A stretch of DNA of 64,000 bases from Chondrosia reniformis (lineage: Eukaryota > Porifera > Demospongiae > Chondrillida > Chondrillidae): the NCBI GenBank assembly GCA_947172415.1, contig OX359191.1, forward strand, positions 1,736,001 to 1,800,000, in the 5' to 3' direction. The translations under genes were made by a program, and so were the position numbers. Shown here piece after piece: positions 1 through 64,000 of the stretch (its first letter is position 1; each line of letters starts with the position of its first letter). Under the pieces are notes generated by a model that had not been told where the DNA came from, did no database searches, and saw only the letters and a list, made by a program, of their open reading frames with translations.

Positions 1-415
1 TGTGCTGTATGCATTAAAAACAACAGTCAAAACAGTTATACATCTAAGCATATAAAGATAGATGTAAAATCAGTGTAAAAAAGACTACAGAATGGTACTG
101 CATAACACAAATAGCAAGTTGGAATTGATCAAGCTTACAAGTTCAAAACTTTGATAAATGCATAATATACCTCATCAATCTTATCCTTTGAATCACTTTC
201 ACAACTTTTGTCTAATAAAAAGCTGACCTATATGCATAGACATAGAGGTACATAGGTACTAGGTAAGAACATTGCTGATACAGTATATTGAATACACTGC
301 AGTATACTGAATCTGTACATATGCAAAACATTGTAAATTCCTTAAATGTACATTGTATAATAACCATATGCAACCAAGTGCAGTTGTTGTAATGAACAAG
401 ACACTTTTGAGCAAA

Positions 416-1412
416 TTACACAGCTTGTACGTATTTAAAAGGTGCAGGACGTTTCAACCTGGGGGCCTTTGTCAACTGTAATACAGAATATTGCAGTGCA
501 AGCAACCTCCTATTGATGAACATAAGACTTACAGCAAAGGAATTCATAACTATATCATTTTCTTCAGGATGCCCAGGATCAGGTTTCCATCTTGCAACAT
601 ATATTATTGGTACCATCCCTGTACACTGCAGTTCCTGCCACAGACTATCTCTTCCAGCTATCTGCATATCAAATACAAAATAATACCCAAAATTGATGAG
701 TGAGTCATTATTACTGGCAATAGAAATGGAATATATATACGCAAACCTTAACAAGTCATATACTGCACATTTGACAGAAGTTAAACTGAAGAGGTCTGTT
801 GGACACTCTTAGTATACCTTGACAGAAACAAATTCCTCCCAAAATTGGATAATCATCATGCAGACCTATAATAACCCCATGCATGGCACAACACAAAAGT
901 ATATATATAGAACCTATATAGAAACACTATATTTACATATTTTCCCCTTTTATCTTATGTAACGCAATGCATGGATTCAATTAATGTTGGGTTGAAATTG
1001 ATTAAAGGCAAAAGTCTTCATTATGTGTCTTCGCAAAGTATAGTAGGATCCCTTTTGTAACTGATCTATATATATTTATAGATCGAACTCAGCTCTAATA
1101 TTGATCATGAAAGACACCAGATTTTCATTTTCAATATTTATATTTCGTGTTTAGATAACCTCTACTTTGTTTACAAACCTTTAGTTTTTTCTTCCACTGT
1201 TCTTCTTGGTCATGGCCAAACAGGACGTCTTTGTATTTCTGCTCAAACGCCTTCAACTTATCTTCAACAGTCTGCAATGGAACAAGTACGTTTTTGAAAC
1301 CAAGGTTTTCAATGGGCGTTCCCGTAGCAGGTGATGGTGTTAGAAGGCTTCTTCCCGACTCAGGATCACGTCCAGTTGGATTACAGTTTCCTCTTCTGTT
1401 GCTATTTCCCAT
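416..1412 (-). CDS. Small conserved protein of unknown function (copy A), 140 aa, 3 exons
   Basis: Exons on the minus strand are 1412-1179, 661-533 and 475-416. All junctions are phase 0 with GT-AG borders, and the sum is 423 nt (140 aa plus stop). The first exon gives a Ser/Pro-rich N-terminus and then a charged, probably helical stretch with the motif FGHDQEEQWKKKLK. The second exon contains IIYVARWKPDPGHPEE, and the last is a short basic tail ending in KYVQAV. I see no signal peptide or membrane segment. I do not recognise the family. The support for a real gene is the consistent phasing and the second copy at 12.7-13.6 kb, which differs only by in-frame indels in exon 1. The start ATG at 1412 could be internal, since the frame stays open upstream (CTFCAKPE); in that case the protein would be longer. 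Confidence 0.6.
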
Positions 1413-1508
1413 TTCAGGCTTTGCACAGAAAGTGCACTGATCGCTAAAAGATATTTCGAAACTAGCACTTCCTTTAAACTCAAAAAAAGGTAAAGTATAT
1501 TCTAAAGC

Positions 1509-1672
1509 AATTTAGTCTTAGAAGATTGAGGGCCTTTCGATTGTCACGTGATCGATGTTATATATACACATAGCTACATATATTTACACAATTTAATAGC
1601 ACACAGCAACATAGCATATTCTAAAGCGATTAAGTCTTAGACTGGGACTATTCGATGGTCACGTGATCGATT
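1509..1672. promoter_or_regulatory. Upstream block with two CACGTG E-boxes, repeated near copy B
   Basis: Two imperfect copies of a block reading roughly AAGTCTTAGA...CGATGGTCACGTGATCGAT lie just upstream of the minus-strand gene starting at 1412. Their CACGTG cores are at 1545-1550 and 1660-1665. Related copies occur at 13726-13780 (core changed to TACGTG) and 14335-14385 (CACGTG at 14376), upstream of copy B. CACGTG is the palindromic E-box bound by bHLH-zip factors such as USF or MITF/TFE. A promoter role is inference from position and repetition; the block could be part of a mobile element instead. Confidence 0.3.
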
Positions 1673-1870
1673 TAGAGAGTTGCAACTAGTGAAGGATCGT
1701 GATGAAAATCGATCAGATCGACTAATTCCATTTTAATTATAAATTGCATATTTATTTTTACATGTATATAATCCACAACTGTACTGAAACACTTTTAGTA
1801 AGGTTCATGTACTAGGGTGACCTGACAAGCTATACTATTCTGGATGTTATCATACTGCAGATTCTGTGCC

Positions 1871-4800
1871 TCAAGGAGACTCAATATTAATGCGACCCTC
1901 ATCAATTGTAGTCCCTGGATCAGGGATGTGGCCTGGAGTAAAATTGTAGACAGCTATCCGAAAAATGCAATCTACTCCCCCACAGTTCAGTTTAATTTCA
2001 CCATTTCCATTTCTATCTTCCTCCTCCTCTGTCTGTGGATGTACTTTGTTTGAAGGGACTCGACTACTACACAAATTCCAATGCACACAAGTATTACTGG
2101 ATCTCTCGGGTTCCTGTCTTCCTTCAGGACATAGAAAGTTGTCATAGTAACCTGCCTTGTTCTTAGAGTTACAAAAGTACACATCTTTGAGTGTCCAATT
2201 ACTGCATAAAAAGTATATTCACTGTAAGTATATAATCTATACAGTACAGGGAACATTAGTGAATAAGATGCATAAGCAATGATTAAAAGAGAGTTAATTG
2301 CACTGAGCCGTGCAAAGGTTATGATGATAATTAAAAAAAATCACTGGAAAGTATTATGACTGGGAGGTGATCACTGGTTGCCAATTTAATGGGACTTAAA
2401 GCTTCAGTCCCCAGCCAAGATTAGACTAAGGTCACTTGGTTGGTTTGGTTTGGTGTAATATATTCCAGTGATTAGTTTTGCTTATCATACATAAAGCAAG
2501 CATGCAAGCTATACGTAATGATGAAGTTCTGTATATTTCTTCAAGTAACTTCTCAAAATATCTTCTAAACATGTCCATGCAAGCTTTCATATCTTTGGAA
2601 AGGGTCATCTTTCCAAAGATAAGTTTGACGCAGTTAGAAGAAATCCTTATTCAATTATGCTATTCAGAAATTTAAAATGTTATGTATAACTATATACGTA
2701 TGTAATTTCGGATGAATTCTATGTAACCTATAGTTGACAAATTACATATCTTAATGATCATATGCATACATGCAGGTTTGAAAGTACCTTCAATTCCCAT
2801 TTTTTTAAAATAAAATTAAATCAATGAAAGGTTTATGTTTGGTTACCACATTAATTGTATTATTAGCTGTACATATACGTATAGCCATTGCATTGGGAAT
2901 AAATAACAAAAGAGATTTATATTAATTTAAAATTAAAAATTTGATATTATCGATATATAGTGCAGCTACATATAGAAATGTATACTTATTAACTGGATAT
3001 GTATGTGTGATGACGTAGATGATGATTAACTATTATGTGTTAACACTGTAATCATATAGTCACACTGATAGGTAGAACAATAGCTTTTGTGTATTATTGA
3101 TATACGTGCTCTGTATTACGAGTGACTAAGAATACTCGGTGCTGTTCATTAAAGTGTTTTGGCGATTGAACGAATTCTGGAAGCGCTAAACCGTTACAAA
3201 TGGAGGTCCTTGAAGCTAACCCAATATCCATCGCGGAAGTAGACAGGTCCGTGTTAATCCGTGTATTGCTGAACTACCATCATGTGTTTGCCATAGGAGA
3301 AGGAGAGCGAGGAGAAACTGACTTGGTGAAGTTCACAATTGACACAGGAGAGTCTAAGCCGATCAAGCAACAGGCAAGGAGGATCCCATTTGCTGTCAGG
3401 GAAGAAGTCAGCCACCAGCTGAAGAAGATGGAGGAGTCCGGAGTGATCCAACCATCGAACAGCCCTTGGGCCAGCCCAATCGTGTTGGTCAAGAAGCGGG
3501 ACGGCACTCTCAGGTTTTGTGTGGACTATCGAGCCCTCAATGCAGTTACCAGAGCCGACACCTTCCCTTTGCCACGTATTGATGACTTGCTGGATCAACT
3601 TGGACAGGCCAAGTACTTCTCCACATTGGACCTAGCGGCTGGCTACTGGCAGATCCAGGTTCATCCAGATTATCAGGATAAGACTGCGTTTATCACGCAC
3701 CGAGGCCTATTCGAGTTCCGGGTGATGCCATTTGGGCTCACCAATGCACCAGCAGCCTTCCAGCGACTGATGCAGCAGGTGTTGATGAAACTGAATCCAT
3801 CTGATGGTCCTGACTTCATCAATGTCTATATTGATGATATCATTGTCTTTTCAAGGACCTGGGAGGACCATCTACAGCATCTAAGGTTGTTGATGAGCCG
3901 ACTGGAAGAAGTTGGCCTCAAGCTGAAACCCTCCAAATGCCATTTTGCTAAGAGAGAAGTTGAATATCTCGGATTCATGGTAACCCCGGAGGGATTGAAG
4001 CCCACCCAGAGGCACACATCCTCCATCTCCAGCTACCCAGTGCCAACCAATCTCAAGGAACTGCGTCAGTTTTTGGGGTTAGCATCCTATTATAGACGGT
4101 TCATCCAAGGTTTTGCTGCCATTGCTCACCCACTGCATCAACTGACGAGGAAGGATACACCCTTCAACTGGACTAGTGCTTGCCAACAAGCCTTTGAGAG
4201 ACTGAAGTCTTACCTTACCAGTGCACCTGTTCTAGCTTACCCAGATTTCTCGAGGGATTTTATCCTGGAGACCGATGCCTGTGTGTTGGGGTTAGGAGCC
4301 ATTCTCTCACAGCGACAGGAAGACGGGAGCATTCACCCCATTGCTTATGCGAGCCGGTCACTGTCACAGCCAGAAAAGAATTATGGCATAACTGAGTTAG
4401 AAACCCTTGCTGTTGTGTGGGCCTTCAGCCACTTTCGAGCCTACCTTTATGGTCACAAAGTGACAGTGTATACCGACCATTCCGCAGTAAAGGCCATCTT
4501 GGGGACCCCAAACCTGAGCGGGAAACATGCTAGGTGGTGGACCAAGGTTTACAGTAATGGCGTCAACTCTCTTCAAATTATCCATCGGTCAGGCAAGGAG
4601 AATGTCAATGCTGACGCCCTATCCCGGAATCCCCTGGCTCAACCAGCAGAGGACCAACTGGGACCTTGCCAAGTGGCTGCTCTCACAACCCAGGAGTCAC
4701 TAGCCGAAGTATCAGACAACTTGGAAGATATCCAGGCCCTCTTGAACCTGGAACCCGATGTCCCTACAGACCTTACCTCTTTCTCCACAGAACAGAGGAA

Positions 4801-7800
4801 AGACAGCCAGCTGGTGGAAATCATTCAATTTCTAACCCAGGACACGCTTCCCTCAGATGAATCCAGAGCAAGAAAAGTAGCCCTGCAAGCACCCCTGTTT
4901 GCAGTTATTCAGGACACTCTCTACTTTCTGGACAAACCAGATACCACTAGGACTGAAGCTGCCGTCCCCAGACGTGTTGCTGTTCCCAAGCATCTACAGA
5001 GGCAAATTATGGAGGAGTGTCATGGGGGTAGCATGGGTGGCCATTTCTCTGGTAGACGTCTGTTCTCCACGCTCTCTCGCCGATGGTGGTGGGAGAGAAT
5101 GTACACCGATGCTTTAGAGTTTTGCAGGAACTGCCCCCAATGTGCAGTTGTAACGGGAGCTAGTCGGATTCAGCGTCCAGCCCTAAAACCGATCCCCATT
5201 GATCGTGTTTTCCAAGTCATTGGTATGGATATCATGGAGTTGCCTAAGACCACCAAGGGAAATCAATATGTTCTTGTTTTCCAGGATTTTCTGAGCAAGT
5301 TTCCTCTTGTTTTCCCGATACCTGACCAGAAGACTGAGAGAATTGCCAAGTTGTTGGTAGAACAGGTCATTCCCTTCTTTGGTGTTCCTGAAGCCCTCCT
5401 CTCTGATCGAGGTGCCAATATGTTGTCACATCTCATGACTGACATCTGTACTTTACTGGGGATCAAGAAGCTTAACACCACCGCCTATCATCCGCAATGC
5501 GATGGGATGGTAGAACGCTTTAACCGCACCCTCAAGTCCATGTTGAGGAAGAATGCTGCGGAGTTTGGAGTCCAGTGGGACAAATACCTTCATGGGGTAT
5601 TGTGGGCCTACCGGAACAGTCCCCACGAGTCAACTGGGGAAAAGCCCTCTTTTCTTTTGTTTGGGATGGATTGCCGCACCCCAACAGAAGCTGCCTTCCT
5701 TCCCCCATTTTCAGGTGACCCAGTCAACCAGTCTGAGTTCCGGGAGACACTGATTCTAACTTTAGCCAGTGCGAGGGAATTGGCCCTCACCCAGATCAAG
5801 AAGTCCCAAGCTAAGTATAAAAAGTATTACGATAGGAGATCAACTCCCATATCCCTCAAGCAAGGAGACTTAGTGTTGGTGAAATTTCCGCATGAAGAGA
5901 CCGGCAGATATAGAAAGCTATCCAGGCCTTGGTATGGGCCCTACAGGGTCTTAACCAGGCAAGACCCAGATGTAACCATGACCAATGTTTACTTTCCTGA
6001 AGATGGACCTTTGCATATTCATTTGACTAGAGTCAAGCCATGCCCCTCCTTCCCCACTGGGTTCTACTGGTATGGCCCAAACCGTCAAGGGAGAGCACAA
6101 CCCCCAAGATGGATAACCAGACTATTTGAAGGAAGCCTGGATGAGGATGAGGAGGCTACAGGTTCCAGATATGACCTCCGACGATTCAAGCCAAGACCCT
6201 CAGCTCGGGATGAGCTTGCTTCAAAGGCGGGGGTGATGTGATGACGTAGATGATGATTAACTATTATGTGTTAACACTGTAATCATATAGTCACACTGAT
6301 AGGTAGAACAATAGCTTTTGTGTATTATTGATATACGTGCTCTGTATTACGAGTGACTAAGAATACTCGGTGCTGTTCATTAAAGTGTTTTGGCGATTGA
6401 ACGAATTCTGGAAGCGCTAAACCGTTACATATGCATATAAATACATACATATATCAAAGAGAATATATACACATGTACATTACATATCAATCAAGAATAC
6501 TTACCTTTTTGGAGTGTATGGAATATATTTTTTAGCTGGACTGGATCCCCTTATTTTGACTGGCATTAGTGTAATGAGTGTGGCGCCACTATCCAGGATA
6601 CCACATTGCAACAAGTGTAGAAAGAAATCCACTGTGATCTTTCTATTTACATCATCGATAGGGCCAATAATGATGACATTTGTGAAGAAATTCTGGGATC
6701 CACTAAGATTACTAATAAAACAAGGATCCAATTCTTCTTGAAGCTAAATAAATTACAAGATTTTACTAAACACATAAGGAATTAAAAAAGGATTTGAAGG
6801 GAAGAAGATAAAGTTTGGGCACATTGATCCCTACTTCTAGTACATGTATATCCATGATGCGCCCAAACATAGAAGTGATGTGTATATAGTTAAGTTTCAG
6901 GATGCCACTTTGCAATGTTAGCCTTATCATACGTATATGATCACTTTCTTGTTTCGTTACTTTTTCTAGATGTGCCAATCACTGTTATAGTGCCATCCCT
7001 ACTTTTAGCTTCATTTTTGAATGTTTTTATTTAACTTTATATATTATATTTGGACAAATACGGTATGCATGTACTTGAAAAGATTATATATTATACCTTT
7101 TTCCTAAATTCTAAACTTTTGCCAAAAATATCCACCTGAGAATTGATAATGTAAACATTGCTTTCACCATATCCAGTTCGAACTACAGGTTGTTTCTCAT
7201 TGAAGTAATCAGAGTTCAATTTCAACAGTACCGTCTAACCAAGGAAAACACATCAACACATCATTTCTATCAATACATATATAAGTACGTACATATACAT
7301 ATGACATACCAATTAAGAGTTTAGACTTATTGTCTGAAAAGAGAGGTTTGGTCAAGTCTTTTTTAGCCCAGGCCTCAATTCGAGCCTGGCTTCAATACAG
7401 ACAAAAACAGTATATATTTTTAAATTATGAAAGAAAGGATGAATATCTCAAAATCAAACACATGTCACTGCTTGTCAGCCATTTTGTCGGCCATTGTATT
7501 TCTATATATGGTGGAGGTACTCTCATGTTGTTGGTCGTGACTGAAACATGCACTCTCCATGGCCAGAGCATATTATAGTTATGTATGTCTAATCTTCTAT
7601 TGGATTATTTATAATAAGTTAACAAGAGAGTAGATCTGCGTAATAACTTATAAAGATGAACTACACATGCATGCAATATTTTTAGGTTTAAGTAATTTGT
7701 CCCTATGAAGCTATTTATTATACAATATGCATGTAAACCACATACATATATGTATAATTAACTGCTATAATATACCCACTAATACTTCTGCAGTAATATA

Positions 7801-10800
7801 TTACTGTATAATTAACATCTCCTTTTATAATGTACAGATTTAGTACTTTACACCTACATATGTTCCAAAAATAGCAATATACGTACAGTATATTAAAGAC
7901 AAACCATTGCAGACTTCCATGCCAATGGAAAGAGGTATCCCATGTTAGAACCAAAGGTAATATTCACTGTAACCAGTTTCTCACTAGGCAAAAATGCTTT
8001 TTGGGAAACCAAATTATGAAGAAAACATTCCATTGTATCTCCTAGAAAAATCTATTATTAGAAAAGAAGTTATAATTGGGTAATAACTTCAGTTTTATTA
8101 TAATATGTGCAATAATTATTATATCTCTGACACTAAATATATACCATATACATGCAAAGGTATCTACTATATATATTGGAAAATTCTTTTCATATCTCAA
8201 ACCTATTTAATTTAAAATAGTAATAATAGATTTCAGTTGATACTGTATTCTATAATTAAAGAGCCTCTTCCTGGATACAGGCAGTATATATATCTCAAGA
8301 GTTGAACAGATCCACAAACACAATCAGAATTACACCTTTTCCCATATTTATAATGCACAGACCCTACTAGTAGGCTTAACGGTAACATTAAAGAATTAGG
8401 GATCGATAAAAATGCATATTTAATCACTGTCACAGTGAAAGAAGTGATACTGATATATATTCATGTATAGTGAGATCTCACATCTGTTTCATGCAAATAT
8501 CCAGATAAACTGAAGGAATAGGATAAGTGATACAAAATATGTCTATAAATCGGTCAGAAAAAGAACCTAGATAAAGTGTAATTTTAGGGTGTTCATGCTT
8601 GCTTGTATATACAGGCATACTGTCAGTGTATTCCTTGGTCTAACACCAGATTATCAAGGGAAAAATATACGGAAAGTAAACTTTTAAATTTGTATACTTA
8701 AACAACGCAACCAGATGCAGACACCCAGGTTTCCGAATAAGTATATATCTGTTACAAGCAAAACAGCAACAGAACGTGTGGGAACCAGTTATGAGAGTTA
8801 CAGTTAAGTGAGATCTCACTGTATTTGATTAAGTATTATAACTGTTACAGGACATGCACTTTGAATTAGTGCTAGCCTTACGTATATCCCCTGCATGCCT
8901 TGTTTTGCTACTTTCCTGTCATCACTAACTTAAATTTACCAACTGCATATGCATGGAAAGCTTTAATGAACCAACCTTATTTGCATTTTCTCCATCCTGG
9001 TTTACTTGCAATTTTCTTTGTCTCTCCTTGGCAATTTTTTCTACAGAAATTACTATGATTTCTGCACTACTTTAATTATGCAGATTTACCATGCAGCATG
9101 CCAATTGCAAACAGGGTTGATAGACATGTATACATGTAAGCTCCTCCTACAGGAAATGTATGAGTCTCAAATTTATAATATAGACAGCTATAGGTATAGA
9201 TAATCAGTCGATACTTTGAGACTAGATAAAAATGCAAATATTATAGTAGCAAAATCTTACATATGTGTATCTTTTTATATACATACTAGAATAACAGTGT
9301 TAAGTTACGTTCTACGTACGTATACGTATATATGATCCAATATAAAATTTGTTTCTAAAGAATTAGAATTCATTCTTAATTGCTGAAGCTCGCCATAAAT
9401 ATATAGTCATTCAATACATTATTTATATGTAAGTATCCTGGAAAAGTAAAGTAGATGGAGCTGAAAGTGGTGGTGGAAAAAATGTCAGTAAAAGGAGCAA
9501 GAGTGTTAGTTTGCAAGATAAAGTTGCAAGGGAGGGAGGGGTTTGAGACTCCTGAGCGAGGGCAGAAAGGGAGTTTTACATGCAGGAAACGAATTGGGGA
9601 GGCAGGTAAAAGAGTTGTCGGAAAAATTCATGGCAAAAACTCACAGCAAAACTGATGTAATTAGCTGCACTTGTGGGAAGAAAAGGGAATCTACAGCTAA
9701 GGACAGGACAGACTGCATGGGTTTGTTGCAAAGGCTGCATGTGTTGGTCGCATCCGTCTTGCTACAGAGTTGCTCAGGTGGTTGTTGCTAGGGATAGTGT
9801 TCACGTTCTTTGCTTTTTCTGTATGACGAAAATTTTGATCCAATGTCAAGCACTTGTAGACAGAGAAGAGGTCAGTAGGAAAGAGTTTACAGAAATGAAA
9901 GAAAGACTTCGCTCTTTTAAGGAGGACATTGAAGGTTAAATTGTGGATTTGATACAGAGGACTGAAGCAAAAGCAGAGGAAATTAGATGGCTTATCAAAA
10001 ATTGGAAGCATATTGGGAAGATATTCAACTTGGCAATTTGATGAACAGCATAAGTACTGAGAAGACGAGGCAAAGGAAAAGGTATTAGCGTACAGCGGGA
10101 AAATTTCGCGAGGACTTTATAATTTCAAAGAAGTGGAGATGGTAATGGCTTCGGTAGAGCTCGAGGTCATGAAGAAGAAAGACCAGGGGAGAAAAGGAAG
10201 GGAATTAGTAAATTGTGGGGGACAGGCAGGTTAACAAATGTCAGTCACGTTCGAAGGAAAATAATGGCCTCTGTTGGTTGGGATACAGAGAGGGTGGAGA
10301 GAAATTTCCTACCTCAGCTTGGTGCACCCAAACACAGAAGTGTGTGGTTAAGTTACTTAAATTTCAGTATAATGCAACTTCTGTATGATTAGCCTTATCA
10401 TATAATCACTGTCTTGTTTCGATACTTTTTGCAGATGTATTAGTGAACACTGCCATTCCAATTATACTTCTAACATCATTTTTTTAAATGTTTTTAATTT
10501 AGAATTACAATTCCATATAATGTCAATTTTAAGTTTTTAATACAAATTTAAAAAAATAAAAATGTGATCGCTTCATGATAGCGATTGCATTTTTATCTTT
10601 AAGTTTGTATTTGTATATATTAAAATGAAATAAAATCTTAATATCTCCACTTCAAATAACGAATGCAAAGAAATTAAGATCTAGACTATACAAAAATAGG
10701 ATTTGCACTTACAGTATAATGAAAATTTACACTTACCATCCTTGGTTTTTGAATAATAACTGAGTACTTCATGTTGGGCCTGGATCTCGGTTTCAATAAA

Positions 10801-11898
10801 GTTGCCTATCATTAGATCATGAAACACCTTGGCTAAGCCAGCATCATAGCGATGGAGTTTCAAGAAGAGAAATTTAAAATCAGAGGTTATCCGGTACAAA
10901 GCGAAAACTTTCATTTCCCTAATTGATTCTAGGTAGCTGGATGCTTGATATTCTGATCCTTCTAAACCGGAATGGAATATAAAGTCTGCTGTTTCCTTCC
11001 AGTTGAGCTGTTCAGTGTGTCTCATCATAGACCACACTATCCCAGCAAAGTGTGCTAGTATTGTTATGATCAGTAGTATCATATTGAGGATCCACACTGC
11101 CTGAAAGGTATTGACTGTAGACAGGACACAGTTCACTTGGTATTTGAATGGCCAGTCCGCTTCCAAATCGAAAAGGAACAAATCTGCAAATACTCCCACA
11201 CTGTCGTTATAAGTAATGCAGAGGGGCCCATCAGCACTTGTGCAGTTGAGACCTGCTGGTGGAGGAGGGCAGGGGAAGGAAGGAAGGAACTTGTTGTAAG
11301 CAAAGTAGTCTCCATTAACACCAAAAGCAGCAGCTACAACTGCTACCTGAAGGACCAGCTTTGCCAGGTAGGAGAGAAATATCCACGGTATCTTTTTACC
11401 TTTTCCAAATTTATCATCGAGATTTTTAACAATCAAGCTATTTTTCAGTGCATAATCTCCAATAAGATTATCTTTTCGTCTGTCTAGTTCTGTCGCCAGG
11501 GAGAAGAAATCTTGAAATTGCCCGTAGAAGAGGGTCACCCAGAGGAAATGTGGTATCACGATACAGATTGCTTGGACAACCAACGCTAGTGGGTAGTACT
11601 GTGCAGGAGGAGCGTGTCGATCGCAGTAGTTGTTGATGTAGTCGCTTTGATCTCGAGTGAATCCTGCATGAGGCGTTAAACACTTGACGGATTCCCCAGC
11701 CAGCGTAGATAGGACTTCGATGATCGTCAAAGCGATCATCCCCGATGCAGTATATTTCGGCAACTGGTCCCAGAAGAAGTCTCTCGGTTCAATGTCTGTG
11801 CTTTTGCTCTGAAGTCCCTTTCCTTCCAAAAATGACGAAAGCTTTCCAAGTTTGTCATCTGGTTCGGCATTAGGTGAAGCCTTAGCTGTGGCAGCCAT
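1871..11898 (-). CDS. Pannexin/innexin/LRRC8-type four-pass membrane protein with long cytoplasmic tail, 668 aa, 5 exons
   Basis: Exons (minus): 11898-10737, 8041-7905, 7234-7097, 6743-6505, 2201-1871. Splice phases 1, 0, 0, 2 all match and the sum is 2007 nt (669 codons with stop). The first exon has four hydrophobic segments near residues 48-68, 103-123, 173-195 and 262-290. The loop after segment 1 has Cys 73 and 92 (VKCLTP...NNYC). Segment 2 holds a Pro (IVIPHFLW). The second outer loop has Cys 210, 219, 227 and 257. This spacing, with a short cytoplasmic N-terminus and a large 2-3 loop, is that of large-pore channels of the pannexin/innexin/LRRC8 superfamily. Exons 2-5 encode a roughly 280-residue tail I cannot assign; no leucine-rich repeats are visible. 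MAATAK was chosen as start because the upstream in-frame stretch looks like leader sequence. A Ty3 element lies in the last intron. The channel assignment is by pattern only and CALHM-like folds are an alternative. The exon joins are well supported by phase but have no transcript evidence. Confidence 0.66.
2290..2450. repeat. Dispersed repeat, family A, copy 1
   Basis: This stretch shares GAGTTAATTGCACT, TCACTGGAA and GTGATCACTGGTTGCCAA with 21003-21195, and partly with 33540-33690 (CTCCCAGTGATTATT, AGTCATCC). The copies are imperfect and carry internal self-complementary parts, as expected for an old non-autonomous DNA transposon. No coding capacity. From 2460 to 3005 the AT-rich intron shows nothing else I can name. 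Confidence 0.45.
3006..3198 (+). repeat. 5' LTR of the Ty3-type element
   Basis: A 193-bp LTR with TG...CA ends, read as identical to the copy at 6237-6429. Confidence 0.93.
3200..6241 (+). CDS. pol: Ty3/gypsy Pol: reverse transcriptase, RNase H, integrase (no protease)
   Basis: An uninterrupted 1,013-aa frame. Reverse transcriptase spans roughly residues 50-270, with LDLAAGYWQI, FGLTNAPAAFQ and the catalytic YIDD near residue 211. The RNase H domain follows, with ETDAC near 358 and TDHSAVKAIL about 70 residues on. The integrase has an HHCC zinc-binding region near 610-647 and a D-D-E core near residues 676 (GMDIM), 736 (LSDRGAN) and 772 (VERFNR), then a C-terminal region with a GPYRVL-like motif. 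Protein order RT-RH-IN is diagnostic of Ty3/gypsy. Normal elements carry gag and protease ahead of this; here the frame begins about 55 residues before RT. The enzyme looks intact, so it might be mobilised only with Gag supplied by a relative. The last 5 bases overlap the 3' LTR. Confidence 0.93.
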   Translation: MEVLEANPISIAEVDRSVLIRVLLNYHHVFAIGEGERGETDLVKFTIDTGESKPIKQQARRIPFAVREEVSHQLKKMEESGVIQPSNSPWASPIVLVKKRDGTLRFCVDYRALNAVTRADTFPLPRIDDLLDQLGQAKYFSTLDLAAGYWQIQVHPDYQDKTAFITHRGLFEFRVMPFGLTNAPAAFQRLMQQVLMKLNPSDGPDFINVYIDDIIVFSRTWEDHLQHLRLLMSRLEEVGLKLKPSKCHFAKREVEYLGFMVTPEGLKPTQRHTSSISSYPVPTNLKELRQFLGLASYYRRFIQGFAAIAHPLHQLTRKDTPFNWTSACQQAFERLKSYLTSAPVLAYPDFSRDFILETDACVLGLGAILSQRQEDGSIHPIAYASRSLSQPEKNYGITELETLAVVWAFSHFRAYLYGHKVTVYTDHSAVKAILGTPNLSGKHARWWTKVYSNGVNSLQIIHRSGKENVNADALSRNPLAQPAEDQLGPCQVAALTTQESLAEVSDNLEDIQALLNLEPDVPTDLTSFSTEQRKDSQLVEIIQFLTQDTLPSDESRARKVALQAPLFAVIQDTLYFLDKPDTTRTEAAVPRRVAVPKHLQRQIMEECHGGSMGGHFSGRRLFSTLSRRWWWERMYTDALEFCRNCPQCAVVTGASRIQRPALKPIPIDRVFQVIGMDIMELPKTTKGNQYVLVFQDFLSKFPLVFPIPDQKTERIAKLLVEQVIPFFGVPEALLSDRGANMLSHLMTDICTLLGIKKLNTTAYHPQCDGMVERFNRTLKSMLRKNAAEFGVQWDKYLHGVLWAYRNSPHESTGEKPSFLLFGMDCRTPTEAAFLPPFSGDPVNQSEFRETLILTLASARELALTQIKKSQAKYKKYYDRRSTPISLKQGDLVLVKFPHEETGRYRKLSRPWYGPYRVLTRQDPDVTMTNVYFPEDGPLHIHLTRVKPCPSFPTGFYWYGPNRQGRAQPPRWITRLFEGSLDEDEEATGSRYDLRRFKPRPSARDELASKAGVM
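6237..6429 (+). repeat. 3' LTR of the Ty3-type element
   Basis: A 193-bp LTR, identical by eye to the 5' LTR; followed by TATG, matching the 4 bases before the 5' LTR. Confidence 0.93.
6816..7010. repeat. Dispersed repeat, family B, diverged copy
   Basis: Contains the series GCGCCCAAACATAGAAGTG, TTAGCCTTATCATA, CACTTTCTTGTTTCG and CATTTTTGAATG, shared with 10318-10505 and both arms of 22955-23290. No coding capacity; a small DNA-transposon family is the simplest reading. The surrounding introns of the pannexin-like gene (7235-7904 and 8042-9450) show no further gene that I can support. Confidence 0.55.
9455..10250 (+). pseudogene. Decayed ORF with a PHD-finger-like cysteine pattern, possibly non-LTR retroelement ORF1
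   Basis: Two overlapping frames (9543-9791 and 9673-9939) together show a Cys/His series: CTCGK, then CCKGCMCWSHPSC, then CFFCM. The spacing is C-x-C...C-x2-C...H-x2-C...C-x2-C, typical of a PHD zinc finger. A frameshift between the first cysteine pair and the rest breaks it. A charged, coiled-coil-like stretch rich in Glu and Lys follows to about 10250, with more stops. PHD fingers followed by coiled coils occur in ORF1 of some CR1/L2-type retroelements, which is the likeliest source, but no reverse transcriptase is present here. It sits in the first intron of the pannexin-like gene, opposite strand. Confidence 0.35.
10318..10505. repeat. Dispersed repeat, family B
   Basis: Starts GCACCCAAACACAGAAGTG and shares GATTAGCCTTATCATATAAT, CACTGTCTTGTTTCGATAC and TGCCATTCC with 23134-23285. 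Same family as 6816-7010. Confidence 0.6.
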
Positions 11899-12227
11899 CT
11901 TATTAAATATATAGGTTAAGTAGTCTATATAATCTATGGTATATATAAACAACAATTTATATAGACCCCTTGCAATTGCACAATATTCAATGACCATATT
12001 TGGGCGTTGGCCATGTTGGAGTACAACATATATATCTGACAGATGGCTGTAATTCCAAAAAGGTACTCAAAACAGTCTATGATCACTACGCATTTAGGAC
12101 CGTACTTACAGAAGTCCATTGGTATCGTCTTGAGTAGGATGTCTTGCTCAGGCTAAATGATTAATGGCCTTAATTTGACATACATAATTTCTAATACTAT
12201 GTATGTAGAATGTTTGACTCACTGTAG

Positions 12228-12600
12228 ATGGATGCACTCAATCTGAAAAGCCCAAATGCGATCATTAAATTTGTGCACAACCACAAGAACAAGCTAATTA
12301 AGCATTGTGATGTAAAAACAGTACGTTTTGCTCTGGAAGATGAAAAAGTCCTTGCCACAGGAAAGAGACAACAATTGGAGACTTCACAAAGTGTGGCTGA
12401 TGCTAATGATCTGTTCTGTCAGTTTCTTTGTAATGACCCTGCACCCGAGACACTTCTTGCGGCTGCTAAGGTCCTAAAGGAGGCATCTGGCACTACAAAC
12501 ATGAACAAGATGTTTGCAAAGGCTATTGAAGATTTCTTTTGTTGAAAGTAACTATTTTTAGTGTTATTTTTAAGTCCCAGTATACTAGTTTGTGATTTTC
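12228..12600 (+). pseudogene. Duplicated death-fold (CARD-like) exon with 3' flank
   Basis: The frame 12228-12545 (105 aa) is nearly the same as 31556-31863, the probable last exon of the ROCO gene. Matching DNA runs from the motif AGCCCAAATGCGATCATT through the stop codon and about 55 bases beyond. It is preceded by a good acceptor (GACTCACTGTAG) that would give a phase-0 exon. The frame is open and most differences are single substitutions. No upstream exons of a host gene are visible, so it is called an orphan duplicate exon. A 50-bp tract just after it (12638-12687) matches 33774-33823, suggesting the copied unit was once larger and lost about 1.8 kb. Confidence 0.6.
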
Positions 12601-12714
12601 TTTTCTTATTATATACTTATTATTATGTTAAGAACTGTGAGCTGTTGAGTTTCAAAAACTTCAACTCATGCATACATAACTGTTACACCAAAACTGAAAC
12701 ATACAAAGACTTAC

Positions 12715-13641
12715 TGCAAAGGAATTCATAACTATATCATTTTGTTCAGGATGCCCAGGATCAGGTTTCCATCTTGCAACATATATTATTATTGGTACGA
12801 TCCCTGTACACTGCAGTTCCTGCCATAGACTATCTCTTCCAGCTATCTGCATATCAAATACAAAACAATACCCAAAAATTGATGAGTGAGTCATTACTAC
12901 TGGCAATAGAAATGGAATATATATATACATGTATACGTAATTACACCTTAGCAAGTCGTATACTGCACATTTGCCAGAAGTTAAACTGAAGAGATCTGAT
13001 GGACACTCTTACCCTGACAGAAACAAGACAGAAACAAATTCCTCCCAAAATTGGATAATCATCAGACCTATATATAATAACCCCATGCATGGCACAACAC
13101 AAAAGTAATAGTAATATAATAGAACCTATATAGAAACACTATATTTACATATTTCTCATTTATCTTATGCACCACAATGCATGGATTCAATTAATGTTGG
13201 GTTGAAATTGATTATAAGACAACAGTCATCATTATGCCTCTACGCAATGTATAGTAGGATCCCTTTCGTAACTGATCTATACATAATTATAGATCGAACT
13301 CAGCTCTAATATTGACCATGAAAGACACCAAATGTTCGTTTTCAATATTTACATTTAGATTTCGTATCATTTAGATAACCTCTACTTCGTTTACAAACCT
13401 TTAGCTTTTTCTTCCACTGTTCTTCTTGGTCATGGCCAAACAGGACGTCTTTGTATTTCTGCTCCAACGCCTCCAACTTATCTTCAACAAGGGACGATCG
13501 CGTCTGCAATGGAACAAGTACGTCTTTGAAACCTAGATTTTCAATGGGCGTTCCCGTAACAGTTGATGGCGTTAGAAGGCTTCTTCCCGACTCAGGATGT
13601 CCAGTTGGATTATGGTTTCCTCTTCTGTTGCTATTTCCCAT
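12715..13641 (-). pseudogene. Partial second copy (B) of the small 140-aa gene
   Basis: Exon 1 (13641-13399, 81 codons) and exon 2 (12846-12715, 44 codons) correspond to the first two exons of the gene at 416-1412, including the intron between them. Exon 1 differs by a 1-codon loss, a 4-codon gain (RSSL) and a few substitutions, all in frame, so it may have been under selection. Similarity stops within the intron after exon 2, and the terminal exon encoding the KYVQAV tail is not found. Either the copy is broken or it uses a different last exon. Copies A and B flank the pannexin-like gene in the same orientation. Confidence 0.6.
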
Positions 13642-13816
13642 TTCGGACTTTGCACAGAAAGTACACTGATCGCTAAAAGATATTAGCACTTCCTATAAAC
13701 TCAAAAAGGTGAAGTATATTCTAAAGCAATTCAGTCTTAGAAGATCAGCTAGACTCCTTTCGATGGTTACGTGATCGATTTACAGCAACATAGTATAGAA
13801 AGGATTTCCGTATGAA

Positions 13817-14600
13817 GTGGTCAGAACTGCAGTGCACCAAAGACAACAAAGGACACAGAATGAGCAACCACACCATATCCTCTACATCCCCTATGTATCA
13901 GGGCTTGGTGAGGATCTCAGAAGGGTCTGCAGGAGATACAGCATTAAGACTGTCTTTAGGACCTCCTCCACTCTAAGACAGAAGTTGTGCAGAATCAAGG
14001 ATAGAGACCCAACACACATACACATATACCAGCACAATTTAATAGCACACAGCAATGGGGTGCTGGTGGTCTAGAGCTAAGGAACAAGATTCAAGATCCA
14101 GTGATTATGGGACCGGATGTCCATAGTTCAAGCCCAGGCCATGGAAACAGATTTTTAGTTGAATTGAATTGAATTATTGGACTGGAACTCCACTTAGTCC
14201 TTTTCAGGGAGGCCAGTAACAGTGCATACATGCAACATATATATAAACACACATACAGTAAATCAGTCATTAAATTGGTCAGTAATCTGTTCAGTGGGCA
14301 GTGTTTGTTGTCAGGGGGTGCTTGCCACTGATTCAATTTAGTCTTAGATTTAGAAGACTGGGCCTATTCGATGGTCACGTGATCAAGTAAGAGAGTGATC
14401 CTCACAGTAGCATTGCTATTCCATGCTCATGAAACCCAGTAGGAGTTAAGAATACTACACCTAATTACTGGCAGAGAAGAATCATGAAAGCCACATGGAT
14501 TAAGATCAGTGGTGATGAACTTGGACAGCATTATGCAACTACCTACAGTGTGGAACCCTGTACTTATTCCACCCCAACACTCAGTATGAATTTGTTATGT
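13817..14600 (+). pseudogene. Penelope-like retroelement debris
   Basis: An 85-codon frame from 13817 includes LYIPYVSGLGEDLRRVCRR followed by TLRQKLCRIKDRDP. This pair of motifs is typical of the linker between reverse transcriptase and the GIY-YIG nuclease in Penelope-like elements. After an insertion, 14445-14570 shows weak remains that could be the element's C-terminus. No intact domain survives. The remnant at 43980-44560 carries the GIY-YIG part of the same kind of element. Confidence 0.45.
14053..14340 (+). repeat. SINE-like insert with tRNA-type promoter boxes
   Basis: A box-A-like TGGTCTAGAGCTAAGG is followed about 55 bases on by a box-B-like AGTTCAAGCCCAGGC, then a TGAATTGAATTGAATTA run. 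That layout suggests a tRNA-derived SINE inserted in the Penelope debris. No second copy is present in this window, so it is tentative. Confidence 0.3.
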
Positions 14601-14865
14601 TTCTTCTTCATTTTTTGACGTCATCACCGATTAGAGGAGGGGGATGCCAAATTTGGTGCAATTGATGTTCCTCTAGCCAGGCCATGTGACTTGCTAATTA
14701 AAATACCTTACTACCCACTTGGTTCAGATGTAGCCCGCCCGACCACCGTCCTGTAGCAAAATTGAGGAAGAAACGTGGTCGGGATACCTCAGACTATTTT
14801 ATTATTATTTCAAGCAATTCAATAAGTAGAATTAACTGTCGATATTGCAAGGGATACCGGGAAGA

Positions 14866-17800
14866 ATGTCCTTCCTACGCATCCGATTGATCGAAGCGAA
14901 TTTTGACAGCAAACTTGAGACTTTAGATCCCTTTTGTGCAGTAAAGATCTTGGAACTGCTAAAGGAAGAAGATGGAGATAGTAGATTACTTCAAAAGAAA
15001 AAGACATTCTATCCACAATGGAAGAGAGGATTTGACTCTCATTTGAGTGAAGGGCGTCGTATGCAAGTCATAGTAATGGACAAGACGGTATATTCACTCT
15101 TCCGCTCCGTATAGCTACTACCTGTATGTAATCAAAATAGTCCTCTCTTTACAGGAGGCCGGGATAGACCGACCCATCTCCCAAGTAACTGTAGAGACGG
15201 AAATCATAGCTGAAGAGTGCAGACAGGAGCAAGATGGCCTCGTAGTTACATTACAGGTGAGTACGCTCCTCGCTCCGAATTAGTCTAGTTGATTATTCGC
15301 TAGAATGACCTTCAGGAAAGGCATCCAGATAGGGGGCCTATAGCTATAGAGATCATAATATAAGAGTGTTGGAAATCATTTTGATCTGTAAGTGGTGCGC
15401 CCTGGTCTATAAAAGTGAGCGGCAGTGCCCCCATTTGCCCCTTGCTTCCGTCGCCTATACCTTCATGCAGACAGGAGGCTTCACTGTCTGAAATCAGTGA
15501 ATACATTTACAATAGCAGCACTTGTAAACTAAAAAGCTAACATATAAATCCTGATTACCGTGCCATCAAGGAACCTAGGTCTTATCTGGGATGTGAGGCT
15601 GAAGTCTCTTTTAATGGATTGATTTTCCTTCATCTGAGATGCAAAAGTCATCAACCCTCTTTTTACATGTAATCTTGTGCTATTCCTGTAACTCCTTGTC
15701 ATTTAGAAAATTTAGTAGTACCTAACCATGAATGTTTATTCACAGTATGGTGTACTAATGAGAGCCACTTCTCTTTTAATAACTGTGCATCAGAATTGCA
15801 TGCTTGTGCACACCACCAAAGATGGTTTGATATAGACTGAATCCATGATAACATAGCCCCACATCCACTCTCATTCCCAGCTGTTTTCAGCCTTTTACAC
15901 ACAGACTTGTTAAAATGCCACACATCAAACTGGTGGCTAATGTTAGCATAACACTTCTTCATTAAGGCATTGCATAGACCCATCAGTTGCTAAGGTAAGG
16001 ACCTCCAACTGTGGGATGACCTTTTCAAGGCACCTTTTGAGTCCTTCCTTTTCCATAGCAACTGAACTGGTGCATTCAGTGACTTGCACCAGAGAAAAAT
16101 CTACTATTAGACTGGTGGCCTGATCCATGACTGTATATGTACAATATTTGCACTAAAGCCAGGACTCTCACACCTGCCATCACCTGATAGTTTTACTGGG
16201 TTGTCTTTCAGATAAGCTAACACAGTAGTCTGGTGATCTAACCATGCTTCATGCACAGCAGGGAATAGTAGATCTTTGAAGTAGATATAATGACCTTTCG
16301 GTCATTACTTGCAAATTCAGTACATCTGCAAAGTGATTAAATGTACTGAATGTTGCACCTGATAAAAGAATTGCTGCAGAGATTAGGATATTTCCATCTG
16401 CGGTATTACCATGCAAGCATTGGTTGAGAGGACCACTGCTTAGTATGACCATCTGGACAGGTAGCCCTTATAGGATTAGTGGTTATGAAGCAGCTTTCCT
16501 GAAAATGTGCTGAGCAAAGTCGAGTAGTTGCTGTTAGTTGTGAATTTTTCAAGTGTAACTGTTTTTTCCAAAGGCTTAAAAGAATGGCACTTTTTAAGGG
16601 AAGGCGATGCAAGCTAATACCTTTAGCTGTTGTTTCGGGTGAAGAATTATTGTAACAGCCATAAGCGATACATTGCGGCATTCTGTGAGCGTTCCTTTAC
16701 CGAAAACAATCGATTTAGTTTGATCGAATTAATACGGAACTGAATACGCTTCCATAACTGTTTAGGTCCAGTGACAGCCTCTGTGTGTACATATGTACAT
16801 ATCTATATGGACCACTCTAGAGGTCTGTCTCTAATTAGCTGATCATGAATTTCCATAAAGAGGTATCTAATTTGCCAGTATATAGATAGGGTATCCATTG
16901 TGTACCTTTTCCTGTATCCTTGTGTTACATGATTGGAAAATTGTATTTCTCCACTAACTGTGATGGAGAACTAATTAGGTAGCATATATAATTGTACATA
17001 GCTCTTAGCACTGTTGTCTTAAATCTGTGATTCCTACGTACATTACAATTATGGAAGCAATGTGTATTTATAGAGAGTTATTTTATTGGGCAATGAACTG
17101 ATGTATAGAACACCAGTGCTTAAAATAAGAATTAGGATTTGATTGGACATTTGCTTTTTTTGGTCGGACATTATTGTCAGCCTATCATCTAGTTTACTGG
17201 TGCTTAAAATAGCTATTATTAAGACTACAACCAAGTTTTCTACCTAATATGTCACTGACTTCAAATCTCATCCACCTATTATTACCAGGGCTCTTTTTGT
17301 ATAGCTCTCTCTATTTGCAGGAAGAGTTGTTAAACTTTGTTAATGTATTTGCTAGACAAAGCTATATTCTTAAGTCTATTAACACATTGCCCTACTAATG
17401 CAAATGTTGTTAAAACTTGTGTTATTTTAAATTTTGACTAAAATCAATTTTGGTTAGAAGGAAAGGTCGAGTGCCTCGCTCAAAAATCTCAATCGAGTAG
17501 GCGTTTCTTAAATCTACGTAGCGCATACCGTACTTCCTAATAATACAAAAAGTGTCCGGACCCAATGACCGACTGAAGGTCTATTTGACCGCACCTAGCA
17601 TGATTTTAATCGGACATTGTCCGATGTCCGCCTGTTATTTTTAGCACTGGAACACGTACGTAATTGATTGCAAAATACTGTAGTTTAGGTGTGACTATGA
17701 TAATTTGTTGATAAATCTTTGATTTTAACTTCAGCTTGATATGCAACCGTGTGGTGTACTGACACTTCAAGCTAAACTGTACGAGGAGATTCAGAGGGAC

Positions 17801-20800
17801 AGCTCACAAGGTAAGATGGCATGTAATTATAATACCTGTGGAAGTATGTGTGTATGTATACACATGAAAAAGGAATTCCTTTAAGCCAGGAGTGTGAGTC
17901 CAAACTACCCTTTCAGAAGCCGCTGCTACATATTTTGGATCTAATGTGAAGCTATTGAGCAATATTTGTATTTTAAATTGACATTATTATTAAGAAGCTA
18001 CGTATATAGTTTTTTCATGCACTGTACTTAGAAAATAATGATTTTCAAGTGATAAAATGCTTGTACTAATGTTGTATCCTTCGTTAGTAATTTCTTCATA
18101 AGAGTGATGCCTGTACAGATAGAAATATGCACAGTAACGGATATGAAATACAGTTATATAGGTTCCTTGTTGCTTTCTTGTAAACACTATAATTTATACA
18201 ATTGTTAATTAGATAGGAGTCCAATTTGGTTTGCTAGGTTAGCGACAACCACTTCCTTTTATTTAAAAGGACACATGCATGGCCCAGTGGAGAAGAAGAG
18301 AAGTAGAAGGAGGAAATTCTTGTATCCTCATCCAAAGCTTAAACTAGATTTAGCTCCTTTCATTCTATAAAGTACGTACGATGTACGTATGTAGCATGTA
18401 AGAAAAATGCTGTGTTAGATTATTCATATATACATGATACTGTATAGCAGGAAAATTTGGCGGGCAATATATTTGGCGAAATGCCCGATTTTAGCATTTG
18501 GCGAGTTTTATATTTTACGGATTGCCCCGTAACGTATCACTATGTTCGAAATCAATAGCTGCATTTGGCAAAGAATTAAATTTGGCGAGCTTCAAACTAC
18601 TCACCAAATTGCCAAATTTAAGTCCTCGCCAAATTTCCCCGCTATACGGTATGTATTATGCACTGCTGATCATAAGTATGAGATGATAGATCAATATATA
18701 TATCAATTTTTGCGGATAAAACTTTTTGTGAATCTTTGGAAAAGTCCTCGGAATAAATGTTCGTGGTTCTTATTTTTGCGATTTTATATTTTCGCGTGCT
18801 CCATGTGTACTTAATCAGGACAGATGGCAGTTGGTGCAGAATGTGTGCACTTCAGAGTAGAAGCGATGGTGAGAGGTTATCATGCATACAAAGATGTTTG
18901 GGCTGCCACAATCGGCGAACGACTTCCGTGCCAAAGTGAATAAAGTAACGCTAAGGATGCCTTCGCAGTAACTGTGCTGAAAGATGGAGTTATCGTTGTT
19001 CACGTCCCAGAGACATAGCTAGAACATATGAAAATCGCAAAAATTTCTTCCCAGTATATATAAAAATGGCGGAAGAAATCTTTGCGAGTTGGGGTTAGTG
19101 TTCAAAAAACGTGAAGTTAAAGTCCACGTGAATTCCCGCTATACAGTATTCAAAATGTGTATATTTTATGCTTAATACAGTCCCTGATGTTCATCAATCA
19201 AATGGAAGCATGGTAAAGAAGTCTGAAGAAACCCAAAATGAAAAGGATGCTCCTCCCTTGCCCCCTCCAAGGAGTGTCACTTCTCCTGTTCCTGCTGCAT
19301 TGGCCACTAGAACACCAGAAAGAATGGATGACCTCAGTGACAAGAATGCCACTGCCCTTCATGGGACGAGAGGTGACTTGAAGAATAGGCAGGTTATTGT
19401 GCACTGTGGACACAAGTTTGCCAAGAAATCTTTCAAACAGCCAACCTACTGTGCACATTGTAGGGAAATAATGTGGTGAGTAAAATATGTAATTATAACT
19501 TATGCCACATAAAATAAATTTCTCAGATTTCACCTTAAGAGAGTGCAAACGTGATGAATGTTAAGCAAATTTCAGAACTAAATGTTTTTATTGTTAATTT
19601 ACCTTATGAATTATTTATTCTATTCTTTGAAAGTATGCTCTGGTTCAAGTATAAGACCTTTATGTTTCTTAGTACATAGCCTTTAGTAGTCTGTGCTATA
19701 AAACAAAAGGATAAACATGTTGACATTCTTACATATGTTTTTGAATATAATGTAGGGGATTTCGTCAAGACAGTCTTCAGTGTCTATCCTGTTCTTATGT
19801 TGTGCATGAAAAGTGTTTGATGCATGTGCTGAACGAATGCCAAGCAGGCAAGACTGTGGTAAGGACATGAATTTAGTGGCCCATTGGGAGGCTCAAGATA
19901 TTTATTTTCTTATTTTGTAAGACTGTATATGTATGTACTTATGTATGTATTGCATGTGTGGATCTGTTATAATATATGTGTCCAGCACACCATATTTTTA
20001 GCATGCTCCCTGAACCTATCCATCTAATTAATCTCAATCATAATTAATGTAAAACCTCTATGTCACTATCCCCTTACGTTACTTTGGCTGAGCTTATTAT
20101 AATCACTTCAATAGCAATAGTGACACATACTATATGTACATACGTATGCACGTATATATGTAATTACATTTACACTACTTGAAGGAGAGGTTCTCATTGA
20201 ATATTCCTCATCGTTTCAAGAAGGCAGGTCTTTTGAGCACTGGTTTCTGTCACTTATGTGGTCAGCTGATAGTGGGACAGGTTCTTAAGTGTGATGGTTA
20301 GCTGCTACATACATATGTATGAATCTATGTCCTCTTTCTACTACCTAATTGTTTACGTATATAGTTGTTTTCTTATGCAATCTGCAACATAATTCAAGGA
20401 TTTGGATGTTTCGACCCATAGGTCTTCATAAGCAATAAACATAGACAATGATTACAGATACTAGTTAAATAGAATAAGGGTGAAGTTTTGGACAATTACC
20501 TCCTAAAGAGGAGAGCACAACCCACAAACTCCAAGATGAGTTACAGCACCTTAAACAGCTTTTGAAAAGAACGGTTACCCAAGAAGTATTGTCCAGAAGG
20601 TGCTTAAGAAGCCAGGACAACTACCAATGCGACAGAAGAGGACAGAAAAATCTTATGCCTATCTTATATGAGAGACTTAAGCAAAACTTCATAGAGAACC
20701 TGCAAACCTCTTGGCATTACAGTGGTACGTACGTCCAAGAATACCTTAAGATCCTTATTAATGAAAATGAAAACACCCATCAGCAAGGAACAAGCAACAG

Positions 20801-23800
20801 GAGTCACCAACAGGACTTCCTGTGAGTGCAAAGAAATGTAAATAGGTGAAACCTTAAAGAATCTAAAACAGAGGCTGACAGTACACAGAAGATATGTCAG
20901 TAGAGGAGATACCAGCAATTCAGTAGTGGTACATGTAATGAAGACAGCTGCAGGGCACACCATTGCTTGGGAAAGGCAGAAATGATACAACCTGACAAAG
21001 GGAGTTAATTGCACTAAGCCTGTGCAAAGGCTAAAATGATCAGAAATAATCACTGGAACGTATTACGCCATACCAGCCAAGTGACCGAAGTCTGATCTTG
21101 GCTGGGGGACCGAAGTCCTATTAAGTTGGCAACCAGTGATCGCCTCCCAGTCATCCAAAGATGGAAAAAAAATTCATCATTATTTCTGATCATGATACAA
21201 CCTGATGATGAGGAGAAAGATAAGGGAAGCCATACATATCCAGACCAACAGATATTATGAACATGGACCCAGGCATATCACTGAACCCAATATGGACAGA
21301 CATCATACCATCAATTAACTCAAATGATATTTTATTTGGTGACACTACTCAAGTGGACAACTCAACTAATGTCACCCCCTTATTCTATTTAACTAGCATC
21401 TGTAATCATTGTCCTCTTTTATTGCTGATGAAGACCTACAAGTTGAAATGTCCAAATCCTTGAATTACGTTACAGAATAATGGGTAGGGATTTCTTCGTA
21501 CCATGAACTCAAGAAGAAGATCCAGCTGCATCTCCAAATGTTCTTCAAGTCTAGGGTCCCACCCTTATCAATAATAATAATATATATATAATTAATAGGA
21601 AACCAACTGGATCCATGAATGCAACTAGAACTACCCCACCACTACCACTTGTATACATGCGTACATACATATTAATGTACGTATAGCCTCTTTGCACTAC
21701 ACTTGTGTATAATGCATTGTACTTCTTCAGTTTGTGATGTAATGTGCCACAAGAAGTGCGAGATGAAAATGCCCAATGAATGTGGTATTAATCAAAAGAA
21801 ACTAGCTGCCATGTTGAAGGATATCACCGACAATACGAAAATGAGGCCTGTGAGTTTAATGCTGTTATGAGAATGTACGTATGTACGGACATAGTTACCT
21901 CATTTGTAGAAGAAGATAATAAATAAAATAATTTTTGTTACTCCAGATCTATTTTTATCTCCAGTAATATTATAGTTGTACCTAATTTCTTTACTCAAAC
22001 TCTATGTATGTACACAAACAAAATGGCTGCCATCAGCAATTTTGGTGGGGTGTGATTCTATTGATTTCAATTAGTATAACTTATTGAGATGAGGTTCTGG
22101 GAGACTGAGTTTAACAGTTATGAATGTTGTTAAATAATCAAATCTATATAAACAGAGCAATGACCTTTTTCAACAGTTAATTATGCCAGTAGGTGATGTA
22201 TCTAAACATAAGAATTATAAAAAATGGTGTTTGCAAGAATGAAAAAGTTATCAGCCCAGGAGTAAAAGCACGGTCTACGGAATTATGTCTTTTTATCGGG
22301 GAAAGCAACATGATCTAAGTAGTCATCTTCTTCAAAATACATAGCCCATTCATCCATTATTTCACTTTTATAATCAATGAGCCTTTTTGGAACTACTGTC
22401 CATCATACTTCACTTTAACAAGTAGCAGGTGTGTAACCAAATGGTACATGCATCAAGTATTGTTAATGATACTCTTGCTTTTTTAGGATAATTTAAAAAA
22501 AAGGTCGCTTGAAGTGAAATGGAAAGAACCATGGATGGAGGAGGTGTACCTCAGTATTAAAAATGGTAACCTTGATAAGGTGAGTCCTATGAATGTCATT
22601 ATTTATAATATTGAGTGAACTTTGGTCTTTTTGTATAGGTCAAGCAATATGTTACTGAGAGTAATGTTAATATGCCTTTGGGATATACAACAAAAGGGAA
22701 GAGCTGTTCAACCACATTGTTGTATTTGGCAGTGTGCTGTGGTGATACCAGAATGATGGAGTACTTTATTGAGCTTGGTGCTGATCTGAATGTACTAGCA
22801 CATGACCCAGATGGTGCATTGGGTACATCAGCACCATTACACAAAGCTGTGTATAAAGGTGTAAGTCCAATTTCTCATTGTTCTGTTACATAGTCCCAGT
22901 CTAGTTATTATGTACCTCATGCACCCAACACGACAACTAAATAAAAAACATTTACAAAAATGATGTTAGAAGTAGGAATGGCAGTGTTCACTAATACATC
23001 TGCAAAAAGTATTGAAACAAGACAGTGATTATATGATAAGGCTAATCATACAGAAGTTGCATGTATACTGAAATTCAAGTAACTTAACCATACACTTCTG
23101 TTTTTGGGCGCACTAACCTGAAGTAGGAATGGTGCGCCCAAATACAGAAGTGTATGGTTGAATTACTTAAATTTCAGTATACATGCAACTTCTGTATGAT
23201 TAGCCTTATCATATAATCACTGTCTTGTTTTGATACTTTTTGCAGATGTATCAGTGAACATTGCCATTCCTACTTCTAACATCATTTTTAGGGGCTGCCT
23301 ATGGCAGCCCTTATATTGTTTTAATAATGCGATTTATGTATGGCTTCATGTTACGGATATATATTATACGAGTTCATACGCAATTATTGTAACACTTAAT
23401 TTATACATATGAGGTGTTGCTTGCTAATACATTGGATTGGGTGGCCATTTTTTTCCAGCCATTGATATACATACTCCTACCGGTTTGAAATTTTGTTCGA
23501 ATATTGCACTTTAGCTGCATGAGGACTATACCAAAACCATTTGTCACAGTAGTAAACTAGTGATCCCTACATTTACTTTTTGTAGTTATGTTGATACGTA
23601 TAATGGTTTGTCTACAGAAACCATAAATTTGCCTCATGCCTTTGTCATACAGTAGATGCTGGCAATATATATTGCTATTTACAGTAAACAGAGAGTACGG
23701 TAGTACTCTCTATGTAGGGATGGTACCGGCTGTTTCATTTTCCCTATACATTTGTAAATCTGAAATAGGCTGAAAACCACCGAAATAAGCTACGTATGTG

Positions 23801-26800
23801 TAGTTAAAAATAGACCAGCCATGCTATAAACTGGCCTTTAAGGCAAGCGACCGTGTTCCGCTAGCAAATTGAACGAACTTTGAAATATCCCATTTTTGTT
23901 TTCTTCTTCATCTTCATCTTCTTCACTGTAACTAAAAAAGGAAATAAGCTTTCGGACTACTTCTTAAGCGAAAATACTCTAAATTTTCCTCACTGTATTC
24001 TTTTGTAGAAGTGAGAGCGATAACGTTAGAGTCAATACAGAAACAAAAAATGATATTACACAGTGAAGCATTAGCTGTGCATGAATCACACAACCAAGGG
24101 TGTTGCAACATATCCCTACATCTGGCAACATTTTGCATGGTGTGCTTCTCACTAGAAAATGCATGATGTCCACTCTTATTCTTCCCATGTTCATAGGTAT
24201 ATACCATATACAGGAAGCCTTTGTCTGTGTCCTACTTTCCTATACTTATTGGCAGCCTTTACACTTATTTCACTGCATGTCATTGTGTGGAGTATACATG
24301 TTAGGGGGACTGCAGCTTCATCTGCCCCAGTTCCTATGCCAATGTTGCCAGATGTAGGGATATGTTGCAACACCCTTGGTTGTGTGATTCCTGCACAGAT
24401 AATGCTTCACTGTGTAACATCATTTCTTGTTTCTGTACTTTTGTGCCATCCCTACATCTTCACTATTTTTGTAGAAATATGTAATGTTTCTAGTTACTGT
24501 TACAGTATATTGTATTTTAAATTCCAGCTATATAATCTATTAGTTATTGCTTGTATGTGTTCTGTTAACTGTATTTTTAGGCTGAAATAGTAAAGTTGTT
24601 GCTTAGTCACAATTGTGAAGTAGACCCAGTTGATGATGACCTGCAGACTCCTTTACACAAGGCTACTTTGAATCAAGATCTTGAATTGTGCAGAATTTTG
24701 GTAAGGTCCGGAGATAATGTATTTCAGTGAATTTACAGTATACATGTATGTGTGTACTGTAAAAGTATTATTGCAAGTTACAGTGGTTTTGTATTTCTAT
24801 TAGCTCAAACATGGTGCTGATGCTAGCCAACCAGACAAAATGAAGGAGAGCCCATTGCAATTGGCCTTTACAGTAAGTTAATTAAGTGCTGATTGATACA
24901 TAATAAATATTGTACTTAGAAAGACTGTGTCCGTAAATGCAAAATTATTTTTAAAGGGGAACTGAAATGAAAATTTTTGATGCCGTTTTTTCTTTTATAT
25001 CGATAGTTTTACACTTAATACGAAGGGAAATAACATTCTCATCGAATTTAAGTAACCTTTAGAGATTTACGAGACCGTTTACAGCTGCATCGCTGGCGCC
25101 ATATTTTTCAGGAAACAATATCATGTTACGTCACTGGACCTAAACTCGGTACGACTGCAATGGCTTTAGTACCATACCGATTCGAACCCGAGCAAGAAGA
25201 GGACAGTGAAGGAAGTGAGATCGTCACAAGCGAAAGCGAAATCGTTGAAGAACTTAGTATTCCTACTGGTATGATTAACAACACATCTTGGTGTCAATGT
25301 GGAGCCTGCCAAATGATGTCCACTGAAGAAGAATGTGTTTGCTGTCATGAAATTCCGCAAGATATGTGAATCAATGAACTTTAAGTGCTTAATCTTCATC
25401 ACTCGTGTGGCAAGGTTCAATCCTATTGGAAACTTCAGTCTCTCCCTTCACTGCCATACTTAACACATCAGTCCACCTACAAGTCACATGACAACCACAT
25501 GACAATTACTTGATAGGATGATTTTAGGCCCGTTTGCATAAGGAGGGAAGTACTCAGAACTGCTTTAGTAGGAATGAGGGAGATGAGAGGAGATGATTTT
25601 GAACAGGATCCAATTCCAAACAGGTTAAGTTTATAGTAATTATGCCAGTATTGAATCTACCACTTACTGATCCTTCGATTTTCCTCTACACTAATTTATA
25701 TATAGATGTTTTAGATTGGCTGCTTATCGCCAGTTCACATGGTGGATACACAGTAGGCTAGGTAGGAATGTCAGGCGTGTCATTCCATCATGTGTTCAGC
25801 AATGGGTTTGGAGATCCATGTCTTTTTGAACTTGGGGAAGACTAGTTTGAACCGAGCATCTCCTGTCTTTGTAGTAGCCTGAGGACGATGTAATTTATAG
25901 TTATGATCTAATATTGCCAACATGGTTCAAATTACCATTCCATGATAGCTGAAATGCTGTCTCTTTGGACAGTATTTAGTCAGCAGGGAATGGTAGGATT
26001 CTAGTTTCCCAGTATGGCAAAACTCAGTGAGTTTTTGAATGTCCTGCAGCAATTTCTTATCAAAAGAATAGATTTTAGAGCTTCATGTGCAGGGGTATTT
26101 GGATTCAACCATGCTTTATTACGCACGTCATCAGGTGATAGTTCATCATGTGCACATTTAGAAAATTTAGTACAGTGGAGCACAGATATAACGAACTTCA
26201 AATTGTAGTAAATTTATTTCGTTATAACCGAATTTTGTTATAAAAAAGATACGTTTTCAGGCACGTATCATATCCATACTCGTCACGGTAAATTATAGAT
26301 GGAATGTCTAGCTCTAAGTCATTTGTTCGTTTTTTTGTAGTACATTGACAACAAAATAAATTATAAACGATCGTGTGATTTCGTAAACGTACGATTTTCA
26401 AGTTATAGAATGTCATGCAGGACTGTAACTGAAGAAGTTCGTTAGTGTAGTTTGTACTTTGCAATTTTCAAGCTCCTTCACATCTTGCTTGATTTCTTTT
26501 TCTATGGCTACAAGATGTGGTAAGCTGGTAGCTCTTTCGTTATAAATGATTTTTTTCAAGATTTGCCCCTAAAATTTTGTTATAAACCAAAGGTTTTATG
26601 TTGTTTAAAACCGTTTGCTATTCCTGTAACTCCTTGTCATTTAGAAAATTTAGTAGTACCTAACCATGAATGTTTATTCACAGTATGGTGTACTAATGAG
26701 AGCCACTTCTCTTCTAATAACTGTGCATCAGAATTGCATGCTTGTGCACACCACCAAAGATGGTTTGATATAGACTGAATCCATGATAAGATAGCCCCAC

Positions 26801-29800
26801 ATCCACTCTCATTCCCAGCTGTTTTTAGCCTTTTACACACAGACTTGTTAAAATGCCACACATCAAACTGGTGGCTAATGTTAGCATAACACTTCTTCAT
26901 TAAGGCATTGCATAGACCTATCAGGTGCTAAGGTAAGGACCTCCAACTGTGGGATGACCTTTTCAAGGCACCTTTTGAGTCCTTCCTTTTCCATAGCAAC
27001 TGAACTGGTGCATTCAGTGACTTGCACCAGAGAAAAATCTACTATTAGACTGGTGGCCTGATCCATGACTGTATATGTACAATATTTGCACTAAAGCCAG
27101 GACTCTCACACCTGCCATCACCTGATAGTTTTACTGGGTTGTCTTTCAGATAAGCTAACACAGTAGTCTGGTGATCTAACCATGCTTCATGCACAGCAGG
27201 GAATAGTAGATATTTTGAAGTAGATAAAATGACCTTTCAGTCATTACTTGCAAATTCAGCACATTTGCAAAGTGATTAAATGTACTGAATGTTGCACCTG
27301 ATAAAAGAATTACTGCAGAGATTAGAATATTTCCATCTGCAGTATTACCAAGCATTGGTTGAGAGGACCACTGCTTAGTATGACCATCTGGACAGGTAGC
27401 CCTTATTTTCACCATACTACCCATAACTATCTTCGAGACCTCAGTCTTTTTGCCACACTCATCACAGGCAGCAAACAAATTTAAAAGACAAGACTCGAAA
27501 ACTACATACTTAATGTCCTCATCAGGCATAGGCTGGACTGGTACAGAGAAGGAATGCTCTGTATCCATTGAATGGTCAGGGTGCCAGCTGTCATCATTTG
27601 CTTCACCCTTTGACCTATAAAAATAATTCAGCCCTTTGAGCTTTTTACATACATTCAGTATTAATTGTATCCTTATACTTTTCCAAGTCATTGGCCTTGG
27701 GGTTAGGGGAAGCAGTAGGGGTTGAGGCCAGTATGGGTGCATCTGGCCATAAGTTACACTGTACCTCTTGATCCCTTAATAAGAGAGGTGGATCTGTCTC
27801 ACAATACTTGGTGCTGCAGCTGGCTATCGATGTTTTGACCTCTGGTTCTGTCTGAAAAGATTTGTCTACGTACAGTGGCTCTGTGTCTTCCATGTATCAT
27901 TATACTTCCTCCTCCCTCCTTAAATTTTCTTCAACATTTGCCTTCTCCATTGACCTTTTCACTGGTCTTACGGATTTTCTGAGGCTTGCTACTGAAAGAG
28001 AAGATTGTTGGAACTGCATCTTTCTTCAATAGCCTCTTGGTTGATCCACCTAGGCTCTTCCTTATAGGATTAGTGGTTATGAAGCAGCTTTCCTAAAAAT
28101 GTGCTGAGCAAAGTCGAGCAGTTGCTGTTAGTCGTGGATTTTCAGGTGTAACTGTTTTTTTTTCCAAGAAGCTTAAAAGATGGGCATTTTTAAGGGAAGG
28201 TGATGCAAGCTAATACCTTTAGCTGTTGTTTCGGGTGAAGAATTATTGTAACAGCCATAAGCGATACATACATTGCGGCATTCTGTGAGTGCTCCTTTAC
28301 CGAAAACAATCGATTTAGTTTGATCGAATTAATACGGAACCGAATACGCTTCCATAACTGTTTTAGGTCCAGTGACGATTATGACGTTTACTTCCTCCTG
28401 AAAAATGGAGGTGCAAAGGGACTGTTTTTTCTAACTTCGTCGAGTCAAAGCTCGGTAAGTAAGCAAATTCGGCTAATTTAAACTAAGCCATGATATATAA
28501 CTATAAGAACTTTACATTTTTTAGGGGACTTAATTTTTCATTTCAGTTCCCCTTTAAGGTACGTACATAGAATCATACTATGTTGACTGACTATACACGC
28601 AATGGAATGTGCATGTTGAGTCTATTATCAATTACTAGCGGGTGGACCCGTCCTTCAGGAAGGTCCTCTCGCTGGTGCCTGCACCATGGCTACTTCAACG
28701 CCACCTGTTCAGTCATTGTCTAAGTGTACATATATAGAAAATTAAAGCCTATGTATGTCTATACCAAGTTTACATTTTACAATCCTTTTCATTCTGCAGA
28801 ATACTGAATTACTTGAAGTTCTTCAAACTGTCAAAAAAGATTCTTCAGAAGCTGCTCCCCTGAACTCTAACAAAGCTCCAGACAACAACGATAGTGACAT
28901 TCAAGAACCTACTGTGAGTTCTGAAGCTTGAGTAAAATAACTGATTGCTAAAGTATAACTTATTCTATATCTTTAGCAGTCAAATGTGGGAGATAAAGCA
29001 AATGTAATTGAAGAGAATGAACCCGACCTACAAGTAAGCAAAGATGCATGTATTTAAAAGAGTTCTGTGTAATGTACAGTAAGAGTAAGGTATATTCACA
29101 TTACTGTTTAAAGGGATTACTGCTTTTCTATTAATTCTAGTCATGGTATGAGGAATATGAGAAAGCTCGTGATGCTCATGGATCTGTTATTCTGAACTTG
29201 GCCAGAGTGGTACTGACTGGATCGTCTGAGGTGGGAAAGTCATCTTTTAAGTACCTTCTTGCTTATAACAAATCAAAAGAGATAAAGAAAAGTACTGGAG
29301 TAATGGAGAGACCAGAAGTAGTGGCTGTTACTTCTGAACAATTCCTTGTTGACCAGTCTGTCTGGACACTGATCACAGACACCGAGATGGAGGAATCAGT
29401 CCGCAGAACCATTCAGAAAGATGAATTTATTAAAAATCTAACCTTCCCTGCTATTGAAGAAGCTGAGCTGAAGCCAAAAGTACAATCTAAAAGAGATGGT
29501 GTTGAAGTACAGCCATCTTCCCAAATCTCTGAATACACATCAGCTGAGCATATGGGTGAAGCCTCGCCTCCAGGCACCTTGCCACATAGCTCTGAGAGGG
29601 AACCACGCCTTACTGCCACTCCATTACCACAAGAAAGTCAAATTGTATCACTTTTGATTGAAGCTCGAGAAGAGCTCCTGAGGACCACTGATGTAGGTCA
29701 GCTGAGTCTGAAAGAGAATACCTTTGTCCATCTTTTGGACACTGGTGGGCAACCTGTGTTTCAAGATGCCTTGCCCTTCCTGCTCAACTTACCAGCTACA

Positions 29801-31863
29801 TACGTCAATGTCTTTAATGCCTCAGTCGACCTCAACGACCCTGTTAAGGTTACCTACCGCCCTGAACCTGGTTCAACACAATCCATTCCTTGTTTTAAAA
29901 GTGGCTTGGAAATGATGATGTACCAGCTATCCAGTGTGTACACCATGAAATTCAAGAAAGCCAAGCTTCCTCAAGGAATCAAGGAACCTGATTTCAGGAT
30001 CTTCCTTGTGGCCACTCACAAGGACAAGCTGCTTGAAAGAGAGAATTATCAGGAATTCCTACGAGCTAATGCCACATGCTTGAGTCAGTTGGAGGACAAG
30101 CCTTATTTTAAGCATATTGTTCCAGCTAGTATGGAGAACATTGCCTTTCTTGTTGATAACCTGATGTACAAAGAAGATGGTAGATCTACCACAATTGAAG
30201 ATCAGGTATTTGTGGATAAACTCCGCGCTCTACTTGCTGCCAGAAAAGGCTGTCTTCAGTTGAAAATGCCTTTAATGTGGTTCTTACTTGATGCCATCAC
30301 AAGCCGTACCGAGCAGAAGTACATTCTGTTTGATGATCTCAAAGCATTCTGCCTCTGCAGTGGCTTTATTGACAAGAAAGATGCTGACAAGCAGTTCCTA
30401 GCCTTACTTCGTCTGTTCCATGTGCTAGGGCTGTTTGCTTACTATGAGCTACAACCTGCAACTCCAGATGACAACTGGATCTGTACCGATGTCACCGTGT
30501 TTTTCGAGGAGTTGTCAAAGCTTCTTTCCATTCCGTTTTATCCGCTCATGCCCGATTCACACCATGCAGTCAGGCAATTTAAAGAATCTGGCTTGATAGA
30601 TACACGAGATAGTCATGCCCTATTTAAGGAATTAGGAATTAGCCCCAATGTTCCTACTGACTGGATGCTCCAAGTTTTTTATAAACTCCACCTTTCTGCC
30701 AAGATAAAATCAAGCCCAGATATTTATTTTATGCCCATTGTCTTGCCTAATAGAAGCACAGAGATTCCACAGCATTGCTGTGTAGTTGAAAATCTGTGTT
30801 TTACCTACAATTTCAAAGATACTCCTCTGTCTCAAGATTTGCTTGACATCCCGAGGGGTATCTTTTGTAAGCTAGCAGTTCAACTGTCCAACAGTGATAG
30901 ATATGAAGCTTGCCCTGGGGAGTCCGATAAGTCTACAGTCAAGTTCCTTAGGAATAATATGGAACTCTACTTGGTAGAAAGACCTGGCTGGATAGAGGCA
31001 GCAGTCCTCTGCAGTGAATACTTCTTTTCCCATAAGGAAGAACTGACAAAGAGATTAAGAATGCTTCATAAATACTGTAAAGACATCAAGACTGACCTTT
31101 GCAGTGGTATTGAAGATGCTTGCCGCACAATTTTAGGAAGGGACTACCTGGAAGACATTAACCTTCAGATTGGGTTCCAGTGTTGCTGTGGAGAGGGATG
31201 CACTCACTTAGCTCTCCTCAGCATGAAGAAACAAAATGACTCCCTCAAGTGTACCCACCCGGTCCCCAAACGTGTACTGAGGCCACTAACTTGCAGGAGG
31301 CAGATATGGTTACAGCCACTTAAAGAAATGGATGTAAATGTATGTAGTTTTGTGAAGTGTATAGTATGTACTTTACCCTCAATGTTAATCTACGTATATA
31401 GTTTTCCTGCCTAACTATTAAATCGGATGATATCTACTGGATATTACAGTCTTCTGATAACCAATTGCCATCGCCCATAATTGAACGTTAGTCATTAGTT
31501 AATATCCTCCTGTGTATATACGTATGTATACCAAATATGATGTACCCCTTTATAGCAAAAGAACGAAGCCCAAATGCGATCATTAAATTTGTGCTCGACC
31601 ACAAGAACAAGCTAATTAAGCATTGTGATGTAAAAGCAGTGCGTTTTGCTCTGGAAGGTAAAAATGTCCTTACCACAGGAAAGAGACAACAATTGGAGAC
31701 TTCACAAAGTGTGGCTGATGCTAATGATCTGTTCTGTCAGTTTCTTTGTAATGACCCTGCACCCGAGACACTTCTTGCGGCTGCTAGGGTCCTAAAGGAG
31801 GCATCTGGCACTACGAACATGAACAAGACGTTTGCAAAGGCTATTGAAGATTTCTTTTGTTGA
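14866..31863 (+). CDS. PKC-type C2-C1-C1 head fused to ankyrin repeats, Roc-COR GTPase and probable C-terminal CARD
   Basis: Exons: 14866-15087, 15155-15256, 17735-17810, 19181-19475, 19756-19858, 20185-20296, 21731-21849, 22487-22579, 22639-22860, 24581-24700, 24804-24872, 28800-28913, 28977-29033, 29141 to about 31358, and probably 31556-31863. All phases match; with the last exon the total is 4,230 nt (1,409 aa). Exons 1-3: a novel-PKC (delta/theta) type C2 domain starting MSFLRIRL. Exons 4-7: two C1 zinc fingers with the full H...C-x2-C pattern (YCAHC, HEKC; FCHLCGQ, CHKKC). Exons 8-11: three or so ankyrin repeats (TPLHKA). Exon 14: P-loop GSSEVGKSS, G3 DTGGQ, G4 THKDK, then a COR-like region. 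The last exon is a six-helix death fold most like CARD. There is no kinase domain. DAPK1 has an ANK-Roc-COR-Death tail, but this head is PKC-like. If exon 14 is not spliced at a weak donor near 31358 (T|GTATAG), the protein stops at 31414 without the CARD. C1 domains suggest diacylglycerol or membrane recruitment; function is otherwise inferred. Confidence 0.8.
15678..16775 (-). pseudogene. Kolobok-type transposase copy 1, internally deleted, with intact THAP start
   Basis: This matches 26607-28378 closely. The frame 16681-16406 starts MPQCIAYGCYN and has the C2CH pattern of a THAP zinc finger (LCSAHF). It runs directly into IRATCPDGHTKQW, which in the fuller copy lies about 650 bp further on, so the linker was deleted at a CTTAT microhomology. 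Further pieces at 16128-15943 and 15983-15699 include LATDGSMQCLN, HQFDVWHFNKS and a tail resembling the Kolobok transposase C-terminus. Stops and frameshifts interrupt it. No inverted ends are seen. It lies in intron 2 of the ROCO gene, antisense. Confidence 0.7.
17108..17655. repeat. Possible MITE with short inverted ends
   Basis: CCAGTGCTTAAAATAAG at 17120 is roughly the reverse complement of TTATTTTTAGCACTGG near 17636-17651, and nearby ATTGGACATT / GGACATTGTCCGATGTCC motifs recur. Weak; intron 2 of the ROCO gene. Confidence 0.3.
18440..18655. repeat. MITE with GTATAGC-type inverted ends
   Basis: The left end GTATAGCAGGAAAATTTGGC pairs with the right end GCCAAATTTCCCCGCTATAC, making inverted repeats of about 20 bp. 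The inside is also rich in ATTTGGCGA on both strands. A related right end, GAATTCCCGCTATACAGTAT, occurs at 19129-19148, implying a second member there. No coding capacity. Intron 3 of the ROCO gene. Confidence 0.6.
21003..21195. repeat. Dispersed repeat, family A, copy 2
   Basis: Shares GAGTTAATTGCACT, GTGCAAAGGCT and TCACTGGAACGTATTA with 2290-2450. The copy has GTGACC / GGACCGAAGTC repeats around a centre. The rest of intron 6 (20297-21730) shows decayed AT-rich sequence and no gene I can support. Confidence 0.5.
22955..23290. repeat. Fold-back element: two inverted family B copies
   Basis: Starting with AAAAATGATGTTAGAAGTAG at 22957, the left arm is the near-exact reverse complement of the right arm, which ends CTACTTCTAACATCATTTTT. 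Each arm is about 150 bp and the centre contains GGGCGCAC...GTGCGCCC. The RNA could form a long hairpin. It sits in intron 9 of the ROCO gene. Confidence 0.8.
24034..24446. repeat. MITE with about 90-bp inverted ends
   Basis: The left arm, beginning near ACAGAAACAAAAAATGAT and including CAACCAAGGGTGTTGCAACA, is the reverse complement of the right arm containing TGTTGCAACACCCTTGGTTG and ending ATTTCTTGTTTCTGT. About 200 bp of unique spacer lies between. Intron 9 of the ROCO gene. Confidence 0.75.
25160..25830 (+). CDS. Transposon-borne protein with P2X7 C-terminal-like domain
   Basis: The first frame (25160-25369, 69 aa) is acidic and then reads WCQCGACQMMSTEEECVCCHE. This is the WCxCGxC...ECxCCxE signature of the cytoplasmic zinc-binding end of P2X7 receptors, which is also seen in many stand-alone and transposon-linked proteins. 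Downstream pieces that look like further exons encode FEQDPIPNR (about 25595-25623) and, after an acceptor near 25705, AAYRQFTWWIHSRLG and VIPSCVQQWVW (to about 25830), the usual end of that domain. The middle is not resolved and may be broken. There is no channel part. It is antisense to the transposase; its role in transposition is unknown. Confidence 0.6.
26001..28350 (-). pseudogene. THAP/Kolobok transposase, copy 2, broken
   Basis: Pieces in order on the minus strand: THAP zinc finger (about 28280-28070), disrupted by a 4-base duplication right after the start motif MPQC; a linker; CDECGK and ATCPDGHTKQW zinc-binding-like region and a helical domain (27742-27176); a catalytic region with GDGRCESPG (about 27100); HQFDVWHFNK and ILSWIQSISNHLWW (26900-26637). 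The C-terminal end (GTTKFSK...AHDEL) is split off to 26201-26001 by a nested insertion. The acidic residues in GDGR, LAPDRS and FDVWH would correspond to a DDE-type core, but the Asp in LATDGS of copy 1 has become Pro-Asp-Arg here. Non-functional. Confidence 0.75.
26175..26640. repeat. Nested insertion inside the Kolobok transposase
   Basis: An 18-bp sequence CATTTAGAAAATTTAGTA occurs at both edges (about 26155-26173 and 26637-26655) and the transposase frame resumes on either side. The insert begins CAGTGGAGCACAGATATAAC and has several copies of TTCGTTATAA and ATTTTGTTATAAA, and no coding capacity. Copy 1 at 15678 keeps the right edge of this insert, so the insertion pre-dates the split of the two copies. 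Confidence 0.55.
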
Positions 31864-32042
31864 AAGTAACCATATTTAGTGTTATTTTTAAGTCCCAGTA
31901 CTAGTTTGTGAAAGTAGATGATATTCGTATAACTGGCATTATGCATTCATAATACAACTCATGACTACTGTTAATGTTTTTGTATAATTATTATATATTA
32001 TGATATATGCTTGAGCACTCCTTTTACAAGTATATATATATA

Positions 32043-33184
32043 CAGTGCAAGTTACAATATATATATATATATACACAAGGGACATTGTTCATGAAATAAA
32101 TTAAAGGCCCCAGCCTTTATGTCCCTTGTGTACAAGTTACCAAATTGTCTCTCACCCTGTTGTTTATGTGAATGCATGCAAGCAACCAACGGTACTCCTA
32201 GCTCACACTCAAGGCAAGTCAAATCTGCGGTGATTATTGGCTGAGACCCCCTGGAATTTTTGCTGATAATGGCATGCAGATGCATCATCTTCAGTCTATA
32301 CTTAGGTGTGAAAAGGTAATTGGAAGGCCATGCGTTTAACCTTATATGATCTGTAGAGACTATATACTACTCTGTATGCAGCAGTTTTTCAGTGTGGCTA
32401 AAGTCTTGTAGCGTTTCATATACCTGATTGTGATTATTTTGGGAGTCATTTGCATCCGTATTATATTATATACCTCAGTGTGATTATCTTGGGAGTCACT
32501 TGCATCCGTGTATAAATTTGTAACTTGCACTGTGTAGTACTTGATTGTATTTAAACATGCTTAATATAGCACTCCTTATTCTTACACATGGACAATTATA
32601 TATATACATATACTCGTAGGAGAGCGTCGACTTGTCATAGCCGTTCACCAAAGGGATGATCTTCTTTAGCAACAAGACGGTGACGTTTTCGCAACGTCAC
32701 AAGATTCCACTAAATGTTTATGGAGCGACATACGAGAGGTGTTGGTGACGCAATAGAGAAAGATCATAAACATCATCAGATTGCGCAATCGTAACCTTGA
32801 ATTCATTATATCTTGGTTATTTTGCTCATTTAATTAAGCAAAACTTCGCCAGACGTTTCCTATGCACATGTACCATGATATATGTTGGTTTCACAGTTAT
32901 CTGACAAATTGAAATTTTTTATTAATATAACACATGGTTTGAATATAAATTCCCCATAGGTTTTCTATAGTCCTATGGCCTTTTATATGCAAACTTTGTC
33001 CTCCGTTTTCTAACAAACGGAGGCCTAAATAAAAAATCCCTTCTTTTAAAACGAGTTTTATACCCTATACTTTATGATGATATGCCCATTTTGTTTCTAG
33101 ATCCTTTCTTGGAGCCATATGAATTATTTAATTAATTATTTATTTATTTATTTAGATTACCTTAGTATATTGTAACTTGCACTG
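32043..33184. mobile_element. Mariner-like non-autonomous element, 1.14 kb, TA duplication
   Basis: The ends are CAGTGCAAGTTACAA at 32043 and its exact inverse TTGTAACTTGCACTG ending at 33184, both flanked by TA and longer AT runs. CAGT ends with a TA target are typical of Tc1/mariner. A partial extra right end (GTAACTTGCACTGTGTAG) lies inside at 32520, next to a tandem duplication of about 45 bp (GATTATTTTGGGAGTCATTT type). A hairpin pairs ACACAAGGGACAT with ATGTCCCTTGTGT near 32094-32132. No transposase frame survives. Confidence 0.75.
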
Positions 33185-33539
33185 TATATATATAATGGCA
33201 GCAATGCAGCACAGCAAAAAATATACGTCAGTTTGCACATTTACATATAAACTACAGTAGTTATAGTACACATAGTTTACAAGATGTCGTCCAGATTTGT
33301 TAAGCTACAGCTGCTACCTCCTGTCACAATAGTTCGTGGTGCGATCAGCTCTCCACTATCGATATCGGTCCACAGTATGCTTGGATATATATCATCCAAA
33401 TATTTTCCGTATAAGACATTCCTACTTGCGAATTAAGAGTGATCATGAGTATGAGAATGAGGCCAAGACCCTCTTCAGAGACACCAATGTCACAATTATA
33501 CCACGTGCGCATGTGGTAAAAGACATCTTGGAGTGACTG

Positions 33540-33830
33540 TTGGCTGCTCCCAGTCATCCAAGGTGACAAATTGAAAATTGTACATGTCACTTAATTCCAT
33601 GGTATATATACGTAATTGGTAAGGTGACCTCCCAGTGATTATTTCTTCAAAGTGTCATCATAGCCTTAGCACAGGGCGAGTCATCCAAATTACAAAAAGA
33701 CAAACATTATATGCATGATCATGATCATCAATCATAAAAAAAAATCCAAAATCAGTATACATGCACACACCAATGAGCCGTTGAGTTTCAAAAACTTCAA
33801 CTCATGCATACATAACTGTTACAAAAGAAT
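33540..33830. repeat. Family A relic and 50-bp tract shared with 12638-12687
   Basis: 33540-33690 carries CCCAGTCATCCAAGGTGAC and GGTGACCTCCCAGTGATTAT, related to family A. 33774-33823 matches 12638-12687 almost fully (GTTGAGTTTCAAAAACTTC and so on), the far end of the duplicated CARD-exon block. Confidence 0.5.
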
Positions 33831-33860
33831 GTCATAAAGAAAACACCAAATCTGAAATGT

Positions 33861-36058
33861 TCACTTGTAGTTGGCAGATATGTTGAGACAAATCCCACTA
33901 ATTGGAGGAAGACATCTTGGGGTACTTATATTTTGAATAAAGCAATACACTGCCAGGACTAAGGTTGCCATGGTAAACAGGGATGACACTATGCCAATTA
34001 GGAACTGCATGAATCCAAATAAATCCAAGAAGAACAAAGTTTCCAGCAAAATCCAGTAATAGTCAAACACTGATATGTGGTCCTTGAGAATATCAATGGT
34101 ATTCCCTTGACCTCGGCTCCCCATTAGCACTTCTCTCACCCCAACCACGCCCCTCTCTCGGCCGTCAGGTCCAGTAATGGCTGCTGCAGTCACCTCTCTG
34201 TATCCAACCACAGTATTTACTTCATGATCAGACTCCAGTAGGGGAGCCTCCTCAGTATCACCATTGCGATTTGGAACACGATGTTGTACAGATGATTGAC
34301 GTTGGCCCTGTTTCTTCCTCCCATCCCCACCCTTGACTCTCTGCTGTCTCTTGGCAATACAGTAACCAATGGTCCCTCCCAGGAAGAAAACAAGAGAGAC
34401 AGTCACAATAAACAGTCCGGTGAAGGTTTGCATTTTGTTACGAAAGTCATACTGCTGAACTCCAGCATAGTACACTACTGAACATAGAAATAGAAGAGTC
34501 AAAACCACAACTATTGCTTCATAGATAAATCTAAAACATTTGATTTTTTTACAGTCGCTTGAACAACATGTAAAACACTTGTGGTCTAGTGACAGTTTGT
34601 ATCTCTTGTATCTCTTCTCCAAGGTGACCCTCCGGCTTTTGATTAGCTTAACCATACACATCACAACTAAGCAGTACCAAACGGCATAGCCCCATATGAA
34701 CTCGGAGTGGCCAATCATTCCATTGAAATTTTGGGACAAAAATCCATTAGTTGTAAAGTCCGGAAACACTTGCCCCAGTACGTACACACTCGCCATTAAG
34801 CTGCCACTCAGACTATAGGCCCAACCAAAATCCAAGATATAAAGGATATAACCAGATGGGAGTGTCCATAACAATCCTCTCAGGGACATCCCCGTGTACT
34901 CCCTCAGGAATCTCTGGGTATACTGATCAGTCCAATTGGCATCTGGTCGTCCAAGCAGCCAATCAAATACACCTAAGCGACTGAAAAGAAACATAGCCTA
35001 ATTACATACCCCTCACTACATGATTAAGAGAAACAGCAAGTCCCACAGTCACTGAAGAAGAGGAAAATTCTGGCTAGAAACATCTATCTGGCTAATTAGT
35101 AAAAAGGAAAAAATGGAAAAATAGGGGAACTTTAAGATCTAAAGCCGATCTTAAAGCATCGATGTCATCATCATTAAACTCTGGGTATTACCCCTGCCCA
35201 CCCTGAGGAGTGCAATGAGCTAATAAGGATGAAACAGCTGTCTATGGCTCGACCATCTTTTTGAGTGGCTATAGGGGGAGACTCTGGTTCCCATCAAGTG
35301 AACTTCAGTTCCGCCCATTAAGCTCATTGCGCTCCTCAGGGGACATGAGTGGGCAGGGGTAATATCCAGAGTTTAATGATGATGACAGAAAAAAACTGGT
35401 GTGAAATTGTATTCTCATCCAAATGTTATCCCTGAGCAAGAGGTCAATTGAAAATAGTCTATTCTTACAGTCTTTCCTTAGCTTATTATGTCAACCACAT
35501 AGGAATTACCTATTTATGCATGATTAGTTTGGTATACCAGACCCTTCTCCAGGTTCCTATTTGAGAAGGATCAAGGTAGTAAGGCTAGTCATGTTAGCTA
35601 ACCTCTCAAAGTCATTAATGTTGCTTCCTATGCTGAAGTAAGTCCCCCAGCCAATAAAGAGACTAGCCCATGTCAACAAGCCGACCAAAACGGAAGCCTT
35701 AAAATGGAAACCTACCACAATCTGCAGGACAAAGGAGGGAAAGGTCAAAGTTCACACAGCTCGCCCAAAGAGAATAATGGACAGTATATAGCAGCAGCAA
35801 AATCATCACATCTAAGATCTTTAAAACTGTTTTATTCCTTACGAGAAGGAGAGCTGTTGGGACCGCCATTACAGCTCGACCAGTGAGATGAGATGTCCAG
35901 TAGGTTTCATTCAAAGAGCTCCAGTCGACAATACCGCCTCCTCGCATTCTGTTGAAAATTCCTCCAGCTGCAGGTATAGCTACGACGACAAACGTCAGAA
36001 ACACTAGTGTCAGAACAGCCTTGAAGGAGTAATACGAAACACATCCAATCGACGCCAT
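33861..36058 (-). CDS. Multi-pass membrane protein of unknown function, 513 aa, 3 exons
   Basis: Exons: 36058-35756, 35721-35603, 34980-33861. Phases are 0 and 2 and match, total 1542 nt. Intron 1 is only 34 nt (GTGAAC...CTGCAG). I count about nine or ten hydrophobic segments: four in exons 1 and 2, then several between residues about 180 and 390, a hydrophilic loop with basic and Gln-rich sequence and the acidic-dileucine-type EEAPLLESD, and two or three segments near the C-terminus. A cluster CFTCCSSDCKK sits in an inner loop. Dileucine signals of this kind direct proteins to lysosomes or endosomes, so a lysosomal or plasma-membrane site is likely. Two Asn-glycosylation sequons in the first outer region (NETY, NWTD) fit. 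I do not recognise the family. It shares a 238-bp head-to-head promoter region with the ligase III gene. Confidence 0.75.
35160..35390. repeat. Fold-back element in intron 2 of the membrane-protein gene
   Basis: The arm at 35160-35227 (with CATCATCATTAAACTCTGG and TACCCCTGCCCACC) is the reverse complement of 35325-35388 (GGGCAGGGGTAATATCCAGA...TTTAATGATGATGAC). About 100 bp of spacer. Confidence 0.75.
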
Positions 36059-36296
36059 CTTATCACGTGTGTCTCATGTGATCTGTACGGAAATGGCTGA
36101 CTGCACAAATTGAAGCATTTGTCCGATCTAAGGTACCTTTTATAATTCAATTATATTGCCATATTATTTGTCCTGAAAAAATGAAGTTTATAGATTTCTA
36201 ATTTACCAATCGATTTGTACTAATATGGTATGATAATGCATAGATCTGATAATCATGCACTTCACGTACGTACGCATTTTTCAATTCTTAGATCAC
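36059..36296. promoter_or_regulatory. Head-to-head intergenic region, likely shared promoter
   Basis: Only 238 bp separate the start codons of the minus-strand membrane protein and the plus-strand ligase III gene. It contains TATCACGTGTGTCTCATGTG next to the minus-strand start and ACGTACGTACG near the plus-strand start, and no clear TATA box. Use as a bidirectional promoter is inference. Confidence 0.45.
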
Positions 36297-39200
36297 ATGG
36301 CGGATGTTAAATATTGTGCCGAATATGCCAAGACGGGTCGCAGTGGATGCAAAAAGTGTAAAAAGACCATCGAGAAAGGAACGTGTCGCATCGGAAAGGT
36401 CACGCCCAACCCTTTCAGTGACGATGGAGGAGATATGAAGGTGTGGTATCACGTGGGCTGTATGTTTGAATCCTTTCAGAGAGCTCGGGCCGCTACCAAG
36501 GTGATAGAGACAGCTGCTGATGTGGAAGGGTTTGCCGACCTGAAGGACAGTGAAAAGGATGAGATCAAAGAGCTAATTAAAGGTACATACACCTTTGATC
36601 TCTTTACAAAAAAACAGGGAATGAAGTACAATTTTGGGGGACAACCTTTTAATATGTGTTTGCTATTAAAAATTGGCAGTTTGGTTTACTTGAAGGTGCG
36701 GGGGAGGGGAAGAGGAAAATGCCTTCCCCACCCCTAAAAAGGAAACCTGGTAGTCTATAGTTTATAATCTCCTTCTAAATGTAAGTTTGTTCTCTCTGTT
36801 TTCTGCAGAACTTGAATCCAAACGATCAGCTAGTAAAGATAAAGGAAAGCAAAAAGCTGCAAAGCAGAAGCAACTCCCTGTAACTCCTTCTAAATCGTCT
36901 GCTACTCCTTCTAAATCGTCTGCTACTCCTTCTAAATCGTCTGCTACTCCTTCTAAATCGTCTGCTACTCCTTCTAAATCGTCTGCTACTCCTTCTAAAT
37001 CGTCTGCTACTCCTTCTAAATCGTCTGCTACTCCTTCTAAATCTACTGCTACTCCTTCTAAATCTACTGCTTCTTCAGAGGTGTCGGAGGCCACTGATGG
37101 TCAGAGCTCAAGTCTTCTCTCATTTCAAAAGTTTCAGGATTTGTGTAGTTCAATTGAAAATGAGCCCAGTTACAATTCAAAAAGCAAACTTGTAAAAGAT
37201 TTTATTCGCAAGGAGGTTACTGGAAATGGTAATTCTCCTGACACACTAGTTAAGATGCAGTTTTATTGTTAAACTTTAGTCCAACATTTCAACCCTGGGG
37301 ATTTCTTCAGTGACTTATATAACACATTAATTATCTACATTTCTCATTAAGCCCTACATTGCATTTTTTGTTATCTATCATCACTCATCTCCTCATTGAA
37401 TGTCACACTTTGTATCTAGACCATTTACTTACATACTTAATTACCATCATTTCCTTTTAAATATGATCATAAAGACACTTGAACATTTCTTGGATGTATA
37501 CTTGAATGTCTAATATATTTTTGTTTGATCAGATGTAAATGAAGTGTACCTGTTGGTGAAGATGTTGCTTCCAGGAGTTGGTAAGAAGAGGGTGTACAAT
37601 CTCCAGAGCAAGCAGATGGTCAAGTTGCTGAGTCAGGTGTTTCTCTGTGACGTTGATGATATGATAGAAGACCTTGGAAAGGTGGGCAATTAATGGAATA
37701 ACAAAAGCCTAGTATATTAGTAGTTATTAATGTGCGTCTTTGGAGGGATTTATGATTTGAGCATCTAAAAGTGCAGTTTGACATTTTTGACCCCCAACAA
37801 GATCAAACGGAAAACTGCATTTTTAAATGCAAATATTGAAATATTAACCCTTTAGGATACATTTGACGCAGTCATCCCTTATCGTAATGATCAATGTGTA
37901 GGGTGACGTAGCTGAAACAGCTGTTACCTTCTTCCAACAAAGTTCTGGCGTGCAGGCCCTCCCCAGGAGCACTTTGAAGCTGCATGAAGTTGACAAGTTT
38001 CTGGACAAGATGGCTACCCTCACTCGGGAGGAGGAACAGCTGAGGGAACTGAAGGGGATTATAAGAAAATGTTCCCATGGTGATCTTAGATATATTATCA
38101 GACTACTGAAGAATGATCTCCGCATGAACGCTGGAGCAAAACCTGTGTATGTTGATATCATGTGACTATCATGTAACTTTCATGTGACTATCATATGACT
38201 GCTTGCTCATCTCACTTTACATTACTCTTAATTCTATAGGTTTGATGCCTTGGATCCAAATGCATATAAGGCTTTTCAAGTGTCGCACGATATCTTTGAT
38301 GTTGTTCAGAGAGTTTCAAAACAAAATGAGTCAGGAGCTGAGGGGAGTGTCCCTGGAATGAAGAAGGTTCTGAGTATTAGACTGACATTGATGACGCCAG
38401 TGAAGCCCATGTTGGTATGTACCATGTGTTACTGCTGCCTTGGTAATATTTGCATTTCAATTTGGGGATTTCCCCAGGCAGAGGCCTGTAAGTCCATAGA
38501 GATGGCAATGAAGAAGTGTCCTGAAGGTATGTTTGCTGAGGTAAAGTATGACGGTGAACGAGTACAGATTCATGTGAAGGGAGGAGAGTTTCAATATTTT
38601 AGTAGAAGTTTGAAATCAGTTACACCTCACAAAGTGGCTCATATCAAAGACTATCTCCCAAAAGCCTGTCCCCATGGCAACAGTATGATACTGGACAGTG
38701 AGGTACGTATGTAAGTGGTGTTTGCTAAACCTAGATGGACTATCAGGTCCCTTTTCCAAATAAGGTGCTCATGGTTGACTTGAAAACTGGAAAGCCACTT
38801 CCATTTGGGACTCTTGGAGTACATAAGGTATGTCATGTGATAGTCAGGTGATAGTCAGGTGATAGTCAGGTGACTATCCCTACATTCACTGTAATACTAC
38901 AGAAAAATGCATTTGAAGATGCTGCCTGTTGTCTATTTGTGTTTGATATTTTGTACTTTAATGGAGAAAATCTACTGACCAAGTGAGTGACGGGGTGTAG
39001 TACTGTACCCACAACACTTGTGGTTTTCTAGCAATCTCATTTTACATAAATCTGTTACAAGGAGTATGAAGGAAAGGCGGGCCATTTTGGAGAAGAACAT
39101 TTCACCAGTAAAGAACAGAATTATGCTGTCTGAGCAAACATTAATCACAAAACCAGATGAGCTGCAGCAGTTAATGTCATCGGTCATGAAACAAGGGCTT

Positions 39201-42200
39201 GAGGGACTCGTATTGAAAGATCTAAAAGTATGTAAAAGACGTGTGACAGACTTTACAGTTGAAGGTATCCCTAAATGTACGTATGACTCGATCCTCTGAC
39301 ATTTACAGGGAGTGTATGGTCCGGGTAAAAGGCACTGGCTTAAAGTGAGTTTTTATTTTGTTTTATTATTAATTCAAGTATTTCCATGGCAACAGCCTCA
39401 ATTGTGTAGATGAAGAAGGACTACTTGGCTGGAGGTTCTATGGCTGATAGTGCAGACCTAGTGGTATTAGGGGCCTACTATGGAACTGGCAACAAAGGTA
39501 TTCAAATTGCAGTAGCCATGGTTACTTGTATACGCCAATGCAATACTCAACACACTTAGTCTGGTAATGGACTGACCCAATTAGCTATAGCAGATTATAA
39601 TGTTACTCATACGTAGTAGATGTACGTATTTGTTGCATTTATAATAAAAAGATAATTACGTATATATTTAAGCATCAGCAACACTTATATTTGAGATTTG
39701 GACGTACGTAAGTCTTCTTCAGCAATATATACCTACCTTTTCATAGATGTACCATACTGCGTATATATACATATGTACATATGGACTGTTCTATTGAGCT
39801 ATGGACTACATGTTTATTTCCCATTTATGAATGTGTACTGATTGTGGTTGCCATGACAACATTCTGTTCCTCCTTATGTATTTATATATCAGGTGGGATG
39901 ATGTCAGTGTTTCTGATGGGACTGTATGATCCTGTTTGTAAGAAGTGGAAAACGGTAGCTAAGTGTGGTAATGGCCACGATGATGCAACAATTACCAAAT
40001 TGCAGTCTGAATTGAATGTAGTCAAGATACAAAAGGTTAGTTATAGCAAACTTTAGTCCCTGATTTTCTGGTCTGTTGCAATGAACTGAGTTACTGTGCA
40101 TGGAACTCTACATTCAACTATAATCTTGTTTCATCCCATAACTTGGTCAATGTGTGCCACCCATCCATCCATCCTCCCACCCTTCCATATCTACTATCCA
40201 TCCTCCCACCCTTCCATAGTCTACTATCCACCCATCCATCCATCCTCCCGCCCTTCCATAGTCTACTATCCACCCATCCATCCATCCTCCCGCCCTTCCA
40301 TAGTCTACTATCCATCCTCCCGCCCTTCCATAGTCTACTATCCACCCATCCATCCATCCTCCCACCCTTCCATAGTCTACTATCCATCCACCCGCCCTTC
40401 CATAGTCTACTATCCACCCATCCATCCATCCACCCACCCTTCCATAGTCTACTATCCATCCACCCACCCTTCCATAGTCTACTATCCACCCATCCATCCA
40501 TCCTCCCACCTTTCCATAGTCTACTATCCACCCATCCATCCATCCTCCCACCCTTCCATAGTCTACTATCCACCCATCCATCCATCCACCCACCTTTCCT
40601 TTCAGTCTACTATCCATCCACCCACCTTTCCATTTAGTCTACTATCCATCCACCCACCTTTCCATTCAGTCTACTATCCATCCACCCACCTTTCCATTTA
40701 GTCTACTATCCATCCACCTACCCTTCCACAGTCTACTATCCATCCACCCACCTTTCCATTTAGTCTACTATCCATCCACCCACCTTTCCATTCAGTCTAC
40801 TATCCATCCACCCACCTTTCCATTCAGTCTACTATCCATCCACCCACCTTTCCATTTAGTCTACTATCCATCCACCCACCTTTCCATTCAGTCTACTATC
40901 CATCCATCCTCCCACCCTTCCACAGTCTACTATCCATCTATCTATCCATCCACCCACCCTTCCATAGTCTACTATCCATCCTACCACCCTCCATTCAGTC
41001 TACTATCCATCTCCCTATTCAGGACCCATCAAAGGTTCCCAGTTGGTTGAGTGTTCACAAGACATTGATTCCAGATTTTGTTGTAGCAGATCCAAAAGTA
41101 AGTGATTTATAGTCAAGTAAGCCTTTAGCCAACATCAATATACTATATAGGATTTGGATCTGTCCTTATTTTAAATCCTATTATACGTACATACATACAT
41201 TTGTATGTCCTACATATCGCTGTTACCTATATTTCCTACGTTCTTTTGTAAAACACTAAAGACCACTTTTAAACAACTTTTTAACTATTTGAGCTGGCTA
41301 TGTCTGAAAGACTTCAAATATAAAAATTATTTCTTTCTATACTGTATACTTCAGCTCTGCACCATTGTAGTGATGCATTCATATACATACATGTAACTCC
41401 CTTCTCCTGCAGACGGCCCCTGTTTGGGAGATAGCAGGAGCAGAGTTCTCCCAATCATCCACTCATACGGCAGATGGAATATCAATTAGATTTCCTAGAG
41501 TGACTCGGATTCGTGATGACAAAGACTGGCAAACAGCTACTGATTTAGATCGTCTTAAGGTACAGTATTGTACATACGTACATACGTAGTATAATAATAA
41601 AGCTACTGTGATTGGAATGTATCATTTTATTTGTCTTTTTCAAAAATAAATAGGAGAATCATGGCTTATAGGTTAATAGCCCAACCTAGGAATAGCTACT
41701 ATGCATATGTTGTATATATAGCAGTAAAGCTTTTCTAAATCCAGTATTATATACGTATATTAGATCTAAAAGGTTTTTCTACCTTTACTTTAGAGACTTC
41801 TGAAACTTGACCTTCAACTATTGTACATACGTACGTATACGTATATGTACATATTATGAATGTTGGTTGCCTGAATGTGACTCTCTAATAATCTACTCTT
41901 TAGGTTTTGTACAAAACATCAAAGGAATCCACAGGTAACTTAACTCATGTATTAAAGGATCCTTATATCTTATCACATACATATACCTAACATTGTTGGT
42001 ATGAATAGCTGGAAATATTGGTGGAGCAATATTTGATGGCTACCTTAAATTAATTTAACTCATATATTAAAGGATCCTCATATCTACCATTGTTGGTATG
42101 AATAGCTGGAAATATTGATGGATCAATATTTGGAGGAATGCCTGAGTTTAGGCATGTATTTGATCATTTGTAACATGTATGTATGTACTCCCAAAGTGTT

Positions 42201-43881
42201 TGCAAGTTAAAATATTGATGGCTACCTCTCTAACAGAATATTGCCCATAGTGTATTTCCAGCTACCTACAGTATATGATTATCTATGGATACTAATCATA
42301 TGTTATAGTATCACATGACACTCACATGCAAACATTAATGGTAATATAATTTGATGGTTTTGTTCCCCATTTGGCTTAGTTTGAGTGTGAATATGAATTA
42401 AATAATTTGTATATACGTATGTACATACACAAACCTATGAATAATCTAACACACCATTTTTCAACATGCTACATCTACTTTAGATTAAAGGCCTATAGGG
42501 AACTAAACCTAGTGAGAGCTTTGGATGAGGATACAAGAGTTTCTCCTTCTACTTCTCTTCTTCTCCACTGGTAGTACATATATATGTGTTATGTGCATTT
42601 GTGATGTGCTGTCCATCCATAGATGTAGATGTTGCTATGGAAACAGAAGGTGGTGATCTAGATCAAGATGAGGATATGGAACAAGACATGCCTACCTCAT
42701 CAAAGAAAGGGTTTACCCCCAAAAGGGAGCCCCTCCCCCAGACTGAGGAAGATGAAGTTCCAGCTGCAAAGAAGAAAAGAGTTGTGTGCAAGTATGGTGC
42801 ACAGTGCTACCAGACCACCCTGGAGCACAGGAGAAAGTATTCACACCCAAATGAGGAGGGTCAGGGTGGGGGAGCTGTAAGTGGCGTATGGAGGGACTCT
42901 ACTTCATAGTAATAACTATAATAGACTAATTATGTACATACGTACTGTATGTAAGTAAACAGGCTCTGCATGGCATATATATGTACATGTATGTACATAT
43001 ATATGTTCTATGTTCTGTATAGGCGAGCCTGCCAAACCTGTTTAGTAACAAGGTTTTCTATCTGGACAAGAGTTCGTTGGACATGTATGATGACCTGAAA
43101 CGCTACATTATAGCGTAAGTTATGATATTGTGACATACAATTCTATATCTTTCATTGCTGATTTAGACTTTCCTTCAAGCCTAATATTGCTGAAACTAAA
43201 TATTTTATCACTTCTCCCATCATTTCAATACCATCTAAAAATTACAAGACAACTTTATGTACAGTATATACGTACAGTATATACTGTATATACAGTATGT
43301 ACGTACATACGTATATACGTATATAAGAAGTCAGTCTGTTTCCTCTTTGGCTACTATAGATATGATGGTGAGATAACAGATGATGCAGAACTGAAAGATG
43401 CCACACATTTCATTAGCTCTGCTTCTCCACAGGTAAATATAATAGCTTCATAGAGGTCTAATGTACTGTACTTATATGGCTGGATATTTGGCAAAACTTT
43501 ATCTACTTTTACTATTCATTATTTTTAGTATGTTCTAAGATAGTACTGTATGCGTGATAATTTGGTGGGACCATTTTGGTAGAATTGTTAGTCAAATTGA
43601 AGGATATTTAATTTTTAAATTATACAGTATATTGGCTGTTTACTTCATATGTTTTCACTAATTATGAGGCTTAGCTTCTATCCAAAGAATTGAGTGGCTC
43701 TTAATTGTATAAATTGTAGATCCCACCATATATGTACAATACTAATTACACTTTATATTTGGATTTTATCTGATGTACGTAGAAATTATCAAAGAATATT
43801 CCAATTGTGAGACCAGATTGGATTTGGGACACTCTAAAAGCTGGAAAGTTACAGATGGTGGACAATTACTTGAATAATTAG
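36297..43881 (+). CDS. LIG3: DNA ligase III with N-terminal PARP-type zinc finger, extra PBZ finger and C-terminal BRCT, 948 aa
   Basis: Nineteen exons: 36297-36582, 36809-37228, 37533-37681, 37902-38146, 38240-38414, 38478-38702, 38765-38827, 38903-38982, 39062-39227, 39309-39344, 39410-39497, 39893-40035, 41023-41097, 41413-41559, 41904-41934, 42623-42876, 43023-43114, 43360-43432, 43783-43881. Total 2,847 nt, in frame throughout. Exon 1: PARP-type zinc finger (GCKKCKK, WYHVGC), which senses nicks. Exon 2: a linker with nine TPSKS units. Exons 3-5: DNA-binding domain. Exons 6-12: nucleotidyl-transferase core with the AMP-accepting Lys in EVKYDGERVQ, then motif GLVLKD. Exons 13-15: OB fold with RIRDDKDW. 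Exon 16: acidic linker and a PBZ finger CKYGAQCY...H-x5-H. Exons 17-19: BRCT, which in relatives binds XRCC1. An in-frame ATG at 36255 would add 14 residues; vertebrate LIG3 uses an upstream start for a mitochondrial form, but this extension is too short to call. Ligates nicks in base-excision and single-strand break repair. The PBZ is the unusual part. Confidence 0.95.
36889..37077 (+). repeat. In-frame 21-bp coding minisatellite (TPSKSSA x 9)
   Basis: Nine units of ACTCCTTCTAAATCGTCTGC plus T, the last two with TCTACT in place of TCGTCT, encode TPSKSSA or TPSKSTA in the ligase III linker. Units are nearly identical at the DNA level, so recent expansion is likely. Each unit carries a TPxK site of the kind phosphorylated by cyclin-dependent kinases. 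Confidence 0.95.
40155..41015 (+). repeat. Intronic minisatellite, ligase III intron 12
   Basis: About 25-30 units built on CTTCCATAGTCTACTATCCA plus variable CATCCATCC/CACCCACC runs. The proximal half has a CATAGT version and the distal half an ATTTAGT or ATTCAGT version. The strand is pyrimidine-rich. Long frames over it on both strands have no stops only because of composition; the region is bounded by the donor at 40036 and the acceptor at 41022. Confidence 0.95.
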
Positions 43882-43979
43882 AAACTTAAATTAGTAATTT
43901 TCTAATTTACGTACTTGTAAAATAGTTACATAGATAGCGTCACAAGTATTTTGTATGTATATTAAAAAAATGAATACAT

Positions 43980-44560
43980 GTATCTTGAATAAGCCTATGT
44001 GGCTAGGTTCATCAATCATGATTAATTTTAAATTCAAACTATCACTAGCCAGATGAAACATCCATTTTGGTAGCAATTTCAGCTACCTTCATCAGGGATT
44101 TATGACAAAGGATATAGCTACACAGTTTATTAAATATAGGTTCATAAAGTAATTGTGGTGAGTTGACAGTACTAGTTGATGATATGATACCATTCAGAGG
44201 GGCCAAATTTAAAAATATGTAGTTGAGGAGGTCCTAGCCTTGCATTCGAGAGGAAGAATCCCCTTTACCCTGTTTAAGGTATTAGGATGGTTCTGGATGT
44301 GCCAACTTTCAAGAAGGCATCGTGTGGTGACATATATGGGTTTGAGCTATTACTTCAGCTAAAGATAGGTCAATACAGTAGCCTGTGGACCATACATGTT
44401 CAGCCAAAGCATTGATGCTGTCACGTCACCATTTCTGCATGACAGCACGATGATGTTCAGGTATATAGTCTGTGGTTTATATAGGCTGTGTCTTGACTGC
44501 ATGTCCAATGTATATACCTTACTGCAGTTGGAGCATGGGATCCCTTTGCACTGGTTAGAT
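43980..44560 (-). pseudogene. Penelope-like GIY-YIG endonuclease remnant
   Basis: Read on the minus strand with frame changes, 44540-44310 gives CSNCSKVYIGHAVKT, later NALAEHVWSTGYCIDL. The YIG, EH and ALAEH...ID series is the GIY-YIG nuclease end of Penelope-like elements. Several stops break it. It lies between the convergent ligase III and sacsin-PARP genes. Confidence 0.5.
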
Positions 44561-45033
44561 CGATATCGATGGAATTGGATCCTTAGGATGAGCCAGTCTC
44601 TTCTATAATATCCTATTAATCAGCAATTCACGCTGTATATGGTAGAATGCCCCCATTTATTAGTATTATATAGCTTGTTGCCATGGCAATGGGGTATATA
44701 TACAGTTGTAACGCTTTGCTATTTTCAATAAAAGAATTATATAAAAGTGTTTATGTATATAATCTCTGGGTTGACACGTTCAATCTGATAATATATATAA
44801 TTTGTGTTGATGAACTAGGCTTAGCTAACCCCTATTACATACGTTTATATAATTCATGTATATACACCACTTCTCCTCAAATATTTTAATAATTTACACT
44901 ATAAGATAATGACCTAATACTACATCTCAAATAGTACTACACTGCATGTAACAATGCATAAATGTGTCTATTGCTACCTCTATGTCTACAGTTCTATAGG
45001 TATTATATGTATAGTTAAAGCTAAGGAGTTTAA
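44561..45033. other. Intergenic, nothing recognised
   Basis: AT-rich spacer between the ligase III 3' end side and the last exon of the sacsin-like gene. No gene, RNA or repeat I can support. Confidence 0.5.
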
Positions 45034-48000
45034 TTAAGAGGTATATGTGATACAATAGGCAGGGTAGGACTGGTCATTACGCTGCACAATGTAAACAGGC
45101 TTCAGTACATCAGATGTCCCCAGATCTCCCAAGATGCTGTCATAATGCTCATCTACATCTACTTGTTTTGCTTCGTTTTTCTTTTTCTTTAATAGACTGA
45201 GGTCATTCCTATTCTGTGTACAATCTTTAGCATCTCCTAGCAGGACCTTTGCTACTAGCATCTTACAGAGCCCATCTCTACCCCTGCCTACATATCCATG
45301 TGATACATTAGCATCTCTGGCAAAATAGGCTCCACGACCATATAGCCCAGCTCTGCTCTCCAGAACATCAAAGCTTCTTTGACCTTTATAAATTGCCTCT
45401 GCAACACTGACACTAGTGCCATGAAAAGCAGTCATTTCATTGCAGTACCCAAGTCTCTCTACAAGAAGACTTTTCCTCGAGGCATAATCTTTCCAGAGGA
45501 CAAGGTTCTGAATCCTTTCAATACAGAAGATTTGTGCTTGCATCTTCCCCATGCTACTGTAGAAACGTTCTGAGATGCTAATGTATTCGCTGCAAGAGGT
45601 TCTCAACGGAACAAGAACAAATTTTCGTTCTTTCATGCAGTTTGATAGCCAGTCTTTGGGCAAATCTAAGTATATATAAAGAAAAATTGTAGTATTTTAA
45701 CCTGGTTGAGGTCATACGTACAGTACAATGACATGTACGTACTGTGTATAATTATTCATAGAAAAATATATAAAAAGTTTGCAAGTATAACAGAGGCAAA
45801 GAAAGTAGTGAGTGTAACTAGATTAGTCCTTGTGTACTATATACATAGGTCTATATATACCGCTTGTATATACTATACATACATACATACTCATATACTC
45901 CATATAGGTCTATACTGCATGACTCAGTACTTTAAGCATACCAGTAGGACATTCTGCTTCCTCTCTGCAATTTGGCAAAACAGCCTCCACTTCATCCATC
46001 ATTTTTTTCACACTGGGAAAATTGTCTTCAATTGTTTTAAACACTTTATGCACTGCAGCCATGACCTCTTTTGCTTCAGAGAAGTGTCTCCTATAATAAC
46101 CAGCCGGAGCTTCCTTTGGAATAGTGTAGTCTGGATGGCGACACTGCATGAAGTGCCTGGATATTTGGAGTACCTGGGGCATCAAATCTACATTTGAATT
46201 CCATAATCTTTGCTTTTGTAACTCCTGACAGAGATCCTTAACGTTAGTATGGAATACAAGCTTCTGGTCCAGACCAAATAAAGCTAAAAATAAAGCCTTT
46301 AAACACTTTTCAGTACATTCATGTGCCAAAAAACACACCTGGGCGGGAAATACCTTAATGATGCTTACAGATGGATTCTCATTCAACAATCGGGCAGATG
46401 CATCTAGCAGGCTAGAAGCAGCTTCACAGTCATTTAAGGCCTGAATCAGCCACATTTTGGCCTCGATGGTATTGGGCTGAGGTTCTGGTTCCTCTTCAAC
46501 TTTGTCCTGCCATAGAGTATGCCTATAGCTACTGGAACCTCCACCCATCCACAAGCCACTACGACTAACCCTTGTATGTGTATAAGTGTCTCTCCTACCA
46601 CCTGTGGCCATATGAGAATCTGATTGGCCATAATTAGAACCATTAAAGGAGCTATATGATTGGCTATGGGTAGCAGGAGTAGTTATAGAAATGTACTGCT
46701 GTATTAACTGTTTCCTGATCTCCTTCAGCCTTTCAAGTTCAGCAAGAACCATTTCATATTCATCAGAAATAAGTGAAAGCACCACTTCACTGATTTGGGC
46801 AAAGTTAGCAGAAGTGCTCTTTAGGCATAAATATTGAAGATGATACAAGATTCGCTCAATCATGTGCGAGAATTGAGGTTGAGAGTAGTCAACTTTGACT
46901 TGATTAAATGTGTCTATTAGCTGTGCTCGGAGCTCCTCCACATTCTCAATGTTAAAGGAGAGTAGAGTAATAGGCTCTGCTGATGCTTTATCTAATGCAC
47001 TCAGTTCAGGAGTTAATGAATCTGTCTCAGTGAGTTTCCAAACTTTTAAGATTTCATTTTTCAGATACAAAGATGAAATGTATTTACTCAATAACAGCGG
47101 GTGACATTTGACATTCTCCTTGATTTCTTCATCTTTCTTGCATTTGGGCTTAACAACTAGCAAACAGGATGTTGGATTTCCATTATCATCAGTTTCAATA
47201 TTCACTATTTTTGCATTAATAACTTCTCCTTCTTTAGTCTTGTATTTAACAATTTCATTTATTCTGAAATTGCAGATAATAATATGATTCAAGAATGTTA
47301 CAAACCTAACATTCATGCCAATGTCAGACCCAGACTGGCTATCAGTATTATGCACATACATAGGTATTCGAAGTTCTGTCAGTAGTTTAGTAATCATAGA
47401 AGATTCACTGACAGAGATCATTTCTTTAAGAAAATAGCTATCTCGGATGACTCCATTGAACTGTTTATTCAATCCAGTTATCAAGTCATGGAGCAGCTTA
47501 TCATAGTTAACTGCATCCTTATGAGGTGTGATGTAAGCATGTATACTACAATTAGGTGGTTCATCAGTTGTAACCAAGCAAGAAATGTCTTCATTAGTGG
47601 AATTGGGTACTTCAGTACCATTCTTACTGCACAAAACGGTTTTAATCATCTGCACACACAAAATACGCAAAGAAGACAAACGCTGGGATAGTAATTCCAC
47701 AACTTCCTCAGAAGGTGGTTTCTGAGTATCATATTTGATCAATCTTAGCAGTCCAGTGAAGAACTGATCTGATTTTAAAATGGTTTCCAAATGAGTAACA
47801 AACTTGCATCCTTCACTATCATCCAACTCTTTTAATCTCTCTTCTGTACATTTATTGGCTTCATTCAACATCTGAGTATGAGCAGTTTCCTGGTATTCAT
47901 GTGATAACAGCTTCACATTCAACCAATCAGGAACAGTTACATTTCCATTTTCATCTTTTGGTGGAGGCAAAAGGAATTTTAAATGCTTAAGGGCATCCCC

Positions 48001-51000
48001 CAATCTATCTGCAAACCATGGTGTATCATTTAATACCAAAGTATCAGCTGGTTCCAAGGTATAGTCTTGTGAAAGAAGGGGAGGCACTGGGACAGGGGCT
48101 GGCTGCTCATGATTAGGAGTCACATTTCTAGCAAATGCTATAAATTTGTCATAGGCTACTATGGCAGCTGATTTACTGTTTGGATTAACAGCGTTTGGCT
48201 GCAGGTGACTGTGTAATGTCTTTAAAACTAGAGCACAATGGGAGATAGTTAATTCACGTGACACTCCAAGTAGTTCCAAAAACTTTGTCAGATGTTTGCA
48301 ATACTCTGGAACAAGCTGTATAAAAGGTATGAGATTTTCCTCACCTCTTTGTAGGAACTCCACCACATGCCTTCCAGGTAAAAGTTGAAAGTTACCTATG
48401 GAATCTTTATTATCCAGAAGAAGACAGTTGCATTTCTGAAGCATGTTGCAGAGCATAGGCTGATCTTCACAGGTATACCCATTGAGATATTCATAGTGTT
48501 CAAGAAACATGCTTTTAATGGTTTGAGAATGGAAGAATTTACCATGGCTTGGTAGAATTATATTATTGTGAAATATTTCTGATAATTTGATTAAATTGGT
48601 TGCCACTATTTTAGAATTTACAGTTGACACTCCTAAAGCTTCCAGCAATTCAGGGTTGATGCTTTTGGAAATTCTAAATGTCTCAGGTAGCATGGGTTTA
48701 GTGAAACATGCCAGTAAGCAACTTCCTTTTGTAGGGTGAATAACACTGTTTCTTAAAGTGATAAGTCCAGTGTGTGGCAGCTGACAATTATTGGGGAACA
48801 ATTTTTTAATTAGAGATACTTGCTCATGTTGAAATTTCCAGTTTTGTGATGGAATAAAGTTAATAGAAGAAGCCTTTCTCAGAAACAACACTTCTGCAGA
48901 ATTTAAAGCTTTAGATTTCGTTAGCTCAGCCCAATTTGTGAGATGATACAAAAGCAAATTACATTTTCTTAAATAAACTTTATTTGACAGATATGTTTCA
49001 TTAGCAAGCTGATTAGCAAATTTCAACCAAGAATCGTCTGTAACTTTATGGATTAACCCTACATTCTTTAGAAATTTAATCCATTTAGAGTTATTGAGGT
49101 TGGCAGGGGGAAAGTGATCTTCACTTAAAAATGCTTCAAACAGCATATTGTTGGGGTCATACAGTTGCTTTGCCATTACAGCTCCCTGTGGAGTAGTTAT
49201 GAAACTTAAATTGGAAAGTTGAGAGAATATTTCCTTCCATATTGAAGCATCTGGGTCAGAGCTAGTAATGTACAGTTTTTGTAGAAACTCAACATGCGAC
49301 AGAATGTCATCAGCTGAGCATACTGTAAAATACTGCAGTAAGTGAAAGTTGTAGAGGTTCAATAAATTAGGTACATCTTTAGTGTAAATTTGAATTTGTG
49401 CACATTTTATGAAGCTTTCACAGAAAGGAGGTATTTCTATAATTGCAAAATTTTTTTGGTGCCACAGTTCCTTTAATCCTTCATATGGTATAGAATTGGC
49501 TTCAATGGCTATGACCTTTGGAAAAGTGTTTACCTGTGTAAGTGTCCCATCAGTTAAAAGGAAGAGTGGGATTTCCTTCAACCATGGTTGGCACCCCTGC
49601 TTGAGCTGGGTTGCTTTGGCTAACAGAGACACCAAACTGTGCACATCCTTTGGCTTAACATTTTCAATTTTATCAAGAGAATGTTTGTGGTGGCATAGGA
49701 CCTTTAATAGCTCATCTGCATTATGAGAATGTGCAAAAAGTCCAGAGAACATGCTTGTAGCTATGTTTATCAACTTCTTATCTACAACAGGAACATTGAA
49801 CAAATCTAATAATGGAAGGTCAGTGTTGGAAGAGTAGAGTACCACTTTACCAAGACATAAGGGATATAGCTGATCAGTTGATGTTGGAACAACCGAAAAC
49901 CTTCCAAGCTTGCAATGATGTACAGGATGTACATCAGACAAAAAAGACCAGAATGTAACCAACTTTTGGATTGTTTCCTCATCTACTGGTAGTGGTCTGA
50001 TAGATCCATCTTGTGGTAGCAAGAGATGTTCAGCAACAAACTCAGGATGGTTTGAGAGTGACCTAATGATCCTTAAATTATCAAGCTTCAGATTTATAGG
50101 ACAAACTCTCTCAATATCTTCATGGACAAAATGACCTTTACAGTGTGGTAGCAGATCTGAATGTTTGGAGGCAAAGACTTCACACATTAACTTCAATTCA
50201 CCATCACTTGTTTTCATCAGTGGAAGTTGCTGTAAATACTGTTTCCAATTGCAATCATCTTCAATATCGCCTAAGCAGTATTTCAATAATGGTATTAATG
50301 ACTTTAATATGGTTTCTCTGTAGCATTCAAAATCAGCTGACATTTGGCGTAAATACTTCCTAACAGTTTGAGGATTGATAACACCCTCATATGAAATTTT
50401 ATTGCTTTCTGAAAGTCTAAGTGAATCTTTCAGATATTGAGCTACTTTGTAGGGAGCACATGTGAGAGGAAGATCTAACATTAACAAAGTCTCTGCTTCC
50501 AGATCATCATAAACGTGTTTGCGATAGAACAATCCCATTGTGGATCTGTCATTTGATAATGAAAGCCAAGCATTGTTACTCTGCATTGAAAGAAGAATTT
50601 TTGCCTTTTCCTCAAACAACATAACATACAGTTTCTCTGGGAGTTGAAACTCTTCTAATTTGCCAGGAGATGACACATTTGGAAAAAGACTATAATACCA
50701 TCCAGTGAAATGTTTAGGGTTCCAGGTGCTGAACTGCTTGCAATGTACCAACAGCTCATAATAAGCTTTTAGAACCACATTCTGTAGGAGTGATGCATTC
50801 CAATCTTTCAAAATGTGGCTTGTGCTGTGCTGAAGATCTCTTCTAGAGTCACTCAACCAAAAATGTCCATTTACATGAACTGGTAAGTCAGACTTAAGTG
50901 GAAGAGGTAGATAGCAAAACAAGGAATGGTCAGACTCAGAAACTGTAGCAAATGTCTTAGTTTCACAGGTACCATCAACCAGTTTGGCAGCAACTCCTCC

Positions 51001-54000
51001 CAGTGGTAGGAAGCTATGTTGGAACCCCAAGGTCAACAACTTTGGGTCCACATCTCTATTTCCATACCTCTTACTGACCAACCAAGTATTGTCTGATTCT
51101 ACATTTCTATATTCACTTAATTGCTTAGCAGTAATCTCACTTTGTGTATGTAATTCAATCTCCTTCCTTATTAACGAATGCAAAGACACTCTGTATATGA
51201 CCTGCGGGCTAAGACTACAAATGGGATCATCAGTCTCACCTTTCTTAGCAGCAGAGATAACCTTATACATTTTGTTATTGAATTCTTGAGATAGCTTTAA
51301 GTCATCTTTATTGAGAGTAGCAGTAGTGGAACCAAGTAATGTACATTGTTCATTAGCATCAATCTCAAAACATGAAATATGCTTCACTTCTTTTAGAAAG
51401 AGTAGAGTGTCTTCAATTCTTTCAACAAAACCTTTCAACAGCCCTCTAAGCTTAGGAACAGTCATTACTTCCCCACTATCTATGTGTTTATAGGCAAAGT
51501 GTTTTAGTGAATCTCTGGTAAGGGGAAGCCTAAAAATAACAAATCCATTAGGCCAACTTTGGTCACAGTCTTTAAATGAATCAGGGTTGGTTTGATGGAG
51601 CTTTTTAAGAGTTTCGTCAGAAAATGGCTTCATTTGGTCTTTTAGAACATCACTGAGACTACAATCCAGTTTGCGCAGTTTCCAGTGTCTACCAGGACTA
51701 ACTTTGGAACTCTTGGGTGCAAATTGAAGGGTTGGATCAAATGTGCAAAAGTCCTCAGGGATTCCTTCTTCGGAATGAGACACAAACATAGGACAATCTG
51801 TAATATGATAAGATACATTAAAACCAATTCCAAATCTTCCAATTGATTCAGGTGAATCCTTCTTTCCACCACAGCCAAGCTTGGTAATACCATCAATATC
51901 ATTCTTAGTGAACTTTCTGTTATTGAAAATCAAAAGGGAAGGAACACTTTGCAAGTCCTTCCAGTTCTCTTTCTGAGTGAAAAGCTTTTCATCTAGAAAT
52001 CGTCTGCAGTCAAGAATAAATGAAACTTCAGAAGCACCAGCATCATCTGCATTTTGAATGAACTCTTGAAACAGAGATGCATCAGCATGATAATTCTTTA
52101 GAATGCCACTAATGCGATCACACAAATCTTCATATTGCCCATAATCTGTTCCTTCTAAAAAGTCTAAATTTTCATATTTTGAGGATAAAGCTTCAACTGG
52201 ATTATCAATGCCTAGCCTCTGTGCAATTGAGAGAGAAATGTCTGGGTGTAAGCAATATCTGATGTCTTCAGTAGTAATCTGACCTAGGCTTCAGAGCCAA
52301 GATGAAACATTATCATCCATGTACATTAACTCAGACGTGTGCCTCAATACACTATCTTTATCTGGTAAATATAGGTCAAAGCTTTCTACACTTAGTCTAT
52401 CTGCCAAAGAAATTCTTCGCGCACATGAAATGACAAATTCAAGCACTTTCTGGTTTATACTCTCAAAATAAGTATTTTTGATTTTGCATAAAGTCTGCAC
52501 TATGTGAATAGGTTCGGCTCTATCTCTGACTCCAAGTTTTGTTAATAGTACTCTGTGATCATCTGGTGCTTTCATTAGAAATGGTGAGCATGTAAGATCT
52601 TCATTAAAAAAGACTTGATCAAATTTGTAAAAATGTTCACTAACCCATACAAAAGGTAAGGCTTTCAATGTTTCTAAAACTCTTAAAACCTCAGCAGATT
52701 CAGCTTTGTTATATTCATTAGGTTGGTTAGCACTCTTAATGCTTGAGGAGAAAGAAAAATAAATCTGGTCAGTAACTTTAGTCACAAAATTAAGAAGAGA
52801 CTTTCTTTCTTCCATTTCAATCTTATCACCACTAATTTCTGTAAAGGAGTTCCACCATTGCACAATAGTTGCTAAATGTTCCACCACATCAGCAACCTCT
52901 GGTTCAGACTGAAATTGCAAACATGCTGACAGCCTTTCATTAAAGGAATCATGTACAATTAGCCTTTTTGTAAAAACAACAGCTTCCTTACATGAAAGAT
53001 TCAGATTAGATGAAGCTTCAAATATGTTATCAGTTTCTTTCCAACATGTAAGATGCTGCAGTGGCTTCTTCTTTACTTGTAGAAATTGTACAACAGACAG
53101 CTGTTTAACAAGTTCTTTATCTTCATAACTTAATGAGCCATCATTATAAGGCTTAAGAGCATCATGAAAGTGGCATTCAACCAAGTATGACTGAAAATAT
53201 TGGCTTCGCTTCTCTGCTTTCTCAGGATCTAAATTAACTACTGATTTAGCCCTATCTATAACATCTGTGTTTCTCAACTTGACATGTGCCATTCCAAGCT
53301 CCTCAAGAATCTTCAATACTTTTTCATCTCCAGCAAATCGGTCTGATGGAAATTTCCTCTCACCATCCTCATCACCATCATAGAGGACAGCAAGTGCATG
53401 GACCTTTGGATTAATAAGGTCAACTGGGAGACACAACTGGTAATCATAGTTGGTTGGCACAAACTCAGTTTCCCTCAGCTTGTCCTTCAGCCACGAATGC
53501 TGCTCACACAATCCTTCAAAATGCCTTAATATAAATAATAGCACTTCATCTCTGATTTCAGATGAAACTTTCTTTATATTTGAAAGGAAGCGATCGCAAA
53601 ACTCCTTAAATGAATATCTTTCAAAATAGGTAAAGAGGGTAGGTGGTACATCAACTACAGGTTCATTCAAAGAGATTAAAACATCAAGAATGTTCTTACA
53701 CATTTCTTCATCAAAAGGTTTGATATGAAAATCGCTACTCAAAACTTGAACTTCCTGTGGAGATACCCAACAGCCACCAACTTCATTGGTCCTCAGCCAA
53801 ATTATCTTGCTATTTGTAGTCTTTAAGCTGGATTTAAAGCTTTCTGCTAGTACTGGTCGAACTGTATCCAGGACAGCACCTTCATGACAATGATGTGGAA
53901 ATATAGAATAGTAGGACTGCAGAAACTCTTCCATCATGTGACTGTCATGTGGTGCATACCTTGTGAGGCCTTGCAGCAATTCAAGCAGGGCACACACTAC

Positions 54001-57000
54001 AGCATCTTGGATTAAAAATTTATTCCAATCAGTTATTTTTAGCAACTTTCGATCTTGAGTAACTTCAAAATATCCATTTATATGAAAATGTAAAGTTGTA
54101 GTAAATGGAAGAGGCAAAAAGCAAGATATTCCACCTTCTGTTCTAAGTGGGATGTACTGATTACCCTCACCAATAGTCATTAATTTTACAGCAACTTCAG
54201 CAAAAGGCACAAGTCCAGATTCACTTTGATTTGAAGCATGCTGCAGACTTTCATTTATTCCAAGAGCTGAAGAAACCATCCACAAAGATGATTGAGATTT
54301 ATTGTCTAATACTTCCACAATTTGGGAAGATGGTGTCATTGAATTAGAAATATCTTTTGGCAGTGTAAACCTCTTCTTAAAATAGGTGCTTCCTGGATCA
54401 GTCCTTTCTATCAATAAAAGTTGATTTACCTCTGAATTCTGATCTGTTGTCTCATATAACTCTATCTGGTTAACATTCTGTAAGAACAACAACAAATTTG
54501 CAGCAGTTTCTGATAATGATCGCTTCAGTATATCCACCCTCTTAGATCCCTGAGAGAAAAGATCATCGCTTATCTCACTCACTATACCAGATTTACGGAA
54601 AGGAAATCTAAATAAGGTACCATCAAATCCATTAGGTGGAGGGCTAACAATGCTACACCCAAAGACACCTTCATAGGGAGCTATTTGGTCTGAGTAGTAC
54701 TCCTTCAGGCCTGTGTTTCGCTTCACAAAGTCAATCAGCATACCTGGTTTAGTTGGCTGCACTCTTTCTCCAAGATATTTCAGATTTGGATCAAATATCT
54801 GTAGCCAGTTCTTGGTAACAAAACTTGGAACATCTGTCAGATGATAGGTTGCACAAAACCCAACTCCAAAACGACCAATTTTTGTATGATCAGTGAGTTT
54901 GGTTTGTCCTGCTATTTTGCAGATATTCCTCAAATCACTTTCACTGAATGTCTTGTCGTTATATGCATACAAAGCTGGGCCTTGCCAAGCTGCCATTTCT
55001 TTAGTTACCAAGTGTGACTGTCCAAACTGCTTCCAAGATATAAGGAACTTTACTACAGTAGCTCCAGCATCATCAGCATTTTGTATCAGCTCCTTGAAAA
55101 CATCAATATTGTCACCGTAATCTTCCACAAGACATTTGATTCTATGAGTGATGGATTCATGAGGCCCAGTTGATTCATATTCAACCTCAAGAGCCTCTGA
55201 TGGAGCTACTTTGATACTTAGAGGTTGTATGCTGAAATATCTGGCTACCTCAGCTGTAACAGATTTGTGTAAAAAGTAAAGAGATTTCTCATCTTCTTTT
55301 ATGAGACCTTTCTCCAAGTATTGGTCATCGTAAATGAGTTCTGAAGGGGATTTTAAGTAATTAGCTGTACTTGGCAATACAAAATTAGGAATAGAGGGGC
55401 CTTTTTTAAATTTCACTACCTGATTAGCAACAGAGACAACAATGTCTAACTGCTCAGGGCTAAGTGTGCCATGTTGGCCTAGTGAGGAGTGTATCTCATG
55501 AACTACTTCCACTCCATCTTCAGCTGCCAAACACTTGGATACTCCACTCTCCAGCCACATATCTTTGTGGTCCCTCAGACACGATGCATCTTGTAGACTG
55601 TATCTGTAAGGAGCCAAAGAGCAGTTTCCTAATGGCTTCAAAGCACATTTGGCCTTTGTGACAAACTTGTACTCTGAGTCAATCCAAATACAAGCCTGCT
55701 CAGCATTTAAGAAGGAACAAGAAGACTGACCTGCAAAATATTCATATATTGATTTAATCATCATTAAAACTTCCTTGTCTTTCAATACATTACTTGGCAG
55801 AGAGGTTATATTAGCAAAGTGCTTCTCTACAGTGTTAGGAGTAACTACAGCAAACTCCTGTGATGTCACTCGTGGATAATCACTGGACAGAAATAGTAAC
55901 ACAGATCCTACCAAATGTGAGTGAGAGAGATCCAAACAGAGTTCTGCTGGAGAGCATAACCGGTTCACCTTACTCCCGGCCCACAGGAGCTGTTTAGGAT
56001 ATTTAGGAGGTGGGGATTGTTTAGAGAATAGAAATGGGATTGACTTCAAGCTCTGAAGCAAGTGTGCACACTTTCCGTTATTGAAGATTTCTGTTAAAAT
56101 AAGCAGAGATCGTTTAACTGCTTCTTCCTTTGACACTTTAGTTAGAGCCACTTGAACTGATCTAGCTCTCTCTTCTATAAAGTATAAAAAGGTCGTGTCG
56201 CTATCGATCACACTCTCCCATGTCTTAAGATTATACAGTCTCAGTTTAGAAAGTACCTTATCATAATCTTTTGGAGGAAAAGGAGAGTCAAAGGGGAGAA
56301 AGAAATCTTTTAGCTTACTATCCTTGGGGTCATAAAGCTTACAAATATACTGTAAGGGACCATTTGCTGTGGGAATTATGGCTGTCTTACTTATAAACTG
56401 CTCCAATTCGCTATTTTGGTACTCTGGGTGAGAGCACTCAATCAACCACAGCAGTAGAGCATTTCTCATTGTAAAGTGCTGTTTAGTGGCAAATGGATAT
56501 AATTTCTGAGCAAACTGCCCCAGTGAGGAAGGTACCACTCCAACTGCCCTCTGGTAAAGGTCTATATCTTCATGACAGACTTTCAATATGTTGTCAGGGA
56601 AAGGAATATTTGTTGGAAATTGAATAGTTGATAAAGGCAAAATGTAAACATGTGGTGACATCAGATTTGTAAAATGACTTCCTCCCTTTCCCACCCCACA
56701 CTCAAATATAGGTAGTGATCTGATAAAAGTCAATTTATTGCTTGTCAAACTGTTGAGTGATTGACCAGCTGAAGATAGATATGAACGAAGTAGTCTTTTT
56801 TGCTCATCATTAAGTAACTGAGATACTCTTTGAGCAACCTCAGGTAAATTAGGCAAGACATGGAGAAGACCTTTGGGACTCAGCTTAGGCAAATATTGAT
56901 TTAATTCTGGTCCTAATCTGAAATAACAATGTGAATTTTTAACTAAAACACAACCCAACAATTGTGCCATGTCATTTACGTCTCGGTTTGATCCACTGCA

Positions 57001-58928
57001 AAATAATTTTCCTGTATCAAGACGGTAAAGAGAATATGTTCCTCTATTAGTGACATTTTCTGGTCCTTCTGCCACCACAAGGGGGAGGGTGATGACACTA
57101 CTAATGACTTCATTATTAGTAATGTAGGTCCAAACATTTAGCAGCCATTCAGCTGAAGGATGATTGTTTCTATTGGGGGTCCACTGAACTGGATTAACAT
57201 GAGTATGCGTCCAAGTCTGAATGGATGCTGGGAGAAGGGAATTACATACCATCTGTGCATTAGCCACGATCAATTTGTTAATCTTAGACCTTGCAAGCCG
57301 GTTAAATAATTTCCCTAGATCAGTGTAAAGAACATTTGAAAGAATAAGGTTATCAAGATTATGCAAGACTTTAGAAAGACTTTCATTGACTAGGTAAACC
57401 TTTTGCTGTCCAAATGGAACAACTTGTCCACTCTTCAACAAAAGAAGTGGAATGTTGGTAAGCTCATCAGTTCTATCAGAAGTAACAAAACGAAGGCAAT
57501 CCTTTAACAGAGAGATGTCAGAATTCACTTTAGACTTTAACATTTCATTACTTCTGAACCACTTCCTTACAACTTGTGGTGTCACTTCTGCGATGGGTAA
57601 CTGGCAATCCTGCTGAATGTGGCTTGGAAAACAGACTACAGGAAGGCCAAGTTGAATCAAAAGATCTAAAATGGAATTTGGGATGGTTCCATTCAGGGGA
57701 GGGCAGAAGGCTTCACAGGGTTTTACCCACTTTCCTCCACCAGCTGGAGTCCAAAGAACAGGAAGGTTAGACAGGAGGGGAAGCACCTTTTTCACAAGGT
57801 ACTCCCAAGCCTTTTCCCTTGTCTTACTCATTAGAGGAAGCAAAGCAAATGGACGACTTCTCTTACACAGCTGTTGATAAGAAAAAGAGGGGAACTGGAA
57901 GGTCATCAGGGAACAGCTGGTTGTGATAAGAACAGCATATGATGGAGAAATGAGATGCCGAACAAGACACTTGTTCCATTTGGCTTCATCACTTTGATCA
58001 TCACGATCTGGCCATCGAACTCTTCTTCGGTTGTCTGAAAGACTAAAGTAGCCATGAATATGTACTGGAAGACCAGTATCACGACTAGAAGACATTGGAA
58101 GGAAGCAGAAAGCAAATCCCTTGCTATCCAACGTAGCAGGTGAGGCTTCAATAGAGAGTATCTTTCTATTTTTATGAAATGTTTTTAAAACAATATTTTC
58201 AATATGGCTACAGTCTGGCTTTTCACTGATAAGCCCTTTAAATACCTGTTGAGGTGGAGATATGGGACTAGGTAAGGGGGCAGCTAGGCCAATCCGTGGA
58301 ATAACTTTAAGCTTCTTTGCAAGGCCTACCATTTCTGCATTGCTTGACCCCACTGTATTGCACACAAGATACGAGTACTGAGCAGTACCTTTACTGAGAG
58401 GTCTCTCTACCCTGATTGTACACTCACTGATGCTACAGACAGGAGTCTGCAGTCCCTTAGCTTTTTGTGAATCCTTCGATTTCTCTATACACCACTGCCT
58501 GGTGGTGGACACATCGCCACCTTCTATAGCAACTCTAAGTAGCAGTTCGGGTTGGAATCTCTTTGAGGAGTGCACCTGTCGGTATAACTCAACAGTGGTC
58601 ACATGATTGAGGAACAAAAGAAGACGAGGCGCCTCCTCAGCAAGAGATTCATAGAGGACCCTGTGAGCTTCATCAGCAGTGAACATTCGATCAGAGATTT
58701 TGGAAATGAATTTATTATTGCGAAATGGGAAGCGAAAGAGTGTTCCATCGTAGCGGTTCGTATGGTTGTAGAACCCAAATACTCCCTCAAATGGAGCTGA
58801 TTGAACAGCATATTTGTTGAACTCCTCCAATGGGAATCTTCCAGTCTTATTTTTACCTTCATTCTTAATGATTGTCTCATGAGGATCCATTATACCAACA
58901 CAATCTCCACTGACTATAGTGGGTAGAT
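45034..58928 (-). CDS. Giant sacsin-like protein (SIRPT repeats, HEPN) fused to a PARP catalytic domain; one in-frame TGA
   Basis: One long exon 58928-45942 joins a last exon 45665-45034 (donor G|GTATGC, acceptor TACTTAG|AT, phases match). About 4,540 codons lie in the window. Three sacsin repeats (SIRPT) are visible: the first from its middle (VSGDCVGIMDPHE, LPVHIHGYFSLSDNRR), the second from about 55,190 with an Hsp90-like ATPase site (ELIQNADDAGAT, GRFGVGF), the third from about 52,140 (EFIQNADDAGAS, GRFGIGF). A HEPN domain lies at about 46,480-46,020. No DnaJ domain is seen before it, unlike vertebrate sacsin. The last exon gives a PARP domain: FHGTS, GLYGRGAYFA, then SYPAYCITY; the position of the catalytic Glu (KPVYIV) is Val, so mono-ADP-ribosylation is likeliest. 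Codon TGA at 52293-52291 interrupts the frame, but the same frame continues through 55 open codons into repeat 3. The N-terminal part must lie upstream, beyond an acceptor at 58929, past or within the minisatellite. Sacsin acts in chaperoning and filament control; the PARP link is new to me. Confidence 0.82.
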
Positions 58929-59404
58929 CTACACATGAAAATGTAATTCAATTAAGGCACTCTTGAGAAATGATACCATACCTTCAGACAGTACAATATG
59001 TATGTATTTCTATACCAGTGCATTGGCAAGGAATCTAGTGTATGCTACGGAAGCAATCCCTTGGGTGATGTTTTAGTTATCATCTGGTAATACGCATGTA
59101 ATTAGCCTGATGATATCCAATTAAGTGATTCAATTACCGACATCACTTGGATGTACACTATTAGAACTACTGCCCATTCAAGTAGCATGTTTTGTATGAT
59201 GCTCATGATGGCCATCACTGAGGGTTTGATACTCTGCCCTTTCATGAGTCATTTATGGTATACTACAGATCCACTGTAAGTATGTCATATTGATAAGTCA
59301 AAAAAGATAATAAACATTTCTATGATTCAACGAGTAGCAAAGACTCTGGTTCACATCAATCAGACTTAGGTCTTTATAGGAGATTGCACAAATAGGCTGT
59401 TGGG
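58929..59404. other. Intron or upstream region of the sacsin-like gene
   Basis: An acceptor (CATGTGTAG) ends here at 58929, so this is intron. The missing first half of SIRPT repeat 1 is not found in it; a possible small exon (about 59,000) before a GTATGG donor is too short to trust. No other feature seen. Confidence 0.5.
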
Positions 59405-62400
59405 TTAAATGAGAACTGGGGCCTGCCTTATATACACTGGGGGCTGGATATATTAGTGGCTGGATACACTGGGGGCTGGATACACTGGGGGCTGGATACA
59501 CTGGGGCTGTATACATTGGGGGCTGGATACACTGGGGGCTGGATACACTGGGGGCTGGATACACTGGAGGGATGGATACACTGGGGGCTGGATACACTGG
59601 GGACTGGATACACTGGGAGCTGGATATACTGGGGGCTGGATACATTGGGGGCTGTATACACTGGGGGCTGGATACACTGGGGGCTGGATACACTGGGGGC
59701 TGGATACACTGGGGGCTGGATACATTGGGGGCTGGATACATTGGGGGCTGGATACACTGGTGGATGGATACACTGGGGGATGGATACACTGGGGGCTGGA
59801 TACACTGGGGGCTGGATACACTGGGGGCTGGATACACTGGGGGCTGGATACACTGGGGGCTGGATACACTGGGGGCTGGATACACTGGGGGCTGGATACA
59901 CTGGGAGCTGGATATACTGGGGGCTGGATACATTGGGGGATGGATACACTGGAGGGATGGATACACTGGGGGCTGGATACACTGGGAGCTGGATACACTG
60001 GGGGCTGGATACACTGGGGGCTGGATACACTGGAGGGATGGATACACTGGGGGCTGGATACACTGGAGGGATGGATACACTGGGGGCTGGATACACTGGG
60101 GGATGGATACACTGGGGGCTGTATACACTGGGGGCTGGATACACTGGAGGGATGGATACACTGGGGGCTGGATACACTGGGGGCTGGATACACTGGGGGC
60201 TGTTTACACTGGAGGGATGGATACACTGGGGGCTGTATACACTGGGGGATGGATACACTGGAGGGATGGATACACTGGGGGCTGGATACACTGGGAGCTG
60301 GATATACTGGGGGCTGGATACATTGGGGGCTGTTTACACTGGAGGGATGGATACACTGGGGCTGAATACACTGGAGGGATGGATACACTGGGGGCTGTAT
60401 ACACTGGGGGATGGATACACTGGAGGGATGGATACACTGGGGGCTGGATACACTGGGGGCTGGATACACTGGGGACTGGATACACTGGGGGCTGGATACA
60501 CTGGGGGCTGGATACACTGGGGGCTGGATACACTGGGGGCTGGATACACTGGGGGCTGGATACACTGGGGGCTGTATACACTGGGGGCTGTATACACTGG
60601 GGGCTGTTTACACTGGAGGGATGGATACACTGGGGGCTGTATACACTGGGGGATGGATACACTGGAGGGATGGATACACTGGGGGCTGGATACACTGGGA
60701 GCTGGATATACTGGGGGCTGGATACATTGGGGGCTGTATACACTGGGGGCTGGATACACTGGGGGCTGGATATACTGGGGACTGGATACACTGGGGGCTG
60801 TATACACTGGGGGCTGGATACACTGGGGGCTGGATACACTGGGGGCTGGATACATTGGGGGCTGTATACACTGGGGGCTGGATACATTGGGGGCTGGATA
60901 CACTGGTGGATGGATACACTGGGGGCTGGATACACTGGGGGCTGGATACACTGGGGACTGGATACACTGGGGGATGGATACACTGGAGGGATGGATACAC
61001 TGGGAGCTGGATATACTGGGGGCTGGATACATTGGGGGCTGTATACACTGGGGGCTGGATACACTGGGGACTGGATACACTGGGGGATGGATACACTGGA
61101 GGGATGGATACACTGGGGGCTGGATACACTGGGAGCTGGATATACTGGGGGCTGGATACATTGGGGGCTGTATACACTGGGGGCTGGATACACTGGGGGC
61201 TGGATACACTGGGGGCTGGATACACTGGGGGCTGGATACACTGGGGGCTGTATACACTGGGGGATGGATACACTGGAGGGATGGATACACTGGGGGCTGG
61301 ATACACTGGGGGCTGTATACACTGGAGGGATGGATACACTGGAGGCTGGATACACTGGGGGATGGATACACTGGAGGGATGGATACACTGGGGGCTGGAT
61401 ACACTGGGGACTGTATACACTGGGGGCTGGATACACTGGGGGCTGGATACACTGGAGGGCTGGATACACTGGGGGCTGTATACACTGGGGGCTGGATACA
61501 CTGGAGGGATGGATACACTGGGGGCTGTATACTCTGGGGGATGGATACACTGGAGGGATGGATACACTGGGGGCTGGATACACTGGGGGCTGGATACACT
61601 GGAGGGATGGATACACTGGAGGGATGGATACACTGGGGGATGGATACACTGGAGGGATGGATACACTGGGGGATGGATACACTGGGGGATGGATACACTG
61701 GGGGATGGATACACTGGAGGGATGGATACACTGGGGGCTGGATACACTGGGGGCTGGATACACTGGAGGCTGGATACACTGGGGGCTGGATACACTGGGG
61801 GCTGTATACACTGGGGGCTGGATACACTGGAGGGATGGATACACTGGGGGATGGATACACTGGAGGCTGGATACACTGGGGGCTGGATACACTGGGGGCT
61901 GGATACACTGGGGGCTGGATACACTGGGGGCTGGATACACTGGAGGCTGTATACACTGGGGGATGGATACACTGGAGGGATGGATACACTGGGGGCTGTA
62001 TACACTGGGGGCTGGATACACTGGAGGGATGGATACACTGGGGGCTGGATACACTGGGGGCTGGATACACTGGGGGCTGTATACACTGGGGGATGGATAC
62101 ACTGGGGACTGGATACACTGGGGGATGGATACACTGGAGGGATGGATACACTGGGGGCTGGATACACTGGGAGCTGGATATACTGGGGGCTGGATACATT
62201 GGGGGCTGTATACACTGGGGGCTGGATACACTGGGGGCTGGATACACTGGGGGCTGGATACACTGGGGGCTGGATACACTGGGGGCTGTATACACTGGGG
62301 GATGGATACACTGGAGGGATGGATACACTGGGGGCTGGATACACTGGGGGCTGTATACACTGGAGGGATGGATACACTGGAGGCTGTATACACTGGGGGA

Positions 62401-64000
62401 TGGATACACTGGAGGGATGGATACACTGGGGGCTGGATACACTGGGGACTGTATACACTGGGGGCTGGATACACTGGGGGCTGGATACACTGGAGGGCTG
62501 GATACACTGGGGGCTGTATACACTGGGGGCTGGATACACTGGAGGGATGGATACACTGGGGGCTGTATACTCTGGGGGATGGATACACTGGAGGGATGGA
62601 TACACTGGGGGCTGGATACACTGGGGGCTGGATACACTGGGGGCTGGATACACTGGAGGGATGGATACACTGGAGGGATGGATACACTGGGGGATGGATA
62701 CACTGGAGGGATGGATACACTGGGGGATGGATACACTGGGGGATGGATACACTGGGGGATGGATACACTGGAGGGATGGATACACTGGGGGCTGGATACA
62801 CTGGGGGCTGGATACACTGGAGGCTGGATACACTGGGGGCTGGATACACTGGGGGCTGTATACACTGGGGGCTGGATACACTGGAGGGATGGATACACTG
62901 GGGGATGGATACACTGGAGGCTGGATACACTGGGGGCTGGATACACTGGGGGCTGGATACACTGGGGGCTGGATACACTGGGGGCTGGATACACTGGAGG
63001 CTGTATACACTGGGGGATGGATACACTGGAGGGATGGATACACTGGGGGCTGTATACACTGGGGGCTGGATACACTGGAGGGATGGATACACTGGGGGCT
63101 GGATACACTGGGGGCTGGATACACTGGGGGCTGTATACACTGGGGGCTGGATACACTGGAGGGATGGATACACTGGGGGCTGGATACACTGGAGGGATGG
63201 ATACACTGGGGGCTGGATACACTGGGGGCTGGATACACTGGAGGCTGTATACACTGGGGGATGGATACACTGGAGGGATGGATACACTGGGGGCTGTATA
63301 CACTGGGGGCTGGATACACTGGAGGGATGGATACACTGGGGGCTGGATACACTGGGGGCTGGATACATTGGGGGCTGGATACACTGGGGGCTGTATACAC
63401 TGGGGGATGGATACACTGGAGGCTGTATACACTGGGGGATGGATACACTGGAGGGATGGATACACTGGGGGCTGGATATACCGGGGGCTGGATACATTGG
63501 GGGCTGTATACACTGGGGGCTGGATACACTGGAGGGATGGACACACTGGGGGCTGGATACACTGGGGGCTGGATACACTGGGGGCTGTATACACTGGGGA
63601 CTGGATACACAGGAGGGATGGATACACTGGGGGCTGTATACTCTGGGGGATGGATACACTGGAGGGATGGATACACTGGGGGCTGGATACACTGGAGGGA
63701 TGGATACACTGGAGGGATGGATACACTGGGGGCTGGATACACTGGAGGGATGGATACACTGGGGGATGGATACACTGGGGGATGGATACACTGGGGGCTG
63801 GATACACTGGGGGCTGTATACACTGGGGGCTGGATACACTGGGGGCTGTATACATTGGGGGCTGGATACACTGGGGGCTGGATACACTGGGGGCTGGATA
63901 CACTGGGGGCTGTATACACTGGGGGATGGATACACTGGGGGATGGATACACTGGGGGATGGATACACTGGGGGATGGATAAACTGGGGGCTGGATACACT
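59405..64000 (+). repeat. G-rich 16-17-bp minisatellite, at least 4.6 kb, with higher-order structure
   Basis: Units are GGATACACTGGGGGCT (16 bp), with variants GGATACACTGGGGGAT, GTATACACTGGGGGCT and GGATACACTGGAGGGAT (17 bp). About 280 units reach the window end. The rare variant GTATACTCTGGGGGAT recurs at about 61,527, 62,567 and 63,628, and TATACTGGGGGCTGGATACA/TTGGGGG blocks recur at about 61,140 and 62,178. This shows a higher-order repeat of about 1.04-1.06 kb. Because neither strand of the unit has stop codons in any frame, very long open frames appear on both strands; none is a gene. It probably lies in an intron of, or just upstream of, the sacsin-like gene. Confidence 0.97.

What the first reader, a model, noticed from the sequence alone, without database searches (positions are those of the whole stretch)
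45034..52125. Sacsin-type chaperone repeats, HEPN and a PARP catalytic domain in one gene
The donor after ECPT (45942) and acceptor before LPKDW (45665) are phase-matched, placing a PARP domain directly after the HEPN domain of a sacsin-like protein. Vertebrate sacsin has a ubiquitin-like domain, three SIRPT repeats, XPCB, DnaJ and HEPN, and no PARP. Here the DnaJ domain is absent and a PARP sits at the end. I know of no described sacsin-PARP fusion. It would couple Hsp90-like ATP-driven remodelling to ADP-ribosylation of clients, or to stress or antiviral signalling.
Basis: partly seen in the sequence, partly recalled or inferred. Interest (0 to 1): 0.88.

Follow-up and report, generated by a model that had tools for sequence, protein, structure and literature searches.

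The report
Sponge sacsin chaperones fused to PARP
In a marine sponge the giant chaperone-like protein sacsin carries an extra enzyme at its end that tags proteins with ADP-ribose; the fusion looks real, is repeated in many gene copies and also occurs in a glass sponge, although the copy in this window holds a stop codon in the middle.

Summary
The window is Chondrosia reniformis chromosome 3 (named from contig lengths). A four-exon minus-strand gene encodes three SACS (sacsin GHKL-ATPase) repeats, a sacsin-type HEPN and, after a phase-1 GT-AG intron of 276 nt, a PARP12/14/15-like catalytic exon. No DnaJ or UBL was found.

The linkage is not chance. The genome has 11 HEPN+PARP loci on four chromosomes; all 11 junctions are phase-1 introns, with PARP copies as low as about 30% identical to the window's. 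All 46 SACS matches found lie in these clusters. A database protein of the glass sponge Oopsacas minuta has SACS, a weak HEPN and PARP in one chain. Nine contigs from unnamed sources seem to carry both SACS and PARP frames, judged by equal contig length.

Paralogues C1A, C12A and C13A are open from SACS1's second half to HEPN.

Function is inferred: ATP-driven sacsin remodelling directing mono-ADP-ribosylation, perhaps in defence. I found no description of the fusion in the papers searched.

The parts
45034..45665 (-). exon 4: PARP catalytic domain (209 full codons + stop), begins at the LPxxW motif
   Evidence: PF00644 E 5.7e-17; profile A2 to PARP15 E 5e-40; AlphaFold2 pLDDT 92.2, Foldseek top PARP15 E 1.6e-15
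45666..45941 (-). phase-1 GT-AG intron, 276 nt
   Evidence: phase-1 introns at 11 of 11 loci
45942..58928 (-). exon 3: second half of SACS1, SACS2, SACS3, linker, HEPN (interrupted by the TGA)
   Evidence: acceptor before 58928 matches in phase the donor of exon 2 at C3:1801392
46027..46350 (-). HEPN domain
   Evidence: PF05168; profile A3 hits sacsin HEPN 3O10 first, E 5.8e-7
51346..52131 (-). SACS repeat 3 (GHKL N-box EFIQNADDA and GRFGIGF present)
   Evidence: PF25794; motifs
52291..52293 (-). in-frame TGA between SACS2 and SACS3
54424..55161 (-). SACS repeat 2 (ELIQNADDA, GRFGVGF)
   Evidence: PF25794; sacsin structure 5v44 E 6e-40
58561..58928 (-). SACS repeat 1, second half (first half on exons 1-2, outside the window)
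   Evidence: exon 2 PF25794 E 9.9e-32
58929..64000 (-). intron 2 (window part; about 6.5 kb in all), mostly a 16-bp minisatellite
   Evidence: array 59432-64000, about 282 copies; intron ends

Best explanation
This is a member of a sacsin-HEPN-PARP gene family of siliceous sponges. SHOWN from sequence: three GHKL-type SACS repeats with intact N-box and glycine box, a sacsin-type HEPN, and a PARP12/14/15-type ADP-ribosyltransferase exon joined in phase by a conserved intron; 11 HEPN+PARP loci in the genome; no DnaJ found; a TGA in this copy. INFERRED: the SACS repeats bind ATP and a client (misfolded, foreign or viral protein or nucleoprotein); the ATP-driven change is passed through the HEPN (dimerising, nucleotide- or RNA-binding, probably not a nuclease) to the PARP, which mono-ADP-ribosylates the bound client or the protein itself. 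The PARP stands in for the Hsp70-recruiting DnaJ arm, so the output changes from handing over to Hsp70 to tagging. Tandem expansion with several broken copies suggests use in defence. My estimate is 0.95 for the architecture, 0.4 for this mechanism and 0.35 for a defence role.
For: Phase-1 intron at 11 of 11 HEPN/PARP junctions. All 46 SACS and all 5 Pfam-HEPN matches found in the genome lie in these loci (such counts are lower bounds). Oopsacas single chain. Ten shared contig lengths, one of them this species. PARP dN/dS 0.18, 0.20 and 0.22 between C3A, C3B and C1B, so the PARP was kept by selection. PARP His and Tyr invariant in 9 of 9 and in 56 of 56 aligned; confident fold. GHKL motifs in 3 of 3 repeats. 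SACS similarity to the PADLOC TmtA defence models, E 1.8e-70. PARP14 duplication is linked to viral pressure in a review (PMC13224862, passages).
Against: No transcript or protein was seen. This copy has an in-frame TGA; breaks were read directly in three other copies (C3B, C1B, C13E), and three more (C13B, C13C, C13D) change frame between domains, by a break or an unseen intron. The HEPN Rx4-6H motif is not conserved. The first search with the window's PARP among sacsin-length proteins found no sacsin, not even Oopsacas. Two named sponge sacsins, Oscarella and Sycon, show no PARP. No substrate, ligand or activity is known; a defence role rests on expansion and resemblance only.
Confidence: 0.6

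Rival explanations
1. The window's own copy is a decaying gene: translation ends at the TGA, giving at most a SACS1-SACS2 fragment, and the functional fusion is made only by paralogues.
For: In-frame TGA at 52291-52293 in an assembly of QV 69.8; copies C3B (its neighbour) and C1B are broken too. Weak: an unbroken long frame of this copy is not among the 120 listed SACS homologues, where it would rank high if held.
Against: 12,987 nt of exon 3 hold only this one break; splice sites and PARP motifs are intact. PARP dN/dS against C1B and C3B is low (0.18, 0.20), but that averages over a long time and does not date the stop.
Confidence: 0.5
2. The PARP exon is a separate small gene that begins at its own promoter just downstream of a HEPN-terminated sacsin.
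For: The intron is short, sponge genes are densely packed (recalled), and in 4 of 11 loci an in-frame Met precedes the domain. Retention gives a HEPN-terminated protein.
Against: In 7 of 11 loci the first Met of the frame lies inside the PARP domain, 9-58 residues in. Phase 1 is kept at 11 of 11. Oopsacas is recorded as one chain.
Confidence: 0.04
3. The fusion is a housekeeping proteostasis factor: ADP-ribosylation regulates chaperone clients or stress granules, with no immune role.
For: Sacsin is a chaperone (PMC3710099, passages); no SACS locus without HEPN+PARP nearby and no DnaJ in the clusters was found, so the fusion may have taken over the sacsin role.
Against: Eleven loci, up to seven SACS matches in one frame, several broken copies: turnover unlike a single-copy housekeeping gene.
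Confidence: 0.35

Closest known systems
Sacsin (SACS) of animals
   Same: Three SACS GHKL repeats, long linker, HEPN; best solved matches are chains named sacsin, 5v44 for SACS2 and 3O10 for HEPN.
   Different: No UBL or DnaJ found, plus a C-terminal PARP. Oscarella sacsin in the same search has a DnaJ-like HPDK segment and ends at HEPN.
PARP12/PARP14/PARP15 (clade-3 mono-ARTs)
   Same: Catalytic domain and fold.
   Different: No macro, RRM, WWE or KH domain; sacsin is the carrier. The sponge's own nearest PARP frames (C6:5340249, C3:1385143) are separate genes; their RRM and WWE parts are my reading of the sequence, not tested.
Amphimedon sacsin-like proteins with DEATH domains (PMC3710099) and sacsin fused to TRADD-N (PMC8195603)
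   Same: Animal sacsin modules joined to immune or death domains (passages).
   Different: The added domain there is an adaptor, here a C-terminal enzyme.
Oopsacas minuta 'Sacsin-like' (UniRef 'Poly [ADP-ribose] polymerase')
   Same: SACS repeats, HEPN-like stretch and PARP in one chain.
   Different: Longer (5363 aa), HEPN match weak (E 0.26, below cut-off). The main text of its genome paper has 0 occurrences of sacsin or PARP (PMC10280926).
Polarella glacialis SACS and PARP protein
   Same: SACS repeats and a C-terminal PARP in one chain.
   Different: A dinoflagellate; no HEPN listed; probably an independent fusion (inference).

Membership tests
Sacsin family | several SACS (GHKL) repeats in series | tested here: met
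   three repeats, all with N-box and glycine box
Sacsin family | C-terminal HEPN of sacsin type | tested here: met
   PF05168 over cut-off; sacsin 3O10 is the best structure match
Sacsin family | DnaJ domain before HEPN | tested here: not met
   no match, also none in P0071 from another contig; a divergent DnaJ can score low (Oscarella 16.5 bits)
Sacsin family | N-terminal UBL (vertebrates, per PMC3710099 passage) | tested here: not met
   exon 1 starts MCARKF and runs into SACS1; no UBL or DEATH match in six minus-strand frames within L081; exons further upstream not excluded
PARP/ARTD clade 3 | PARP catalytic fold with conserved His and Tyr | tested here: met
PARP/ARTD clade 3 | I/L/V in place of the polymerising Glu (mono-ART) | tested here: inconclusive
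   alignment to PARP12 puts V (I or V in paralogues) at the place of its Ile; that this Ile is the Glu position is recalled
HEPN RNase | conserved Rx4-6H | tested here: not met
   8 of 12 sequences have some Rx4-6H, at scattered positions; 4 have none
TmtA (PADLOC defence models) | similarity over the GHKL part | tested here: met
   E 1.8e-70, best stretch 396 of 1370 profile positions
TmtA (PADLOC defence models) | full-length prokaryotic defence protein | tested here: not met
   partial profile coverage in the best stretch; eukaryotic multi-repeat gene

The most novel reading that the evidence does not exclude
Siliceous sponges run an expanded family of ATP-driven sacsin sensors in which the Hsp70-recruiting arm was exchanged for a mono-ADP-ribosyltransferase: a chaperone-type immune receptor that recognises foreign or misfolded proteins through repeated SACS modules (three to about seven per gene) and marks them with ADP-ribose. 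Copies cut after SACS2 may be decoys or regulators.
Probability: 0.3. Interest if true: 0.85.

Novelty: new variant of a known kind. Interest (0 to 1): 0.66.

Why it matters
It gives a natural experiment on what sacsin's C-terminal arm is for: evolution seems to have exchanged the DnaJ for an ADP-ribosyltransferase and then multiplied the gene. It links two protein families of medical interest (sacsin, mutated in ARSACS, and the antiviral PARPs) and offers a testable idea that sacsin repeats are client-recognition devices that can be wired to different outputs. It also marks a gene family, seen in two sponge classes, that gene models can miss because the PARP sits on its own short last exon.

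Tried and rejected
Tried and rejected. (1) Chance splice sites: rejected by 11 of 11 phase-1 junctions (sites picked by eye, checked by script; about five divergent lineages, not 11 independent tests). (2) Separate PARP gene: see rivals. (3) The idea, held for a while, that the third PARP triad residue is Cys (YPAYC): dropped after the PARP12 alignment, which puts the position one strand earlier (V/I). (4) A short intron removing the TGA: none plausible by eye; C1A reads through the same stretch as exon. (5) PARP region search in sacsin-length proteins: 1 hit, not a sacsin; it missed Oopsacas, which one search shows to be in the database, so it was insensitive. (6) PADLOC on PARP and HEPN: no match. 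(7) C1A/C1B PARP dN/dS of 1.74 rests on about 26 changes and was not read as positive selection; other close pairs gave 0.59 (C13A/B), 0.26 (C13D/E) and 0.32 (C12A/B). (8) The PARP tree (quick, SH-aLRT only) puts all 11 Chondrosia copies, the linked rows and Oopsacas in a 71-row group with support 84; compatible with one origin, not proof. The labels 'sacp' and 'linked' need 4 and 5 changes, because unlabelled exons lie between; P0216 is a flagged long branch. Of 133 near-complete domains found, 93 went into the tree. (9) Searches list the best 120 of 2613 and of 181; counts are lower bounds. 2 of 120 listed SACS proteins carry a PARP in precomputed Pfam.
Full report
SOURCE. The window is G000:C3:1736001-1800000 of a 117,379,552-base, 15-contig genome. 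Contig lengths agree with the table for Chondrosia reniformis odChoReni1 in PMC12181767 (passages): 117.37 Mb, 14 chromosomes plus mitochondrion, primary QV 69.8. The name is an inference from sizes, but a close one.

OBSERVATION. On the minus strand lie two stop-to-stop frames in the same register, 52291-58947 and 45910-52290, parted by one TGA (52291-52293), and a 220-codon PARP frame at 45034-45696. Pfam finds SACS in both long frames, HEPN at the end of the second and PARP in the third. Retaining the intron gives ten more codons and a stop. The gene goes on beyond the window: exon 1 (C3:1802268-1802158, MCARKFEDDD...) and exon 2 (1801638-1801392; SACS E 9.9e-32) complete SACS repeat 1. So the model has four exons over about 21 kb and, with the TGA counted as one codon, about 4,658 codons. 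No UBL or DEATH match was found in six minus-strand frames of the 4.5 kb fetched there; exons further upstream are not excluded. A 16-bp minisatellite, 59432 to the window's end, fills most of intron 2.

IS IT MORE THAN CHANCE? Searching the whole genome gave 46 SACS matches, all in four chromosomal regions (C13 26, C1 8, C3 8, C12 4); 12 HEPN matches with the window's HEPN and 5 with the Pfam model, all in the same regions; and 43 PARP matches, 11 of them there. The tool calls such counts lower bounds. The 11 HEPN+PARP loci are C3A (window), C3B, C1A, C1B, C12A, C12B and C13A-E; all but C12B also have SACS. At 11 of 11 the HEPN exon ends in a phase-1 GT donor and the PARP exon begins after a phase-1 AG acceptor, just before a [FLIY]PxxW motif; intron lengths run from 107 to 1406 nt. 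I chose the sites by eye and the scripts checked phase and frame. PARP identities to the window copy in A2 are 30-35% for the distant groups and 62-65% for the near ones. The copies form about five divergent lineages, so these are not 11 independent tests. In 7 of 11 the first Met of the PARP frame lies within the domain, which argues against a gene of its own; in 4 of 11 an in-frame Met precedes it.

OTHER SPECIES. Among the best 120 of 2613 SACS homologues, two carry PF00644: P0102, Oopsacas minuta (glass sponge), and P0118, Polarella glacialis (dinoflagellate). P0102 ends in a HEPN-like stretch (E 0.26, below cut-off) followed by PARP (E 3.3e-18). Oscarella lobularis P0121 has a DnaJ-like HPDK segment (E 0.009, below cut-off), then HEPN (E 0.0017, below cut-off), and no PARP match. 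Sycon P0031 has HEPN and no PARP among its precomputed domains. These are single gene models, so absence may be annotation. A PARP profile search gave 181 hits, 120 listed, mostly short frames from unnamed contigs. Ten exact longest-contig lengths occur in both lists (85 SACS and 117 PARP lengths). One, 10,369,955, belongs to Chondrosia itself (the P0056 tail equals the C1A read-through tail). Two are only 24,967 and 27,220 bases long and hold a 6416- or 6374-residue SACS frame plus a PARP frame. Equal length is taken as the same contig; I could not open these contigs. The tree mixes Chondrosia lineages with linked exons of other sources (P0216, a flagged long branch, with C1/C3 at 100; P0130, P0137, P0150 and P0173 with C13A/B at 84), so the duplications seem older than the species. 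Hence the fusion is probably old in siliceous sponges, and the DnaJ was lost there; the dinoflagellate case looks independent. Both are inferences.

WHAT THE PARTS ARE. SACS2 matches the sacsin structure 5v44 (E 6e-40); the HEPN profile matches sacsin HEPN 3O10 best (E 5.8e-7); the PARP matches PARP15, PARP12 and PARP14. The AlphaFold2 model of the window's PARP exon (56 sequences) has pLDDT 92.2 and pTM 0.88, and Foldseek's first hit is PARP15 (E 1.6e-15, TMq 0.79). All three SACS repeats keep the GHKL N-box and glycine box. His and Tyr of the PARP site are invariant in 9 of 9 and 56 of 56 aligned sequences. The third position is V here and I or V in paralogues if the PARP12 alignment is right (the identity of that position is recalled), as expected for a mono-transferase; in PARP14 a leucine there limits it to mono-ADP-ribosylation (PMC13224862, passage). 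The RNase motif Rx4-6H of HEPN is not conserved, so binding rather than cutting is more likely.

STATE OF THE COPIES. Judged by the open frames that hold the domain matches, C1A (4420 codons), C12A (4338) and C13A (5454) are open from the second half of SACS1 to HEPN. Breaks read directly: C3A (TGA), C3B and C13E (stops) and C1B (frameshift). C3B has a further TGA in its SACS1 match. C13B, C13C and C13D change frame between domain matches; that can be a break or an intron, and I did not read them. The four directly read breaks fall within roughly 80 homologous codons, at or just before the start of the last SACS. That is unexpected for random decay; I have no tested explanation. PARP exons evolved under constraint between C3A, C3B and C1B (dN/dS 0.18-0.22). 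Close pairs gave 0.26, 0.32, 0.59 and 1.74 on few changes.

MECHANISM. Shown: domains, motifs, splice structure, copy number. From published work: sacsin repeats are Hsp90-like ATPase modules and sacsin acts as a chaperone (PMC3710099, passages); most PARPs other than the polymerases are mono-ADP-ribosyltransferases, several of them interferon-induced and antiviral (PMC13224862, passages). Inferred: ATP-driven client handling by SACS sets the PARP to work on the client or on itself. SACS is also similar to PADLOC's TmtA defence models (that TmtA stands for the Tiamat system is recalled). Sponge sacsins fused to DEATH domains and animal sacsin-TRADD-N fusions are in print (PMC3710099, PMC8195603; passages). 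A defence role is my favoured but unproven reading.

LITERATURE. Searches with sacsin + PARP + HEPN (1 paper), sacsin + Amphimedon (3), sacsin + ADP-ribos (32, 20 listed), sacsin + sponge (7) and sacsin + PARP + fusion + domain architecture (1) showed no description of the fusion in the listings or in the passages read. A survey of PARPs (PMC4245714, passages) lists Amphimedon PARP14-like proteins with macro, WWE and RRM domains; HEPN, HATPase and Hsp90 do not occur in its held text. The library is open-access only; figures and supplements were not seen.

VERDICT. A real, conserved domain architecture, undescribed in what I could search: a new variant of sacsin. The copy in the window is probably impaired; its family is not.

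Noticed in passing
window 52291-52293 and the homologous stretch of C3B, C1B, C13E: Frame breaks of four paralogues fall within about 80 codons at or just before the start of the last SACS repeat; chance, hot spot or a programmed short product is unresolved.
   Followed up: partly
window 59432-64000: Minisatellite of a 16-bp unit (about 282 copies), GC-skewed and free of stops in several frames, giving spurious open frames of more than 1000 codons; it lies in intron 2 of the gene.
   Followed up: partly
G000:C13:4120000-4280000: Cluster of sacsin-PARP genes; C13D has seven SACS matches in one frame of 6666 codons.
   Followed up: partly
L012, L003 (C1A HEPN): The HEPN of paralogue C1A holds a tandem duplication of a 35-residue stretch (KQSQQIKAANQNQPNVLEVFPAQVCFLLH...).
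   Followed up: no
P0118 (Polarella glacialis): A dinoflagellate protein with SACS repeats and a C-terminal PARP, probably an independent fusion of the same two families.
   Followed up: no
window 36237-43883: Plus-strand frames that read like DNA ligase III (zf-PARP-like finger, ligase-like part, end resembling BRCT), convergent with the sacsin-PARP gene; judged by eye only.
   Followed up: no
window 3170-6241: Frame of 1023 codons that looks like a Gypsy-type polyprotein (reverse transcriptase to integrase); by eye only.
   Followed up: no
G000:C6:5340249 and C3:1385143 (L058, L060): Two PARP genes in single long frames with RRM-like and WWE-like parts (by eye); best-scoring non-sacsin PARPs of this genome against the fused-PARP profile, whose domain also starts with FPxEW.
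   Followed up: partly
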